Part shown: one piece after another, positions 1-64,000 of the stretch
Layout of the letters: the number at the start of each line of letters is the position of its first letter
Position numbering within the stretch: the stretch's first letter is position 1
From: Ceratodon purpureus
Lineage: Eukaryota > Streptophyta > Bryopsida > Pseudoditrichales > Ditrichaceae
DNA: 64,000 nucleotides
Direction: 5' to 3'
Assembly: GCA_014871385.1 (NCBI GenBank)
Contig: CM026426.1
Span: 41,705,779-41,769,778 of the forward strand
Program-made: the position numbers and the translations under genes
The notes under the pieces: model-generated
Databases searched by the model: none
What the model was told of the DNA's origin: nothing
What the model saw: the letters and a program-made list of their open reading frames with translations, nothing else

Positions 1-7
1 CAGGACC

Positions 8-46
8 CTACAGGAGCGGAGTTCAGGACCCTATAGTCAGTAAAAT
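8..46. repeat. Short GGAGCGGAG / GACCCTATAG repeat flank
   Basis: The words GGACCCTA and GGACCCTATAG, and a GGAGCGGAG word, lie left of the family X fragment. Related words lie on its right side (640-690, 804-819). The fragment therefore sits inside, or recombined with, a different low-copy repeat. Confidence 0.4.
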
Positions 47-617
47 AGTCCTATTTTCCGGATTTTTAGACTAGTGGCCGGTTCCCACTGATCCGTCTAT
101 ACTTTCAAGTGGCTGGATTCTCCACCGTCCCGAGACGTAAAGTGGCTGGACACTCCACTGTTCCTCTCTACCACCCGGATAGGGGTATAATAATCCTTTT
201 GTATGACTAGAGACTGGTCCGGATAGCTACTCATTACCGGTTACAGGGACAGAACTCATACTACAACGACATCACCGCACGGTTGCACGGTATCCTAACT
301 ATATCATCTCCCTTCCGGATTGGTTCACAGTAGGTAGTCCGGCTTTTATCCCATCGACAGGAAGCCAGCGGTCCGATCTTGGATTCCGGTGTACACACGA
401 CTCTCCGTGCCCTTAAGACTACCAGCCACCGCTGCATTACGTCTCTCAATCCCTCCAGGCTCCTTCCGGTACTGGAAACCGTCAACACTTGACGCTTGAC
501 ACCTTCCCAATTTCTCCGGGCCCTCTCTAAACTACCACACTATTCAACACTCATCTGGAACACTACTAGAGACAAGAGTACCAACAAACCATTACGGTAA
601 CGGGCCCGTCAGTCAGC
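47..617 (-). mobile_element. Fragment of family X element (3' noncoding part)
   Basis: This stretch matches about 25307-25870 almost base for base and is the reverse complement of about 9590-10140. Those two regions lie in the 3' untranslated part of the two complete family X elements. Similarity starts at the CCTATTTTCCGG word near 47 and stops near 617. Neither true element end (TGTG or TACA) is present, so this is an internal fragment. The short ORF at 261-488 is a chance frame inside it. Confidence 0.85.
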
Positions 618-637
618 GGACGTTGCTTGTACTTCAG

Positions 638-690
638 CGGAGAGCGGAGAGCGGTGAGCGGAGATTTGGAGAGCGGAGAGCATAGAATGG
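638..690. repeat. GGAGAGC-rich tandem motif
   Basis: An imperfect run of GCGGAGAGC units ends in GAGAGCATAGAATGG. The same motif appears inverted near 18800-18833 (CCATTCTGTGCTCTCCGC). The two copies bracket about 18 kb. See the finding on a possible larger unit. Confidence 0.6.
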
Positions 691-1560
691 GGACAAAACC
701 TAAAAATAACACTTTTTTTACTAAAAATATAATATAAAATTAGAAGATTCGAATATTCTCCGTATATTTTTAGAAATAGTCTTATTTTAGTAATTTAATT
801 GACCCTATAACTGTGGACGAATTACAGTATTTTCATTGAATTTGTAGTTCATTTTCTCTTTTCTTGGTGATTAAATTTTTAACGTGCACCAATTACTATG
901 CTCCAGCTCCTTCTAACTAGTTCAGGCATACGATAATTCCCCTTACCTCCTCACATTTATATGCAAATTACTACTTAAAATGTATTGGTATTGAACCTCT
1001 TAAGAGGGATCAAGTAACATTTAATTTCGTAACATTTTCTAAACATTGCTATAATTCATCCTCCATAGTCTACATGCCTTTCAACTTTTTTTTTTAATTT
1101 TTTTTTTTTTTTTTTTTATATTAACTTCCATTATTCAATCTATCTTGTTCAAGGGGACAAAAGAGTCCTTTCCTTTAATTCTCTTTCATTTTATTTTCTC
1201 TTTCATTTTCTCAGTCCCCTTCATATTATTTTCAACCTTCATATTTATTTTTGCTTTTGTTTACTTTTATTTTATTGTTTTCATTTTTTATAAATGTTTT
1301 TTTTTTTTTTTTTTTTTTTGCTTTAATAATTTCATTTTTTTTATTTTTTTTTTTAAATTTTTAATGCTAAATGACTTCTGCTCAACCCTCATCCTTTTCC
1401 GTTCAGATTAGGACGATGACAACTTTTAAATGAATGAAAAGCCGATTTTCAAGGCCGCCAAGCATCTTCTTCAGAGATATTTAAGATAGGATTATGGAAT
1501 GTCTCTTCCTCTTTTGTGTTGGTGTTTTGTGAAGCTCTTTTCCGTAGTGCGGAACAGCGG
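691..1560. other. AT-rich stretch with poly-T tracts, no gene seen
   Basis: Low-complexity AT-rich DNA with poly-T tracts at 1086-1118 and around 1298-1319. The 88-codon frame at 1145-1411 is only Phe/Ile from T-runs and is not a gene. The word CTTATTTTAGTAA followed by GACCCTATAACTGTGG occurs at 783-819. Confidence 0.7.
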
Positions 1561-1591
1561 TTAGGAAGACGTCAGAGATATTGTTGTTTCA

Positions 1592-1978
1592 CTTGCGGAC
1601 GATGTTTGTCCATTTCAACCATATGTTGAGGTGGAGGACGAAGAAGAGGTGGTGGCCAACAGCCAAGGGCGTCCTTTAACAACGGATGCTGACGTGCAAC
1701 CGGATGTAAGAGCTGACCCTCCACGTTCAGAAAATTCGGATGATATCATAGTGCTGGAGGAGGACGCAGATGTGCCTTCGCAACCTCCTGCATACTCCAA
1801 GGTTGGAAAGATCTCAAGGGGAACCTATTCCAGGGAATCAGTGAATCGGAGGCGGGGAGGTGGGCCATTGTTGAAGCGTTCATACCAAGGACACTTGCCA
1901 AATGAAGGAACAAAGGTGAACGCAAATGTAGTTTTCCTGCAGTACAGTCAGCGGCTGGTAGTCCTGCTGATAGTGTAG
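1592..1978 (+). pseudogene. Acidic reading-frame fragment, unknown
   Basis: An open frame of about 115 codons follows 1631 and can be read upstream to a TAG near 1573. It is rich in Asp/Glu with a DDIIVLEEDAD patch, followed by an Arg-rich stretch with RRRGGG. It has no domain I recognise. It lies just beyond the C-terminal end of the MULE gene but on the opposite strand, so it is not part of that gene. The composition looks coding (a disordered acidic-then-basic tail), and it may be a leftover exon of another mobile-element gene. Confidence 0.35.
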
Positions 1979-2264
1979 TGGGCAACCCTAAACGTGTTAG
2001 GTTCGAAGATTAGGACATCTAATAACAAGTATATGTTGGCTGTAATAAAGGGTACATGTCAGAGGATACGAGGTATATAGTGCACTTGTTCAAGATAGAA
2101 TGTATTGAAATAGAATGCAATCAATGTGAACGACAAAGCCTTTATAATGAAAAAGTCAATACAGCTTCTATATTGCTGACTTAGTACATGGGATATTACT
2201 AAAATCATTCACTACGTGAAAAATGGCCATTGCGGAAATGGAAGTTCTAAAGTAGGAGGGCTAC

Positions 2265-5200
2265 CTACTTCTTCGCCAAGGGGTGACGTAAGATTCCACT
2301 CTCTAGGAGTAGCTTGACCTCGTTGAAGCTAAAGGTAGGCGCATGGATGAAAAGCTCGGCTTCGGGATCACGGTTGCAGACCTTCAAGAGTATGTAGTAT
2401 AGGTGCTTACAATACGTGAACTGAGTCCTGCCTCGGAACGAAGTCATCGTCTTCTTAAATGCAGGACAAGTGCAACCAGGGTAAGAACTGATGGTAATCT
2501 GGTACCGTGTGATGTGTGGAGCGACGCCCGAATCCAGCCCAATGATGCAATCGTGGCCCGGCTCAGGTATCATGGTGACGGAACGGAGGCGCGCTTTGAG
2601 GGACTCGGAGGAGCCCATGGACAGTCGCTACGCCGGATTGGGATGAGTGGCAGTGCGCTTCACCATCTTGCCGTCTCTCTTGCCTGGGTAGCGGTCAGCG
2701 TCTGCAGGGATTGGCACCGAGCTGAGATTTGCAGGGGGCGGGGCAGAGGAGAAGAGGCGTCTCGGGGAGACCGGCTTCCTCAGCGGAAGTTGAAACCCTG
2801 CTGCTTCGAGGGCAAGAATCTCGGTGAGCTTTAGGTTAGTACCTAGTTTCACTAGCCAGACCTCTAGAATGGAGGGCAATTTCTGGTCCTTTGAGTAGTG
2901 TGCAACCCATTTGCGCTTAGAGCCTTTCACGCAGCGCTCAATATCGTCGGAGCAGAAGAAGAACTCTGTCTTCTCGACTGTGTTCCTGCGATAGTTAGTC
3001 CAAAGCCCAGTGTAGGTCGGTGGAGCTGTGCAATGGGGCCCCCTGACGATTCTCTCAGTGCACTTCTTTTTCGTTTCAGCTCTTTGGGCCCAGCAGCACT
3101 TTGCAGAAAGTTTGTGAAGTCTCGAAATGTGCCACTCCTTGACGTCGACCTTGGTTTCTTCAACCGCGTTGACGTGGCGAATGCCGTCCTTGTTCACAGG
3201 TGAAGGTAGAGGGGAATCAACTTCCTGGGCAGGAGATTGGGTACCTTCTACCTCGGTGTCGTGTTCGGAGTCGTCTTCCACAATGATGGGCATTCGGAGA
3301 GGGCGAGCCATGACGGCACGTCTTGGGCCTCTTGGGCGTGAGAAGTTTGTCTTGTCCGGGCGATGAGACTCCTCGTCAGCTCCGATGGGGACGTCGGCTT
3401 TTCGCTTCTGTGAACCGAAGACTTCCGCTCCAGGCATGATAGGCTGACGGGTGCAGAACTCATCCGCGCCTGGCATATCGAGCATGGGCTTATCGAGCAG
3501 TGTAGGATTTCCCCATTTCTTCGCGTTGCGTTCGGCCATCCGGAGCCTGAGTTCCTTCTTGGACGGTCCTGTACCGCCGACGTCACCTTTAAGGAACTGG
3601 TAGTAGTTAACAACCTGTAGAAAAGCCCGAACGAAATCGTCCACGGTAGCAACGTAGAGGTCGTTCCCGTTGTTTCCTGAAGCTTGGAGCCACTTGTTAT
3701 GAATTGTTTCGGCTAGGTTACAGGTCGGCATCTCTGTGAGTTCTTCTTCCGTGAATTTTTGCAGTGTAGATAGTAGGTGACGTTAGATTCACCGATTAGA
3801 GTTTTGTAGGTTAGGGCTAGGAAACCAGTATCAAAATCATCAAAATGGAGTGCAGAAATCATACCGTGGTCATGAATCCCCCCCACTGGCGAAAGCGGTG
3901 GTGCCAGAATGACAGCCACTAATCGAGTTTGATGAGCCCGCTCTCGCCAACGACCCCGGTGGATGCCCACCATGCTCGCAACGCGTGGTACAGAGTTTCC
4001 GCCTCTGTTATGCTGGTCGCATTCTTGTACTGAGTACACATCTTCTTGTGTTGTTCCCAGAGTTCTTCGGGGAAGTGCTTCTGCGTATACGCCACCATTT
4101 TCTGAGTCCAGTGGAAAAAGCACGACCTCTCCCGGTCCTCCATTGGGTCCTCTTTGTTGCCATTGCCGTAAAGGATTCGCACTGCATTCCAATTCGCCTG
4201 TGCGTTATCCGCCATGAACCCCTTGAAGTTCGGCGCTGCAACGCCATTGTTCTCCATGACCAGGTTCAGGTTTTTCCAGAAGACGAGCTGGGCCTCCGTG
4301 TCCTCGGACTGCATGTCGCAAGTGGCGATTGTCATCACGCGGCAGTAGGTGGCGTCGTACACATGGCACGCCATCGTCGACCAGTCTTTGACGCGTTTTA
4401 CATGGTCGAACATGATCCATGCGTTCTCCAAGTCGCCAACTGCTTGCATACGGGTGACCAAGTCGACACCACTTCCCGGCCCGACCTCCGACATCTTGAA
4501 GACGAAGACTTTGTCACGCATAGATCCCTGACCAGGAAACCTATTCTCCTGGACATACGCCTAGAGACTGTTACCACAGAGCTTGGTGATACCGTCCATG
4601 ATTCCGTACCTTTTGAATTTTTTGAAGGTGGTGACTTTGTTGCGGATGTTTGGTGACGCCATGTCTTTGCAACGATCTTGAACAGGAACCAGCTCCTCCA
4701 TCGTCAGCTTCCTCGGTGGTGCATCCTCGGGCTGTAGAAGGTAGCTGCCGATGAGGAGTTTGCTCGCCTCCAGGACAACGGCGCTCTTTGTTGCTTTGTT
4801 GTTCATCTCTACCTGCTCTTCTATTAAGCTACTAATCTCTGCTTTAGAGTCTCTGTAGTCTCTAACTTTCATTGGATGATCATGTGTTCCTATGTGAATA
4901 CAAGCTCTAGTCTGATTTGCTTTGCCCACTACGTAATAAATCTTAGCCTCGCATGTAGCTACACATGATGGAGGTTCTTTACATACCTTGCATACTAGCG
5001 TGGAGTCAGATGGAGGAGGCTGATCCATGAGAAAAGCTTGCAGGGTAGAGCCTTCGAACTCAGTCTCGTTAACCTCGAAGATCTTGGGAACACGCTTGAG
5101 GAAGTCACACTCCTGGTTGCTGCAGCCCAACCATCCGACGCAGGTGGAACTTCGAAAAGAGAGTCCGAAGTCGTTTTTGATGTTTGTTGTGATGGTCTTG

Positions 5201-5946
5201 GTCCACAAGTGTCCGTCGTATCGTTTGTCCATTCCTTGCATTGACTTGGCGGCGAGCTTAGAGGATCCTGCAGCAGCTGGGGGCAACTCAAAAAGAACCG
5301 GACCATCAAACTTCGCAGGCAAGTACTCGACTCTCTCGTGTCTAATAGTGGAATAGTCTATCTTCTTCAAAATGTTTTTCAACCCACGCGTCTTAGCAAT
5401 CTCTTTAAGGAGCTGAACAATGCTAACTGTGACCTGGGACAATGGACGAGACACAATGGAAGGAGGAGCATCTGCGTGGACCTTGGGCACCGACTTGACG
5501 GGACTGACTTCGTCATCAGAAGAGAGAGATATGACTGTCGGAGGGGGAGGTTTCTCTACGTCTGAAGTTTCGGTTTTAGGCTCAACTTTGACCTTGACAT
5601 CACGAGGTAAGGGAGTCTGAGTTGTGCAAGTAGAAGAGCGACGGGGGGTGAGGATCTCAGTGGATGCAGCCATCAGAGAATCAGTAAGACCATAGACCCT
5701 ATAGGATCCAGGGAGAAGTCTCCACTGCAACATATTGTTCTCATCCCTCAGTGAAGGTTGCCCGAGGGTGTGGGTAACCTCCGCAGTAACGTCATCAAAG
5801 ATCTCCTCCTCTATACTGATGGAATCCTCACGGAAATGGAATCTGAGACTCAGGCGAAGAGAGGAAACTGTAGCTAGACCATCGTCATCTACGCGAAACC
5901 TAAGAGGGATGCCCATGCCTTGGGCGTACAGACAAACCATCCCCAT
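2265..5946 (-). pseudogene. MULE (Mutator-like) transposase with SWIM zinc finger
   Basis: One long minus-strand frame from the ATG at 5946 covers a whole MULE transposase. The N-terminal 200 residues are acidic and disordered (SLSSDDE). They are followed by a Cys/His region ending in GTHDHP, typical of the FLYWCH/WRKY-GCM1-type domain of MULEs. The transposase core comes next: YDATYCRVM (first catalytic Asp), FMADNAQANW (second) and CFFHW. After a probable intron (donor near 3864, acceptor near 3735) comes CNLAETIHNKWLQ, a disordered middle, and a SWIM zinc finger, CTCPAF..CKH, near 2405-2510. Three TAG codons interrupt an otherwise continuous frame, at 4561-4563, 3919-3921 and 2628-2630; in each case the same frame resumes at once. 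The element is therefore recent but probably dead. I could not identify its terminal inverted repeats. Confidence 0.88.
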
Positions 5947-6480
5947 ATTCGCAGGTAACTCAGGGAAGAAGGGAGAAGAGTGAATGTGCTACCGAAGTGG
6001 TATCCCGAGAGAAAAGTGAGAGGATTGATGCATCGGTGTTGATCATTATATTGAGGTTGGAATGTCCATGTGGACGACTAGATAATAATTCATCCTGTTA
6101 GGCAACGAATGTATGATTAAAGAGAGACGGCGCTAACTGATTAGAATGTTGCTTTTTGCAGGCCCAAGTTTACGAGGTAGGAGTTTTTAGTACTAAGCGA
6201 AGCATTTAATATTTGAATCGTGGAACCGATTCTATTTGATATGAAGTTTGGTAACTTTAGAGTGAGCCGTCAGTTGCTCCCATATTTAATACAAGTATTC
6301 CATTGGGTGATAAAACCTATTATTATTTTGTGGGCTTCTTTTTTTCTTCTTCCAATTTAGATTGATCACATGAACTTTAAATCTAAATGCATTTATTTTT
6401 AGTTTAAATTAAATTAAGTAGTTTAAGCATAAGGTAAGTATTTAGGACTGAGAGAGATGGGTTGGAGGTTTGGGATATAT
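5947..6480. other. Spacer between MULE and ParB/methyltransferase gene
   Basis: No convincing reading frame. It should hold the MULE 5' end on the minus strand and the promoter of the rightward gene. A TATA-like word (GATATATAAG) lies at about 6474-6483. Confidence 0.5.
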
Positions 6481-6485
6481 AAGAT
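6473..6485 (+). promoter_or_regulatory. Possible TATA box of the ParB/methyltransferase gene
   Basis: The word GATATATAAGATG lies about 60 bases before the first in-frame ATG (6544). The spacing is plausible for a plant promoter. It is only a word match. Confidence 0.35.
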
Positions 6486-6543
6486 GAAGGGTAGTTAGAA
6501 GAAGAGCTATTTTGTGACAAGAGTTCTCACTTTAGTTAGACAC

Positions 6544-6816
6544 ATGAAGGAGTGTGGACAATCATCTCCCTCCACTTGTGTCACTCGTAAATCTAGAAGA
6601 AAAGCATATGGTACATATTTTACGAATAGGAGAGCGAGGAAGAGGAGAGAGTCACGTAGAAAGGCAAACTCTAGAGGCAACCTCTTAGGAGCACCTCTGA
6701 AGGTTCGAGGAGCTGGGCTGCCATTGGCAATTAAATTTTGTAGCATTCGTGAACTCATTCTGGAGTCTATAGTAGAGGTAGAAGAGGAGGTTTTAGTGGA
6801 CAACTTAGTTGAGCAT
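6544..6816 (+). pseudogene. Exon 1, left half (basic N-terminus)
   Basis: The first in-frame ATG, at 6544, follows a TAG about 45 bases upstream. The product has a strongly basic patch (RRARKRRESRRK) that could be a nuclear localisation or nucleic-acid-binding segment, then an acidic stretch (EVEEEVLVDN). The frame runs into the family X element at its AGCAT target site. Without the element it continues in phase at 10345 (VEH then WEHDV). Confidence 0.6.
6812..6816 (+). repeat. Target-site duplication AGCAT (left)
   Basis: AGCAT directly precedes the TGTG terminus of the family X element and is repeated at 10340-10344 directly after its TACA terminus. This fixes both ends of the insertion to the base. 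Confidence 0.9.
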
Positions 6817-7406
6817 TGTGAAAAGTGATTTCCACGGTTGGCACACCGGAATACTAATTCCGGTAGAAAAAAAATGATAAAAATTAAAAATTTGTGTTAG
6901 GAACACGGAAGTATTACTTAGAAAAGTGTAACAACCGGTTAAGACGGTTGGCTGAAGGAATAAGGAAACCGGAAGAGCATCCAGGTGAGATCCGGTCATC
7001 GGAAGTCGAAGGAGAGGAAGCACCGTCCCTGAGACGGAACCGTGACCCAGCGGACTTAGGGTAACAGCCGGAGGGTGCGATTCACGCGGGAAAAGTGGCT
7101 GCAACCATTAAAGCGCCGCCGGCCGCGACCGTTCAATTAATAAAGGCTACGACCGTCCGTCATAATGAGCTACAAACGGGCGAGAGTAAGTGCAGGTATA
7201 AGAGGAGGAAGAGCAACCGTGCTCCTCCTTTCTTTTGTCATTTTGTTGAGCGCTGGATCCTTGTGTTCCTCGGCGGAGTGCGCAGGTTGGGATTGTGACG
7301 GTAGGAGAGAGACGGTGAGACGGAAGTGTTTCCGTTAGTCGAGGGATTGTGGTGAGGACCGTGCGTGCAGGTGCTACCGGAGTGACAGTGACGAGGATTT
7401 AGCAGG

Positions 7407-9280
7407 ATGGGTAGGAAGGGGAAAGAGCCGGCGGAGGAGGGACCGTTGTTGAAGGTACAACGGGTCATGCCGTTGATGCCGGTAGACAACGGAGAGTGGG
7501 AGCTCCTCCGGACCGCCTTAGAGGTCATGGGCTGTGAGTTACTATTGGACAAGGCGTGGGGGTGGAGACAGTCCCTTCCGGCACAAGAGATTCTCGTCAA
7601 GAACCCCGACAATCGTGGAACCATCCAGGGAGAGCCGGAACAATGGACGGCACAAGACTGGAGCGATACGTACGGCTTCACCAACGTTGGGGAGGTTTTG
7701 GTACCGGAGGCCCGGGATTTCGTGTGGAATTATATCACGGGGTCTGGAGACAAGAGGGAAGGGTGGGACCTGGACGACATCAAGGATGCGAGAGCCCGGA
7801 GGGTGGTAGGGTTTATGAACCCTATTTTCCATCCGGAAAAGCCCAAACGGATCACCATCAAATGGGCGTCTATTTTCCTAAGAGCCATGGACGGTGAGAT
7901 CTCCCTAGACTGGGGCCTCATGATAAAGACGATAGTCGACCGGCGGGTAGCCAACCTCCGGAAGACCAAGAAGCAGGCCACCTGCCTTCCGTCTTTCCTC
8001 GTCCACCTCTACCGTCACCGGGGACTGTTGAACCCTAAGGAGATCCTGGAGTATGACGAACTGAAGAGCATGCAAAGGTACGCTAAACCGGAAGAGGTGT
8101 CTGATCAGGAGGATAATGACGACTGTATGGAGGTCTCACCCACGCCGGCTAAGAGACCCCGGCCCAGCCCGGAGAAGGGACAGCCGTCCGGATCACCTCG
8201 GACTCCCACCCCTACCAAGCGGAACCTGAACACGGACGTCCTCAAACCCACCGGACCACTGGACCACACTGGGGACCCGTGCCAAGACTTAGTCAACCTT
8301 TTGGAGCAGGTGTCGGCGTATGCCCAGTTCCTACAGTCAACTAGGCAGCTGGAGGGCCGGTTGGCGAAGGAGGTGGTTTCACTTACTGGCACTAACCGGT
8401 TGGAAGAGTGCCTGGTTATCCTTCGCAAGCACCGGGACCTAGCCAGTCTACAGGCCAAGCACATTGACCAGATGGAGCAGTACTGGGAGAGGATCAACAA
8501 GCTCGAGCAGGAGGTGCATGATGCCCAAAAGGACTTCAATGACGCCCGTGACCGGGCAGCTCATGCCATCCAGTCGGTTGTAGAGGTCAAGGCCACCTTA
8601 GCCCTTCCGGTGGATGTGGCCAATCAGTGCGCCGTCTACCAAGCCTTCTTGACCCGTCAGCCGGATCCGGCTCGGAAGTTGATCGTGAAATTCATGCACG
8701 ACCGGACGCAGGTGATGAGGGACACTTGGTTGCAGATGAGACACTTCGTGGAGATCATCAGCGCCGGAAAGGACGGCCCGTCAAGACCACCAGAGCCACC
8801 GGCAGATCGAGAGGAGCCCAGACCATCGGCACCAACCATGGGATCGGCACAGGTACTACCTTTAGCCTCTCCGGTACAGTCGACCATCCGGCCAGTGCAA
8901 CCGGACCCTGGACAACCGTTGGAGGATCCTCTCCCGGACACTTGGACAGTTTGCACAATCTGCCCTACCCGGCTGGACTTCAGACTGTCAACCCCGAGAA
9001 CATCTCTTTGGAGGCGGCCCAAGGTCCACCACCGGAAGACTATGTTCCGGTACAGGGATCTCCGGAACATATCCAGGTGGATCTCGGCGTAACCCCGGTG
9101 GCAGCACGATCTCCCTCCCCGGCGGTCCAAGCAGGACGAGCCCGGAAGGCCATCGACCAGCCGGCAGCTGATACCCCGGAAGAAGGCCCCTCGCTAAAGA
9201 GGCTGAAGAAAGGAGGACAGAAGAAGGAACGGATGGATGGAACCCGGCACAGCCCACGGTTCGATAAGAACAAGGAGTAG
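7407..9280 (+). pseudogene. Family X single ORF, copy B, one frameshift
   Basis: Starts MGRKGKE at 7407. It reads as the 623-residue protein of copy C up to about 8940, where one base is missing (ACTT against ACCTT in copy C); the frame then shifts and the correct reading continues to the stop at 9278-9280. The region after residue about 100 (FMNPIF, a helical segment with WASIF, a Lys-rich NLRKTKK, then LPSFLVHLYRHRGLL) resembles the domain named putative plant transposon protein (Pfam Transposase_32). A Pro/Ser segment with KRPRPSPEK follows, then a coiled coil (residues about 330-400) and a disordered Pro-rich tail with a basic end. No catalytic motif is visible; a Gag-like or DNA-binding structural role is a guess. 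Confidence 0.8.
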
Positions 9281-10339
9281 AAGTTAGGATAAGGACCGGA
9301 TAAACTGGCAGCTACTAACGATGGGGCTCAAGTACACCCGGCTGTCAATCCGGATAGATAGCGGCACTAACTAGGAATAGAAGGCGGCCAGCGGTCCCGG
9401 ATACCCGGGATCCAAGATCTGGAATTTCTGGATCTCGGTTGGCCACTTGGTTGCTTTAAGCCCGATAGGTTTAGTACTTAAGCTGGACGTTTTTCCAAGG
9501 CAGGGGCCTTGTTTTGTACGCCGTTTTGTTGTTGCAATTGAGAATATACTTTTGATTTTGTTGTGTCAACCGGCTGGCTGACGGGTCCGTTACCGTAATG
9601 GTTTGTTGGTACTATTATCTTCAGTAGTGTTCCGGAGGAGTGTTGAACAGTGGGATAATTTGGAGAGCGCCCGGAGAGATTGGGAAGGTGTCAAGCGTCG
9701 AGTGTTGACGGTTTTCAGTCCCGGAAGGAGCCTGGAGGATAGGAGAGACGTACTGCAACAGAGCTGGTAGTCTTAAGGACACGGAGGGCCGTGTGTACAC
9801 CGGGATCCGGAAACGGACCGGTCGCTTCCTGTAGATGGGATAAAAGCCGGATTTCCTACTGCGAACCAATCCAGAAGGGAGATGATATAGTTAGGATACC
9901 ATACAACCGTAAGGTGATGTCGTTGTAGTATGAATTTCGTATCCATAACCGGCACTGAGTAGCTATCCGGACCGGTACCTAGCCATACGGAAGGATTATT
10001 ACTCCACTCTCCGGGTGGTAGATAGGAACAGTGGGGTGTCCAGCCACTTTAAGTCACGGGACGGTGGAGAATCCAGCCACTTGAAAGGATAGACGGATCA
10101 GTGGGAACCGGCCACTAGTCTAAAAAGCCGGAAAATAGGAACGAGGCAAAAACTACCGGACCAGGCGGACCGGTCGTGAGACGGAAGACAGTTGGATTCG
10201 AGTCGTAATTTCCGTTATGATCTAAAAGGAGGAAAACTATAGGTCTTCGTGGGAACGAACACGGAGTGGTTTACTTTGGAGGGTAGTTAGAGTGAATTAA
10301 GTGCCTTCCGGAGGAATACGGGTACCACGATGTGCTACA
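9281..10339 (+). other. Family X 3' noncoding region
   Basis: About 1 kb with no conserved frame but strongly conserved between copies B and C. The fragment at 47-617 comes from this part. Rich in CCGG and CCGGA words. Its last bases, GTGCTACA, form the element terminus. Confidence 0.8.
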
Positions 10340-10344
10340 AGCAT
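10340..10344 (+). repeat. Target-site duplication AGCAT (right)
   Basis: Second copy of the 5-bp target site of family X copy B. Confidence 0.9.
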
Positions 10345-10512
10345 TGGGAGCATGACGTAATAAGTAGCGGAGAAAAAGAGATAGAGATGACGGAAGAACT
10401 TGGGTTCAATTCCAGTCCGACTTTAGGGACACCACAACCTTCTTTCGGTTTGAAGGAGTGTTCGACAAGAGGATCGGATTGACAGTCGGGCGACCATTCT
10501 AACACAGATGTG
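10345..10512 (+). pseudogene. Exon 1, right half
   Basis: Continues the frame of 6544-6816 in phase after the insertion (WEHDVISSGEKEIEM). One TGA lies at 10480-10482; CGA to TGA would explain it. A donor-like GTAAGT follows at 10513. Little can be said about function; it is acidic and Ser-rich. Confidence 0.55.
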
Positions 10513-10622
10513 GTAAGTTTCATAATCAATACATTAAAATATGCTAAATCTAAATTATGTATTTTTGAGAGTTACATTCAATTCTATGTAATGTCTTCGC
10601 GTTTTATTCTTTTACTGTTTAG

Positions 10623-11204
10623 AATTATGATGCCGCGACAAACTGAGTGTTGTCTAGAAAAAGGGATCCGAAGTAGTAATACTCGGCATAGTCTTAAATA
10701 TTTGCGCAGATTGTCGATTGGTTTAGGATTGACCAAGAGGTTGTAGAGGAAAAGACGCCAGAAGTGGATGCGGGCGAGAAGTCAGAACTTGAGACATTGA
10801 TAAAAGTGGCTCGGAGAGCGAGACGCAAAATTATGGAGGCGGGCGAAGGTGGGGAAGCATTAGCTGCGAGACGAGAGGGTCAAGGGGACTCGGGAAGCCC
10901 ATCGCAAATGAGTGTCGACGACAACCAATCGCAGGGTAGGATGGCGGGGCCCGTAGAAGACATTGAGTGTGAAGAGGTTGAGAATGTGGATAGAGGCCGT
11001 GGTCGAGGGAGAGGTGGAGGTGCTCGTGGGAGAGGGAGAGGACGAACTCGTGGGAGCAGTGCCTGTGAGGCAGCATCCAAACTCGCATCCGTGGCGACTG
11101 ACCGTGAGGACGAAGAGATGGAGAGTGAGCGTGGACCTGAGCGTGTGGAGGAAGAGATGGAGAGCCAGGGCGGAGAATCCGATCGAGCACCGGCCACAGA
11201 CGAG
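10623..11204 (+). pseudogene. Exon 2: acidic and Arg-Gly rich region
   Basis: An acceptor-like CTGTTTAG precedes the exon, and GAG|GTAAGG at 11205 ends it. The product includes DWFRIDQEVVEEKTPEVD, then an RGRGRGRGGGARGRGRGRTR block (an RGG-box type region often used for RNA binding) and repeated acidic DREDEEMESE units. Ala-rich coding-like sequence with the repeated phrase ANHIA/ANHVA continues to about 11790, with a TAA and a TGA. Confidence 0.5.
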
Positions 11205-11870
11205 GTAAGGGTTGCGGGTTTTGTTGATGATGATATGTGGGGGGCCGCGAGCTTGGTACTGGGGGATTGTCTGTGAGTAGCAAATAGATCCGCAAGGTGT
11301 GAGGTTAAAGGTGCGTAAGACCCTGTTGTCAATGCCCCAAGTGGTGAGCTGGGAGTTGCGATTCCGATGCCAGACGCTGCTGCAAAGCAAGAGCTCGATG
11401 TTGCGAACCATATAGCTGCAGATGCAGTGAATACCGAGATTGGGGGTACGACTCTTGAAGCAGCCCTGGCCGCATTGAGTGAGATTGGGGTTTCGGAGGT
11501 GGCAGCAGCCATGGCTGCATGGACAGTAGTGAAGAATGCAAAGCACCCTACTGCCGTTGCTGCGAATTGAAATGTTGGGGATACGATTCTAGTACCAGGC
11601 AAGGCCGCGAATACTTCACCTACCATTGTCCCTAAACGTGACATTCAGGTTGCGAATCACGTAGCAGATCATTCTATTGAGGTGGGGGCGGATTCGGAGA
11701 TTGGGGCTGCGGAGGCTATGGCCGCAAGCATTCAGTCCATGGCCGCGGAGGAGATGCCCCTCATGAGAAGGGGGCTGCTCATAATTTGATTGGATTATAA
11801 CTCTTGTTTTTTATTGTTATATGATGTATTCATTTCAATTCTTATAATTGGTATACTGTATGTGTTGTAG

Positions 11871-11930
11871 GAGTTCACAGATCAAGTCACTGCGACTGAA
11901 GCTGATGGCCCTACTCCTGCAGAAACAGAG
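11871..11930 (+). pseudogene. Small exon, 60 nt
   Basis: Sharp borders, TTGTAG|GAG and GAG|GTAATT, enclose 20 codons (EFTDQVTATEADGPTPAETE). It is in phase with neighbouring exons. Confidence 0.55.
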
Positions 11931-12046
11931 GTAATTTAATCTTATTTGCCTTCTGTATTGAACATAGCATAGTATATTAAACTTCCTAAAGTAGTTATGT
12001 AAACTAAATCGGTAATTTGACATTGTCTTTGTTTCTTTGCTTTTAG

Positions 12047-12400
12047 GTATTCTCAGATGCACCTTTGTCCATCAGTTCTCCTATCACAGTGATCAATGTT
12101 TCCGACCTCTCGGATTCATTTGATCAGTCCTACTATAGGTGTGATATAGGAAACCCTGTAGGTTTAGGTAGTGGACCTCTCGAGGTCCACTCTTGTCTGT
12201 ACATGCCTACCTCTCCGGCCTATGAGCCTACATCCCCGGGCTACTTCCCTACTTCTCCACGACTTGGTACCCCGCCGATGTCTCCACCTTCTCCTTCCTC
12301 GCCTATTAGAGCGAGAAGGCCAGCCCATGTTGTCTTCGCCCTCCCGGCAATACTTCCATGCCCAGTGCAACAGACGAGGCGTTTTTGGAGGAGGCGGCGT
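12047..12400 (+). pseudogene. Exon with RNA polymerase II CTD-like heptads
   Basis: The acceptor TTTTAG|GTATTC precedes it. Residues coded at 12200-12262 are three consecutive heptads, YMPTSPA, YEPTSPG and YFPTSPR, followed by Ser-Pro rich sequence (PPMSPPSPSSP). These fit the YxPTSPx pattern of the RNA polymerase II C-terminal domain. The frame breaks soon after, and a better continuation is found in another frame. It could mimic CTD phosphorylation sites, or be convergent Pro/Ser low complexity. Confidence 0.55.
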
Positions 12401-12601
12401 CATTGGAACTGTAGACAGGCTAGGGAGTATTATAGCCGTGCTCCACGTACATAGTGTACTACTTTCTACTATTGATGATGATTGGTTTTCCAAAAGCGAT
12501 GTATCAGTACAAGAAGCTATTGTTCTATTCTTCTTCGTAATTGTTTCATTTATATGATCCTTGTCTTGGAATCAAGTCTAAACATGTATGACTTATGGCA
12601 G

Positions 12602-13185
12602 GTAACTCAGACATAGGATATGTTGCCAGCGCCATCTTGTCATACTGATTTGACGAATGCAGTGGACAGTGAATTGGGACATCGTGTACAGCACAAAGTG
12701 GACTCCATCGGCGTCATCAACAATCTCCGAATACTTCCAAAGACAAAGTCGCGTATCCTAGTTCTCCTTTGCAGAATGCTCTCAATGGCAAGAGTGCGAC
12801 CTGTAGGAGAAATGGGAGTTCAACATTTGGAGCGAGAGTTTGTCAAAGGCTATAGAGATGGAGACCGAGTCATGTACATTTCCATGTACAACCACAAAGA
12901 GAAGACAGCCAATGTCACTGAGGAGATCAAGGCTGAATGGAGCCCTTGCTGGCAAAAAGTCAATGATGCTTTCGAAGATGAGCTGTTGGCTGACTCGGAT
13001 TTGAAGGAGTTCTCTGGGAAAATGTTCTATGTCTAGGAAGGTAACCATTGCCTTGCCACATGGTTCAGACATATCAACAAGCTTCAGAGCGACGATCCAG
13101 CGTGGCACATTTCTGTGCATTGCATTGTTCTTGACCCACGCGGTCATGTTGGAAACCTTCTTCATGCCATGCATGACATCAACTA
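12602..13185 (+). pseudogene. ParB/sulfiredoxin-like domain exon
   Basis: After GGCAG|GTAACT the frame gives ARVRPVGEMGVQHLEREFVKGY, then KMFYV, a TAG at 13034-13036, EGNHCLATWFRHINK, HISVHCIVLDPRG and HAMHDIN. The sequence VxEGNHxLATW resembles the DGxHRxxA signature of ParB/RepB/Srx-type domains, and the 'VRPV...LEREF' segment sits where ParB proteins set up that site. In this copy the expected Arg is Cys and the residue before Glu-Gly is a stop. ParB domains bind DNA or hydrolyse CTP in prokaryotes; activity here is unknown. A C-terminal methyltransferase partner, as downstream here, supports the reading. Confidence 0.5.
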
Positions 13186-13280
13186 ATAAGAATTAACTCC
13201 CTCTACTTTGTCCACACCTCTTGAATGCCGATTCAACTCGTACTTTATGCATATTATTAACTCCCGTCCATTTGTTCAAG

Positions 13281-13765
13281 TCTACGGAAAATGATCACGT
13301 GAAGAGTAATATTCCGGCAAAACTTTATCGTATTCGCTCCTTAGGTGTCATGAAATTGGAGGAATTCAAGGATCTGCTTACACCACAGGAGTATGCTTTA
13401 TCATTGAATCACAAACCAGCTACTCCATCCTGGTTTACCTTGCCAACAACAGTATTCATCACTTTTCTTTATCGTGTAAGCACTTGTTCCTCCCTCCCTC
13501 ACGCTTCCATTCGACAATTGAATTACGCTGCTTCATAAAGTCGCTAAAACATAACTCTGTGTTCCAACGAGAAATTGTGGTTGCTGCTGACGAAGCTGCC
13601 AGAATCTACAAAGAGACAATACCCACTGAAGACCAAACCGCGACTGGTGTTTGGGATGCCATGACTGCGGCTTCAAACAACATGGTGGAATCCATTAAGA
13701 GGAAGGACTTCACCAAGTACTTGGCGATTGCAAATCCCAAGAACGGTGACGACTTCCTCAATGAA
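13281..13765 (+). pseudogene. Two middle exons, helical
   Basis: 13281-13475 ends at CGT|GTAAGC; about 13540-13765 ends at GAA|GTGAGA. The products are helical and mixed charge, with KLEEFKDLLTPQEYALSL and AADEAARIYKETIPTEDQ. No known motif. No stop inside either exon. Confidence 0.5.
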
Positions 13766-13945
13766 GTGAGACCCTTACCATGGTTGAGTTTAGAATTTCG
13801 TTTGACTACAACATAATTGAATTCATGTTTATAAAGCTTTCTCTACTTGTTGCAGATTAATCGGCATTTCAGTGACATCCCTAAACCTGAGATGTCACTC
13901 GATAAGCTTCAGAAGATTGTACTAGCAGCCGTTGAGGCCAAATAC

Positions 13946-13949
13946 AAGG
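13946..13949 (+). repeat. MITE target-site duplication AAGG (left)
   Basis: AAGG here and at 14705-14708 flank the MITE. CAAGG as a 5-bp duplication is also possible because the element ends in G/C runs. Confidence 0.6.
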
Positions 13950-14704
13950 GGGGGGGGGGGGGGGGGGGGGGAGCACAATAAAGTGGACCACAAAGTGCAA
14001 AATGTGACCACTAACAAGTGAATATGAAGTGTGCTGTTTTTGAAGGCTCAAAGCTGATTTTGGGGATTTTGGTGTAGTTTTTGAGCATTTTAGTCACTTT
14101 CTAAGGTGTCACAAGGTATTTTACACACACCTTCATAAAAAAAACATCTCGAATTGAAACTAAATTTGACCACTAGTTCTAAATCATCAAAATGAACCTT
14201 TCTAAAGTCTTGATTTCTTCATTTGGGGCCCTCTATTGTCTTTTAATGATGTTTTTTTTCAATTTAAAAAACAATGTTCGGTGAAAAAAAAGTGACAAAA
14301 AGTATCGCGGAAGAGACCCTCTTAAAAAGCATCCTTGCGATACTTTTGGAACCCTAAATCAATCAATGAGTATATGAATTGACTATTTTAGAATACCTTT
14401 TAAACATACGGAGGGCCCGGCAAAATCAAAAGTGATTTCGGACAAAACCCTAAACCGTTTTGTTCACTTTTCCAAATGAGTCCATTCACTTTGCCCGGGT
14501 TCGATGTCTCTGTTTTCCATTGTAAACTCAATGTCCTCTCTCGCAACTTTGGGAAGTTGAAGAAGATCAAGTCTACTTTCCGTATCCCAAACTTAATCAT
14601 GCATTGACATAACATAGATCCCACTTTCCCTAGTATTTACAGAAGGGGCTGAAATTGGTGAAAAGATAAGCACTTTTTTGGTTCACTTTATTGTGCTTCC
14701 CCCC
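13950..14704 (-). mobile_element. MITE family Y, copy 1
   Basis: About 755 bases with terminal inverted repeats of about 30 bp: GGGGGGAAGCACAATAAAG at one end and its complement at the other. It is homologous to 21818-22555 in the opposite orientation. No transposase. The outer G run of the left end has grown to 24 G (13948-13971). The 74-codon frames inside are shadows. Confidence 0.85.
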
Positions 14705-14924
14705 AAGGCTCGTTGGTTGAGGTGGTGGAACTTATCTCTAAGTTCCCGATTGTCTTACAGATTTCTACCACTTAAATTCAAGGATACCGAATTTGACCCA
14801 TGGTTGAACAAGGCCTCATTCTGGGCTGGGGTACAGTTTCTTAAAAAACCTTTCCAATTACCTTATCCATTATTCTCTTCCTCGATTCATTCTCATTGCT
14901 AATGAATTGAATTCTGAATTACAG

Positions 14925-15166
14925 TTGGAGGAAGCCGTCATCAACGAATTTGAGGACATATGCAAGGCGGAGAACCTCGTTATCAATTAGAAGGCATTTC
15001 CTGAAGTCCAAGAGCCGGGCGATTATGTGGAGAGTTCACGTATTCTATTGTGGGACAAGGCCTTCCCTACGTTCATTGGAAAATTGGATGATAAGCCCTT
15101 CGACAAGAAGTCCATTTTCGCTAAATTCCCTAGAACCGCTCAGGTTGTCAAGCGGGTTACTTACCG
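14925..15166 (+). pseudogene. Exon with one TAG
   Basis: Opens after AATTACAG and closes at CCG|GTACGT. The product contains FEDICKAENLVIN, TAG (14988-14990), then KAFPEVQEPGDYVESSRILL and KRVTYR. The TAG is one C-to-T step from CAG. Confidence 0.55.
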
Positions 15167-15255
15167 GTACGTTACTTTCCTTTGTCAGATTCAAATTCCA
15201 TAATGAGCTCTCTGTATCTTTCTCATTCTAACCTTCTCCATATTGGTTTCCTTAG

Positions 15256-15927
15256 GTACTTTAAGCGCGAGCCTTTTCTGAAGGGGGCCATCAAGGTTTA
15301 GCAGCTCCCTAAGTACTTAAGTGCCTGGACGTCGAGAACCTCGGACTAGTGTATGTACTCTCCCCAACACTTGAAAAGGTACAAAGCTCCTCACTTGGTT
15401 GAGGGATGCAGGTATCTTGATTGCACTCGTGGTTTCACGATTGACTAAGAGGCGGACGTCAAGACTCTACATGATGGGTGTGAGGTTGTGGTGGAGGACT
15501 CCGTGGATGATCAGAAGGTCGGGAAGGAGAGCAGGATCAATCTTCTGCTCCTCCACTGAAGAGAGGGAGAGGAAGGCGACTGAAATCTCTACGTTCTCAG
15601 TGAGAGGCATCACAGCAGACTAGGGCGAAGTCTTCCGCGCCAGGTCAGAAGGCACCAGAGCCCTCTCTAGGTAATGTCGTTACGAACCCTTCTCCAACTT
15701 CTTCGCCGGCTCCTTCCTCGATCAGTGCTTCCGAGGTCACTAGAGGTCTCCTTGAGCAAAGGAAGACCAAGTAGTTCCCGCAGACTACTTCTTCTGCTGG
15801 AACTCCGCTATCCACACAGGTTTATGTCATCAACTCCTCTATGGATTCAGTTATGCTTCGACAGAAGGAGCTCTCAGACATGGGTGGCGATCAGGAATGG
15901 AACAAGGCTGTAGACATCGTTAGAAAG
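15256..15927 (+). pseudogene. Eroded exon before the methyltransferase
   Basis: Begins after CCTTAG with YFKREPFLKGAIKV. It contains TAG at 15299 and 15347, TAA at 15446, a frameshift near 15500, TGA at 15601 and TAG at 15772. It then reads clearly through a Pro/Ser/Thr-rich linker into QKELSDMGGDQEWNKAVD and closes at AAAG|GTATGA. The linker probably separates the ParB-like half from the methyltransferase half. Confidence 0.5.
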
Positions 15928-16015
15928 GTATGATCCGTTGCTTACTGCTTTCCCTTCAATACGTACATTACTGTAAATCTTATAGTGTCTAACTCTGTTT
16001 TCATGGTTCCTCTAG

Positions 16016-16987
16016 TTTGGAGCAGGCGGCCAAAACCGCATTTCTCATCGTTGCAAACAGCAGAATCACTTGGGATTCGACTTGATCATTGCCGACATCC
16101 TTGAGAATCTTCCCGTCCCTTCGGTATCCGATCCCCCCTACGTCACTCCATCTTGGAACAAATGTCATAAGGAGTATTTGGAGGACCTCTTCGAATTTGC
16201 AAGACATTACTTGCAATACGATGGTGCTCTTTGCATAATCCACAACAACGACCAAGACCTGGTTGGGCATATTTCTGTACAGGCTAAGGACAATTCCTTC
16301 GTGCAGCACCGAGACTGGTGGGGCTTCCATGCACTAGGCTTGGCTCACCCTACGATCCCCGGCTCATTGGTATGTACATGATAATCATTCCTTGTCTTTG
16401 CATTGTGCTAAACTTTCTTAATATTTATACTCACATATTTTGGTGTCTCGCAGTCTCTTCGCTTCTGGGTGCGCGTCTTCATCCGTGATGGCCATCCCCC
16501 ATCGAAGTTTTCTTTTCAAATGAAGAAATCCGATGTCGTATACATCGACCTCCACATTACCGAGAGTGATGCCATTCTCAACTTCACCGATTTGGAATTG
16601 CAGCACATGAATGGGGACGTACGGTGGAGAGGGCCAAGGGAGATGATGCAGACCATAATTGAAGAGATGTCCAAGCCCGGAGACATAGTCTTTGAGTGGA
16701 TGGCTGCAACAGGTAATCTTATATAAACTGTTTCTGCATTTCCGTTCCTATGATTTTCTCCACAGGGTCTTAATTGTTTATTCTTGTGCTACATGTTTCA
16801 GGGGCCTCCATCAAGGCTTGCCAGAGTATTGGTCGCCATATTATAACTTGTGAGGAGGACGAAGCCATATTCAACGCCCTTCTCAAACCATATATGGCTA
16901 CGTCTTCCGCCATGGGCCCTCCTAAACATCCTAGACCGGCAGCAGTTGAAGAAGCACCTCCAAAGAGACCACGACAAGATAAGTACT
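16016..16987 (+). pseudogene. DNA amino-methyltransferase domain (three intact exons)
   Basis: Exons 16016-16369, 16454-16712 and 16802-16987 join in phase without stops. Early on comes FDLIIAD, then SDPPYVTPSW, then a helix and YDGALCIIHN. This fits motif IV (DPPY) and the following strands of the N6-adenine/N4-cytosine methyltransferase family (N6_N4_Mtase). Late in the domain, KPGDIVFEWMAATG then ASIKACQSIGRHIITCEED fits motif I (the SAM-binding 'GDxVxDxFxGxG' strand and 'lGRxxxxxE'). Motif IV before motif I is the beta-class order. The motif I loop is not ideal (EWMAATG rather than DPFxGTG), and DPPY lies 12 residues after DLIIAD, so activity is uncertain. A basic tail (PPKRPRQDK) follows. 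Confidence 0.65.
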
Positions 16988-17093
16988 GTAAGTTCTACTT
17001 TACATTTTCTAAATTCGGGGTTAGTTCTCTTTGCTTCTTTATCGATTCCCTCTTCACCCACTCATTCTTACCACTATCGATTTTCTCTTGCAG

Positions 17094-17367
17094 AGTAGTT
17101 GCAGCAACACCGCCACGTAGGCCAACACCCGTGTGTATTCCATCGTGGCGTCTTCATTCCAGCCCAATTCAGTCTTATGTACTTCCGGACTATGCAGAGG
17201 GCTTAGCACAAGCGCTTGAATCTGGTGCACTTAGATATGTTCCTAGTCGGCCCACTAGTTTTGATCCCAGGGCCCTTCTATTTGTCGATGAAGAGGGTGT
17301 AGAAGGAGATTTTGAGTCATCGGGTTCTGAGAGTGGAAGTAGCGATTGTAGCATGTTCTCAGTTTGA
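17094..17367 (+). pseudogene. Last exon, Pro/Ser-rich and acidic tail
   Basis: Follows TCTTGCAG. The open frame ends at a TGA at 17365-17367 after a Ser/Glu/Asp-rich C-terminus (SSGSESGSSD). The frame does not join perfectly to 16987, which suggests a small indel or another splice site. Confidence 0.45.
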
Positions 17368-17712
17368 AAGAGGCCTCCGTCTATCATTCTTTTCATTTGA
17401 TTTGATTTGATTTCAGTGAAGTTGATTACATACTCCATCGTCTACTCTACTGCAAACCACTTAAAGTATTCATGATTCTCATTTCTAGTTTATATTCGTG
17501 TATGTAAAGGTCTACAATTGCAAGTCTTTTTAGCTCTTAATTCTCATATGCTTGAAGGAAAAACCACTTCAGTGATGAAGTTATTTTAGTCTGCAAATTC
17601 TGTTCTGCACACTAGACAATACTAACATGAACAACTAAAATGCTCAAAATATATAGAGTACTCTAATTTTTTCCTTTATCAATGAACAAAATCTCACATT
17701 TCCATAGCCATG

Positions 17713-18264
17713 TTACCTATTCTTGGGAGAGATCCAGATACCATCTCTCGAAGAAATTTTCTCTCCTTCCGGCACATCCAAGACCTCATTCCCATTGGCC
17801 CATAGCAATGTCCTCAACTGATCTAACTCAACGCAACTAAGTTCTCCAAGGGACGCTGTCTCTAACCTCTCATTGTAAATTGCAGTTGCAAGTTTCCAAG
17901 AACTCCTAAAAACACTCCAGTTGATGTTGAACCGATTAACTTTGTATTCGTCCTTCGGACTCCAATGGCGACCCTCATACGTAAAGTAATCCCACCTCGC
18001 TAGCCGAAGGCATGCGTATTCAGGACTGCTATCAATCTCACGGTTCCACCTCTTCGACACAGCACGAGCGTTCTCTACGTCTTCAAACGTGATTACCGTC
18101 GGGGGAGTCCAACCCTGCATTGCACTACTACCTATATGATCCCACGGGTTAGGCCCATCCGCCATCCGCTTCAGCAAATCCTGTAAAATCATTTCACAGG
18201 CAACGACCTCAAATGAATCGCCCATACCTTCAAACAACTCCCTAGCAAGTACAACAGAAACCAT
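17713..18264 (-). CDS. F-box-like protein, 183 aa, intact
   Basis: A complete minus-strand ORF from the ATG at 18264. Near the N-terminus, EMILQDLLKRMADG, then after a loop ENARAVSKRWNREIDSSPEY, resembles an F-box (the 'a..VsKrWn..i.s' end is the clearest part). The rest has short helical stretches (LSCVELDQLRTLLW) but no recognised repeat. F-box proteins pair with SKP1 in ubiquitin ligases; here that role is inferred from a weak match. The ORF is uninterrupted, unlike its neighbours, so it may be a working gene or a young transposed copy. It is convergent with the methyltransferase gene. Confidence 0.5.
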   Translation of the reverse strand: MVSVVLARELFEGMGDSFEVVACEMILQDLLKRMADGPNPWDHIGSSAMQGWTPPTVITFEDVENARAVSKRWNREIDSSPEYACLRLARWDYFTYEGRHWSPKDEYKVNRFNINWSVFRSSWKLATAIYNERLETASLGELSCVELDQLRTLLWANGNEVLDVPEGEKISSRDGIWISPKNR

Positions 18265-18296
18265 TGAGCTAATACAACTTCAAGGACGTATGCCAA

Positions 18297-18306
18297 GGTT
18301 TATATA
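18297..18306 (-). promoter_or_regulatory. Possible TATA box of the F-box-like gene
   Basis: On the minus strand the word TCTATATAAA lies about 35 bases before the ATG. If used, the 5' leader would be very short. Confidence 0.4.
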
Positions 18307-20968
18307 GATCATCGCTTGACACTTAAGCTAGGAATGGTCTTATCTAAAGACGAAGAATTCTTCGACCAAGACATGCAGTCTGACTTGGTATACATCTTGG
18401 TTTCAGCAACTCCATTATTGTAAACGAACTCTGAAATATTCTACGAAGTTTTAAGACCATTTCTTCTTGCTTGTTTCGAGTTTTTTTTTCCTTATAATTA
18501 TCTACATTATCTATTCAATCTTTACCGCTGTGATTTAAAAACATCATGCAGGAATAGTCGTATCTACATCCAATAAGGGACCAAATCTAAAGGATTGTTT
18601 GCATGACGTCATCATGACATCGGCCCTAATTTGTAACTCAGTAAACAAACTTAAGAAATTCTTACCAGAGAAAACCCTGAATTCCACGGTAATATACTCT
18701 TTCACTAAAATAAGTAACAAAATCATGCCTTATTTTAGTAACTTTCCACGGTTATAGGGTCTACTTTGCTTTTGAAAATTTGGCTAATTGTCAATTCTGT
18801 GCTCTCCATTCTGTGCTCTCCGCTCTCCGCTCACATACAAACTTTCCCCGACACTAGTGCAAGATTATTTTTTACACATAAATACATTCACATGAAATGT
18901 AAAGAGACAGACCTTTATTCCATTGAAAACCAGAATCCTAAACTAATGCAAACATCACGACTACAATCCAAACTGAGACATTGATCACATTCAATTCAAT
19001 TACCATTAAAATGTTTTAGAATAGACAAGTGTTTAACCTTTTAAAAATGATGGAAATATTTACTCTTATTCAAGAAATGCTAATCAATCAAAACGATGTT
19101 CTCGACTTAAATAATAGGCATGTGAATTGTCTCAAACTTAATCAATTCAATAAACGTTCTACCCTAACTATTATTCATACAATATTAAAAGGTTATAGAA
19201 TAAAGTAAATTGAAGAGTTAATTTAAATAATTCTAAATATTAAATCTTATTTAAATATGGGACCTTTACGAATTTAAATGGCATATGATTTTTTTCCAAA
19301 TCTATGAAGTTTCTATATGACACAAGACAAAACTACTATGGCCACGCAAAAATAGAGTTTGAGAAATATTTTGAAATTTTATACTTATAGCATTTGAAAT
19401 TCTTACATCTGTAGCAATAAATCATACGGTGCTCTCAAATATATATATTTCATCTTTTATTATTTGTTAGGTCTATAATAATTTTATCAACAGGAATTTT
19501 TAAACATGCATTGAAAATAATACAATATTTTAATAACATACTTTCCTAACTTATATTCTTACAAGTTCAAAAGTATTAAAATGATGTAAATACATAAATT
19601 TAGATTAATCCAAATATGTAATCTTATTTAAATTATCCAAATTGTAAGTCTTATAAGATTGATTCTCATAGTTGTTTGTAGCAATTGACATTCTAAACAT
19701 AGCATTGTCAAAATCTTGTTTACGATATCGGATTCATATTATAAACACATAAATCTCTTTCAACTTCTACGACTCTTGAGTAAAAATTTATAATGTAATG
19801 TATTGCTTGACTACAAAAAGAGTTGTTCAAAAAATCAAGGCCCTAAATTTTGTGTTATCTTTAAATACAATAAACTTGTATATTTGTGTAATCCTAATAA
19901 AATAAATATAAATATGTCTTAAGATAGTATTTCGTCTAATTCAGCGAAATATGTCTTTTATCTAATAAACATGAAATTTTTTATATTAAGCAATTTCTAC
20001 ATGTTTAATTTTATTTTTGATGAAAAATATTAATTAAGGAACTTGTATATTTGTTATTTAAAAAATGTGCTTATGTTTAAAATATGGAAGGAAAATCTAA
20101 AGAGCATTTTTTTATATGTAATGAAGATTAGGTACTTCACAATTATTTTTGATATATAAACATCCATTTGTTTGCATCAAAAATCCAAAAAATGATTTTC
20201 CATCCTTTTTAGATTTTCATTAAACTTAGATAGGGTTGGGCAACGACGCCCTCCATTCACACTAGAGTTACGAATGGGAGACACAGTTGGCCTAACCCAC
20301 ATGAGTCCTTAGGTCTCTAATAGTAATTCCTATTAAAACCAAAAAAAACAGGTTTACTAAAACTTATGGAATTAACATTGTGGAGTCTAAACACCGAATT
20401 GTCTATCTTTAAAGTAATTTTTTAAAGAATGTAATTATCACTTTCTCATTGACCAAATCACATTAAAACAAATGAAAACAAAATGGTTTCTGTGATATCC
20501 AATTTGCAATTCTTTTGAATATCAAAATTGCAGTTCAGTCAATTTGATATAAAAAAAACCAATATTACACAATGCAAGCCGGATTTCAAATATTGCAATA
20601 CCTATATACATATATGTATATGCATTTTTTCCTAATCATTATAATTCGAATCCGAATAAATAAACCCTAAATAACTATCTAGCCGATCTTAAAAAGGATG
20701 TGGGAAAACACATACAATAAAGTAATATAAAAACACTTGTGCTTATAAAAAATAAATAATGAACTCAAGATACCTGTACTTAATAATTAAAAATAATCAT
20801 AATATAATCTCATTGATTTCATAATTTCAAAATGTATTTATCTATTTATATAATCTGAATACGAAACGGAGTTTATATTTGTGTATATAAACATATACAT
20901 ATTCCAAAAAAAATAGAAATTGTAATATACCTACACCATTCAGCGCAAAATATATACATGAATTAAAA

Positions 20969-20970
<2 letters not shown>
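18307..20970. other. AT-rich intergenic DNA
   Basis: No gene supported. The inverted GGAGAGC copy lies at 18800-18833 and a CCACGGTTATAGGGTC word at 18748-18763. The rest is AT-rich with only short frames. Confidence 0.7.
18800..18833. repeat. Inverted copy of the GGAGAGC motif
   Basis: TGTGCTCTCC.. then CCATTCTGTGCTCTCCGC. This is the reverse complement of the motif at 665-690 with a C/T difference. Confidence 0.6.

Positions 20971-21032
<62 letters not shown>
20971..21032. repeat. (TA)n microsatellite
   Basis: About 62 bases of alternating A/T. Confidence 0.95.
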
Positions 21033-21034
<2 letters not shown>

Positions 21035-21329
21035 ATAAAGGAAAAATTATATATTCAAACCCATGTACTCATTTGAATGAACCTTAATTTCAATATTGAA
21101 AGAGAATTTAAACATAACATGTGATTAGAAACTTAATGGTACAAGATTTTTCATAAAATTTTAAGTGCATTATATATATCTGAATTGGTGGCAGAGCAAT
21201 GTAAATATTGAACCTAAGATGCATATACATAATAATGAAAAATATTCACAATACTATTTCATTGATCTGATATTTTGTAAACATATTTACCTCTTCATAT
21301 AATATTCATATTATATGTACCAATATTTG

Positions 21330-21340
<11 letters not shown>

Positions 21341-21386
<46 letters not shown>
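21341..21386. repeat. (TA)n microsatellite
   Basis: About 46 bases of alternating A/T. The surrounding 21033-21813 is AT-rich with no gene seen. Confidence 0.95.
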
Positions 21387-21388
<2 letters not shown>

Positions 21389-21817
21389 CCTAAAAAATAT
21401 AAAATAAATGTATCACTACATATATACATAAATATACTTTATACACATGTATACATATAACCATAGAAACATATATACATATATACATATGTAGATAAAT
21501 ACATAAATACTTCGAGAAATATAAATTTGCAACCAAGTACTTCTTTGCATGAACCTCAATTTCTAAAGTAAAAGAAATTAAAACAATCTTGTAATTAATA
21601 ATATTACCTATACAAGATAATTTATACAATTTTGATTACATTATATATGTCCCTCAAAAATGCAATATTCTAAACTCTAAATCCTAAACCTTGAACCTGT
21701 TCCCAACAGAAGTGGATAAGTTCCACGCTTAAAGAGAATTTTATGACTGGCGCTATGACGTGTTCTACCCTACCCAACTGAAACAATCAATCAACCAAAT
21801 ATCTCGTATTAGCATCT

Positions 21818-22555
21818 GGAGGGAAGCACAATAAAGTGTACCACAAAAGTGCCTAGCTCATTGCCAATTTCAGCCATTGTTGTAAACACTAAGAAAAGTG
21901 ACATATAATTTGATGAGATGTTGGAAGGGGCTTTGGGTATACAAAATAGACTTGCTCATCTTGAGTCTACAAAATTTTGGAACCGATGCGTGGCTTCTAC
22001 AATGCCTTACGAGCCACAGAAAGTGCGACAAAGTGAAATGGTATGATTTGAAGAAGTGGACAGAAAACAGTGCCCGGATGTCAGAAATCACTTTTGACTG
22101 CACTGTACCCCCCGATTGTTAGCTGCGATTTATGAAATGGGCCTGAGCAGTTAGTTCAGAAGTTTGTACGGGCGAAAAGTTTCGTTCCGATGTTTTCGGG
22201 GACCTCTTTTCCACGAAACTTTTTGTGAGGTTTTTTCCACCGAACATTGTTTTTTAAATTGGGAAAAACATCCTCTAAAGACAATAGACGGCCCCAAATG
22301 AAGGAATTAAGACTTTGGAAAAGTTCATTTTCATGTTTTAGAACTAGCGGTCAAATTAAGTTTCAATTGAAGATGTTTTTTTTATAAAGATGCCTATAAG
22401 ATACCTTGTGACACCTAAAAAAGTGACTAAAATGCTCAAAAACTACACCAAAATGCTCAAAATCAGCTTTGAGTAATAAAAAACAGCACACTTCATATTC
22501 ACTTCCTAGTGGTCACATTTTGCACTTTTTGGTACACTTTATTGTGCTTCCCCCC
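21818..22555 (+). mobile_element. MITE family Y, copy 2
   Basis: About 738 bases bounded by GGAGGGAAGCACAATAAAG and the inverse ..CTTTATTGTGCTTCCCCCC. ATCT is duplicated on both sides (21814-21817 and 22556-22559); CATCT is possible as a 5-bp target. It is homologous to 13950-14704, inverted. No coding capacity. Confidence 0.85.
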
Positions 22556-22559
22556 ATCT

Positions 22560-23000
22560 ATGTAAAAGTGCCGAGGTTCAGGGAAAGCTGGACTTCCCGC
22601 GCTCTCTCACACCACATAATGTAGACGGGCGAATGGTCCGGCTTTATTCCCGCCTAGTTTCAAAATAGAAGCCCCCAAAAAACAGTCACACGTTAGAGAA
22701 TGACCTCTAGAATCGTCGTTGCTTGAAGTCTTTTCTCTTCTTTATTGCTTCTTGCGCGTGTAGTAGCTCCTAGTGCTCTTTTGGAGCTCGAGGTTTTCCG
22801 TGCCGAAGCTATATTGCGTTGTCTCTCAAGTACGACTTCTCTTCAGCTTACTTTGAACATCAACACGAATGATTGTTTTTGGGTTGTCCTTTGTTTGCAA
22901 TTGTTGTACATGCTCAATGTATGACAAGACGATCTAACCTTTGCTTGTTAGCAGTTCTAGAACATCAGATCAACGAGGGCGTTGTCTTCCTCTCAATTTT
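22560..23000. other. Spacer, possible 5' region of the next gene
   Basis: Less AT-rich than its left side, with no clear ORF. It could hold promoter or leader sequence for the rightward frames after 23000; I cannot support a start. Confidence 0.4.
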
Positions 23001-23068
23001 AGAATTTGGTTGTAGAAAGTGTCGTGAACGAGGGCGCCGATAATATCGACGCATTTTGTGGAAGACAA

Positions 23069-23324
23069 TTTGGCTCGAGTCGAGCTAAACTAGTCTATAT
23101 TAATGACATACAGTTTAGCTCGAGTCAAGCTAAACTAGTCTATACTCATGACATACAATTTAGCTCGAGTCGAGCTAAATTGCATTTGATAAGTGTAATG
23201 CAGTTTAGCTCAACTTGAGCTAAACTGCATTGAACTTCTCGTTGTTCAAAACAGGCAGTTTAGGTCGATTTGAGCTAAACTTCACAGCATTCATCAGGGA
23301 CAATTTAGGTCGACTTGATCTAAA
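23069..23324. repeat. Array of six 21-nt hairpin palindromes, 45-bp period
   Basis: Units start at 23069, 23114, 23159, 23204, 23259 and 23304, giving steps of 45, 45, 45, 55 and 45. Each unit is TTTAGCTCGA-G-TCGAGCTAAA or a variant: two 10-base arms around one central base. Unit 4 is TTTAGCTCAA-C-TTGAGCTAAA, where both arms changed together and pairing is kept. Units 5 and 6 carry some mismatches. Because 45 bases is 15 codons, the first four units also keep one frame open (23006-23218, repeating SSRAKLVY). Confidence 0.92.
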
Positions 23325-23534
23325 CAGCGTTAGGGCTAATTTTAAGGATAACATTTTCCATATGTGTGTAACTGGAATTTCGCTTAAAATCACCTAATTA
23401 CCCTTGTTTGCGCTAAGCTATATATTTAGTGACATCATTTGATTATGACTCTCCTCTTGTGCGCTCACCTTCCAGATCAAGTTTATTAAGTATTGACATG
23501 TGTACTTACAGATTTGTAATTGTTCAATGCAAGG

Positions 23535-24715
23535 TATCATGGATTACTCCTAAGACGACAAGGTACCAGTTGAAGCACTAGTCAACCTAGACCTTCACGA
23601 CTTTGTGGTGGTCCCCTCAAGATTATGGCAAAACAAGACTGTCACAATTTACAGTAGCAACAACATCCCATGGTCCAGCTTGGTAATTGACTTGGTTGGT
23701 CTCCTTGGTGATTCGGTTGTCGTCGTCCAGGTTTAGCGATCGTTGATTGCAGAGGAGTCAAAGGATGGTTGGAGGTACTCATTCAAAATGTGGACAATCA
23801 GCCGCGTCTATCTTGATGGAGTTAGTTTGCAACACCATAGTGAACATGATGTATATAACCGTTGGGTTTCCGAGCATAACCGATCCCTTGGTGATCATGC
23901 ATGATCGTATGACATTTCCTCTAGGAATACACCACCTCCAATTTCACGTAACACTCAATATCTGATCGCTCAGCCGTCAATCAACTCTGTAGCGTCAAAT
24001 ACATGCTAATCTCAGCATTGCGTCCAACACTTTCCTAGAGATAAAATCTCTACTTTGCGGTCTTGTATGTATAACAAAATAATCGTGCAGTTTCGAAACC
24101 ATATCAAAGTGGACGTTCATAGACAGATTGACAAAAATGCTGCGGGGAGGAGTGTGTTGACTCCGGAGGGTGTAGATGTTTGCTTCTTCGCGTGGATGAA
24201 GATCACGGGAGTTAGTTCTAGTACATTCTATCAAAATGCAAAGTATACTGCTGCTGGATTCGAAGCTCAATTCCATGGTAACAACTGGACTTTTAAAACC
24301 TAGAAATTACACTGTTGTAGCAACTGCGGTCCTAAGCACCATTCTCGATGAGCATGCTGCCTACATGCCTCTCAAGACTTGCGTTCTACCTACGGGAGAG
24401 ACAGTTGTTGCAAAAGTTCTTCCGTCTAGTTTCAAATGGAAAAAACAGGCACCGCTTCTCGATGAGCATCTAGCAGATTGTGATTTTCCTCCAATGTTTG
24501 CTTTTAATTTGAGCAAGGTTAGGAGGCGTAGCTATCCTAGATATTATGCTAAACGAGCAGGAGAAAACTTTGCGACTTGCTCAAGATGTGATGAGTTTCA
24601 GTCTCTGAAGGAGTCGACCCAAATTGGCTCTCAAGCATCTTTGTTATGGTCCAGGAAGATGAAGGTTCACATGGACTCTGCCATGGCACACAGAGACTTG
24701 TATTACCTAAATTGA
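23535..24715 (+). pseudogene. DUF7869-like gene, N-terminal part (decayed)
   Basis: Several coding-like frames with breaks: one near 23600-23890 (MWTISRVYLDGVSLQHHSE), then 24055-24300 and 24236-24715 (DFPPMFAF.., CSRCDEFQSL, KMKVHMDSAMAHRDLYYLN). They precede the segment typical of the DUF7869-like family. The Cys pair and the helical segment before it look like the upstream region of those proteins. Stops and shifts show it is not functional. Confidence 0.5.
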
Positions 24716-25105
24716 TTTAAGTCAAAGGCCACTTCGCATGAAGTTCTCACAATTAGGCATGATAAAATAGACCACTCCAAGACGGCTTTGCCGGCATTAT
24801 CCCACAAGGTTAAACATTTAGACGGTCTCATGAAGCTTCCTAATGCAATCAAGGGAATGCTGACTCATGGACATGTAGACGAGCATTATGCTCATTATGG
24901 CCTTGACATTTACTCCCACTATGCTAATTATACAGTTGGATCCTTTGCAAAGCTCCTCGGCGATTTGGAATCACCTCCCAAGTCAACCTCCATAGAACTA
25001 TTTCCATAAGACCCTTCACATCCTCTACATGCCATGCTGCTACATGGGTTAGAGATGTGCCTCAATCCTCTAGGCTGGCCTCCGAAGGTTATTGTCTCAG
25101 CAAAA
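24716..25105 (+). pseudogene. DUF7869-like gene, middle part
   Basis: DHSKTALPAL, then a GMLTHGHVDEHYAHYGLD segment. A matching segment (MDTSKIAIPRM...GMLTHGHGDGPYAHY) is found in the minus-strand copy at 60727-61176. The frame ends at the CAAAA target of the family X insertion (VIVSAK). Confidence 0.6.
25101..25105 (+). repeat. Target-site duplication CAAAA (left)
   Basis: Direct repeat with 28623-28627, immediately outside the TGTAGC and TCCACA termini of family X copy C. Confidence 0.9.
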
Positions 25106-26160
25106 TGTAGCACGACGTGGTATCCGTATTCCTCCGGAAGGCACTTAATTCACACTAAATACCCTCCAAAGTGAACCACTCCGTGTTCGTTCCCACGAAG
25201 ACCTATAGTTTTCCTCCTTTTAGATCCTAACAGAAATCACCACCCGTATCCAACCGTATTCCGTCTTTCGGCCGGTTGGCCGAATCCGGTAGTTTTTGCC
25301 TCGTTCCTATTTTCCGGCTTTTTAGACTAGTGGCCGGTTCCCACTGATCCGTCTATCCTTTCAAGTGGCTGGATTTTTCACCGTCCCGTGACTTAAAGTG
25401 GCTGGACACCCCACTGTTCCTATCTACCACCCGAGAAGTGGAGTAATAATCCTTCCGTATGACTAGGTACCGGTCCGGATAACTACTCAGTACCGGTTAT
25501 GGATACGGAAATCATACTACAATGACATCACCTTACGGCTGCACGGTATTCTACTATACTATCTCCCTTCCGGATTGGTTCGCAGTAGGACATTCGGCTT
25601 TTATCCCATCTACAGGAAGCGACCGGTCCGTTTCCGGATCCCGGTGTACACACGGCTCTCCGTGTCCTTGAGACTACCAGCCCTGCTGCAGTACGTCTCT
25701 CCTTCCCTACGGACTCCTTCCGGGACTGGAAACCGTCAACACTCGACGCTTGACACCTCTCCAGTCTCTCCGGGCGCTCTCCAAATTATCCCACTGTTCA
25801 ACACTCCTCCGGAACACTACTGGAGACAATAGTACCAACAAACCATACGGCAACGGACCCGTCAGCAGCCGGTTGACACAACAATTCCAAAGGTATATTC
25901 TCAATTGCAACAACAAAACGGCGTACAAAACAAGGCCCCGGCCTTGGAAAAACGTCCTGCTTAAATACTAACACTATCGATCCTAAAGCGACCAAGTGGC
26001 CCACCGAGATCCAGAAATTCCGGATCTTGGATCCGGGAATCCCGGACCGGTGGCCGCCTTCTATTCCTAGTTAGTGCCGCTACCTATCCGGATTGGCAGC
26101 CGGGTGCACTTGAGCCCCATCGTTAGTCGCTGCCATTTTATCCGGTCCTTATCCTAACTT

Positions 26161-28032
26161 CTACTCCTTGTGCTTATCGAACCGGGGACTGTGCCGGGTT
26201 CCATCCATCCGTTCCTTCTTCTGTACCTTCTTCAGCCTCTTCAATGAGGAGCCTTCTTCCGGAGCATCAGCTGCCGACGGGTCGCTGGCCTTCCGGGATC
26301 GTCCTGCTTGGACCGCCGGGGATGGAGATCGTGCCGCCACCGGATCTGCGCTCAGATCCACTTGGAGATTTTCCGGAGATCCCTGTACCGGCATAAAGTC
26401 TTCCGGTGGTGGGCCTTGGTCCGGTTCCAGCGGGATGTTTCCGGGGTTAACAGTCTCGATTCCCGCCAAATTGGGCAGAGTGTGCAAACTGCTCAAGGTA
26501 TCCGGAATAGGATCCTCGAGCAGCTGTCCTATATCCTGTTGGACTGACCGGATTGTCGACCGTACCGGCGAGGCTGGAGGTGGCACCGGCGCCGCTTCCC
26601 TGGGTAGGGCCGGTAGTCTGGGCTCCTCCTGATCTGCCGGTGGCTCTAGTGGTCTTGACGGACCGGCCTTTGCGGCACTGATGATCTCCACCATGTTCTT
26701 CATCTGCACCCAAGTGTCCCTCATCACCTGCGTCCGGTCGTGCATGGACTTCACAATCTTCGTTACAGTCGGATCCGGCTGACGGGTCAAGAAGGCTTGG
26801 TAAACGGCGCACTGATTGGCCACATCCACCGGAAGGGCTAAAGTGGCCTTGATCTCGACGACCGACTGGATGGCTTCGGATGCCCGGTCACGGGCGTCAC
26901 TGTAATCCTTTTGGGCATCACGCACCTCCTGCTCGAGCTTGTGAATCCTCTCCCGGTACTGCTCTAGCCGGTCCATGTGCTTGGTCTGGAGACTAGCCAA
27001 GTCCCGGTGCTTGCAAAGAATATTCATGCACTCCTCCAACCGGTCCGAACCCGTAAGGGCAATTACCTCCTTAGCCAACCGGCCCTCCGTCTGCCTAGTC
27101 GACTGTAGGAACCGAGCATACGTTGACACCTGCTCCGAAAGGTTGACTAAGTCCTGGCACGGGTCTCCGGTGTGCTCCGGTGGTCCGGTGGGTTTTTGGA
27201 CTTCCGTGTTCAAGGTTCGCTTGGTCTGGGTGGGAGTCCGAGGTGATCCGGACGGCTGTCCCTTCTCTGGGCTAGGACGGGGTCTCTTAGCCGGCGTGGG
27301 AGAGACCTCGATAACATCATCATCATCGTCCTGATCGGACACCTCTTCCGGTTCGGCGTACTGCTGCAGGCTCTTGATTTCATCGTACTCCCGGATCTCC
27401 TTAGGGCTCAACAGCCCCCGGTGACGGTAGAGGTGAATGAGGAAAGACGGAAGGCAGGTGGTCTGTTTCTTGGTCTTCCGGAGATTGGCTACCTGCCGGT
27501 CGACTATCGTCTTTATCATGAGGCCCCAGTCTACCGAGAACTCACCGATCATGGCCCCAATGAAAACGGACGCCCACTTGATGGTTATCCGTTTGGGCTT
27601 TTCCGGATGGAAAATAGGGTTCATAAACCCTACGACCCTTCGGGCCTCCGGATCCGTGATGTCATCCAGCTCCCATCCTTCTCTCCGGTCTCCGGGCCCC
27701 TTGATATACCCCCACACAAACTCCCGGGTCTCCGGTGCTGAGATCTCTCCAGCGTTCTTGAAACCATACGTCTCCCTCCAGAGTTGTGCCGTCCACTGCT
27801 CCGGTTCTCCCCGGATGGTTCCTCGATTTTCGGGATTCTTGACGAGGATCTCCTGGGCCGGAATGGAATGTTTCCAACCCCATGCCTTGTCCAGTAGGAG
27901 CTCACAGCCCATGGCTTCTAAAGCGGTCCGGAGGAGCTCCTTCTCTCCGTCGTCTACCGGCATCAACGGCATGACCCGTTGTACCCTGAACAACTGTCCT
28001 TCCTCCGCCAGTTCCTTCCCCTTTCTACCCAT
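26161..28032 (-). CDS. Family X protein, 623 aa, intact ORF
   Basis: The ATG at 28032 gives MGRKGKELAEEGQ; the stop is at 26161. Residues about 100-220 (FMNPIFHPEKPKR, WASVFIGAM, VDRQVANLRKTKKQ, LPSFLIHLYRHRGLL) resemble the plant transposon protein domain Transposase_32. Residues about 225-285 are acidic (DQDDDDDVIEVS), then Pro-rich with KRPRPSPEK. Residues about 330-410 predict a coiled coil (HMDRLEQYRERIHKLEQEV). The last 150 residues are Pro-rich, ending in KRLKKVQKKER. A structural or DNA-binding role within the element is a guess; no nuclease or polymerase motif is seen. Copy B encodes the same protein with one frameshift. Confidence 0.85.
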   Translation of the reverse strand: MGRKGKELAEEGQLFRVQRVMPLMPVDDGEKELLRTALEAMGCELLLDKAWGWKHSIPAQEILVKNPENRGTIRGEPEQWTAQLWRETYGFKNAGEISAPETREFVWGYIKGPGDRREGWELDDITDPEARRVVGFMNPIFHPEKPKRITIKWASVFIGAMIGEFSVDWGLMIKTIVDRQVANLRKTKKQTTCLPSFLIHLYRHRGLLSPKEIREYDEIKSLQQYAEPEEVSDQDDDDDVIEVSPTPAKRPRPSPEKGQPSGSPRTPTQTKRTLNTEVQKPTGPPEHTGDPCQDLVNLSEQVSTYARFLQSTRQTEGRLAKEVIALTGSDRLEECMNILCKHRDLASLQTKHMDRLEQYRERIHKLEQEVRDAQKDYSDARDRASEAIQSVVEIKATLALPVDVANQCAVYQAFLTRQPDPTVTKIVKSMHDRTQVMRDTWVQMKNMVEIISAAKAGPSRPLEPPADQEEPRLPALPREAAPVPPPASPVRSTIRSVQQDIGQLLEDPIPDTLSSLHTLPNLAGIETVNPGNIPLEPDQGPPPEDFMPVQGSPENLQVDLSADPVAARSPSPAVQAGRSRKASDPSAADAPEEGSSLKRLKKVQKKERMDGTRHSPRFDKHKE

Positions 28033-28622
28033 TCTGCTAAGTCCTCCTCACCGTCACTCCGGTAACACCTGCACGCACGATCCTCACCACAATCCCTCAC
28101 CTAACGGAAACACTTCCGTCTCACCGTCTCTCTCCTACCGTCCAACCCTAACTGCGCCCTCCGCCGTGGAACCCAAGGATCCAGCGCGCCACAAAATGAC
28201 AAAAGAAAGGAGGAGCACGGCTGCTCTTCCTCCTTTTATACCTGCCCTCACGCCCACCCGTTGGTAGCTCATCATGACGGACGGTCGTAGCCTTTATTAA
28301 TTGAACGGTCGCGGCCGGCGGCGCTTTAATGGTTGCAGCCACTTTTCCTGCGTGAATCGCACCCTCCGGCTGTTACCCTAAGTCCGCTGGGTCACGGTTC
28401 CGTCACATGGACGGTGCTTCCTCTCCTTCGACTTCAGACGACCGGATCTCACCCGGCTGACCTTCCGGTTCTCTCTATTTTATTCGGCCAACCGTCTTAA
28501 CCGGTTGTTTTACTTATCTAAGTAGTATTTCCGTATTCCTAACACAAAAATTTTTAAATTTTTATCATTTTTCTACCGGAATTAGTATTCCGGTGTGTAA
28601 ACCGTGGAAACCACTTTCCACA
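28033..28622 (-). other. Family X 5' leader
   Basis: About 590 bases conserved in both copies before the ORF, with the CCGGAATACTAATTCCGG-like palindrome close to the terminus (copy B 6850-6866). It should hold the element's promoter. Confidence 0.6.
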
Positions 28623-28627
28623 CAAAA
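28623..28627 (+). repeat. Target-site duplication CAAAA (right)
   Basis: Second copy of the target site of family X copy C. Confidence 0.9.
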
Positions 28628-29014
28628 CCTTTACCTCCCATACTTAATGTGGAAATGGATAATGTTGTTAGCGATAACAAGAACATATTTTTTTGCTCAT
28701 TTTGGTCTCTATTAGTAGTGAAGCATGTGTTTTGCAAAGTGTATGATAACTTCATGTTGGTAGGTCACACACATGACGTCATAGATAACCTCTTTGGCCA
28801 ATGGAGCATGGCTTTGCAGAGGGAGGACTTCCTTCCAATTCTTGTGCTAATGAAGTCCTTCATGAAGAATGAAACGGTTCCAACCATTCTACACCTTATT
28901 CAAGAGGTTCCAGATTTCAAGAAATTCATTGTGGATTGGATGTTGAACGACAACGACACATTAATGGGTCATACCAAAGCTCATGAGTTCAAGTTCTACG
29001 TGGACTCTACTTGA
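28623..29014 (+). pseudogene. DUF7869-like gene, core after the insertion
   Basis: With the element removed, VIVSAK joins PLPPILNVEMDNVVSDNKN in phase. MDNVVSDNKN and FMLVGHTHDVIDNLF are the two best conserved blocks of DUF7869-type proteins (LDN..DNKN and VGHTHEDID). They look like spaced acidic residues of an RNase H-like catalytic fold, but that is inference. The frame ends at a TGA at 29012-29014, followed by a frameshift. Confidence 0.65.
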
Positions 29015-29905
29015 TGTTCCGTCATGAAGTACCACATATTTTGCCACAACGACGACTAATTGCCAAAAGGCGATGGATGTGGCATAAAGTTGTAGAAGGA
29101 GGATTCGAAAGATCGATCTTTATGGCCGCGTGGTGTTCTCGGTGCTATGGCGCCTTGCGAGATGTAGCACCTATCCAATATGGTAAGGGATTGTGGGGTT
29201 TTGTTGATCACCGGGAGAGGCTATCAACTGATTCAGTCGTGTCTAGGAGAATCTATGAGCCACTCTTATACTATTGGAAGGATGTTAAAAATGCTTTGGC
29301 CGTTCCTTTTGATGCTCTTATTGCTTTGCAGCATGTTTTTTGGCCGTCCACTCGGCTTGTCCATTCTGCCAAAGATGCGTTTGAGGAAGATGGAACTTTG
29401 TACAAAGAGTACGTAGAAGATGATCATTTATTGGTCACAAATGAGATCGATCAGAGCTTCATTCCGAGTTGCCTAAGACCTACTTGTAAGAAACTTTCTA
29501 GCATTATAATGTTGCAATAAAGACAAACGTCCTTACTAGCTTGCAGGGGTTGTGACCAACCCTGATTCAAATACGGATCTACCAAACACAATCAAAGTAG
29601 AGTTCTACTTTCCAATTTTGTGAGATGAAGATGTTTGGAAATTTTATACAAGCTGGGATGTGAATGGGAGACTTTGTTGGAAAGTGGAGAAGGATGTGCG
29701 TGAATTGTGGCAGATTATTGATAGAGTCATAACCGCTTGGATATCAAATGTAAAGAAAGATGTCAGAGAACGGGGTTGCGGAAAAGGTCACACAATGAAG
29801 ATCCTGCAAAAACTAATCGGCATTATAAAGACCTCCTTGGAGAGATTTTTTCCTCGGAATCAGAATAGACATATAGCATTGAAGTTGATAGTTTACAAGT
29901 TTTGA
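29011..29905 (+). pseudogene. DUF7869-like gene, C-terminal part
   Basis: 29011-29520 continues in a shifted frame (RRWMWHKVVEGG, LRDVAPIQYGKGLWGFVDH, VPFDALIALQHVFWPS). After a probable intron with acceptor CTTGCAG near 29546, coding-like sequence continues to 29905. No stop inside 29011-29517. Together with the upstream parts it forms one decayed gene spanning the family X insertion. Confidence 0.5.
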
Positions 29906-30002
29906 ATGCTAGGAGATTATATGTTTTTTTCTAAAAGGCAACTGTACGGAATTCTTGATTTCCGTTGACTCTATCTTATCTATACTTGGCTATTAGCAAT
30001 AG

Positions 30003-31082
30003 TTTAGGTAGAGGCAACCTAAGCTATTCTTCATTTATATGTGTGTCCATGACATATTGTACAGTCGGGTACAACATGTTTACGAATTCTTGCATTCACA
30101 TGGGAAAAAAAGCTTCATTGCTGCCAACTTTGCCGCCCTCCCAGGAGCTCAAAAACTAGTATTTTACCATGATATTTTTACCACAAAATCATCTTTTAGT
30201 TAATAACACGTGTATTATATTTCAAGGCCAGAAGATCTACACAAAAAAAGATAATCAAAAACTACCAACATGTGTAGCCAAGAAAAACAAATTCAATACT
30301 ACCAACTTTGACACCCTCCCAAAGATTGGAAAAACAGACTTTTTGCCATGAAAATTTTAGCACGAGATCATCTCTATGCTGATAATATGGGGTAAAAATT
30401 TCAAGTTCAAAAGATTTGACCACAAAGAGATATTTGAAATCTACCAATTAATAAGTGTAGTTTGAAAAAAACAATTTCACTACTGCCCACTTCAACACCC
30501 TCCCAAGGGTTGAAAAATTGTTTATTTTACATAAAAATGTTGGAATTATATTATTCCTATGTTGATAATATGTGTGAAAAATTTAAAGTTCAAAAGATTC
30601 AAACAAAAAACAATATTCAAATTTGACCAACATGTGTAGTTCTGAAAATTTTCTAAAAAACTACACATAAAGATAGATTTCACATATATCTCTTTGTGGT
30701 CAAATACTTTGAACTTGAAATTTTTACCCCATAGTATCAGCATAGAGATGATCTCGTGCTAAAATTTTCATGGCAAAAAGTGTGTTTTTCCAATCTTTGG
30801 GAGGGTGTCAAAGTTGGTAGTATTGAATCTGTTTTTCTTAGCTACACATGTTGGTAGTTTTTGATTATCTTTTTTTGTGTAGATCTTCTGGCCTTGAAAT
30901 ATAATACACGTATTATTAACTTAAAGATGATGTTGTGGTAAAAATATCATGGTAAAATACCAGTTTTTGAGATCTTAGAAGGGCGGCAAAGTTGGCAGCA
31001 ATGAAGCTTTTTTTCCCATGTGAATGCAAGAATTCGTGAACATGTTGTACCCGACTGTACATTTAGGTTGGTTCAACCTAAA
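30003..31082. mobile_element. Foldback element with long inverted arms
   Basis: 30057-30450 and 30665-31063 are inverted copies of each other with few differences, around a central segment of about 210 bases. The outer ends carry a short palindromic word (TTTAGGTTGAACCAACCTAAA on the right, a variant on the left). The left arm and centre also hold three diverged direct repeats of about 180 bases, each opening ACTTTGNCNCCCTCCCA (starts near 30127, 30304 and 30489). No coding capacity; the short ORFs here are shadows. Confidence 0.85.
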
Positions 31083-31298
31083 TTATATTTTGCTTATATG
31101 TCTAATATATGTTTGCATCAATTATCTCATTTCCCGTTCTCAATGCTTGATCATCTCTCAATTCATTGGAAATTTTCTATTTAGGCTCATTTCTAGTTAG
31201 GTATTAGATCCTCATGCCCACTTAACCTCGATTGTACAAGATGCATTAATTTGGAAGATGACAAATCTCCCAAAAATAACAAATATGGTGTTCAATAG

Positions 31299-33560
31299 AT
31301 GCACTTTTACACAAAGGAGACCAAGGACCTGGACCGTTGCCCACAATGTCAATCACCTAGGTTCAAAGACATGTTCTATGGAACAAGACCACTGAAGGTA
31401 TTGCGCCATATTTGTATCACTCCGAGACTTCAAAGGTTTTACGAAATTCCAATTCTTTTAGGTTTAATGCAATGGCATAAGGAAAATCTTAGCAGAGATG
31501 GCAAGCTTAGATACCCCAAAAATTCTATGGCTTGGAAAAAAATGGATTCTATGGACCTCAAAGTATTTAACACTCAAGGATCTGGAAGGGAAGAGCGTGA
31601 TGTGCAAATTCAGATTTCTTGTGATGGTATATGTCCTTTCAAGCTCCATAAGTCCTCTTAATCAGCATGGTTTATTGTAGCTACCTTGTTGAATTGACCT
31701 CCTTGGCTAATAACCAAGAAAGTTTTCACGATGTTAACTTTGATCATCTTTGGAAAAGCACAAGTACCTTTTGAATTTTTTGACGATCGAATAAAGCCTG
31801 TAATCAAAGAATTGAAGAAACTCTGGTAGGAAGTTCCTGCGTACAATGTGTTGAATTCTGAGAGAGATTGCATATTCAAAATTTGGGCGGCAGTTTATAC
31901 ACCGTAAACAACATCCTAGGTTATAGAACTATTTCAGGAGCAGCACATCAAGGGTATGTGGCTTCTCCATCGTGTGGTGACCAACTAAGAGGGAAGTACA
32001 TGTACAATAGTAAGAAAATGACTTACTGGGGTGCATGGCATTGGGTGAGAAGAGACCACTTCATCACGTTGGAAAGGTATAAGGAGTTCTTTGATGGGCT
32101 ACCTGAAATTCGCAATGCACCTACAGAGAAGACAATATTAGAACAGCAATCAGCGCTAGATGAGTACGTTGCATTTTTAAAAAGAAGGGAAGCTAGGAGG
32201 AACAGAAGCTATTCAAACAAGATGTCATCTACAAATGTCGAACACGATTTTTCTGATATCCCAAATGCAAGGAGGGGTCAAAACAAAGTACTCTCTGGAG
32301 AAGATAGCACACGCCATCTACATCTAACAGGGAATGACATCTGCTTAGATCATCAATTCCGTATAAAAAAAGAAAGATGTCAACATCAACAATAGCTGGA
32401 ACAAGTTGTGATGGTGTATGCTTGCATCCAAACTTGAGTACTGACTAGTTGATGGAAAAGAGCAAGACGTAACAACAACCTCGGAAGAAGAAGATCAACT
32501 ACACATGATCCATCCAAGAGGCACAAGATTAAATGTGCAAGTAGCTTCTATGATTTGCCGTATTATAAGGTACGTCTATATTCCTATTTCACAGACCAGA
32601 TGTCTGCTCAAGAACTTCATAATTTTTTATAAATTTAAATGGTGACTCTGAATTCAATTTATCTTGCTATAGATGAATCATCTAATACTTGGTTTATTTT
32701 GCAGGACTTAGAGATTAGAAATACTTTGGATATAATGCATTGTGAGAAAAACTTTGCTGAGAATTTATTGAAAACTATATGTGGCTAAAAATAGAAGGAC
32801 AACGTAAGAGTTATAAGAGATATGCAGAGGAAGGGCATCAGAAAGCATTTTTGGATGACTAAGGACACAAAAAATCCCTCTACAATGCTCAAAACCAAAG
32901 CAAACTATGTGTTCATAGCATTAAAATTCAATATATTTTGTATCAAGTTAGAGAATCTAAAGGTGCCATCTGAGTATTGTTTGGAGATTGGGGCTCACAT
33001 TCGTCAAAAGGAATTTGGAGCTCTCAATTCCTACGACTACCACATACTCAAGCAGACATTTTTGTCTCGGGCATTGAAGAGGTTGATGGATTCAAATACA
33101 AGATTGGCAATTATGGGGGTTTCTCACGTATTCAAGCAAATTTGCTGTAATGTATGGGATTCCTCACAAGCAATAAACTTAAGAGAAGATGTGGCCATCA
33201 CAATGGATCTAATAGAAATGACTTTTCCACCTACCTTCTTTGACATTATGTCACACCTCCCTATGCATCTAGTTGAGGAGTTGATCATTCTTGGACATGC
33301 GCAAGTGCGTTGGATGTAACCAATTGAAAGGACGATGATGACCCTAAAAAATCACGTCAAAACCCGTGCTCGCCCGGAGGCCTCTATTGCCCATGGGTAT
33401 TTATTGGACAAGACTATGGGATTTGTTACGTCATACATGCACGGGTTTGATGTGGTCAGACGTTGTGTGGGATGCCGATCTAGAGGATTGTGCAGAGTTC
33501 GAGGTCTTGGAGGGCACTGCGACAGACATCACTCTCACATGTGCACAGCAAAATGCAATT
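31299..33560 (+). pseudogene. CACTA (En/Spm) TNP2-like transposase, decayed
   Basis: Clear order of TNP2/Transposase_21 landmarks: CPQCQSPRFKD, KVLRHICITPRLQRFYE, WHKENLSRDG, MAWKKMDS and SCDGICPF (31299-31661); KPVIKELKKLW (about 31795-31830); YTVNNILGYRTISGAAHQG then SPSCGDQ (31890-31990); LEIRNTLDIMHCEKNF (32709-32760); and the DUF4218 part GALNSYDYHILKQTFLSRAL, MTFPPTFFDIMSHLPMHLVEEL (33010-33290) and ARPEASIAHGYL (33370-33405). Stops and shifts occur, for example at 31693, 31828 and near 32785, so it is a fossil. The terminal CACTA repeats were not located. Confidence 0.9.
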
Positions 33561-35820
33561 CATACATTCATCCTAAGGAAGAACACACTTACAGCACCAT
33601 ATTGCAGATATGCTTTACTTCAGTCTTTGATATGCTTTACTTCAGTCTTTGTTGTTGTTCATGTGCTCAAGAATTTAATATTTTGATTTGTTTTCATATC
33701 AATATGTCCATATTCTATATCCATTAGTTGTATTGGTGTTCCTAATTCGAAATTCCAGTATGTGTTTAGGATTTGTTGAATTCGTAAGTCTAGCTTCATG
33801 TCTGCTCATGCCAAGATCCAAATACATTTCGTTTTCTGTATATGTTCCGTTTTCAGTCCATTTTGTCATAAACTCTGGATTTTTATTCACACTTTTAAGT
33901 ATTTCTTCAATCTTCAATCCCATAGTCAGTTTATGTTTTATAGAACCTATCGGACTGGTTTGCTGTCTGCTTTAATTAGGACTGAATGTTAATCTCCTTT
34001 TGTTTAGTGTTCATATTGTCGTTCGCTGTGGATTTCTAATATTTATTTTAAAACTGATTTCCGGTAGAGAAATGCTTTTTTTGTTTATGTTTTCAGGATT
34101 TTGGAGGTCTAGCGTCATGTTTGCTTCAACCCAGACTAAATCTGATGTTTTTTAATTATTGTTTCTTTACTTTTCATTCAGTTAGTAAGGGAGGATATCT
34201 ATTCAACCTTTTAAGTTTAATTTAGAATTGCAAAAAAACATTTTATGAATTTGGATCGATGTACTATGGAGTTCAGCCTCCATGCTTGATTATATTCAGA
34301 TCCAATCTAGTTGCGTGTTTATAAATCCTATGCCTTTGCTTGCTTTTGTCATTCATTGTGGACTTTAACCTCTAAAGCATCAACTCAACAAAAAAGGTAT
34401 GATTTAAGGTCCGGTTAGGCTCCATATAAGTCAATTTTTATAGGATGAAGTTGTAATTTTGGCACTGTATAGACAATTATCATATTTTTCTGACAAGACC
34501 ATTCATGCTTCAAAATTTCTCATAATTTAGGAGACACGTGCAGTGAAAATTTGAAAACACATATTGAAATCTGCTCAAAACTGCAATATATGCTCAAAAT
34601 TTGCCCAAAATTAATTAGATCACAAAAACTTCAAAATTCACTAGAAATTGAGATTTTACTTAATTCCAGGTTTTGTTTTTGGAAAACGTAAAAAAAATTT
34701 GAAGGTATGATCTCACATCTCAATTTTCAATTCGGTATTTCCATATATGCCTTTTTTACTATCATAGACCGGCCTTTGTATTCAAATTTCAGCATACCTC
34801 CATGTGAAAAGTCAAGCATTGTTTTTAGGTTTTATAGGTCGTATGAGGGAAAAAGTGCATAGCTGTATTCCTAAACCACCTAGAAATAAGAATTTGAAGA
34901 GCCTCACATCAAATTTGCTTTTGAAATTGGTTTTTTTGGCTCACAAATCACTTGAAATCCATTTTGCATTAAGGGAAAAAAACATTTTTTCCAACTTAGA
35001 ACATTATGATCTCACAAATGAAAAGGAGTTTGAATCTAAGATTTAGGGTGTATATATACATGTACAAGTAAGGTACTAGAGCCTACGGATATTTCCCCCA
35101 AAATACATCAAAACTCAAAAACTTACACCTTGTATTGAAAAACTCTAGTTTTGATGGTTTTTGGCAATTTTGAGGCCTTTCAACTTTAGGGGTTAAATCA
35201 AAGTATTAGTTTAATGACACAATTAGAACCTACATGTTCTGTATTGAATTTATGGAGTGTCTAGGTCTAGCTTGCTGTCATCTTTCATACAGACCCAATC
35301 CATTGTGGTTTTTATATATATTACGATTACATTTTAATCTGTTACTAACTTTGAATCATTATTAATATCTGCAATGATTTTACTGACCTCAAATTCCTTA
35401 ATGAAACATACATCATGTAAGTTTAGAGGCCTGATTTCATAACTGCTTTAATGAACACCAAAAACAGTACTGGTTGTTTTACGTGTGTCATTTTTCTCTG
35501 TTTTTTAATCAAGGTTTTAACCACAATTTTTTGTAAACACAGTATTGCTCTTAAATCCCCCATCCATGACCTGCAAAAGGTATAGTAAAATGAAAGCTTA
35601 TATGAATCATTTGAGGGTGGACAACAAATCAAGTAGGTAATCAAGTAGGTGCTTACTTAGCTATGTTAGCGGAGTTGCATGTTTGGAAACAAACAAACAA
35701 TCAGTAGGGACAGGGAAAGACTACGTGGCAGAGCTAGAAGACATTCTTCTCATCAATGACGGGGACATTAGAACTCCAATTGTTATTTTCTCTTGCAAGT
35801 AGAAAGATCGTTCATATAAT
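33561..35820. other. AT-rich stretch splitting the CACTA gene
   Basis: No gene supported; AT-rich, short frames only. It lies between the DUF4218 part and the DUF4216-like tail of the CACTA gene, so it is either a long intron or a later insertion. Confidence 0.5.
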
Positions 35821-35861
35821 TTTGGAAACAATTCATACGTCCGGATGGTGATGGTTTTCTC

Positions 35862-36161
35862 GTGGTTAATTTTGGGCACAACACTCCAAAATTTGTAGAC
35901 CCTTACGTGTTCCCAAGTCAATGCACACAAGTATTCTTCTCAGATGATGATTTGCATCCAGAGGGAAAGGATTGGAAATTGATACTACAAACGAAAGCTA
36001 GATCTAGGCGAAAGGTTGAAGAGAACGATGACGTCTTCATCACGATCAATGTTCACTCTGTAGGAGCTGTGCCAAGTAGCACATTTATGAATTCTCCGAC
36101 AGAGCCGAATCTTGCTGGAGCTATTGTCCTCAACGACACTGACAATGCAATTGCTATATAG
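35862..36161 (+). pseudogene. CACTA C-terminal DUF4216-like segment
   Basis: VNFGHNTPKFVDPYVFPSQ, CTQVFFSDD and GKDWKLILQTKAR match the layout 'vnf..DPfvlasQa.qVFYv.D....W.vv' of the DUF4216 region that closes CACTA transposases. It is followed by an acidic tail. It is on the same strand and in the expected order after 33560. Confidence 0.7.
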
Positions 36162-36239
36162 AGTTTTGAGTTACAAGATAGACGAGTGTCAAGTCGAAGT
36201 GAAGCAGGCGTTAGTGAGACAGAGAAACAGTAGGCCATC

Positions 36240-38770
36240 AAAGAAGAGAGCAACTCGGGAGTAGTTTAATTTTATCTAAAGATAGAGGTGAGAGAATGTG
36301 AAGCTAACTACTGGTCATGACTTAACCTTCTAGCTTGAACTAAGTTATATACAACAGAGGTCTTTCAAACACTAAGTTGTTGAATTCCGGTTTTCAAATG
36401 AGAGGACCTAATGCATCACTCATTAGAAGATGTTTCTGATTGAAATATGTTTGTTCAAGTGGAATGCGACTTCAGTAGCATATTCAGGGTATGTTTAGCC
36501 TATTACTTCGTTGGAGGTGGTTGATTCATGATTTTGTTGTCCTACTATATTTTTGTTTCATTATATTATTCAGTGTGTAGCTTAATTTACACAACATCTC
36601 TCATGTAGCAATTCAAGTAATTCTTTCCTTATTTTTGCCATGATGACATCTAATGAATCACTGATCAATACATGTTAATGTTTTGGATGCAAATGTCCAG
36701 CTACGTCAAACTAGGCATGAAGTCATGCAGACTGGATGTTCAAGGTGTTGTTAATACTGTCAAAGCTGCTTACTGTCTCCATTGACAAAGATGAATTTCT
36801 TGTTTGTAAGTTCTATTACTGACAGTGCTAAGACTTTGCATTAGACAATGATGCGAGAGTTATAATTCTGTAGTTTGCTATATTTGTTTAACTTGTTATC
36901 ACTTTTGTGAGGAATTATTTTGTTTCAATTTGCAAGGCCGATGGTTGTTAATTGTACACGATTAACACTAATTGGATAGTGCAAAGTGTCCAAAGGTAAT
37001 ACACCACAGTGTGGTCATAATGTTTTCCTCCAATGGAATTTTATCACTTACATCGGTGGCCAGCTCTGGGCCTGTGATTGAAGATTAGATTCATTTGCTT
37101 TGCTTTAAAACAGAATGCGGTCTCTCTCAACTACTTTGTACATAAATCACCGCTAGGTCTATTTTTGTTACGTAGCTTAACGAACTACATTTTTCCACCT
37201 ATAGTGTCAATTCAATTCATGTTCCTTATAATGCTGCACACAAATCAAAAGTATTATTTTACTAGTGTAGTGGGACTTCTCCAAGCGAGGATTGTTTTTT
37301 AGAAGGATAATATTTCCTTACATGCTAAGGTCGGATTGTTTCTGAGTGTTGCACATGTCGTGCGAGATGTCTGGCAGCACAACACAGTCTTAACAAGTTA
37401 CTCATTAGGTGCGAGGTTAATGCATACAACCCAGTTAAGGATGTTCTAAGAAGGGCGCTCCGGAAAAAAATTCCAGTACCCGAGAGATATAGTGTCCATC
37501 TGGAATGGACGTAATCATTGTCATTTGTGTAACTCATGTAGGTGCATGTATTGCACAGCTTTACGTTGTGTCATTCTCCCTCATTGCAAGTGTAAGTTAC
37601 TACGCCTAAGTCATGGCTTGCCCCTAGACGCACGCGTACGTGCAAAACGTCGATGGTGTCGTCACCTTCTACAATTTAAGCCTACTAAATTCTACGACTG
37701 TGAATGTGTGGAATCAGCATAGAGGTTGCAATCAAAAGTAACAGTGAGAGAATGTGATTTACATGATGATGGTAACATTTTGGAAGAGGATAATATTATT
37801 TTGTTGAAGACTTCGGACTAGATGATATACATTGTTTGAACAAGGTTTAAAAACATGTGGATTTAACAATGTCACTGATTACCTACTGTAGTTCTTTCCC
37901 TAGGGATGGTAACATTCTAAAGAATCTATGGTTTTTCGAGAAAACCTCTTCTTTGATGGGATGTTCAAATTAGTTGGACATGAGTTTCAAGAGCTCTTAG
38001 TCAGGGATTCACGTCATTACCAATTTATTAAGTTTTATTTTATTTATTTAATTTTTTTTTATTGCGTTTCTTTGCTTTTTTTTTGTTTTGAGTTGTTTGA
38101 TGTACTTCAAGCTGTACGCGGATTATTGAATTAGTATTTAGAGCAGTACTTATTCAGAACAAGAAACTGTCTTAAACATGTTTTTCTAAGGTACGGCTTT
38201 TGTCGTTGTATAATTGTATTCGTTAAGTCCATGTCTATTTTTATTTTTTTCCATGTACACCTGTGAATACACTTGCTTGTGTGCATTTAGTAATGTGGTG
38301 TACAAAATGCCATTGTTCCCCAAGTAGTGCGTACGAGTGGAAATGCAAACAATGCTTATTCTACTCGTAGGAGAACGTCATTCACTAATTAAGAGAAGTA
38401 CAAGTTTGTATAAAATGTTATCCCTAAACCGATTGGGTACATTCAAAGAAAAGCATAGAGTAAATAATAAATTGTAACGGAGTTATTGTAGTTGTTGCAG
38501 ATGTGATACAAATCAATGGGCTTAAGGAGCAAAGTGAAGTGTGTATATCAAGTAACTACCAATGAGCAGTGCAGAAAGTTTGTATGTAAGTCATAAAAAC
38601 TTCATGGAATAACAAGTATGTACGGGTCCAAAACATTGATGTCTACAATGCAAATGGAAATTCAAAGTTCTTGAATCAACAGAAATGTAGTGCACATGTG
38701 ACAATGTAATGTTGTACTGTGAGATATTTGAAATATAGACAACTAATACATCCACAGTAAACATAAAGTA
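36240..38770. other. AT-rich intergenic DNA
   Basis: No gene supported. Short frames near 37490-37720 and 37928-38134 have no recognisable content. Confidence 0.6.
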
Positions 38771-38807
38771 ATTGTTGGAGTATATACATATATTCATACA
38801 TACATAT

Positions 38808-38933
<126 letters not shown>

Positions 38934-39539
38934 GTATATATGTATGTACAGTACAGTGAGAAACTAATGAAAATGAAGAGACAGTGTATTTTAATACAAA
39001 AGTTTCAATAAGAGATAAAATCATTGTTTACTGTTACGAAGTTGAAATAATAAGTATTAGGCTATCTGACATGGCATACTAGATGTATGAAACTAAAGTA
39101 TGAAGATAATCAAAAAACAATGTATAATGTCCGCCTAGTTGTGCTCTATAGCAGCGTTTACTACCTTTGTTTCACATAATTCCGATTGTAAAAAAATTTG
39201 TACTTCATGTCTGAGACTATGTAAAAATAAGAAACAAGAAAGAATAAAGAACAAAATTTGCTTAAAAATGTACATATGGGAATTCTCTATATCCTTGTAA
39301 GTCTAAAGTCACCGATGTTGCAATGTGACGCATGTGCTTTGCAGATTTCTATCTTCCAATGCCAAAGTTGTCAAGGACAAAACTATAGATTGATGAAATT
39401 GCGCCCTTCACTGGCGACGTAATGGCGTGAATATGGGCCGCTGATGCACTTGACTGTAATGATGTCGTATTTCTTTGCAGTTCTTGTACTCTTTGCTAAC
39501 TTTGTAACCATTTCTTCCCTTCTGTGGTTTCCATTGCTC

Positions 39540-42500
39540 GTTTGCTTCTGATGCTATCCACTGAGGGAGGCCACCCGGGCTAGGAAGATACTATGTATGG
39601 GATAAACCAGTCTCTTCTTAAACCACTTCCTTTGGCCCTTTTGAATCGGAACAACTCCTCCACCTGCAGTTTCTAAAAAATGACAAACAAAGTGCACAAT
39701 TAATGTGACACTACTCTTCACTTTTTCTAAGTACACAGCTTGCTAATGGACCCTATATTGAAAATTAGAAAAGAAACTTTTCGAAGTACAAAAGGAGACT
39801 TTTGATATGAATTTGTGAAACGTCCTAAAACAATTTGAGGTTCATTACTCTATAACAAAACTGTGTACGAGAAGTCAAACGCAAGGCCAATTAACAATTA
39901 TCACCTACCAATGGCGAACTACTTGGATTTAAAAATTTTGTTTTCCGTATAACATGATTTCTGTGACAAGTTTCCCTACAAAAACTGCAATCCAATGCCT
40001 CTTCCAACAACTGCATCATAAACAAAATGAAGAAGCAAATGCTTACCCAGATTTTAGAATGATATTGATGTTCTCCCGCTATCCATTTTTGATGATCATT
40101 GAATTCTCTTTCTTGTTCAACGCCTGGTAAGGCACCTTGTCTGCAAACACTCACTTGCACTGTGACAAAAGACGCAAAGGAAAATGGAGAAACATTGGCA
40201 AACTTTAGCAAAATTGTCATATGTCCGAAATGAGAGTGTTTTAATCTACAAAGACAACGCATAATGGTGTACGCGCCAATGAACAAGCATATGGCACTCA
40301 TGTCCATAAAAGAAAAGGAAACGGAAACAAAACATCTTTAAGTACGAAAAATGACACAAGGACGCGGATGGGCTAAGCTATGAGAGAAGCTATGACACTC
40401 ACAACTTTTAAAACTCAATAGTGAGTTTTGTTTGTCGTCCAAGTACACCTTCTATGAATTGCATAGAGAATCCTACATGCAATCACAGAATGCTGTAAAC
40501 CTTGCAAGTAGAGGACCATGAACTCTCAAAGCTTTCTACCTTCACAAAGACTTATATATCTAGTTTATTTTTGCAACAATAGTTGAATGAAAATCAAATT
40601 TTTAGCCACAGTACACAAATTCAACCTGAGAGCAACTAATCTTGTTGGTAATAAAAGAAAACAAAATGAACTTCGCAAGGTATTGGTACCGTAAACCAAG
40701 ATCGATTACTCAGAATAATTGCACTTCTGCAAAAACTTCGACTGTAAAAATTCAAAACACTTATCTTTACTCTAGCGAGGTTATATACCTCAACAATAAC
40801 ATGACTTCTTTGTGCATATAGAACAGCAAACCAAGATAGCAAATGCAGCGTGAGAAAACCACCTCAAAGAAATACATATACAATGGAAAAAAGTCTTGAA
40901 AATAATAGTTAACATATGCAAGAAATCACTGAGAACTTAGATGATTTTAGAAGTGGACTTGGCTACTAGCAGGCCATCATCATTGTAACCTCCAATAACG
41001 TAGTTGATGGGACCTTTTGAGTGCATGAAATGTAACCACGTACCTCAATGGTGCCATACCATGTCAAATCAAACATTCATCACCCGATATCACTTAGTGA
41101 AGCTACTGCCTCTCCAACAGGCACTTCAGCCAAAAACGTTTGATATCGTACTTTTAGAAGAAAAGTGACAAAGGATGGGATAGATTACATCATAGGAGAA
41201 ACAAACAATATCGTGATGATGGATGTGGCAGTCATCAATGACAAACATGATGTACAATCCAATGCACATTTGACTATTCCCATGTCCAATGGTAACTAGA
41301 TCTCATCTAAGAAACTTTGGATTGAAAAAAAGTAGTTCATAATTATTGTAAAATAAAACATATGTGTTCATAAAAAAAAAAAACATGAATTTCTCACGAG
41401 ATAAAGAGTAGACTACATTGCTTCCCCAAAAGCAATTTACATAATCGCACTAAACCACAACACGACTAAGACAAACAATTTTGAGATGACCCATGAAATA
41501 GAAAAATTGACAACACAGCAATGACAAGAATGGTTAAAGAAAATAGAAAACTAAAACAATTTGAAATATTAAATGGGAAATGAAGCAAAAAGAAACAAGA
41601 GTGAATTGCACTTTTTAATACAGTAGTCCATTTGATATGGATAATTACAATTTATGGGCATCGAAAATGAGATTATCGAATATAGTTCTTATAACCATCA
41701 ATGGCGAGTATTATAGATGCTAGGCTTAGACTATATTACGTTTCAATCATTATCTTTCTGCAGTTCTCAACCACAAAACTTAGTTCCACTATTTTTTGCG
41801 ATTCAAAAAATAATAAAAGCATAAATGTTAAAAATTATGTAACGATATGTAAATAACAAATATCTAGTGAGCTTAATTAGTGACATACTAAGAATACCCA
41901 GTATTTAATGTATAAAATGAGAAAGAACTATGATATAAAACATTGGTTGAAGTAAGCATTAAACTACATTCCTCTTTAATAAAAAAATTAGAACTATTAG
42001 ATACAGAGAACCAAATTTGAGAGCAAATGCATTGTTCAATCCTAGTGACTAAAAAACAGAGTTTATTTCTCCACATGTGTTTCATAAAAGTGATTACATT
42101 GCATCAGCAATGCGTGAACCTATACAAAGTAAACCATTAATCAACCTTTCATTACAGTGATAATATCATTAAAAAGTTCAAACTAGAACATAATAACATT
42201 ACAGGAAAAAAACAACGCAAACTTCTATAATAAGATGTTCATTACCCGAGGTGACGGATATCTAACATGTTGATAACTTGTCATATTATCTCCTCGTCGT
42301 CATTCCGTAATGTAGAACAATGAAATCATAAATGAGTGGAGAAATGAGCAAATTAATTATACACTTCTACATTAACGTCCATACCAAACAATTGTTACGG
42401 TTATTGCACAATGTATGCTTTAAACCATGATAAGTTTTCAAATTGTCATCAAACTAGCATATGTTCAACTTTAAAAGGTAATAACGATACTTACATATGA

Positions 42501-44740
42501 TTAAAATTGTCGTCTGTTCCTCTCCTTAGTTGTTGAAATATTTCTTTAATTTTCTCTTGTCTTCAAGTATTATACGAAGCGCTCTTTCAAAGAGAACTTG
42601 ACACGTTTTGCTTTTCTCTTCTAGGTTTTGCTCGCGCAGAGTGCCGCCCCTTCCAAGATTGTTCGAATTTTAGCCGCCAACGCAGACATGGCTTCTACCC
42701 AACATTAGTCTTTCATCAATTATTTCCTCTCCGACAACACTTTGCTATAAGTTTTTTCACAGATTGTGGCTTGCGTTGGTACTAGCAGAATGAACTATCA
42801 ATAATAGGATGACAAACTCAAAACTCGCTAATCTCAGAGCCTGAAACCACTCAGCTATGAAATAATCAAGCGTGGTATTTGTTTTGCATAATTGATAGTG
42901 ATTGTACCATTCAAACTAGGATCACCAGCGCTATCTTCTAGCATGGACTGCAACCTTGCTATTCCTTCCTTTATTTTTTGGTGTGTCCAGGTATGCAATA
43001 CAACATTTGGATCTTTGAACCAAGGAGAAATTGAGAAAAGTGTGCCCGGTAGGGGGTTACTCTCCTCTTCTTCAGATGGTTGTACATACGTCACTAACAG
43101 ATCCTTCCCTTTTTGCAGCCAAATTTTGCATGCTCTTCTAACGTCTTCTTTATTGCCGGCAACGGAGTAGTATTGTCTAGATTAGACATCGCAAGAGTAA
43201 TGAAACGAAGATTTTGTTACAACAGAGAAGGATAAGAAAAGTAGAAAGGCGACAATAAAATGCGTGATATATAATTGTTTGACGTAATTAAGCACAACGT
43301 TGATATATACTAACAGTTGGGATGTAGAAATCATGGTACATAGATATTAACAAAATAGTATTACAAACAGTTAACAACTACTCACCTTCTGCAAAGGTGG
43401 TGAGGATCGAATCGGAAAGGTCTTAAAGGTTTTCTACTTCACTCTGTCCAAGCTGGTATGTTGTTATGTGCTTGTTCACTTCAACAATACTTTAGACAAC
43501 TGCTTTAACATGTTCTTATGTTCTCCATCTTTAGGTTAAATCTAAACCACTTGAGCCTAGTCATGCATCCACAATTTCCAAACATTTGCTACTTTACCAC
43601 AGAAAATATAATCAATATCGATGGTTCATATACTATAAGTGAGTACTCAAAAAATAAACAACAATAGCATAATTTCTATCATAGTCATGAATATGGAAAT
43701 TTAGTAATCTAAGATTTTCTGGAAAAATTGATTCCAAAATACCGTGAACATTGCATTCTCATATCAAAAATACATTCACATTGATAAAAATCAAACATTT
43801 AGATCTGCAAAACTATTCATCTCAGCTTTTGCTCTAGTGTTGAATAGAAGGTTGTCATCGTCTTCTTCAAAATCGTAATTTAGCCACACTGCTGCATTGC
43901 TATCTGCCTCCCTCCTCCAATTCATCCCCTTTACCTTAGCTTGCGAGATATTCAGACTGTTACTGCAAGGTAGATTCCCTTCCCTTGCATCAAAAGCATT
44001 TGAGGTGGATGCAACATTTGGATGAGGCTTCGCATTAGGCCGAAAATTGCTTCTAAGCGGAATTGGTAGCCCTGGTGCGTCAAATGTTCTCTCCAATGCT
44101 CTGAGATACAGAGGCACAGAAAAAAACATATGGGTTCTTTTAACTTGAATCTTGTCGTGGGTCACCCTTTGCCAACCAAAATCTGTACTTGTCTTGTCTG
44201 ATGGTAGGGTTGCCTGCTAGATTTGGTCGTATCCACGAGCACTGCATCAATGTTCTGGTCAATATGCGATAAGTGACTAAGATGATTTTCTTTATTATTT
44301 CCACGTTTGGTAAATCAACGTCAAACACATTTCTATCTTGTGCTATTGCCCGACATCCCTAGAGTGACACTACAAACACTCCTAATTCAAACGTTTCATT
44401 GATAATGCTTTAATCATCTGAGAGGCATTCATAGTCATTGCCATATGCTCACTTTGAGTTAAATTCCTCTACCATTTTAGATGGCAAAGTCGACATAAGA
44501 GCCAGATCCAAGTACATTTCTTGGCCACTATCAATCATCTCTTGCACTCGATTCGGCAGCCATTTATTAAATTGTGGCAAAGGAGCAATCCATGATCTCC
44601 TCAACTGTGAGCATATGGCAATGTACTCACACTTCAGGAGATTACATTCATGCTCTATCTTGTTGCAGACACTTGTACTCATTGCGAGTGGGACATAGAG
44701 AATGAGATATATTACAATGAGAACATGTAAAATTTCAATG
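39540..44740 (-). pseudogene. Scattered exon-like segments on the minus strand, unknown
   Basis: AT-rich DNA with several better-composed minus-strand frames: 44449-44745 (CEYIAICSQLRRSWIAPLPQ), 44140-44328 (NPTIRQDKYRFWLAKGDPRQ), 43791-44165 (MNWRREADSNAAVWLNYDFE), 42855-43170 (RRACKIWLQKGKDLL, HTWTHQKIKEGIARLQSM), about 42570-42690 (KRKAKRVKFSLKERF) and about 40930-41040 (HFMHSKGPINYVIGGYNDDG). They read like exons of one or two genes running leftward, but I cannot join them with confidence and recognise no family. The rest is featureless. Confidence 0.3.
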
Positions 44741-45009
44741 CCCAAAATCTAGGATATATAAAGTTCTTAAGATACCGCATTAGCCGGTAAACACTTCACT
44801 AAAATAATAGTCTAATATGTATGCTAATAACATTGTCAATCTAGAGTATGGGAAGAACACTGCATTGCATAACCAAAATAAAAAATAAATAATTACACGC
44901 TCAATGGAACAAGCACAGGTGACCAAAAAAGAAAGACACTTAGACATTGGGACGTTACATTCAAATAACAAAGAGATAGGAATCACCTTTGCTCATATTC
45001 GTCTAGAGA

Positions 45010-45140
45010 CATTACTAACTCGAATGAGAACGTCTCTTGCACTTGGATGTAAGAAACGTTGAATGCAAGCTTGGATAATCTCTTGAACCAAGATGTGGAA
45101 GTCATGATTCTTGCGACCTTTGTCATCTAACTTTTTTGAG
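45010..45140 (-). pseudogene. Possible DUF4218-like exon
   Basis: The minus strand reads DKGRKNHDFHILVQEIIQACIQ then a short tail. 'K.HD.HiL.Q.ii...i' recalls the 'lK.HDcHvlmq.llPvai' motif of CACTA transposases. It could link the exon-like pieces at 42.8-44.7 kb to a second, leftward CACTA element. Weak evidence. Confidence 0.3.
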
Positions 45141-45149
45141 ATAAGTGTA

Positions 45150-46220
45150 GAAATCTCATTAAGAGTCAAATGGACATGGTTTAAAAATTAAGGAACATAC
45201 CTTGTCAAGGTGACCCTACTAATAGTTGCACTTTTTAGGAATTAAGGGAATAAGTAAAGGAAAGGAAGAAGAATGAAACTGTACACCACACCACACAACA
45301 CTGTGTGAGTGATAGTCACATTATGTAAAAAACATTAAAAATTGAATACCATTGTCTATTTGAATGTCAAATTGAAATTGTGGAAAGCTGAGTCTAATTG
45401 AATTTCTGATTGACTCTCAAATTGAACCAAATATATGCTAAATGGGAGGATTTCAAGCAGATTGTAGTGGATTGAGTAAATAGAATAATTAATCTGATGA
45501 GGAAATAGCTGAAGTCTACTTAACAAAGGAATTTTATATCAAAATAGATGATGTTTGTTTAAACTAATTGATTCGACAAGGTCTTTGAATTACAATGCAT
45601 GTATATGCATTCTATAGGATGTCCAGTTGAAACCATTGATCATGTCAAATTGACTTAGCTAAAGAAGCTGTTTATTACTGCAAGTTGTGTAGTGATTCAG
45701 CCAAGATATAGTCTAATGGACAGAGGAGCTTGAATAGCAGAAAATAATCAATTGATGGGATGAGTTCATTAGAATTCTGAGTGATGAAGTGTCTTCTGGG
45801 ATAATTTAGAGATAGTAAATCTCAAATAGATATGACGGCAGTTTGTACAATTGACTATATAAACATTGTTGTAAAATGAGTACAATGGAAATGTAAGATT
45901 TCCATGAGTGTGTAATAATAGTTTCCTGAGCATTATTTGGTAGTTCTTTGATTTAAACTTGTCATCTAGAATTGAGAACTTTTAGTGACTTTGAGTAGAG
46001 GAGCATAATGAGTACATTAATGAGTAAATGCTTGATTAATTATTAGGAGTGATCACCCTTAATGGTTGGCAGCTTTTATTGTAAAAGATAAGAGTATGTT
46101 CATTTGAAATAAACAAAAAGTCATTATAGCATAATCAAATAGTGCAAAAGGGGAGTACAATTAAGTAGAATGGTGGAGTCTAGAGTTAGACTTGGTATCA
46201 ATTAATGAAAAGTACTTAAT
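45150..46220. other. AT-rich spacer
   Basis: No gene supported. TTGGTATCA at about 46192-46200 recalls a tRNA-Met type primer-binding site (TGGTATCAGAGC) but matches only the first eight bases, and no LTR was found. Confidence 0.4.
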
Positions 46221-46223
46221 TGA

Positions 46224-47344
46224 TTGAATGTTCAATGGAGATGCGTTGGATGGAAGGAAATTCGCAGGTCTGCCCTAGTGAAAGGATTAGGAAGTGAGAT
46301 TTGCACGGACATCTTCACCTTATCCGGCATATACCTCCAAGAAGGCCTATGCTTCTTTTCTTCTCTCCCTTTCATGCTTGATCTCCCCTTTCTATCAGGA
46401 TTTTCGTCCTCCACTTTGATGGTTTGCTATACTGCACCCCCAACATTAGATACAAGACCAACACCGTCATACTCGTCAACAGCACCATTATCCACATCTA
46501 CAGAGTCTCCAGAGACAACCGCACTAGAAGAACCAACGCCCCAACTGAAGTTGTCCTCCACGCCAGCTAGGTCAACAACATGATTGTCCCCACGAAGATC
46601 TTGCACAGACGAAGACCTTCTTGCGGCCCCATAGTCGTCCCGCTTAGACGTCGACCGAGGAGACATGCGTATCCTAAACCCTGTCTGTCATGGATCACCG
46701 TCGAAGTTCCAGGCCTAGAAGTCTTCCATCTCCGGCAGGAGAGTGCTCCCTTGAGCATTCGTCTCCTCAATTTGGGTTGGACCATCAGCCTCCATCGCCC
46801 TCCACTCTCCTCAGACCTCCTAGCTTTCCGAAGTCTCAGATATCATGAAGTCCGCTCTCAAATAAACCTGCAACCACTCCCAGAGAATTGCAGCGTTTCC
46901 CATGATCAACTCTCGACCACCCTCCACCGTCGCCCTCCAGCAACATCAGTCCCGCGATGAGAGCACAATGCATCCAAATTTGCACTAGACATCGGCGCCA
47001 AAGAGGCCTCACCAGAGCAGGAAGAAGCGTCACCATCACAGAGCTGCGCCGCCGCCAAGAAACAGAAATCCCTGCAGACGTCTACAGTGCCGGCGGCATT
47101 GACGAGAGACGACAGGTACGAGGGCGACGGGGGCGAGGGAGACGATGACATGGGAACGCGAGGGTGGGAACGGGGCCCGGTGGGGGGCATATCCGGGCAC
47201 GGGGGAGAGGCAGCGCGGGCGGGCGGGGAGAATGGGGGTTCACGAGGCCGGGGGGGGGGCGCTCGGCCAGGGTCGGGCGAGGGGAGGATCGGGTGCGTAG
47301 GAGGGCCGGGGACGAGGGGGCTGCCCTTGCGCTGGAATGAATAA
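46224..47344 (-). other. GC-rich island with possible leftward first exon
   Basis: Sharply GC-rich against AT-rich flanks, rising to almost pure G/C at 47130-47330. On the minus strand, frames at 47190-46906 (Pro/Ser-rich start), 46666-46427 (DLRGDNHVVDLAGVEDNFSW) and, in the same frame past a TAG, down to about 46232 (HRPSWRYMPDKVKMSVQISL) look coding. It may be the promoter island and first exon of a leftward gene or transposon. Plus-strand frames here are less convincing. Confidence 0.4.
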
Positions 47345-47636
47345 ACTGCAATGCTCGTAGGGGCAAGATAGAGAGACTCGTTAGTGACTGTTAATAGGAT
47401 ATGTTTTTTAATAAATACTTTTGTGCATGAATTATGTAAGGTTAATGGTCCAAACTTCTTAGCGTATAATGGTGAACAGTAAAAGTTTCTTTAATCCTCT
47501 TCATGGAGTGAACCTAGTAACAAATTACGATGTTACACACATACAAAATTACTCAACTATATTAATACTTCATTTTAAACCACACATTTATGGAAATCAT
47601 TAAAAATACTTCTATACGAGAGCGGTGTTTCTTACA

Positions 47637-47716
47637 TAATAAACTCATCTCCTACGTAACAAAATCATCTTCCATGTAACAAAATCATCTCCAACATAAC
47701 AAAATCATCTCCCATA
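47637..47716. repeat. 20-bp tandem repeat, about four copies
   Basis: AAAATCATCT recurs at 47661, 47681 and 47701 with a slightly changed copy at 47641, giving an exact period of 20. Confidence 0.85.
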
Positions 47717-48126
47717 TTTACTTTTTCTCTAATTAAAAATTTTTGTTAACAAATTCACCAGAAAGTGCATTGAGATTCATTTATATTTTAAAAAAAATCA
47801 ATGTGCACATACAGTAATTAAATCACGTATAACACCATATTCGTTATATTGAGACTTTTCATAGTCTCAATTTAATGCTTGACTATAGCTTTTTCATTGA
47901 TTTCTTGATTGATTCTATATTTGTCAAAAACTTTTTGACTATATATGGGAAGATTATCCTCGAGTCAAGGATAATCTATAATTAGAAAGTCAAAAAAAAG
48001 TTCAAATTGTCTAAAAACAATTGCTGAAATTGTAGGCAAAAAGTCTCAAAGTTCTGAAATTGTCTCAAAATAACGAATATGGTCATGTATTGGAGATTTA
48101 ACTTATGTTGAAATCTAAAATAAATT

Positions 48127-48970
48127 ATGAATTATGAAAATTTTGAACAAAGTAAAATGTTTAAAGTTTAAATGTTCATCCTTTCTTATAATAAACAAGA
48201 AAACACTGTATTTAAATGCGAATAATATTTTACGAATAATAAAATAGGAACAACAATTAAATACTCTGCACGAATAGTGTTTTAAATATCTGTGTAATCA
48301 ACCTTTCAGTATCAATTATGTTCAGAGTGAACACAACTTACAAAATTTAGTTAAACATGTTTTTATCTTTTTATAAAATTAAATTGTAGAAGTAAAACAT
48401 AAATAAAAGTACTAATTATGAATTGGGAAAATGTTAAAAAGGTTGAAATGTTAAAGATTAAAATGTGAATCCTTTCTTACAGTATACTAGCAAATAGTAT
48501 CTTGAAACTAAATATGAACTTAAATTAAATATTATATACGTAAAGTGAGTTAATCATTTTTCAGGTGTTAATCGTGTTATGTTCATATTCAACTTTCCAT
48601 ATTTAGTTATGTGTATGTTAATCTTGTTACTAAATTAAAATGTAGAAGTAGGAAAGTGAAGAAAGGAACAAGTTATGAATTAAAAAAATGTTAAACAAAA
48701 TAAAATGTTCATGCCTTTAAATGTTACTCCTTTCTTACAATAAACGCGCAAATAGTATCTTTGAATTCATACTACTACTATTTTTAATGGAATTACAAAG
48801 GATCAAAAATTAAATACTATATACGTGAAGCGTTTTAAATATCTGTATAATTATTCTTATGGAGGTAGTCGTGTTTAATTTTAATTGAACTCTCCATATT
48901 TAGTTATGCATATTCTTATTATTTTACAAAATTGAATTGTAGAAGTAAAAAATTGAGTAAATGAACAAAT
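48127..48970. repeat. Diverged tandem repeat of 255-290 bp, three copies
   Basis: Each copy opens with GAATT..AAAATGTTAAA.., then ATCCTTTCTTACA and ATAC..CAAATAGTATC, a (T)TTTAAATATCTGT block, and ends with AATTGTAGAAGTAAAA. Starts are near 48130, 48421 and 48677. Confidence 0.8.
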
Positions 48971-49722
48971 TAATGAATGCTGCGTTTGAAGAGTAATGGT
49001 TGTGACAAAGAACATGTCACTGTTGGTTAACTAATCAATGGTTTCTATGTTTGTGTTATTCTTGAGTAAATGTACTTACAATACATAAATTCCCAAAAAA
49101 TCTATGGGTAAGACTATTATAACTTCCTTTTGTGGACCGTTGGATAGAAGTTGTTATAATCTTTTGATATATTTCAAAAGTTTGAAGTTCAGTAATTTAA
49201 ACTAGTTCAAATACCATTCATTGTTTTTTAAATTTATAAATTTAACATACTTTTATAAGACTGATCAAACGTTTCTGGACCATTTCACATATAATGCATT
49301 CGAAGACAAAACAAACCTCTTTAGTACTTTTAAAATTTTGGTACTTTCTGACTTTATACCCTATTTAAATAAAAAAAAGTAAATACATTAAAAAAAATAA
49401 AAAATGAATTTCGAGTTTTCATCATATTTGAATACATTCATAAAAGCCATGTAAAAGTACCTTGTTCAAATAACACGAGAGATGAAAAACCAGTACATAG
49501 AGGAGACCTAGTATAATATGCTCTTACATATTTACGACTGCGATTGTCTACGTTGATTAATCTTCTACTTAAGTAGATATAAAGTACTAGAGAATTACAT
49601 ATTTTTCATCATTGGGTTCTTTTGTATTTACTGGACTGCGAGGAGTTTACATTACTGCATGTGTGCTAACTCAAAATGTTCTAATCCAATCTATTAATAT
49701 TGATTACAGAGCTTCTGGGAAT

Positions 49723-49723
<1 letters not shown>

Positions 49724-49754
<31 letters not shown>

Positions 49755-49910
49755 GAGCAAATGAAGAAATTCATTGCAGAGAAGAGGAATTAACAACCAA
49801 TCCTCACCGGACCTAAGTGCAGGGTGCACTAAGGTAGAATCACCTTAAACCGTGCGGCCCCCCAGAAGCGCAGGGTAGACCGCCCCTGTGCCGCCCATGG
49901 CATGGACCTT
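49724..49910 (-). mobile_element. LINE-like 3' end with poly(A) tail
   Basis: A 30-base T run at 49724-49753 is a poly(A) tail on the minus strand. It is preceded on that strand by a GC-rich 3' region (CTGCGCTTCTGGGG.., GTTTAAGGTGATTCTACCTTAGTG, TTCTTCATTTGCTCC) of the kind seen at 3' ends of plant non-LTR elements. No coding part is attached; probably a 5'-truncated copy. Confidence 0.6.
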
Positions 49911-50264
49911 ATTGCGTGCACAGCAATTTCATAAATAGTTCATGAATAGTGACTCGATATGGACACGTGTAGGGAGGTGGTTGGTTCATAGATTCATGGT
50001 TCATTAACTCTATTTGCACGGTTTTAGCTACATGCGTGAGCGCCACAAAAGGAGAGTCTACTGATCACTTTAAGGTCATGTACACTTTTCGCTTCAAAAA
50101 TTAGTAGTAAATTCAGTTTTTGCTATTTAATTCTGGAAATTTTTGCATTCACTCTCCCTCTTGTTTCCCCATCCAAGAAAAATTACAAACAGTACACACG
50201 AGGTCCACAACCATGCTGAATCTCTTATTCGCACGGTTTAAGGTGTTTCTACCTTAGTGGGAGA
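49829..50264. repeat. Inverted 30-bp repeat pair
   Basis: 49829-49858 (GCACTAAGGTAGAATCACC..) is the reverse complement of 50235-50264 with one or two mismatches. The second copy is probably a piece of the same LINE tail in the other orientation. Confidence 0.75.
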
Positions 50265-50947
50265 CCTGGTTCTCATGACCAGAAGAGATGACCGGAAAAT
50301 TTTGCGGTCATGTGCTCGGATGCTTGTCGACTCTGATTGGTCAGTGCACTGCCAGACTTCGAGTCAGGACCTGCTTTCGTGGGTGAGAGTTAAACCCTGA
50401 CAGTGCGGGTGGGCCAGGAGATAGCTAGCGATAGAAATCTAAATCTTTACTTTTCTTACATGAGGTGGTTAGTCGTCCCCATTACATTAACTGTGCTCAG
50501 TCGTGAAAACGGTTGTGTACTCCGATACCTCGATCAATAACCCAGGTTGGGAAGATTGATGTTTTATTTCGTAGTGATAATGACAGGGTATCATCATCCT
50601 TGAAGACAAGCAAGGAGATTGCTTGAGATAAGTTGAACTCTCAAAAAAATTCTCAAAGTATTATTCATAAATATAAATAAGTACAACAATAGATTTTAAC
50701 CTAATAATGAATGAACTTGCATATGTATAATTGTGCATTGTCAAATAATCAAGTAAGGGAGTGATGGCAATACCTTGAAAGATGGTAACTTGTCTATTTG
50801 AACTCCCATGACCCTTAAGCCATTTGAAAGTGTGACTTTAGAGTATGGTGAGAAACTTGGGTAGTTAAGACTTGAGAGTTGTAAAGAGCTAAACGAAAAG
50901 ACCTATTCCCGTGACTTAATACTAATTGTAAAATTTACGAATTACAC
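50265..50947. other. Probable 5' LTR region of the Gypsy element
   Basis: Ends in ATTACACA just before the primer-binding site, as an LTR should. The LTR start cannot be placed, and no 3' LTR lies in the window. Confidence 0.4.
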
Positions 50948-50949
50948 AT

Positions 50950-50967
50950 TAGCGCCGCTGCCGGGGA
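50950..50967 (+). other. Primer-binding site, tRNA-Asp type
   Basis: TAGCGCCGCTGCCGGGGA matches TGGCGCCGTTGCCGGGGA, the complement of the plant tRNA-Asp 3' end, with two changes. This marks the start of the internal region of an LTR retrotransposon; this primer is usual for the Athila/Tat group. Confidence 0.75.
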
Positions 50968-51405
50968 ATAAGTTCCGGTTAAGCGGTAGCTAAAAGTGTA
51001 GTTGAAGTAAAGAATAGAGGAATCTTCTTATGTAAGCAAGGAGATACTTCGTGTTTCTTTGAGAACAAAAAAAATAACCTTTTCTTTAAGGGAAACTACT
51101 TAAAGAAATGATTGTATATATTCGTTAAAGGACATAGAGGAAATTTCCACGTTAGCTTTAATCTTTAAAGGAATCCCTTTGAGAAGATAGGGTTTTAGTA
51201 AGTTAAGTTATAGATTAAATATAACTTTAATTCAGAGAAGTGTGCAGTATCAAGTAATTGTACCATAGCATGAGTTGATTTTAATAAGAAGACTCCAAGA
51301 CTTTTAAAATGTCTTAAGACTCTAGTCAATGAAATCTCTTAAAAGTTGATCAAGATGATGGTTGATTAAAACTTTTTGAGACTTCTTTAAGAGTCAAAGG
51401 ATAGT

Positions 51406-51558
51406 AATTCTCACCCTCCATGGAAAAACCAAACTAGTTAAAAATAGAATTTTGATTTTTTTTCTAAATCATTCATAAATTTAGTTTTACAATTTTGATA
51501 TTAGGATTTCAAATTTATATTTTTAACCAGGTTGGTTTTTCTATGGAGGGTGAGAATT
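51406..51558. mobile_element. Small inverted-repeat element (MITE-like), 153 bp
   Basis: The left end, AATTCTCACCCTCCATGG, and the right end are inverted copies over about 45 bases with few mismatches, around an AT-rich core. It sits inside the Gypsy 5' region. Confidence 0.75.
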
Positions 51559-51998
51559 GGAGTATTGCAATAGAATCCTAGAATATATGGATTTCGTTGA
51601 TGAAAGACAATTGTTAGTGATGTATCAATTTCCATGGGAAGTCCAACAAAAGGACATTAACCAATTCTTTGAAAGACCCCTCCTATTTGCTACACTATAC
51701 CAGGTTTATAGGAGAGCATAATTTGGGCAGGGTTTTCAAATTTGTGAGACACATTCTAAATTTGATTTAAATCTTCAAAACAAATTTGACCAATTACCCA
51801 TTGATATTAAAAGAATCATATTATCAAAAATTTGGGATAATGGAATAAGGTTTAATGCTTTGATAGTCTTTAAGAGAGAATGGTTTTTACAAAGTAATTT
51901 ATAATTTTTGTTTGCCCAATATAGAAGGTTGTAAAATATAACCTCACCTATAATTTCTAAAAAATATAGAGCATAGAATGAATACAAGATAGATACAA

Positions 51999-52004
<6 letters not shown>

Positions 52005-52080
<76 letters not shown>
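52005..52080. repeat. (TA)n microsatellite
   Basis: About 76 bases of alternating A/T inside the Gypsy leader. Confidence 0.95.
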
Positions 52081-52082
<2 letters not shown>

Positions 52083-52241
52083 TTAAGTACGGACCTCAAA
52101 AAATTAGATAGTCAGGTCTTAATTCTAGAGATTGTATCTAAGGATTCTAATCATCCAATGTCAATTGCAGTTGAATTACTATGTCTTTGAAAACCTGGTA
52201 ATTCATAATGAAACTATCACCGATAAGTTAGGCTAAGGCAA

Positions 52242-55206
52242 TTGTTAGTGATATACGAGGGTGTACAAAGGAACAAAGAAGCTTTGATTCACCTTTTAGC
52301 TAAAGAGATAGATCAAATTAGCAAAAAGAGTGAATTAGATTCTGAAAAAAATAATTTAATAGAGCAATTGATCAGTGAGCATAATTATCTTAAAAACTTT
52401 CAAGAAGAACAAGTTGAAGAAACATTTGAAGTAGAACCTTTTACCTTAAACACATGGATAATTTCTTGGTTTGTTACCAATAAAAGTTGAGATCCACTCT
52501 ATTTGATAGGATAGAATGGTAATGGAATAGAGAACAAGAAGATGGAGAAAAAATAAAAATAAAAAATAAAAAATTCTTAAGAGAGAAAATGAAGTCATTG
52601 TTTAAGAAAGTAGGTAGACTACATAACAAAAATAAGTGAGACTTTTAATCATTTGTCTTTAAGTAAATTAAAGATATCAATTCAGTGAAATTTAATCTTC
52701 AATGTTTAAAGTCTAAATGGCAATTGTCAATGTCTAGGAAAAACAAAGAATTAAAAGAACAACAAAACATTGCAAAAAGTGAAGGCCAAAAAAGACAAAT
52801 TGGAAGAAAAGAAAAACAAATTATAACATTAGTAGCGGCGGATCTTGTTTATAATTCAACACCTTCTCCATTAGTTAAAGTGGAACTCATTCCTTCAAAC
52901 TTAAATCCTATTAATTCAATTAAACCAATGGAAGATCGAGAAAGAATTCTAAATCCATCTTCTTTAGAAGAACAAAAACATAGTTCTTTAAAGAAACAGG
53001 ATTTAGAATTACAAGACGAGGATTTTCAACAAAAAGGGAAGTTACATTATTATTGTTGTTGGTCACTAGCTTCTAGAAGATTAATGTTGAGATCTTTGAG
53101 TGAAGTAAACCTAATTTGAACTAATTCTAAAAAAAAGAAAAGATAGAAGAAATAGTCACACCTTTCCTTCAGAATTAGAAAATCTTTTTAGGAGCCCATT
53201 CATAACAAAGGTTGGAGAAACGTCTAATCCACCTGTAACTTCTACACTTAATCAAACTAACTATGAAACTCCTATAACTTATTTTGATTCTGCGGTACAA
53301 ACATTTATTACGGGTATAGAACATTGGGCTAGTAATATCGAGGATTTTACTAACGTTGAAACAAGTACTCTTCTTAGTACATATATATAAGAAATTTCAT
53401 TAGAAAGCACAGTAAAAGGATGAGAAGATCAAGTAGTGGTTTATCAATTATTCCTTCTGGAAACTATTCCAACTATACAACCTTTTATTAATCCTTATGA
53501 GTTACTAAATAGATTTAAGAACTAAAATTGGGAAGGAGTAAATTGTTAGAGATTTTCATCAAGTAGTTTACGTGGGAATTGTAGTAGTGAGAGTAGAGGG
53601 TCAAGGAAATTACCTAGAGAAAGTGAAGATGAACCTTTAAGACCACCACCTCCTTTCCCATTACCACATCCACCTCCACCACCTCCTCTTCCACCACATA
53701 TTGCACCTAATATCATGGCACAACAAAGGATTCTAAAAATACCACCTTATCCTATGTACCATGGATATCCAGGGTCTGATCCAGATCAACGTTTGGAGAG
53801 ATTCAGAGTGGTTGCACAGGCAAACCAGCTACTTAAGCACTTATACTCAAGTACTTTTCCAAGTACGGTGTTAGATGATGCACATGAATGGTATGTCCAA
53901 GTGTTAACTGCTCCTATACGATGGGATGAATTAAGAAGAACTTTTCTTGATAGTTTTTGGCGTAGATCATTTATTTTTGGATTAATTGATCGCTTTTGAA
54001 CTATACATATGGGTAAAAATGAAGGAATAGATTCATATTATACAAGATTTAATGCTCTTTTGAAAAGATGGACAAACCATGGTCTAACTGATCAAGTATT
54101 AGCATGCGCTTTTGTGGGAGGGGTTTGGCCTGATGAGTTAAATATTTTTTATAGAAACAAAATCCCCCCGACATTGCTACTGCTTATACAACAACTAAAA
54201 CTTTGGAAGAAGCTAGAGTAAAAACTGACTTTGCACAATATGCAGAAGTATATCAACCTAGAAGAGAAGGTTATGATCACGTATCGGGCATGGATGTTTA
54301 TGGCCGTGATCATTATCCTTATTTACCTCCATTAAGGTCACAACTACCAATGAAGTCTTATTCTTTGAATTCCACGATCATGAACCTTCAACCCTTAGCA
54401 ATCAAAGCACCTACGGACGATATTATAATGAATAATATTACTAAACTGGAGGAAAAATTAAATGAACTATTGGTACAAATTACTCATGGAAAAAAGAAAA
54501 GCTCAAAACCTAAAAATATGCATGCTGACATGTGGTGCATCAATTGTCAAGGACATGGGCATCTTTCTAATGAGTGTTCTACTCTGGTAGGTGAAGAATA
54601 TAGTAATAAACCTGAATGCACTTTTTGTAGGGGACCTATGATGTATCCAAATGTTGAATTTTAGAAAAAGTAGTAGCTGCTGTGAGTTCTAATATACAAT
54701 CAAGTGGGACTCCTATTACTAAGGTACCTTATAGTGTGACTTCAAAACGTCTGGTTATTAGACTTAATGTAGGAGCACCTTATAAGCCTGGGCATAGAAG
54801 ACCAAGATGAAATGATACTTATGACGCTGCACCTGTGTCGAATGGACCACCTACTAATCCTAATAGTCATAGATATGGAACTTCTGAAAAAAGTTAACAT
54901 TTAGTATGTTATAATTGTCAAGAATTACGACATATGGCGAGGAATTGTCCAAACCCAAAGAAACAAATTGGATATAATCCTTTGTGTAGAAGGTGTAAAC
55001 AAAATGGTCATATTGCAAATAATTGTACTGCTTCAGCACTTGTAAAGAGTATTCAATTTAGTGAAATTGAAAATTCAAGAAATGTAAATCAAATCACGCA
55101 ATATGAAAGAGTTACACCTCACAATGTCCATGTGTCACGTGCGGCTGCAGCTAAAAATCCTATTGTTGAGAGTGATCAACATAGTAGTTTAGATTGTGAT
55201 TATTGA
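52242..55206 (+). pseudogene. Ty3/Gypsy gag region, decayed
   Basis: 52242-52490 and 52685-53119 are Lys/Glu-rich frames in the position of an N-terminal gag extension. A Pro-rich stretch follows near 53640-53700. The capsid core is at 53715-53999 (QRLERFRVVAQANQLL, DDAHEWYVQVL, WDELRRTFLDSFW) and continues at 54009-54221 (SYYTRFNALLKRW). Three CCHC knuckles follow: CINCQGHGHLSNEC (near 54535-54577), CYNCQELRHMARNC (54907-54948) and CRRCKQNGHIANNC (54985-55026). Several stops and shifts break the frame. The PBS and domain order make it an LTR retrotransposon. Confidence 0.85.
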
Positions 55207-57045
55207 TGAAGAAGAATGTAAGAAAATAACACACCTTCAAAACCAATTAAGGAGAAGGATGTTGTAAAATCTAAACCAGTATTACCTTTAATACCTCCAA
55301 ATATACCTTTAACTACTGAAAAATTAATACCAATAGAAGACCCAAGAGCTTAAGATAAAGGTAAACAACCGATTAAAGAAACCCCCTTGTTACATAAAAA
55401 TTTACAAAATGATTTGGCTGATATGCCTAGCACTTCTATTCCATTACCTACATTTTATAGACCACCTAAAAAGAAATTGGAAGAGACACCAACCATTCCA
55501 AAGAAAAAGAAATACAATTGTACCATGAAATTGTAAGAAGGAATGAATCCTTATGATTTTCTAAATAATATGGATAAAATCCAACCTGATATTTCTTTAA
55601 GGCAATTGTTAGCAATAGCACCTAAGTGTAGAGGGGAATTAAGTTCTTTTTTGGTTAAAAAATAATAAAATTGTAAATGTACATGACATATCCTTGGACC
55701 CTGTAGCACCAAGTGTTGATGTAATAATAGATGGTTCTCTAGTTAAAGGAGTTTAAGTAGATAGCGGTTCTAGAGTAAATTTAATGAATGTGGATTTTAA
55801 GAAAGAAATAGGAGTAACTCATATGACTTCTATTCCTATCATTTTAAGAATAGCAGATCAAAGTTGAGTGGTACCCTTGGGTATCTTGAGAAGAATAGTT
55901 ACTACTATCGGAGGACTTAATTTTAAGATTAACTATATAGTCTATATAGCAAGTGAGTCAATATCAACATATCCAATATTATTGGGTTGTCCATAGCTTA
56001 AATCTGATCCAAAAAGGCGATTGGAGAAAGGAAACATTAACTATCAAAGCAAAAGGAATAACAAGCTATTCTACCAATGTTTCCAGTTCACTACCATGGC
56101 GAGACTCAAGAGGATGACACAGATGTCACTTCTGAAGCCTTGTATGAATCAAATAGCAAAAGTACCAAAGTAGTGGACCTAGAAAAAATGCCTGAGTTTA
56201 AATGTTTAGGGCTTGGAGAATATCTATTACCTCTGAAATCATGTAGAAGGTTCAAATGATGCTATTTTAGCATGGGGAAATTTGCCGATACTCAATGTAT
56301 CAGCACAAATTGAGTGGGATTTAGAACCTCAATATGTAACTGATTCTGAGGAAATGATCGAAAATCTATCTCATAAAAAAGTTGTAATGTAAGCTCTATT
56401 AGAAGCACTTGCATTAATATGAACTTAGGAACTTTAGAAGAACCTAAAAGTATAAGAATTTATGAAGAGTTAAGTTCGAATGAATATGAGCAATAGTTTG
56501 AATTTTTAAAAAAATGCAAAGAAGCATTTGCTTAGACTTAAAAAGATCTTAAAGGACTACCTCCTTAAGACTGTCAATACTGAATCATATTAGAACCTAA
56601 TACAAAACCAGGAAGACAAAGACAATATCGTATGAACCCAAAATATTCTCTCATGGTTAAAGAAGAAATAATTTTTATAAATCCACTACCTCATAGTGAA
56701 TGAATATCTCCAATTGTTGTAGTTCCTAAGAAAAATGGAAAATTAAGAATTTTGTCAAGATTTCAAAAAATTAGATAGTGTAATTTCATTCAGCTTTACC
56801 TTATTTCTGAAGACTCGTGTTGAGTCACGAACGTGTAAAATTGGATATAAAAAGGGTTATTTCTCTATACCCTCAACGGATGCAATCCTTGATGGAGTAG
56901 TAGAATATGAATGTTGTTCTTTTTTAGATGGATGTTCTGGATATAATTAAGCACAAATAGCTCCAGACAATAAACCCCTGACTACATTTACAACAGATTG
57001 GCGTACCTTTGCTTATAATGTCATGCCTTTTATAATCACTGTGTA
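55207..57045 (+). pseudogene. Gypsy pol fragment: protease and partial reverse transcriptase
   Basis: An aspartic protease motif, VDSGSRVNLMN, lies near 55756-55790, after a TAA. The reverse transcriptase starts near 56600 (RQYRMNPKYS..VKEEI, then SPIVVVPKKNGKLRI) and reaches FLDGCSGYN (about 56919-56948) and TTFTTDWRTFAYNVMPF (near 56988-57035). It breaks off there; the YxDD box, RNase H and integrase are missing. Many stops. Right of 57050 the sequence is unrelated, so the element is truncated. Confidence 0.85.
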
Positions 57046-57049
57046 AATT

Positions 57050-60000
57050 TGTTAGGTTAGTATTCCGTGGTATATGAGGGGGTCAGTGAAGCTCCTCGGC
57101 TTTGGAAGGTTAATAATGCTTCTACTTTAGGAGTGGTGTTATCAATAAGGGGAGATTGGTGAGGTTGACAACGCTGTTGTCTTAGGCGTGGTACACTTGT
57201 CTTTGCACTAAATGTGGTGTACGTATTTCCGTAAGGAACGTGGCTAAAGCGCCCTTGTGCGGACCGGATGTTAGACGGAGAAATAGACAGCGCGGAAAGG
57301 AGGAAAGGACGGAAAGAGGAATTGGAAGCATACCAACTTGGAGGTCGTGGAGGGGGTCTCCTACACAAGATCTCGCTATTACCATCTCTTCTTTCCAAAC
57401 TAGGGACTGACAAAGAAAGACTGTTGACAACCTGTCTATAGTAAGGGGATGATAATCGTTTCCGCCTTTCACTTGCTGTGACCTGGAGGTAGAGATACCT
57501 CTGAGTAGCAAGTAGAAGGTCTAAAATCCTCATGCACATGGCGAGACGTGATGTTTGGTTCCCTTGGTGGATGGTAGGCATAGAAGCCCCATTCCTAAGT
57601 TAGCTCCAAAGTCTCAAAAAAGCAAAATCTTGGTCTTGCTTTGCGTGACCTGCGGAACAATACATTCTATCTATTGTGAGACTAGCGGTCAAATCTTGCA
57701 TATCCACCTCTCCACAAGAAGGATCTATCTTCCAGGTGGAGCATGGGGCCACTGTATCATTACAGAAATTGGATCTTGCTGGTCCATTAGACTCGGAACT
57801 TCTCCAATCTTTTCCCTTCTTTGGAGGGGGGGGGGGGGGGGGGGGGGGGGAGGGGGGAGTGGTACGTTACCTGAATGGGACGGCTTTTTCAAGAGGATCG
57901 TCTCCATTGCAACACCACGCGAAGGAAGTAGTAGATGGTAGGAGGAAATGGAAGTAGGGAGAAAACCATGAGAAATCAACCTTAAGGGCGAAATCCCCCT
58001 CAACAACTATAAAGTCTCTCTGGGCATTCTAGCTCAATCGTTAAAATCATTATCTTGGTTACGGAATTCAAGATGTGCTTGAAAGTGGAATAGTAGTTTG
58101 GAATCGACTAGTTTTATTTCAAAATCGTTGTTGTGGAAGTCGCGAACCGTAATGGAGTTTCTTAGAAGTGATTGTATGAAGTTGTTGACTATTAGATCAA
58201 GAAGTTGACTCTGGAGGTGTCATTAGTTTAGACCATTCGTCCCTTAGATCTTTGTGATAGGCAGTGTACCAATGTCCACCCTATGAATAGTCAAAAATTT
58301 CCATTATAAGGATTATCCGGGATCTCTAAATTTCCTAAAGGTTTTATAGTTCTTGGTATTTCTTGGTTTTAAGTTTGTGTTTTTATGTTTCTCTTTTAGA
58401 TTTCCTCTCCCTTGAGTCGCGTAAACAGCAGCAAATTCCACGTGGAAACGAACTTGGCACGGTTTTGACGTGTTACGCCTTATTTAGGCTAAATTTTTGA
58501 ATACGTTATTGTCGTGCTACAACACTCAGATAACCAAAAATACAGTTGCCACGTAACATGTTTTTGGTTGGGTCGCCAGTTATCTGGTCACCAAAGTCTC
58601 TTCCAAATCCGGATCTGGATCAATAATTTGAAAGCAACCGGATCCGCATAGGTTCGTCGTTGTAGTATTGGTAGGATTGTACGGATTTCCTGCATTACCT
58701 ACTAGACCGGATTGTCAACCCGGAATAGTTGTGACGAAGTAACTGCACCCTTTGTGTTTGTTGTTGTTTTGATAGTGGTACTTCAGCCACTCAAATCTCT
58801 AGAATGGTAGGAGCCATCCTTCCTAAATACCAAACGGTAGCCTCTGATAAAGAGGTTAAACTTCATTTTTGTGTTAACTTGTTGTGAATCAGATCCGGAT
58901 TGGAGGTGATAAAGCCAAGACAAACAGGAGTTAGAAGTTGACTGCCAAGGTGGACTAGGAGTTAGAAACGGAGCACCTTTGGAACCAGGCAAAGGGCAGC
59001 GGTGACACTAGGAGTTGCAGCCAAGATTAACAGATTAGCTTAACCATAAAGCATAGTGTTAGAAGCAGAGAAAGGACTTCTAGTTTTTCGTAGCTACAGA
59101 GTTGTTTTGTAAGCTCAGACTCTCAACTGAGGCCTTAAGTTGTTTTTCCCTTAGACTCTGTCACCAATATACTCTCCGCTTGTATTCGACACTATGGCCT
59201 GCTGTTAGCAATATCAAACTGTCTTCTAGAAATTAGCTTGTATTGTTGTTGCTTGCCACCATCAATCTTGCAGAATGCGTGACGTTAGTTTGCCAAAGCC
59301 TCTTTTAATCCTTGCTTCTATTGGCATTGTGATCACCTAACTATTGCCTTGGACTCCACGGTCTGCTAAGAACAACAACCCCTCTACTTGCTCTCGGGTG
59401 TCGGTTGGCTTTCCAAATCTTGGGACTTCAACCGTCACTTGACCAAACAGACCAAGCCACTTCCCTTCTCACCAAGGTCTTGACTCCCCTCTCTTTGAAG
59501 TCCTCATGAAAACTTCTCTGGCTTAACTTAACCTTGCACATGTGATTCTATCCTAGACATTGTCTCCTTGACCTTCCCCGTCACTCTGGTAGGATCTCAA
59601 AATACTCCATCAGGAAACCCAGGCTAACATGGGTAGTTTAAACCTCCAACTTTACTTACCTTTTGGGTTGTTTGACACCTCCTCTAGATTCACTTTACTG
59701 TACTTACTTTACAAAATCCCAGGAACGATACACGAGTCACTTTTAGGGTGTTTTATCACCTTTGAACACCTTGAAGGGATATTTCGTACAATTTGTGTTC
59801 TGACAATAACATGCCCTCTGCATATTTCTTATTCTAAGCCATGCTAGTTCTCCAAAACTTAATGTATCTCGATAGTCCATTTTTAATGAAAATCCTCTAT
59901 TCTAAACTCTCTTCTGCTCGTGCAACTTCTTTTCCCACTTTGTTTTGATGTCATCTACTTCTACACTGCCTCATAAGTGCTAATAGGGAACATGTATTGG

Positions 60001-60300
60001 ATTACCTATGGGCAACCGTGGTTTGCCCTATGCGTTTGCCCTCTCCATTTTTACAGGTTCATCAATTGGGAGTTATGATGCATCACTTGCACTTTTCTTA
60101 AACCTCTTCATAGGCCACTCTGCTTCATCTCCCTCCTCTTCTACATAGAACTTAAAAGGTAGCATTTCACCATGTTCCTTTATTGCTTTCTTTCCGTCGT
60201 GATGAAAATTGGCTATATAACTTTTGAAGTCAGACACATCCTAAACAACCTCCGGAACAAAGGCAACAGTCTTTTGTGAATCCATAATACCTTCATAAGG
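57050..60300. other. Mixed spacer, no gene supported
   Basis: 57050-58000 is less AT-rich and has frames on both strands, none with recognisable content. A 25-base G run lies at 57826-57850. The rest (58000-60300) has only short frames. Confidence 0.5.
57826..57850 (+). repeat. Poly-G tract, 25 nt
   Basis: Uninterrupted G run followed by AGGGGGGAG. Unlike the tract at 13948-13971 it is not next to the MITE terminal repeat. Confidence 0.9.
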
Positions 60301-60303
60301 TCA

Positions 60304-61176
60304 CTATCTGTCCTTCCATTTAATGAGCTTTGAAAGGTAACTAAAGTGCGCATCAATGACCTCATGCGTGTGACCAATGATTAGGAAATCGACTGTTACT
60401 TCCTTGAAGATCCGTCTTGCAATAAAAAGCGACCAGAATGCCAAACAAAATCGGTTCTTGTTGTCGTTTGCCAAATTATTAGAATGGAGATAAAACTTCT
60501 TAGGCAATGAAACGGTTGGCCTACTAGGCAGAGGAAGAGGGAGTGGCTCATCTCTAGCGGCTAAAATAGAGGGAATACAACGTGATTTATCATGCATTAG
60601 CGCATGAAAAAATCAATTTTGTGGCGGAGATTGACAAAGTGCTTTTGTCTCCTGAAGAGGTTATCTTACTAAGGCACTAAACACCCTATACAGCAAGGAT
60701 ATTGTAAAGTTTGAATCTTTGGGTCATTAGAAAGTTGTGTAATGAGCGTAGGGACCATCTCCATGTCCGTGAGTCAACATCCCTCTACATGGTATAGGAA
60801 TTTGACCAAGACCTGCTCTCCCCTTTCTAATACGCTGCATTCGTGGGATTGCTATTTTGGAAGTGTCCATTTTGTTGTGTATAATGCAGAGGAACTCCAT
60901 TGGATTTTGTATAGATTTTGTTGACCACCCGTAATAAATGTTGCAAGAAGCTTGTTGATAGTTCAGGTGCCTATTCTTTTCCTTTGTCGGGCTCTGCCAC
61001 TCCTCCAAACCTCTTGGATACTTTGCAATGAGTCCAACTAGGAAGTCACACTCAGTGCACTTTAAGAAATAACTTCCTACTGCCTTCACCTCGACATTTT
61101 GGATGTATTCATTTTTCATTTGATTAACAGAAGATTGAAAAATAGGCTTTGCATAGTTCTTTCTTGGAGAGAACAT
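60304..61176 (-). pseudogene. Second DUF7869-like gene, C-terminal part
   Basis: The minus strand reads, in order, a 60727-61176 block (CTECDFLVGLIAKYPRG, IIHNKMDTSKIAIPRM, GMLTHGHGDGPYAHY) and a 60304-60597 block (FYLHSNNLANDNKNRFCLAF, VDFLIIGHTHEVIDAHF). These align with DHSKTALPAL, GMLTHGHVDEHYAHYG, MDNVVSDNKN and FMLVGHTHDVIDNLF of the copy at 24.7-29.0 kb. The key Asp of LDN is Ser here (LHSNN), and the two blocks are out of frame with each other. Confidence 0.65.
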
Positions 61177-61234
61177 ACATAAGACACTCAGTTTGCAAGA
61201 TTACGAACTCGTTGACAAGCCGCCAACGGCAGTA

Positions 61235-61433
61235 ATGAGTGAGCCTGTGATGATCCAAAAACATGATGGACTAATGACACACTAGTAAGATAACATGAAA
61301 TAATCAATTTTGCATGAAAAAATCAATTTTGCATGAAAAAATCAATTTTGCGGCGGAGATTGAAAAAACGCTTTTGTCTCTTGAAGAGGTTATCTTACTA
61401 AATGAGTGAGCGTGTGATGATCCGAAAACATGG
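61235..61433. repeat. Local duplications inside the second DUF7869-like gene
   Basis: GCATGAAAAAATCAATTTT occurs three times in tandem (61294-61350) and once more near 60602. The segments before and after (GAGTGAGC.TGTGATGATCC at 61238 and 61403; GGCGGAGATTG..GAGGTTATCTTACTAA at 60617 and 61352) are also repeated. It looks like a partial tandem duplication. Confidence 0.75.
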
Positions 61434-61920
61434 GGACACACTACTTGCTAGTGACTTCACCCTGTAAAGCATGAAGAAGAGGAACTTACAAAATTGGCCA
61501 TTTTGCGCATGTGACCCTATTTCAGCGGTGGTATCGTGTAATTGTGAGACAATGTATTCTAGCATTGCCGTGACTCCCGTTGACACGGCCACTTTTAGCA
61601 GGAATTACTGCTCTAACAGGAAAATAAAGCCCAGAATGAATAAGGGCCACAACATTGCCCTTTTTAACCTTCCATTGTCCGAAATGGCCATTCTTAAGAA
61701 ACTTGTGAATTGGTTCCTAAACCATAGGATAGAACTTAACTATACGTATGACACTACAGCAATTGGTGGACCGCCTACAAACCTCGATATAAGCACAAGA
61801 CTCTGTGTTGATCCAAGTGCTCCTTCGACAAGTACAACTCCCAAAAGGGATGAATGTATCCGTTGACAAAATCAAGGCCTTGGCAAGTAGCCGACGAGCA
61901 TCGGACAATATCTCCTATCT
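61434..61920 (-). pseudogene. Second DUF7869-like gene, upstream exons
   Basis: Minus-strand frames 61717-61908 (MSDARRLLAKALILSTDTFIP) and 61398-61592 (LEYIVSQLHDTTAEIGSHAQ, GQFCKFL) lie where the N-terminal exons of the gene at 60.3-61.2 kb should be. Exon joins are not certain. Confidence 0.4.
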
Positions 61921-63230
61921 ATTGCGGCTAACTATGACTATGAGTTCCTTCGACAAATATTAGAGACGACAGTCTTGCACAACAAATAAACTTCCCTAAT
62001 CTATCCAATCTAAACAAATGGAAAAAGTTGAGTATGCGGCAATAGAAGGGTATGTACAGTTACTCACTTAAATCTAGAAATAAAGATGGTCCTCTATGAA
62101 ATAAGTGATTGAAGAGCGCTACTAGAGCAAATCAGAAGTGCAATAACTGAAATAGAATGAAGCATGTACCTCGGACAAGATGTTAGTTAGGAAACTTCTT
62201 GAGAAAAATTTGGCGCCATAGTTGAATTCAAATTCACCCACCTTGATTAGATTAAAATTCCATCATGACAGCGAGATACTGTTGCCGTTAGAGAACAACA
62301 TAAATTCATTATTACACATTCTAAATGTGGCAATTGGACAAGCTGTCACATCAAACATCCAAGACGTAAATGAACATCATGACTTGATGGCCAGATCAAA
62401 GGAAATCACGTCATGTCCCATCGCTCGCGAACGTGGTGTGATTGGACAAATGTGACATATGGTCATCCATGCATGGATGGTATATACATGGACATGCATC
62501 ATGTACCCATAGGCCGTGACAATTTAGTCTTGAGGGAGGGGGAGGGGGGCGTCCTCAGGGCATACACAGTCCCTCCTGACTTTCCACCTCTTTTCCAACT
62601 TTCACTCTCAGAGTTCTTTGTTAATTTCCTCACAACTCCCCGCAGAGTTCGTATTGGCTGCTCGTTTTGTTTTGCTTGTGATTTGTTTTTAGTAGCGCCA
62701 AGTAAAGGAGATTACACTCGTCGACAGAGGTAAGCTATCCGGTGACGCTATAGCAACTTTTGATACAAGGTATGTGCTCTAGCCGCTTTTTTCCTGATAA
62801 TTCTGTTTTTTTTAGTTTCTTTCTGTTGGTGTTGGGAACGTTGCCCCGTCGTCTATCCACCGATAGGGTACATTGTTCCAGTGTTGTTGGATGTCCGCCT
62901 TGGTGGTGTTTCCATCTCTTTATACTCCTTTGTGTTGGTTGATCATTGAAATTAACAAAAAACCTCAGTCAATTAGTGGTTGTGCGATCAAAAAATGACC
63001 GATTCCACTATTGTTTTTGGGATCATAGGGTGAGTGCTATGGTCCTTGCATGTCGCAATATTATAGAGTGGGGCATCACGTGGCTTAAGCAAGACTCTCT
63101 GACCTTTGCCACATTGATATATATTGCAAAATGTGGTCAGTAGAAGATTCTAGGCAAGCCTTGCGTAGATGTTTAAGCGGCCCAGGAATGGTAGTCAAGT
63201 TCTTCAGGTAGCGCCTGCGTCTTTCTTAGA
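61921..63230. other. Spacer with short plus-strand exon-like frames
   Basis: Frames at 62222-62455, 62413-62733 and 62946-63143 have no recognisable content. They may be 5' exons of the gene at 63.26 kb, but no splice chain is clear. Confidence 0.4.
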
Positions 63231-63257
63231 TTGAACTCAATTGACTCAACTATTCCA

Positions 63258-64000
63258 ATGGATGCGATAGGTGTTAACTTGTCGATTAAAACATGCACCC
63301 ACAAATTGTGCAACAACGCCAACGACAAGGGCATGCAAATTCTAACTGGCCACCAAACTAATGTTGAGGACTTTCTTGATTGTTTTGGCTTGGTCACAAT
63401 GGCTAGTGATGAAGTCAACAAGCAGGTGTTGGTTTCTCTATATGATGCACCAAAGTCTCGTGCAAAGAAAAGAAGTGTTCAAAAGTCTGTTGTGGAGGCG
63501 AGAATAGACATCGTCACTTCAGAAACTAGAGAGACGCAGGAGACAGAGGAATTGAAGAGGAAAAGGAAGGAGAAGGGTGCAAGTGCTGTGTGCACAAGCA
63601 CGAAGAGAAAGCCAAACAAGGAGCAAAAAATGAAGAAAAGAAGCAGAGCTGAGTGGAGGCTCTAATTCTTGCAAATTAAAGGTGAATGAGGTTTGAGACA
63701 GCATGGAAATGATGCTGAGGTCTTACGTGAGACGATGATGGAATCAGAACACGTAGAGTCTAAATCAAGTGATCATCAGTCCAATGATGGGATAATTCAG
63801 GAAGATTCAGTATTCGAGGATGGCTTAGACCCTACTGCCGTTGCTGAAAACGAATGTAGAGACGCAATCTCTGACATGTTGGACTCGGTCAAATGTTTCC
63901 TTGAGGACTGTCAAGGAACCAGGCCAGTCATGGGCGTTATCCTTTCCATTGTGGAGTACATGGGGAAAACAATTTTCAAGTCGACATTGGTGTTTAAATT
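63258..64000 (+). CDS. Lys/Arg-rich protein frame, runs off window, two internal stops
   Basis: From the ATG at 63258 (MDAIGVNLSIKT) the frame runs to a TAA at 63663, with a basic stretch (KRKRKEKG, TKRKPNKEQKMKKRSRAEW) suggesting nuclear localisation. The same frame is open again after a TGA at 63687 and stays open to the window end (HGNDAEVLRETMMESEHVES.., SDMLDSVKCFLEDCQ, MGVILSIVEYMGKTIF). Either a small intron removes both stops or they are mutations. No domain recognised; partial at the right edge. Confidence 0.4.

Follow-up and report, generated by a model that had tools for sequence, protein, structure and literature searches.

The window, a stretch of 64,000 nucleotides of Ceratodon purpureus DNA analysed at its full length, contains a decayed copy of a DNA transposon that spans ~618 to 18849 and most likely lies on a sex chromosome (Table 1). 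A rightward chain of exons within it is the accessory gene of the element (gene B), and there is little doubt that the element consists of gene B and a divergently placed, transposase-like gene A set between terminal inverted repeats. The favoured explanation of the whole is that it is probably a Mutator-like DNA transposon of ~17–20 kb that is abundant in the C. purpureus genome. The intron-containing chain proposed in the sequence-only reading holds up, with the last four exons (16016 to 17367) joining in frame on splicing, although the unit is larger than was proposed and extends to the two ends given above.

Table 1. Features of the window copy of the element.
Feature	Position	Strand	Remarks
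Left terminal inverted repeat	618..690	.	Degenerate; outer bases ~618-635 uncertain
Gene A, probable Mutator-like transposase, decayed	2265..5988	-	ORFs 4561-5988, 3919-4560, 2628-3782, 2265-2627
Gene B exon 1, basic N-terminus (MKECGQSS...)	6544..6828	+	Counterpart in C4 copy
Foreign insertion 1, 3.5-kb repeat	6817..10339	.	Occupies site of the 201-bp tandem array of other copies
RG-rich open stretch, candidate part of gene B only	10698..11219	+	
Gene B short exon (...TPAETE, then GT donor)	11871..11930	+	Start inferred; by eye, by analogy with C4
Gene B exon with Pol II CTD-like heptads (YMPTSPAYEPTSPGYFPTSP)	12047..12454	+	
Gene B conserved segment exon (claimed ParB-like)	12602..13186	+	Stops at ~12614, 13034
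Foreign insertion 2, MITE-like	~13950..14704	.	Poly-G/C terminal inverted repeats; apparent 3-bp duplication AAG
Gene B linker exon	14928..15170	+	One stop; counterpart in C4 copy
Gene B linker exon	15257..15930	+	Stops and frame loss; counterpart in C4 copy
Methyltransferase-like domain, motif IV half	16016..16369	+	Motif IV position reads DILE
Methyltransferase-like domain, motif I half (GDIVFEWMAATG)	16454..16712	+	
Methyltransferase-like domain, end of motif I region (ASIKACQSIGRHIITCEED)	16802..16982	+	
Gene B C-terminal exon, acidic/Ser tail	17094..17367	+	
Right terminal inverted repeat	18790..18849	.	Ends AACTTTCCCC at 18849

Ends, copy number and gene content of the element

At the left end of the element a fragment of an unrelated repeat stops at 617, and AGCGGAG repeats from ~636 onwards align with the left end of another copy, C4. 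The right terminus is common to the window copy and copies C3, C4 and C7, and an inverted repeat of ~63 bp is present between the two ends of C4 (one copy aligned end to end). The fuller copies (n = 3) are 16.8–19.6 kb long and are flanked by target-site duplications, read by eye as CTGTTGATTC, GCTCCTTGTG and TGCTCGTTGC, each of 10 bp, in 3/3 copies examined; the range given for Mutator-like elements in PMC6446971 is 8–11 bp. No duplication is detectable at the window copy because its left flank is another repeat.

The element is present many times over. The right-end 25-mer has 868 genome matches with up to three mismatches (reversed control 0), the methyltransferase part of gene B has at least 395 exon-level matches, and the conserved segment and gene A have 1862 and 2799 genome candidates, respectively, with matches for 150/150 (the window itself included) and 60/60 of those scored. 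Among the matches listed, the exact right end is located on the gene B side in 22 of the 25 gene A copies with contigs covered (control 0), a divergently placed conserved segment lies beside 17 of 60 gene A copies (controls 0 and 1), and for 23 of the 39 conserved segments the exact right end follows on the same strand, 2–8 kb further downstream (control 2). Methyltransferase matches, again among those listed, are found on the divergent side of 3/60 gene A copies and downstream of 14/150 conserved segments, and the exact right end is near 6/29 of them; some elements may lack the methyltransferase part.

Gene A contains a SWIM pattern, CxCx(18)CxH, ending near 2403, and the surrounding region of the window (1186-6236) is 92% identical to C4 at the DNA level. 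In C4 the gene A ORFs are 741 and 500 aa, and many of the gene A copies among the matches listed are intact. A Pfam search of gene A at E up to 1 gave no MULE match, the sole match being a weak one to DUF6301, and the Mutator-like label therefore rests on the SWIM pattern, the duplication length and the inverted repeats.

In the region of gene B exon 1, positions 6510-6793 of the window are a 74% match to C4 exon 1, which ends at a GTAAGT donor (by eye). The two insertions proposed earlier are both real: the first has a second copy at 25106-28622 on the minus strand (88%) and no match in C3, C4 or C7, and the site of the second is uninterrupted in C4. No counterpart of the RG-rich stretch was found in C4. 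The CTD-like heptads also stand as part of the same chain; their exon scores just below the PF05001 cut-off (E 0.0011, 19.6 bits, cut-off 20.3), and at least one Y-x-PTSP unit is present upstream of the conserved segment in 28/30 loci, including L045, the window's own locus. In addition to the two stops within the conserved segment, in-frame stops occur at about 14988, 15299, 15347 and 15446, and the reading frame breaks down near 15.5 kb. Reassignment of the stop codon was considered and rejected, because other copies have this exon open. Inspection by eye shows tails like that of the C-terminal exon in some sister loci, L004 and L008 among them.

The methyltransferase-like domain and the conserved segment

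The spliced methyltransferase domain of the window (236 residues, first three exons) matches PF01555 with E 3.8e-7 and 30.7 bits (cut-off 26.7), which bears out the claim of a prokaryote-type amino-methyltransferase in an intron-bearing eukaryotic gene. The match is confined to the motif I half (residues 179–230); no single methyltransferase exon scores above the PF01555 cut-off, and the motif IV exon, searched by itself, has no Pfam match in L001, L004 or L008. At E up to 1, 8/8 alignment members match PF01555 (best 1.2e-9), and the profile of this part matches DpnA (1.1e-7) and CcrM (1.2e-6). Searches of viral contigs with the methyltransferase exon and with a sister methyltransferase returned 6 and 4 pattern matches, respectively, none confirmed as a relative.

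Motif IV of N6/N4 DNA methyltransferases is (D/N/S)PP(Y/F). Across 31 copies, comprising those closest to the window and those retrieved, the aligned motif IV column reads DIPE (17), DILE (5, the form found in the window), NIPE (3), EIPE (3), DIPK (2) or DVPE (1), such that DPPY is present in 0/31, although the motif IV Asp is kept in the window copy. The sequence-only reading had picked out a DPPY at ~16129 (SDPPY) as the catalytic motif, but the homology alignment places it in a different column, in which DPPY occurs in 1/31 copies, whereas the DPPY of the bacterial relatives L079–L082 (4/4) aligns with the window DILE. We therefore reject this assignment, and a DPPY found by eye needs an alignment check. 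Motif I is likewise FEWxAxTG in most copies, instead of DPFxGSG. Among eight sister loci, the six with the motif IV exon in view have D[QT]P[FY], a form that might still be active. Relative to C4, dN/dS of the methyltransferase part is 0.29–0.44 (median 0.35) and below 0.5 in 30/30 comparisons; constraint is weakest on the motif IV exon, at 0.51 versus 0.22–0.23 for the other two exons in a single comparison (C4 with L014).

The conserved segment (~190 residues) is the most constrained part of gene B, with dN/dS against C4 of 0.10–0.17 (median 0.13 versus 0.35 for the methyltransferase part; 30 comparisons). The proposal that 12602-13185 encodes a ParB/Srx domain found no profile or sequence match: Pfam gave no ParB_N (PF02195) in the segment, a genome-wide search gave 0 candidates, and hhalign against six bacterial ParB_N domains returned probabilities of 0.05–0.22%, with scores reached or beaten by 150/200 and 196/200 column shuffles, whereas 6/6 true ParB_N domains used as a positive control were at 97–100%. 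There was no tblastn match to phages at E up to 1 and no relevant match among PDB sequences (one unrelated ribosomal sequence at E 0.15), and a viral contig search gave 17 pattern matches, none confirmed as a relative. ParB/Srx domains have the order strand-helix-strand-GxxR-helix-strand, and in a single-sequence model of low confidence (mean pLDDT 41.8) EGNHR is followed by a helix and then a strand; by motif order only, the segment is plausibly ParB-like. The check set in the sequence-only reading, a profile match of this stretch to ParB/Srx, went against the ParB proposal. Since no ParB match was obtained despite a working positive control, we can only infer that the segment may bind DNA.

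An intronic tandem array and possible roles of gene B

In copies C3, C4 and C7 there is a 201-bp tandem array that includes a perfect inverted repeat of 10 bp. The array lies within the first intron of gene B in the copy read and is absent from the window copy. An exact 26-bp repeat of the array occurs 25, 13 and 21 times in C4, C3 and C7, respectively, and has 1251 genome matches with up to one mismatch (control 0). L041, which comprises most of the C4 array, has no tRNA or Rfam match. Tandem arrays homogenise, so a conserved repeat says little about binding.

With its catalytic motif changed, the gene B protein may help the transposon in another way, and we tentatively favour, by analogy, an anti-silencing or self-binding role. 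The conserved segment, possibly ParB/Srx-like, would bind DNA of the element itself, for which the 201-bp array and the inverted repeat in it offer a candidate site; a methyltransferase fold with an eroded catalytic site would be a DNA- or cofactor-binding scaffold and not an efficient methylase; and the protein would counter host silencing, like VANC for the Arabidopsis VANDAL elements, or assist transposition. In a more elaborate version, the gene B product would be a pseudo-methyltransferase, ParB-like and CTD-mimicking, that arose from a modification enzyme of bacterial type; it would recognise a parS-like inverted repeat arrayed within its own intron, hold the element in a transcribable state and be convergent with VANC. 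This version seems to us quite unlikely.

Alternatively, gene B could aid transposition itself (e.g. integration, by analogy with maize mudrB) without a silencing role. PMC6446971 describes extra ORFs, some antisense, in several Mutator-like elements and mudrB as apparently required for integration, and gene B is constrained and gene A intact in many listed copies, but the intronic array would have no obvious use and we regard this as somewhat unlikely. A working DNA methyltransferase that marks the transposon itself with N6-methyladenine or N4-methylcytosine is unlikely: the PF01555, DpnA and CcrM matches, the constraint on the methyltransferase part, the D[QT]P[FY] of the sister loci and the self-modification proposed for a brown-algal protein (PMC12477816) all favour it, but these must be set against the lack of DPPY at motif IV in all 31 family copies compared, the altered motif I of most copies and the weaker constraint on the motif IV exon in the C4–L014 comparison. 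A domesticated host DNA-modification gene, to which an intron-rich, multidomain coding sequence under constraint would be suited, is contradicted by the high copy number (matches scattered by the hundred, many of them close to transposon ends) and by the stops in the window copy and is rejected as extremely improbable. Of the earlier suggestion of a domesticated or mobile gene only mobility stands, as the chain is an accessory gene that a high-copy transposon carries.

In this abundant moss transposon family a methyltransferase fold is kept under selection with its catalytic motif changed. This bears on whether transposon-borne prokaryote-type amino-methyltransferases in eukaryotes write 6mA/4mC or do something else, a question that the candidate binding array and the selected fold with its changed motif make testable.

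Comparison with known systems

Gene B is a variant of a reported type of accessory gene, because ParB-methyltransferase accessory genes have already been reported in algal transposons (PMC12477816). Like the element here, the algal transposon is ~20 kb long and carries, on the opposite strand to its transposase, an accessory gene with a DNA amino-methyltransferase domain, and its accessory protein is described with a ParB-like domain, the likeness to gene B being by description only (PMC12477816). In contrast to the algal system, and also compared by description, the moss element makes 10-bp duplications in a land-plant host, its gene A has a SWIM pattern, and its gene B has a degenerate motif IV, CTD-like heptads and a tandem array.

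The Arabidopsis VANDAL/VANC system (PMC5735166) resembles the element in having an accessory ORF, tandem repeats in accessory-gene introns and variable protein regions with tandem peptide motifs. The targets of VANC occur as tandem repeats, some of them within the VANC21 intron. VANC has DUF1985 and DUF287, unlike gene B, and the two are likened by layout and not by kinship. According to PMC6446971, Mutator-like elements have 10 bp duplications, inverted repeats and, in many groups, a SWIM finger, as here, and some include an additional antisense ORF in an arrangement like that of gene B; the element described here differs in its 17–20 kb size, its methyltransferase-like accessory gene and a transposase lacking a Pfam match. 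The Beta-class N6/N4 methyltransferases DpnA (5hfj) and CcrM (6pbd) are like gene B in profile and in the order of motif IV followed by motif I, whereas in gene B the catalytic DPPY is replaced and the domain lies inside a long, intron-bearing protein.

Transposon copies and the window

The chain of gene B exons is a transposon gene. Gene B lies on the plus strand and diverges from gene A, a minus-strand gene for a probable Mutator-like transposase, and the two are assigned to one element because similarity between the window and a fuller copy on contig C4 covers gene A (92% identity), parts of gene B and the right end (74–95%). The C4 copy and two others, on contigs C3 and C7, share a common right terminus and likewise a common left terminus, and 10 bp target duplications flank all three (read by eye); their lengths are 19,558 bases (C4) and, from coordinates, ~19.3 kb (C7) and ~16.8 kb (C3). 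A spliced query of the methyltransferase (MTase) part of gene B returns at least 395 exon-level matches in the genome, and the conserved segment, an upstream exon of the same gene, matches in 150 of 150 candidates scored, from 1862 genome-wide.

The layout was tested genome-wide on the matches listed, namely 60 for gene A, 150 for the conserved segment and 133 for MTase exon 1, together with 100 listed exact right ends that extend only into part of contig C5. On the contigs covered, a right end lies on the gene B side of gene A in 22 of 25 listed matches (control 0). Of the 60 listed gene A matches, 17 have a conserved segment beside them in divergent orientation (controls 0 and 1). An exact right end follows the conserved segment downstream in 23 of 39 of the matches listed (control 2). 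Linkage of the MTase part is weaker among the matches listed: an exact right end accompanies 6 of 29 (control 1), 14 of the 150 conserved segments have a listed MTase match downstream, and 3 of the 60 gene A matches have one on the divergent side. Either the MTase versions that follow many conserved segments are too divergent to be among the matches listed, or there are elements without the MTase part.

Several gene B exons of the window copy contain stops. The heptads, the basic N-terminus and the two insertions described in the sequence-only reading are all real. Heptads resembling the Pol II CTD occur in the transposon protein and could act as a polymerase-tail mimic that recruits host factors; 28 of 30 loci, the window among them, have one unit or more. 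The MITE-like insertion is bounded by terminal inverted repeats of poly-G/C and shows an apparent 3 bp duplication (AAG); its uninterrupted site is visible in the C4 copy. A 3.5-kb repeat is present twice in the window, on opposite strands and 88% identical, and a third end fragment abuts the left end of the transposon at 617/618.

Contig C6, which contains the window, is 110,524,308 bases long, or 30.5% of the 362,488,568-base assembly; the remaining large contigs in view measure 16.7–29.0 Mb. In a review (PMC8000587), each of the two sex chromosomes of Ceratodon purpureus, U and V, is put at >100 Mb, with a total of ~30% of the 360-Mb genome, and we infer that C6 is a putative sex chromosome. 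It holds 82 of the 133 listed MTase exon 1 matches (window included) and 43 of the first 50, a share biased by the ranking of these matches on similarity to a C6 copy.

Coordinates of features in the window and of the arrays on other contigs
Feature	Location	Remark
Window	G000:C6:41705779-41769778	
3.5-kb repeat, end fragment	49-617	
Gene A	1186-6236	Similarity to C4 copy
3.5-kb repeat	6817-10339	
CTD-like heptads	12200-12259	
Conserved segment	12602-13186	Synonymous divergence over 12617-13183
MITE-like insertion	13950-14704	
MTase part	from 16016	Synonymous divergence over 16016-16982
Right end of transposon	to 18832	Similarity to C4 copy
3.5-kb repeat	25106-28622	
Array	C1:18331109-18337155	MTase match C1:18326991
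Array	C1:28244987-28248442	MTase match C1:28240868
Array	C2:1067483-1079013	MTase match C2:1082984
Array	C2:19299491 onward	Partly listed

The methyltransferase part

Splicing joins the MTase exons in frame, and profile evidence bears out the N6/N4 methyltransferase half of the sequence-only reading: the spliced domain of the first three exons scores 30.7 bits against PF01555 (cut-off 26.7), a threshold that none of the window exons reached when searched singly against Pfam. Eight sister loci (L001–L008) were first found by PF01555, seven of them on contigs other than C6, and have open MTase exons and, where in view, a common layout of linker, MTase and acidic tail (by eye). Close similarity within the pairs L002/L003 and L004/L005 makes the sister loci look mobile and recent.

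The motif IV exon is visible in six of the eight sisters, all but L006 and L007, and reads DQPY in L001, DQPF in L002, L003, L004 and L005, and DTPF in L008. When the window, relatives and sisters were aligned with four bacterial enzymes (L079–L082), the bacterial DPPY (4/4) fell over DQPY, DQPF or DTPF in all four sisters used; the window family has DILE, DILE, DVPE and DIPE at this position. A DpnA profile alignment places motif IV identically, with that stretch alone scoring 4.6 bits (not significant); the significance of the DpnA match stems from the motif I half. The SDPPY earlier taken as motif IV sits further on, in a region that is gapped in both the sisters and the bacterial enzymes. 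In that column, the 31 copies counted (the window, C4 and 29 more, the nearest listed) have DPPD (14), NPPY (10), NPRY (2), DPPY (the window alone), and NPTY, DPRD, DSPH and DSPD once each. The motif I region is FEWxAxTG in most copies, as against DPFxGSG. We conclude that the methyltransferase fold is correct and its catalytic motif degenerate, though some residual activity may persist.

The conserved segment

Compared with the C4 copy, dN/dS is 0.10–0.17 (median 0.13, 30 comparisons) for the conserved segment and 0.29–0.44 (median 0.35, 30 comparisons) for the MTase part, in a set that includes decayed copies, which inflate the values, and that leaves out stop codons. Single pairs without C4 give 0.18 (L048 and L052) and 0.48 (L013 and L014), respectively, and by exon, in one comparison (C4 and L014), the motif IV exon has 0.51 and the other two 0.22–0.23. 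Gene B looks mosaic in history, because synonymous divergence between the window and C4 is 1.51 in the conserved segment and 0.34 in the MTase part, which suggests exchange between element families.

The order of the elements and an EGNHR motif in the conserved segment recall ParB/Srx. Searches with the segment of Pfam, NCBIfam, PHROGs, PDB and phage genomes (tblastn), and a genome-wide search for PF02195, gave no ParB support, and in profile–profile comparisons with six bacterial ParB_N domains column shuffles did equally well or better in 150/200 and 196/200. This negative is informative because the same method recovered 6/6 true ParB_N domains at 97–100% probability, each held out against the rest; the control slightly lowers the odds of the favoured explanation and of a ParB-like self-recognition system. 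The ParB half of the sequence-only reading, which had itself proposed profile matching as the check, is by its own criterion unsupported, all sequence tests having failed. A ParB identity is nonetheless kept alive as a hypothesis by an algal ParB–methyltransferase transposon accessory protein (PMC12477816), whose gene arrangement is similar to that of the gene B element. In passages of PMC12695648 and PMC8885841, neither ParB nor moss occurs. The literature searched was mostly open, and among the papers examined there the algal one (PMC12477816) alone has this layout, so we do not claim that the family is undescribed outside that literature.

The intronic array and VANC

Exon 1 of gene B in C4 runs up to a GTAAGT donor, and the exon after it starts at ~12566 of the joined C4 stretch (by eye); the intron between them holds 27.4 copies of a 201 bp unit, which typically contains CCCTACTGTC-GTCACA-GACAGTAGGG. 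This 26-mer occurs exactly 25 times in C4, 13 in C3 and 21 in C7, and has 1251 matches genome-wide with up to one mismatch (reversed control 0); the window copy contains neither 26-mer nor array. Three of the four arrays among the 26-mer matches listed are upstream of MTase matches and share their orientation in all units but one, and the fourth, along with three single matches, has no listed MTase match beside it.

Repeats bound by VANC, the anti-silencing protein of Arabidopsis VANDAL elements, are also partly within accessory-gene introns (section 9 of PMC5735166), as is the 201 bp array in gene B. Because of the intronic array and this likeness, we favour a mechanism in which the gene B protein would bind its own element's array, and so might counter host silencing as VANC does, or aid transposition.
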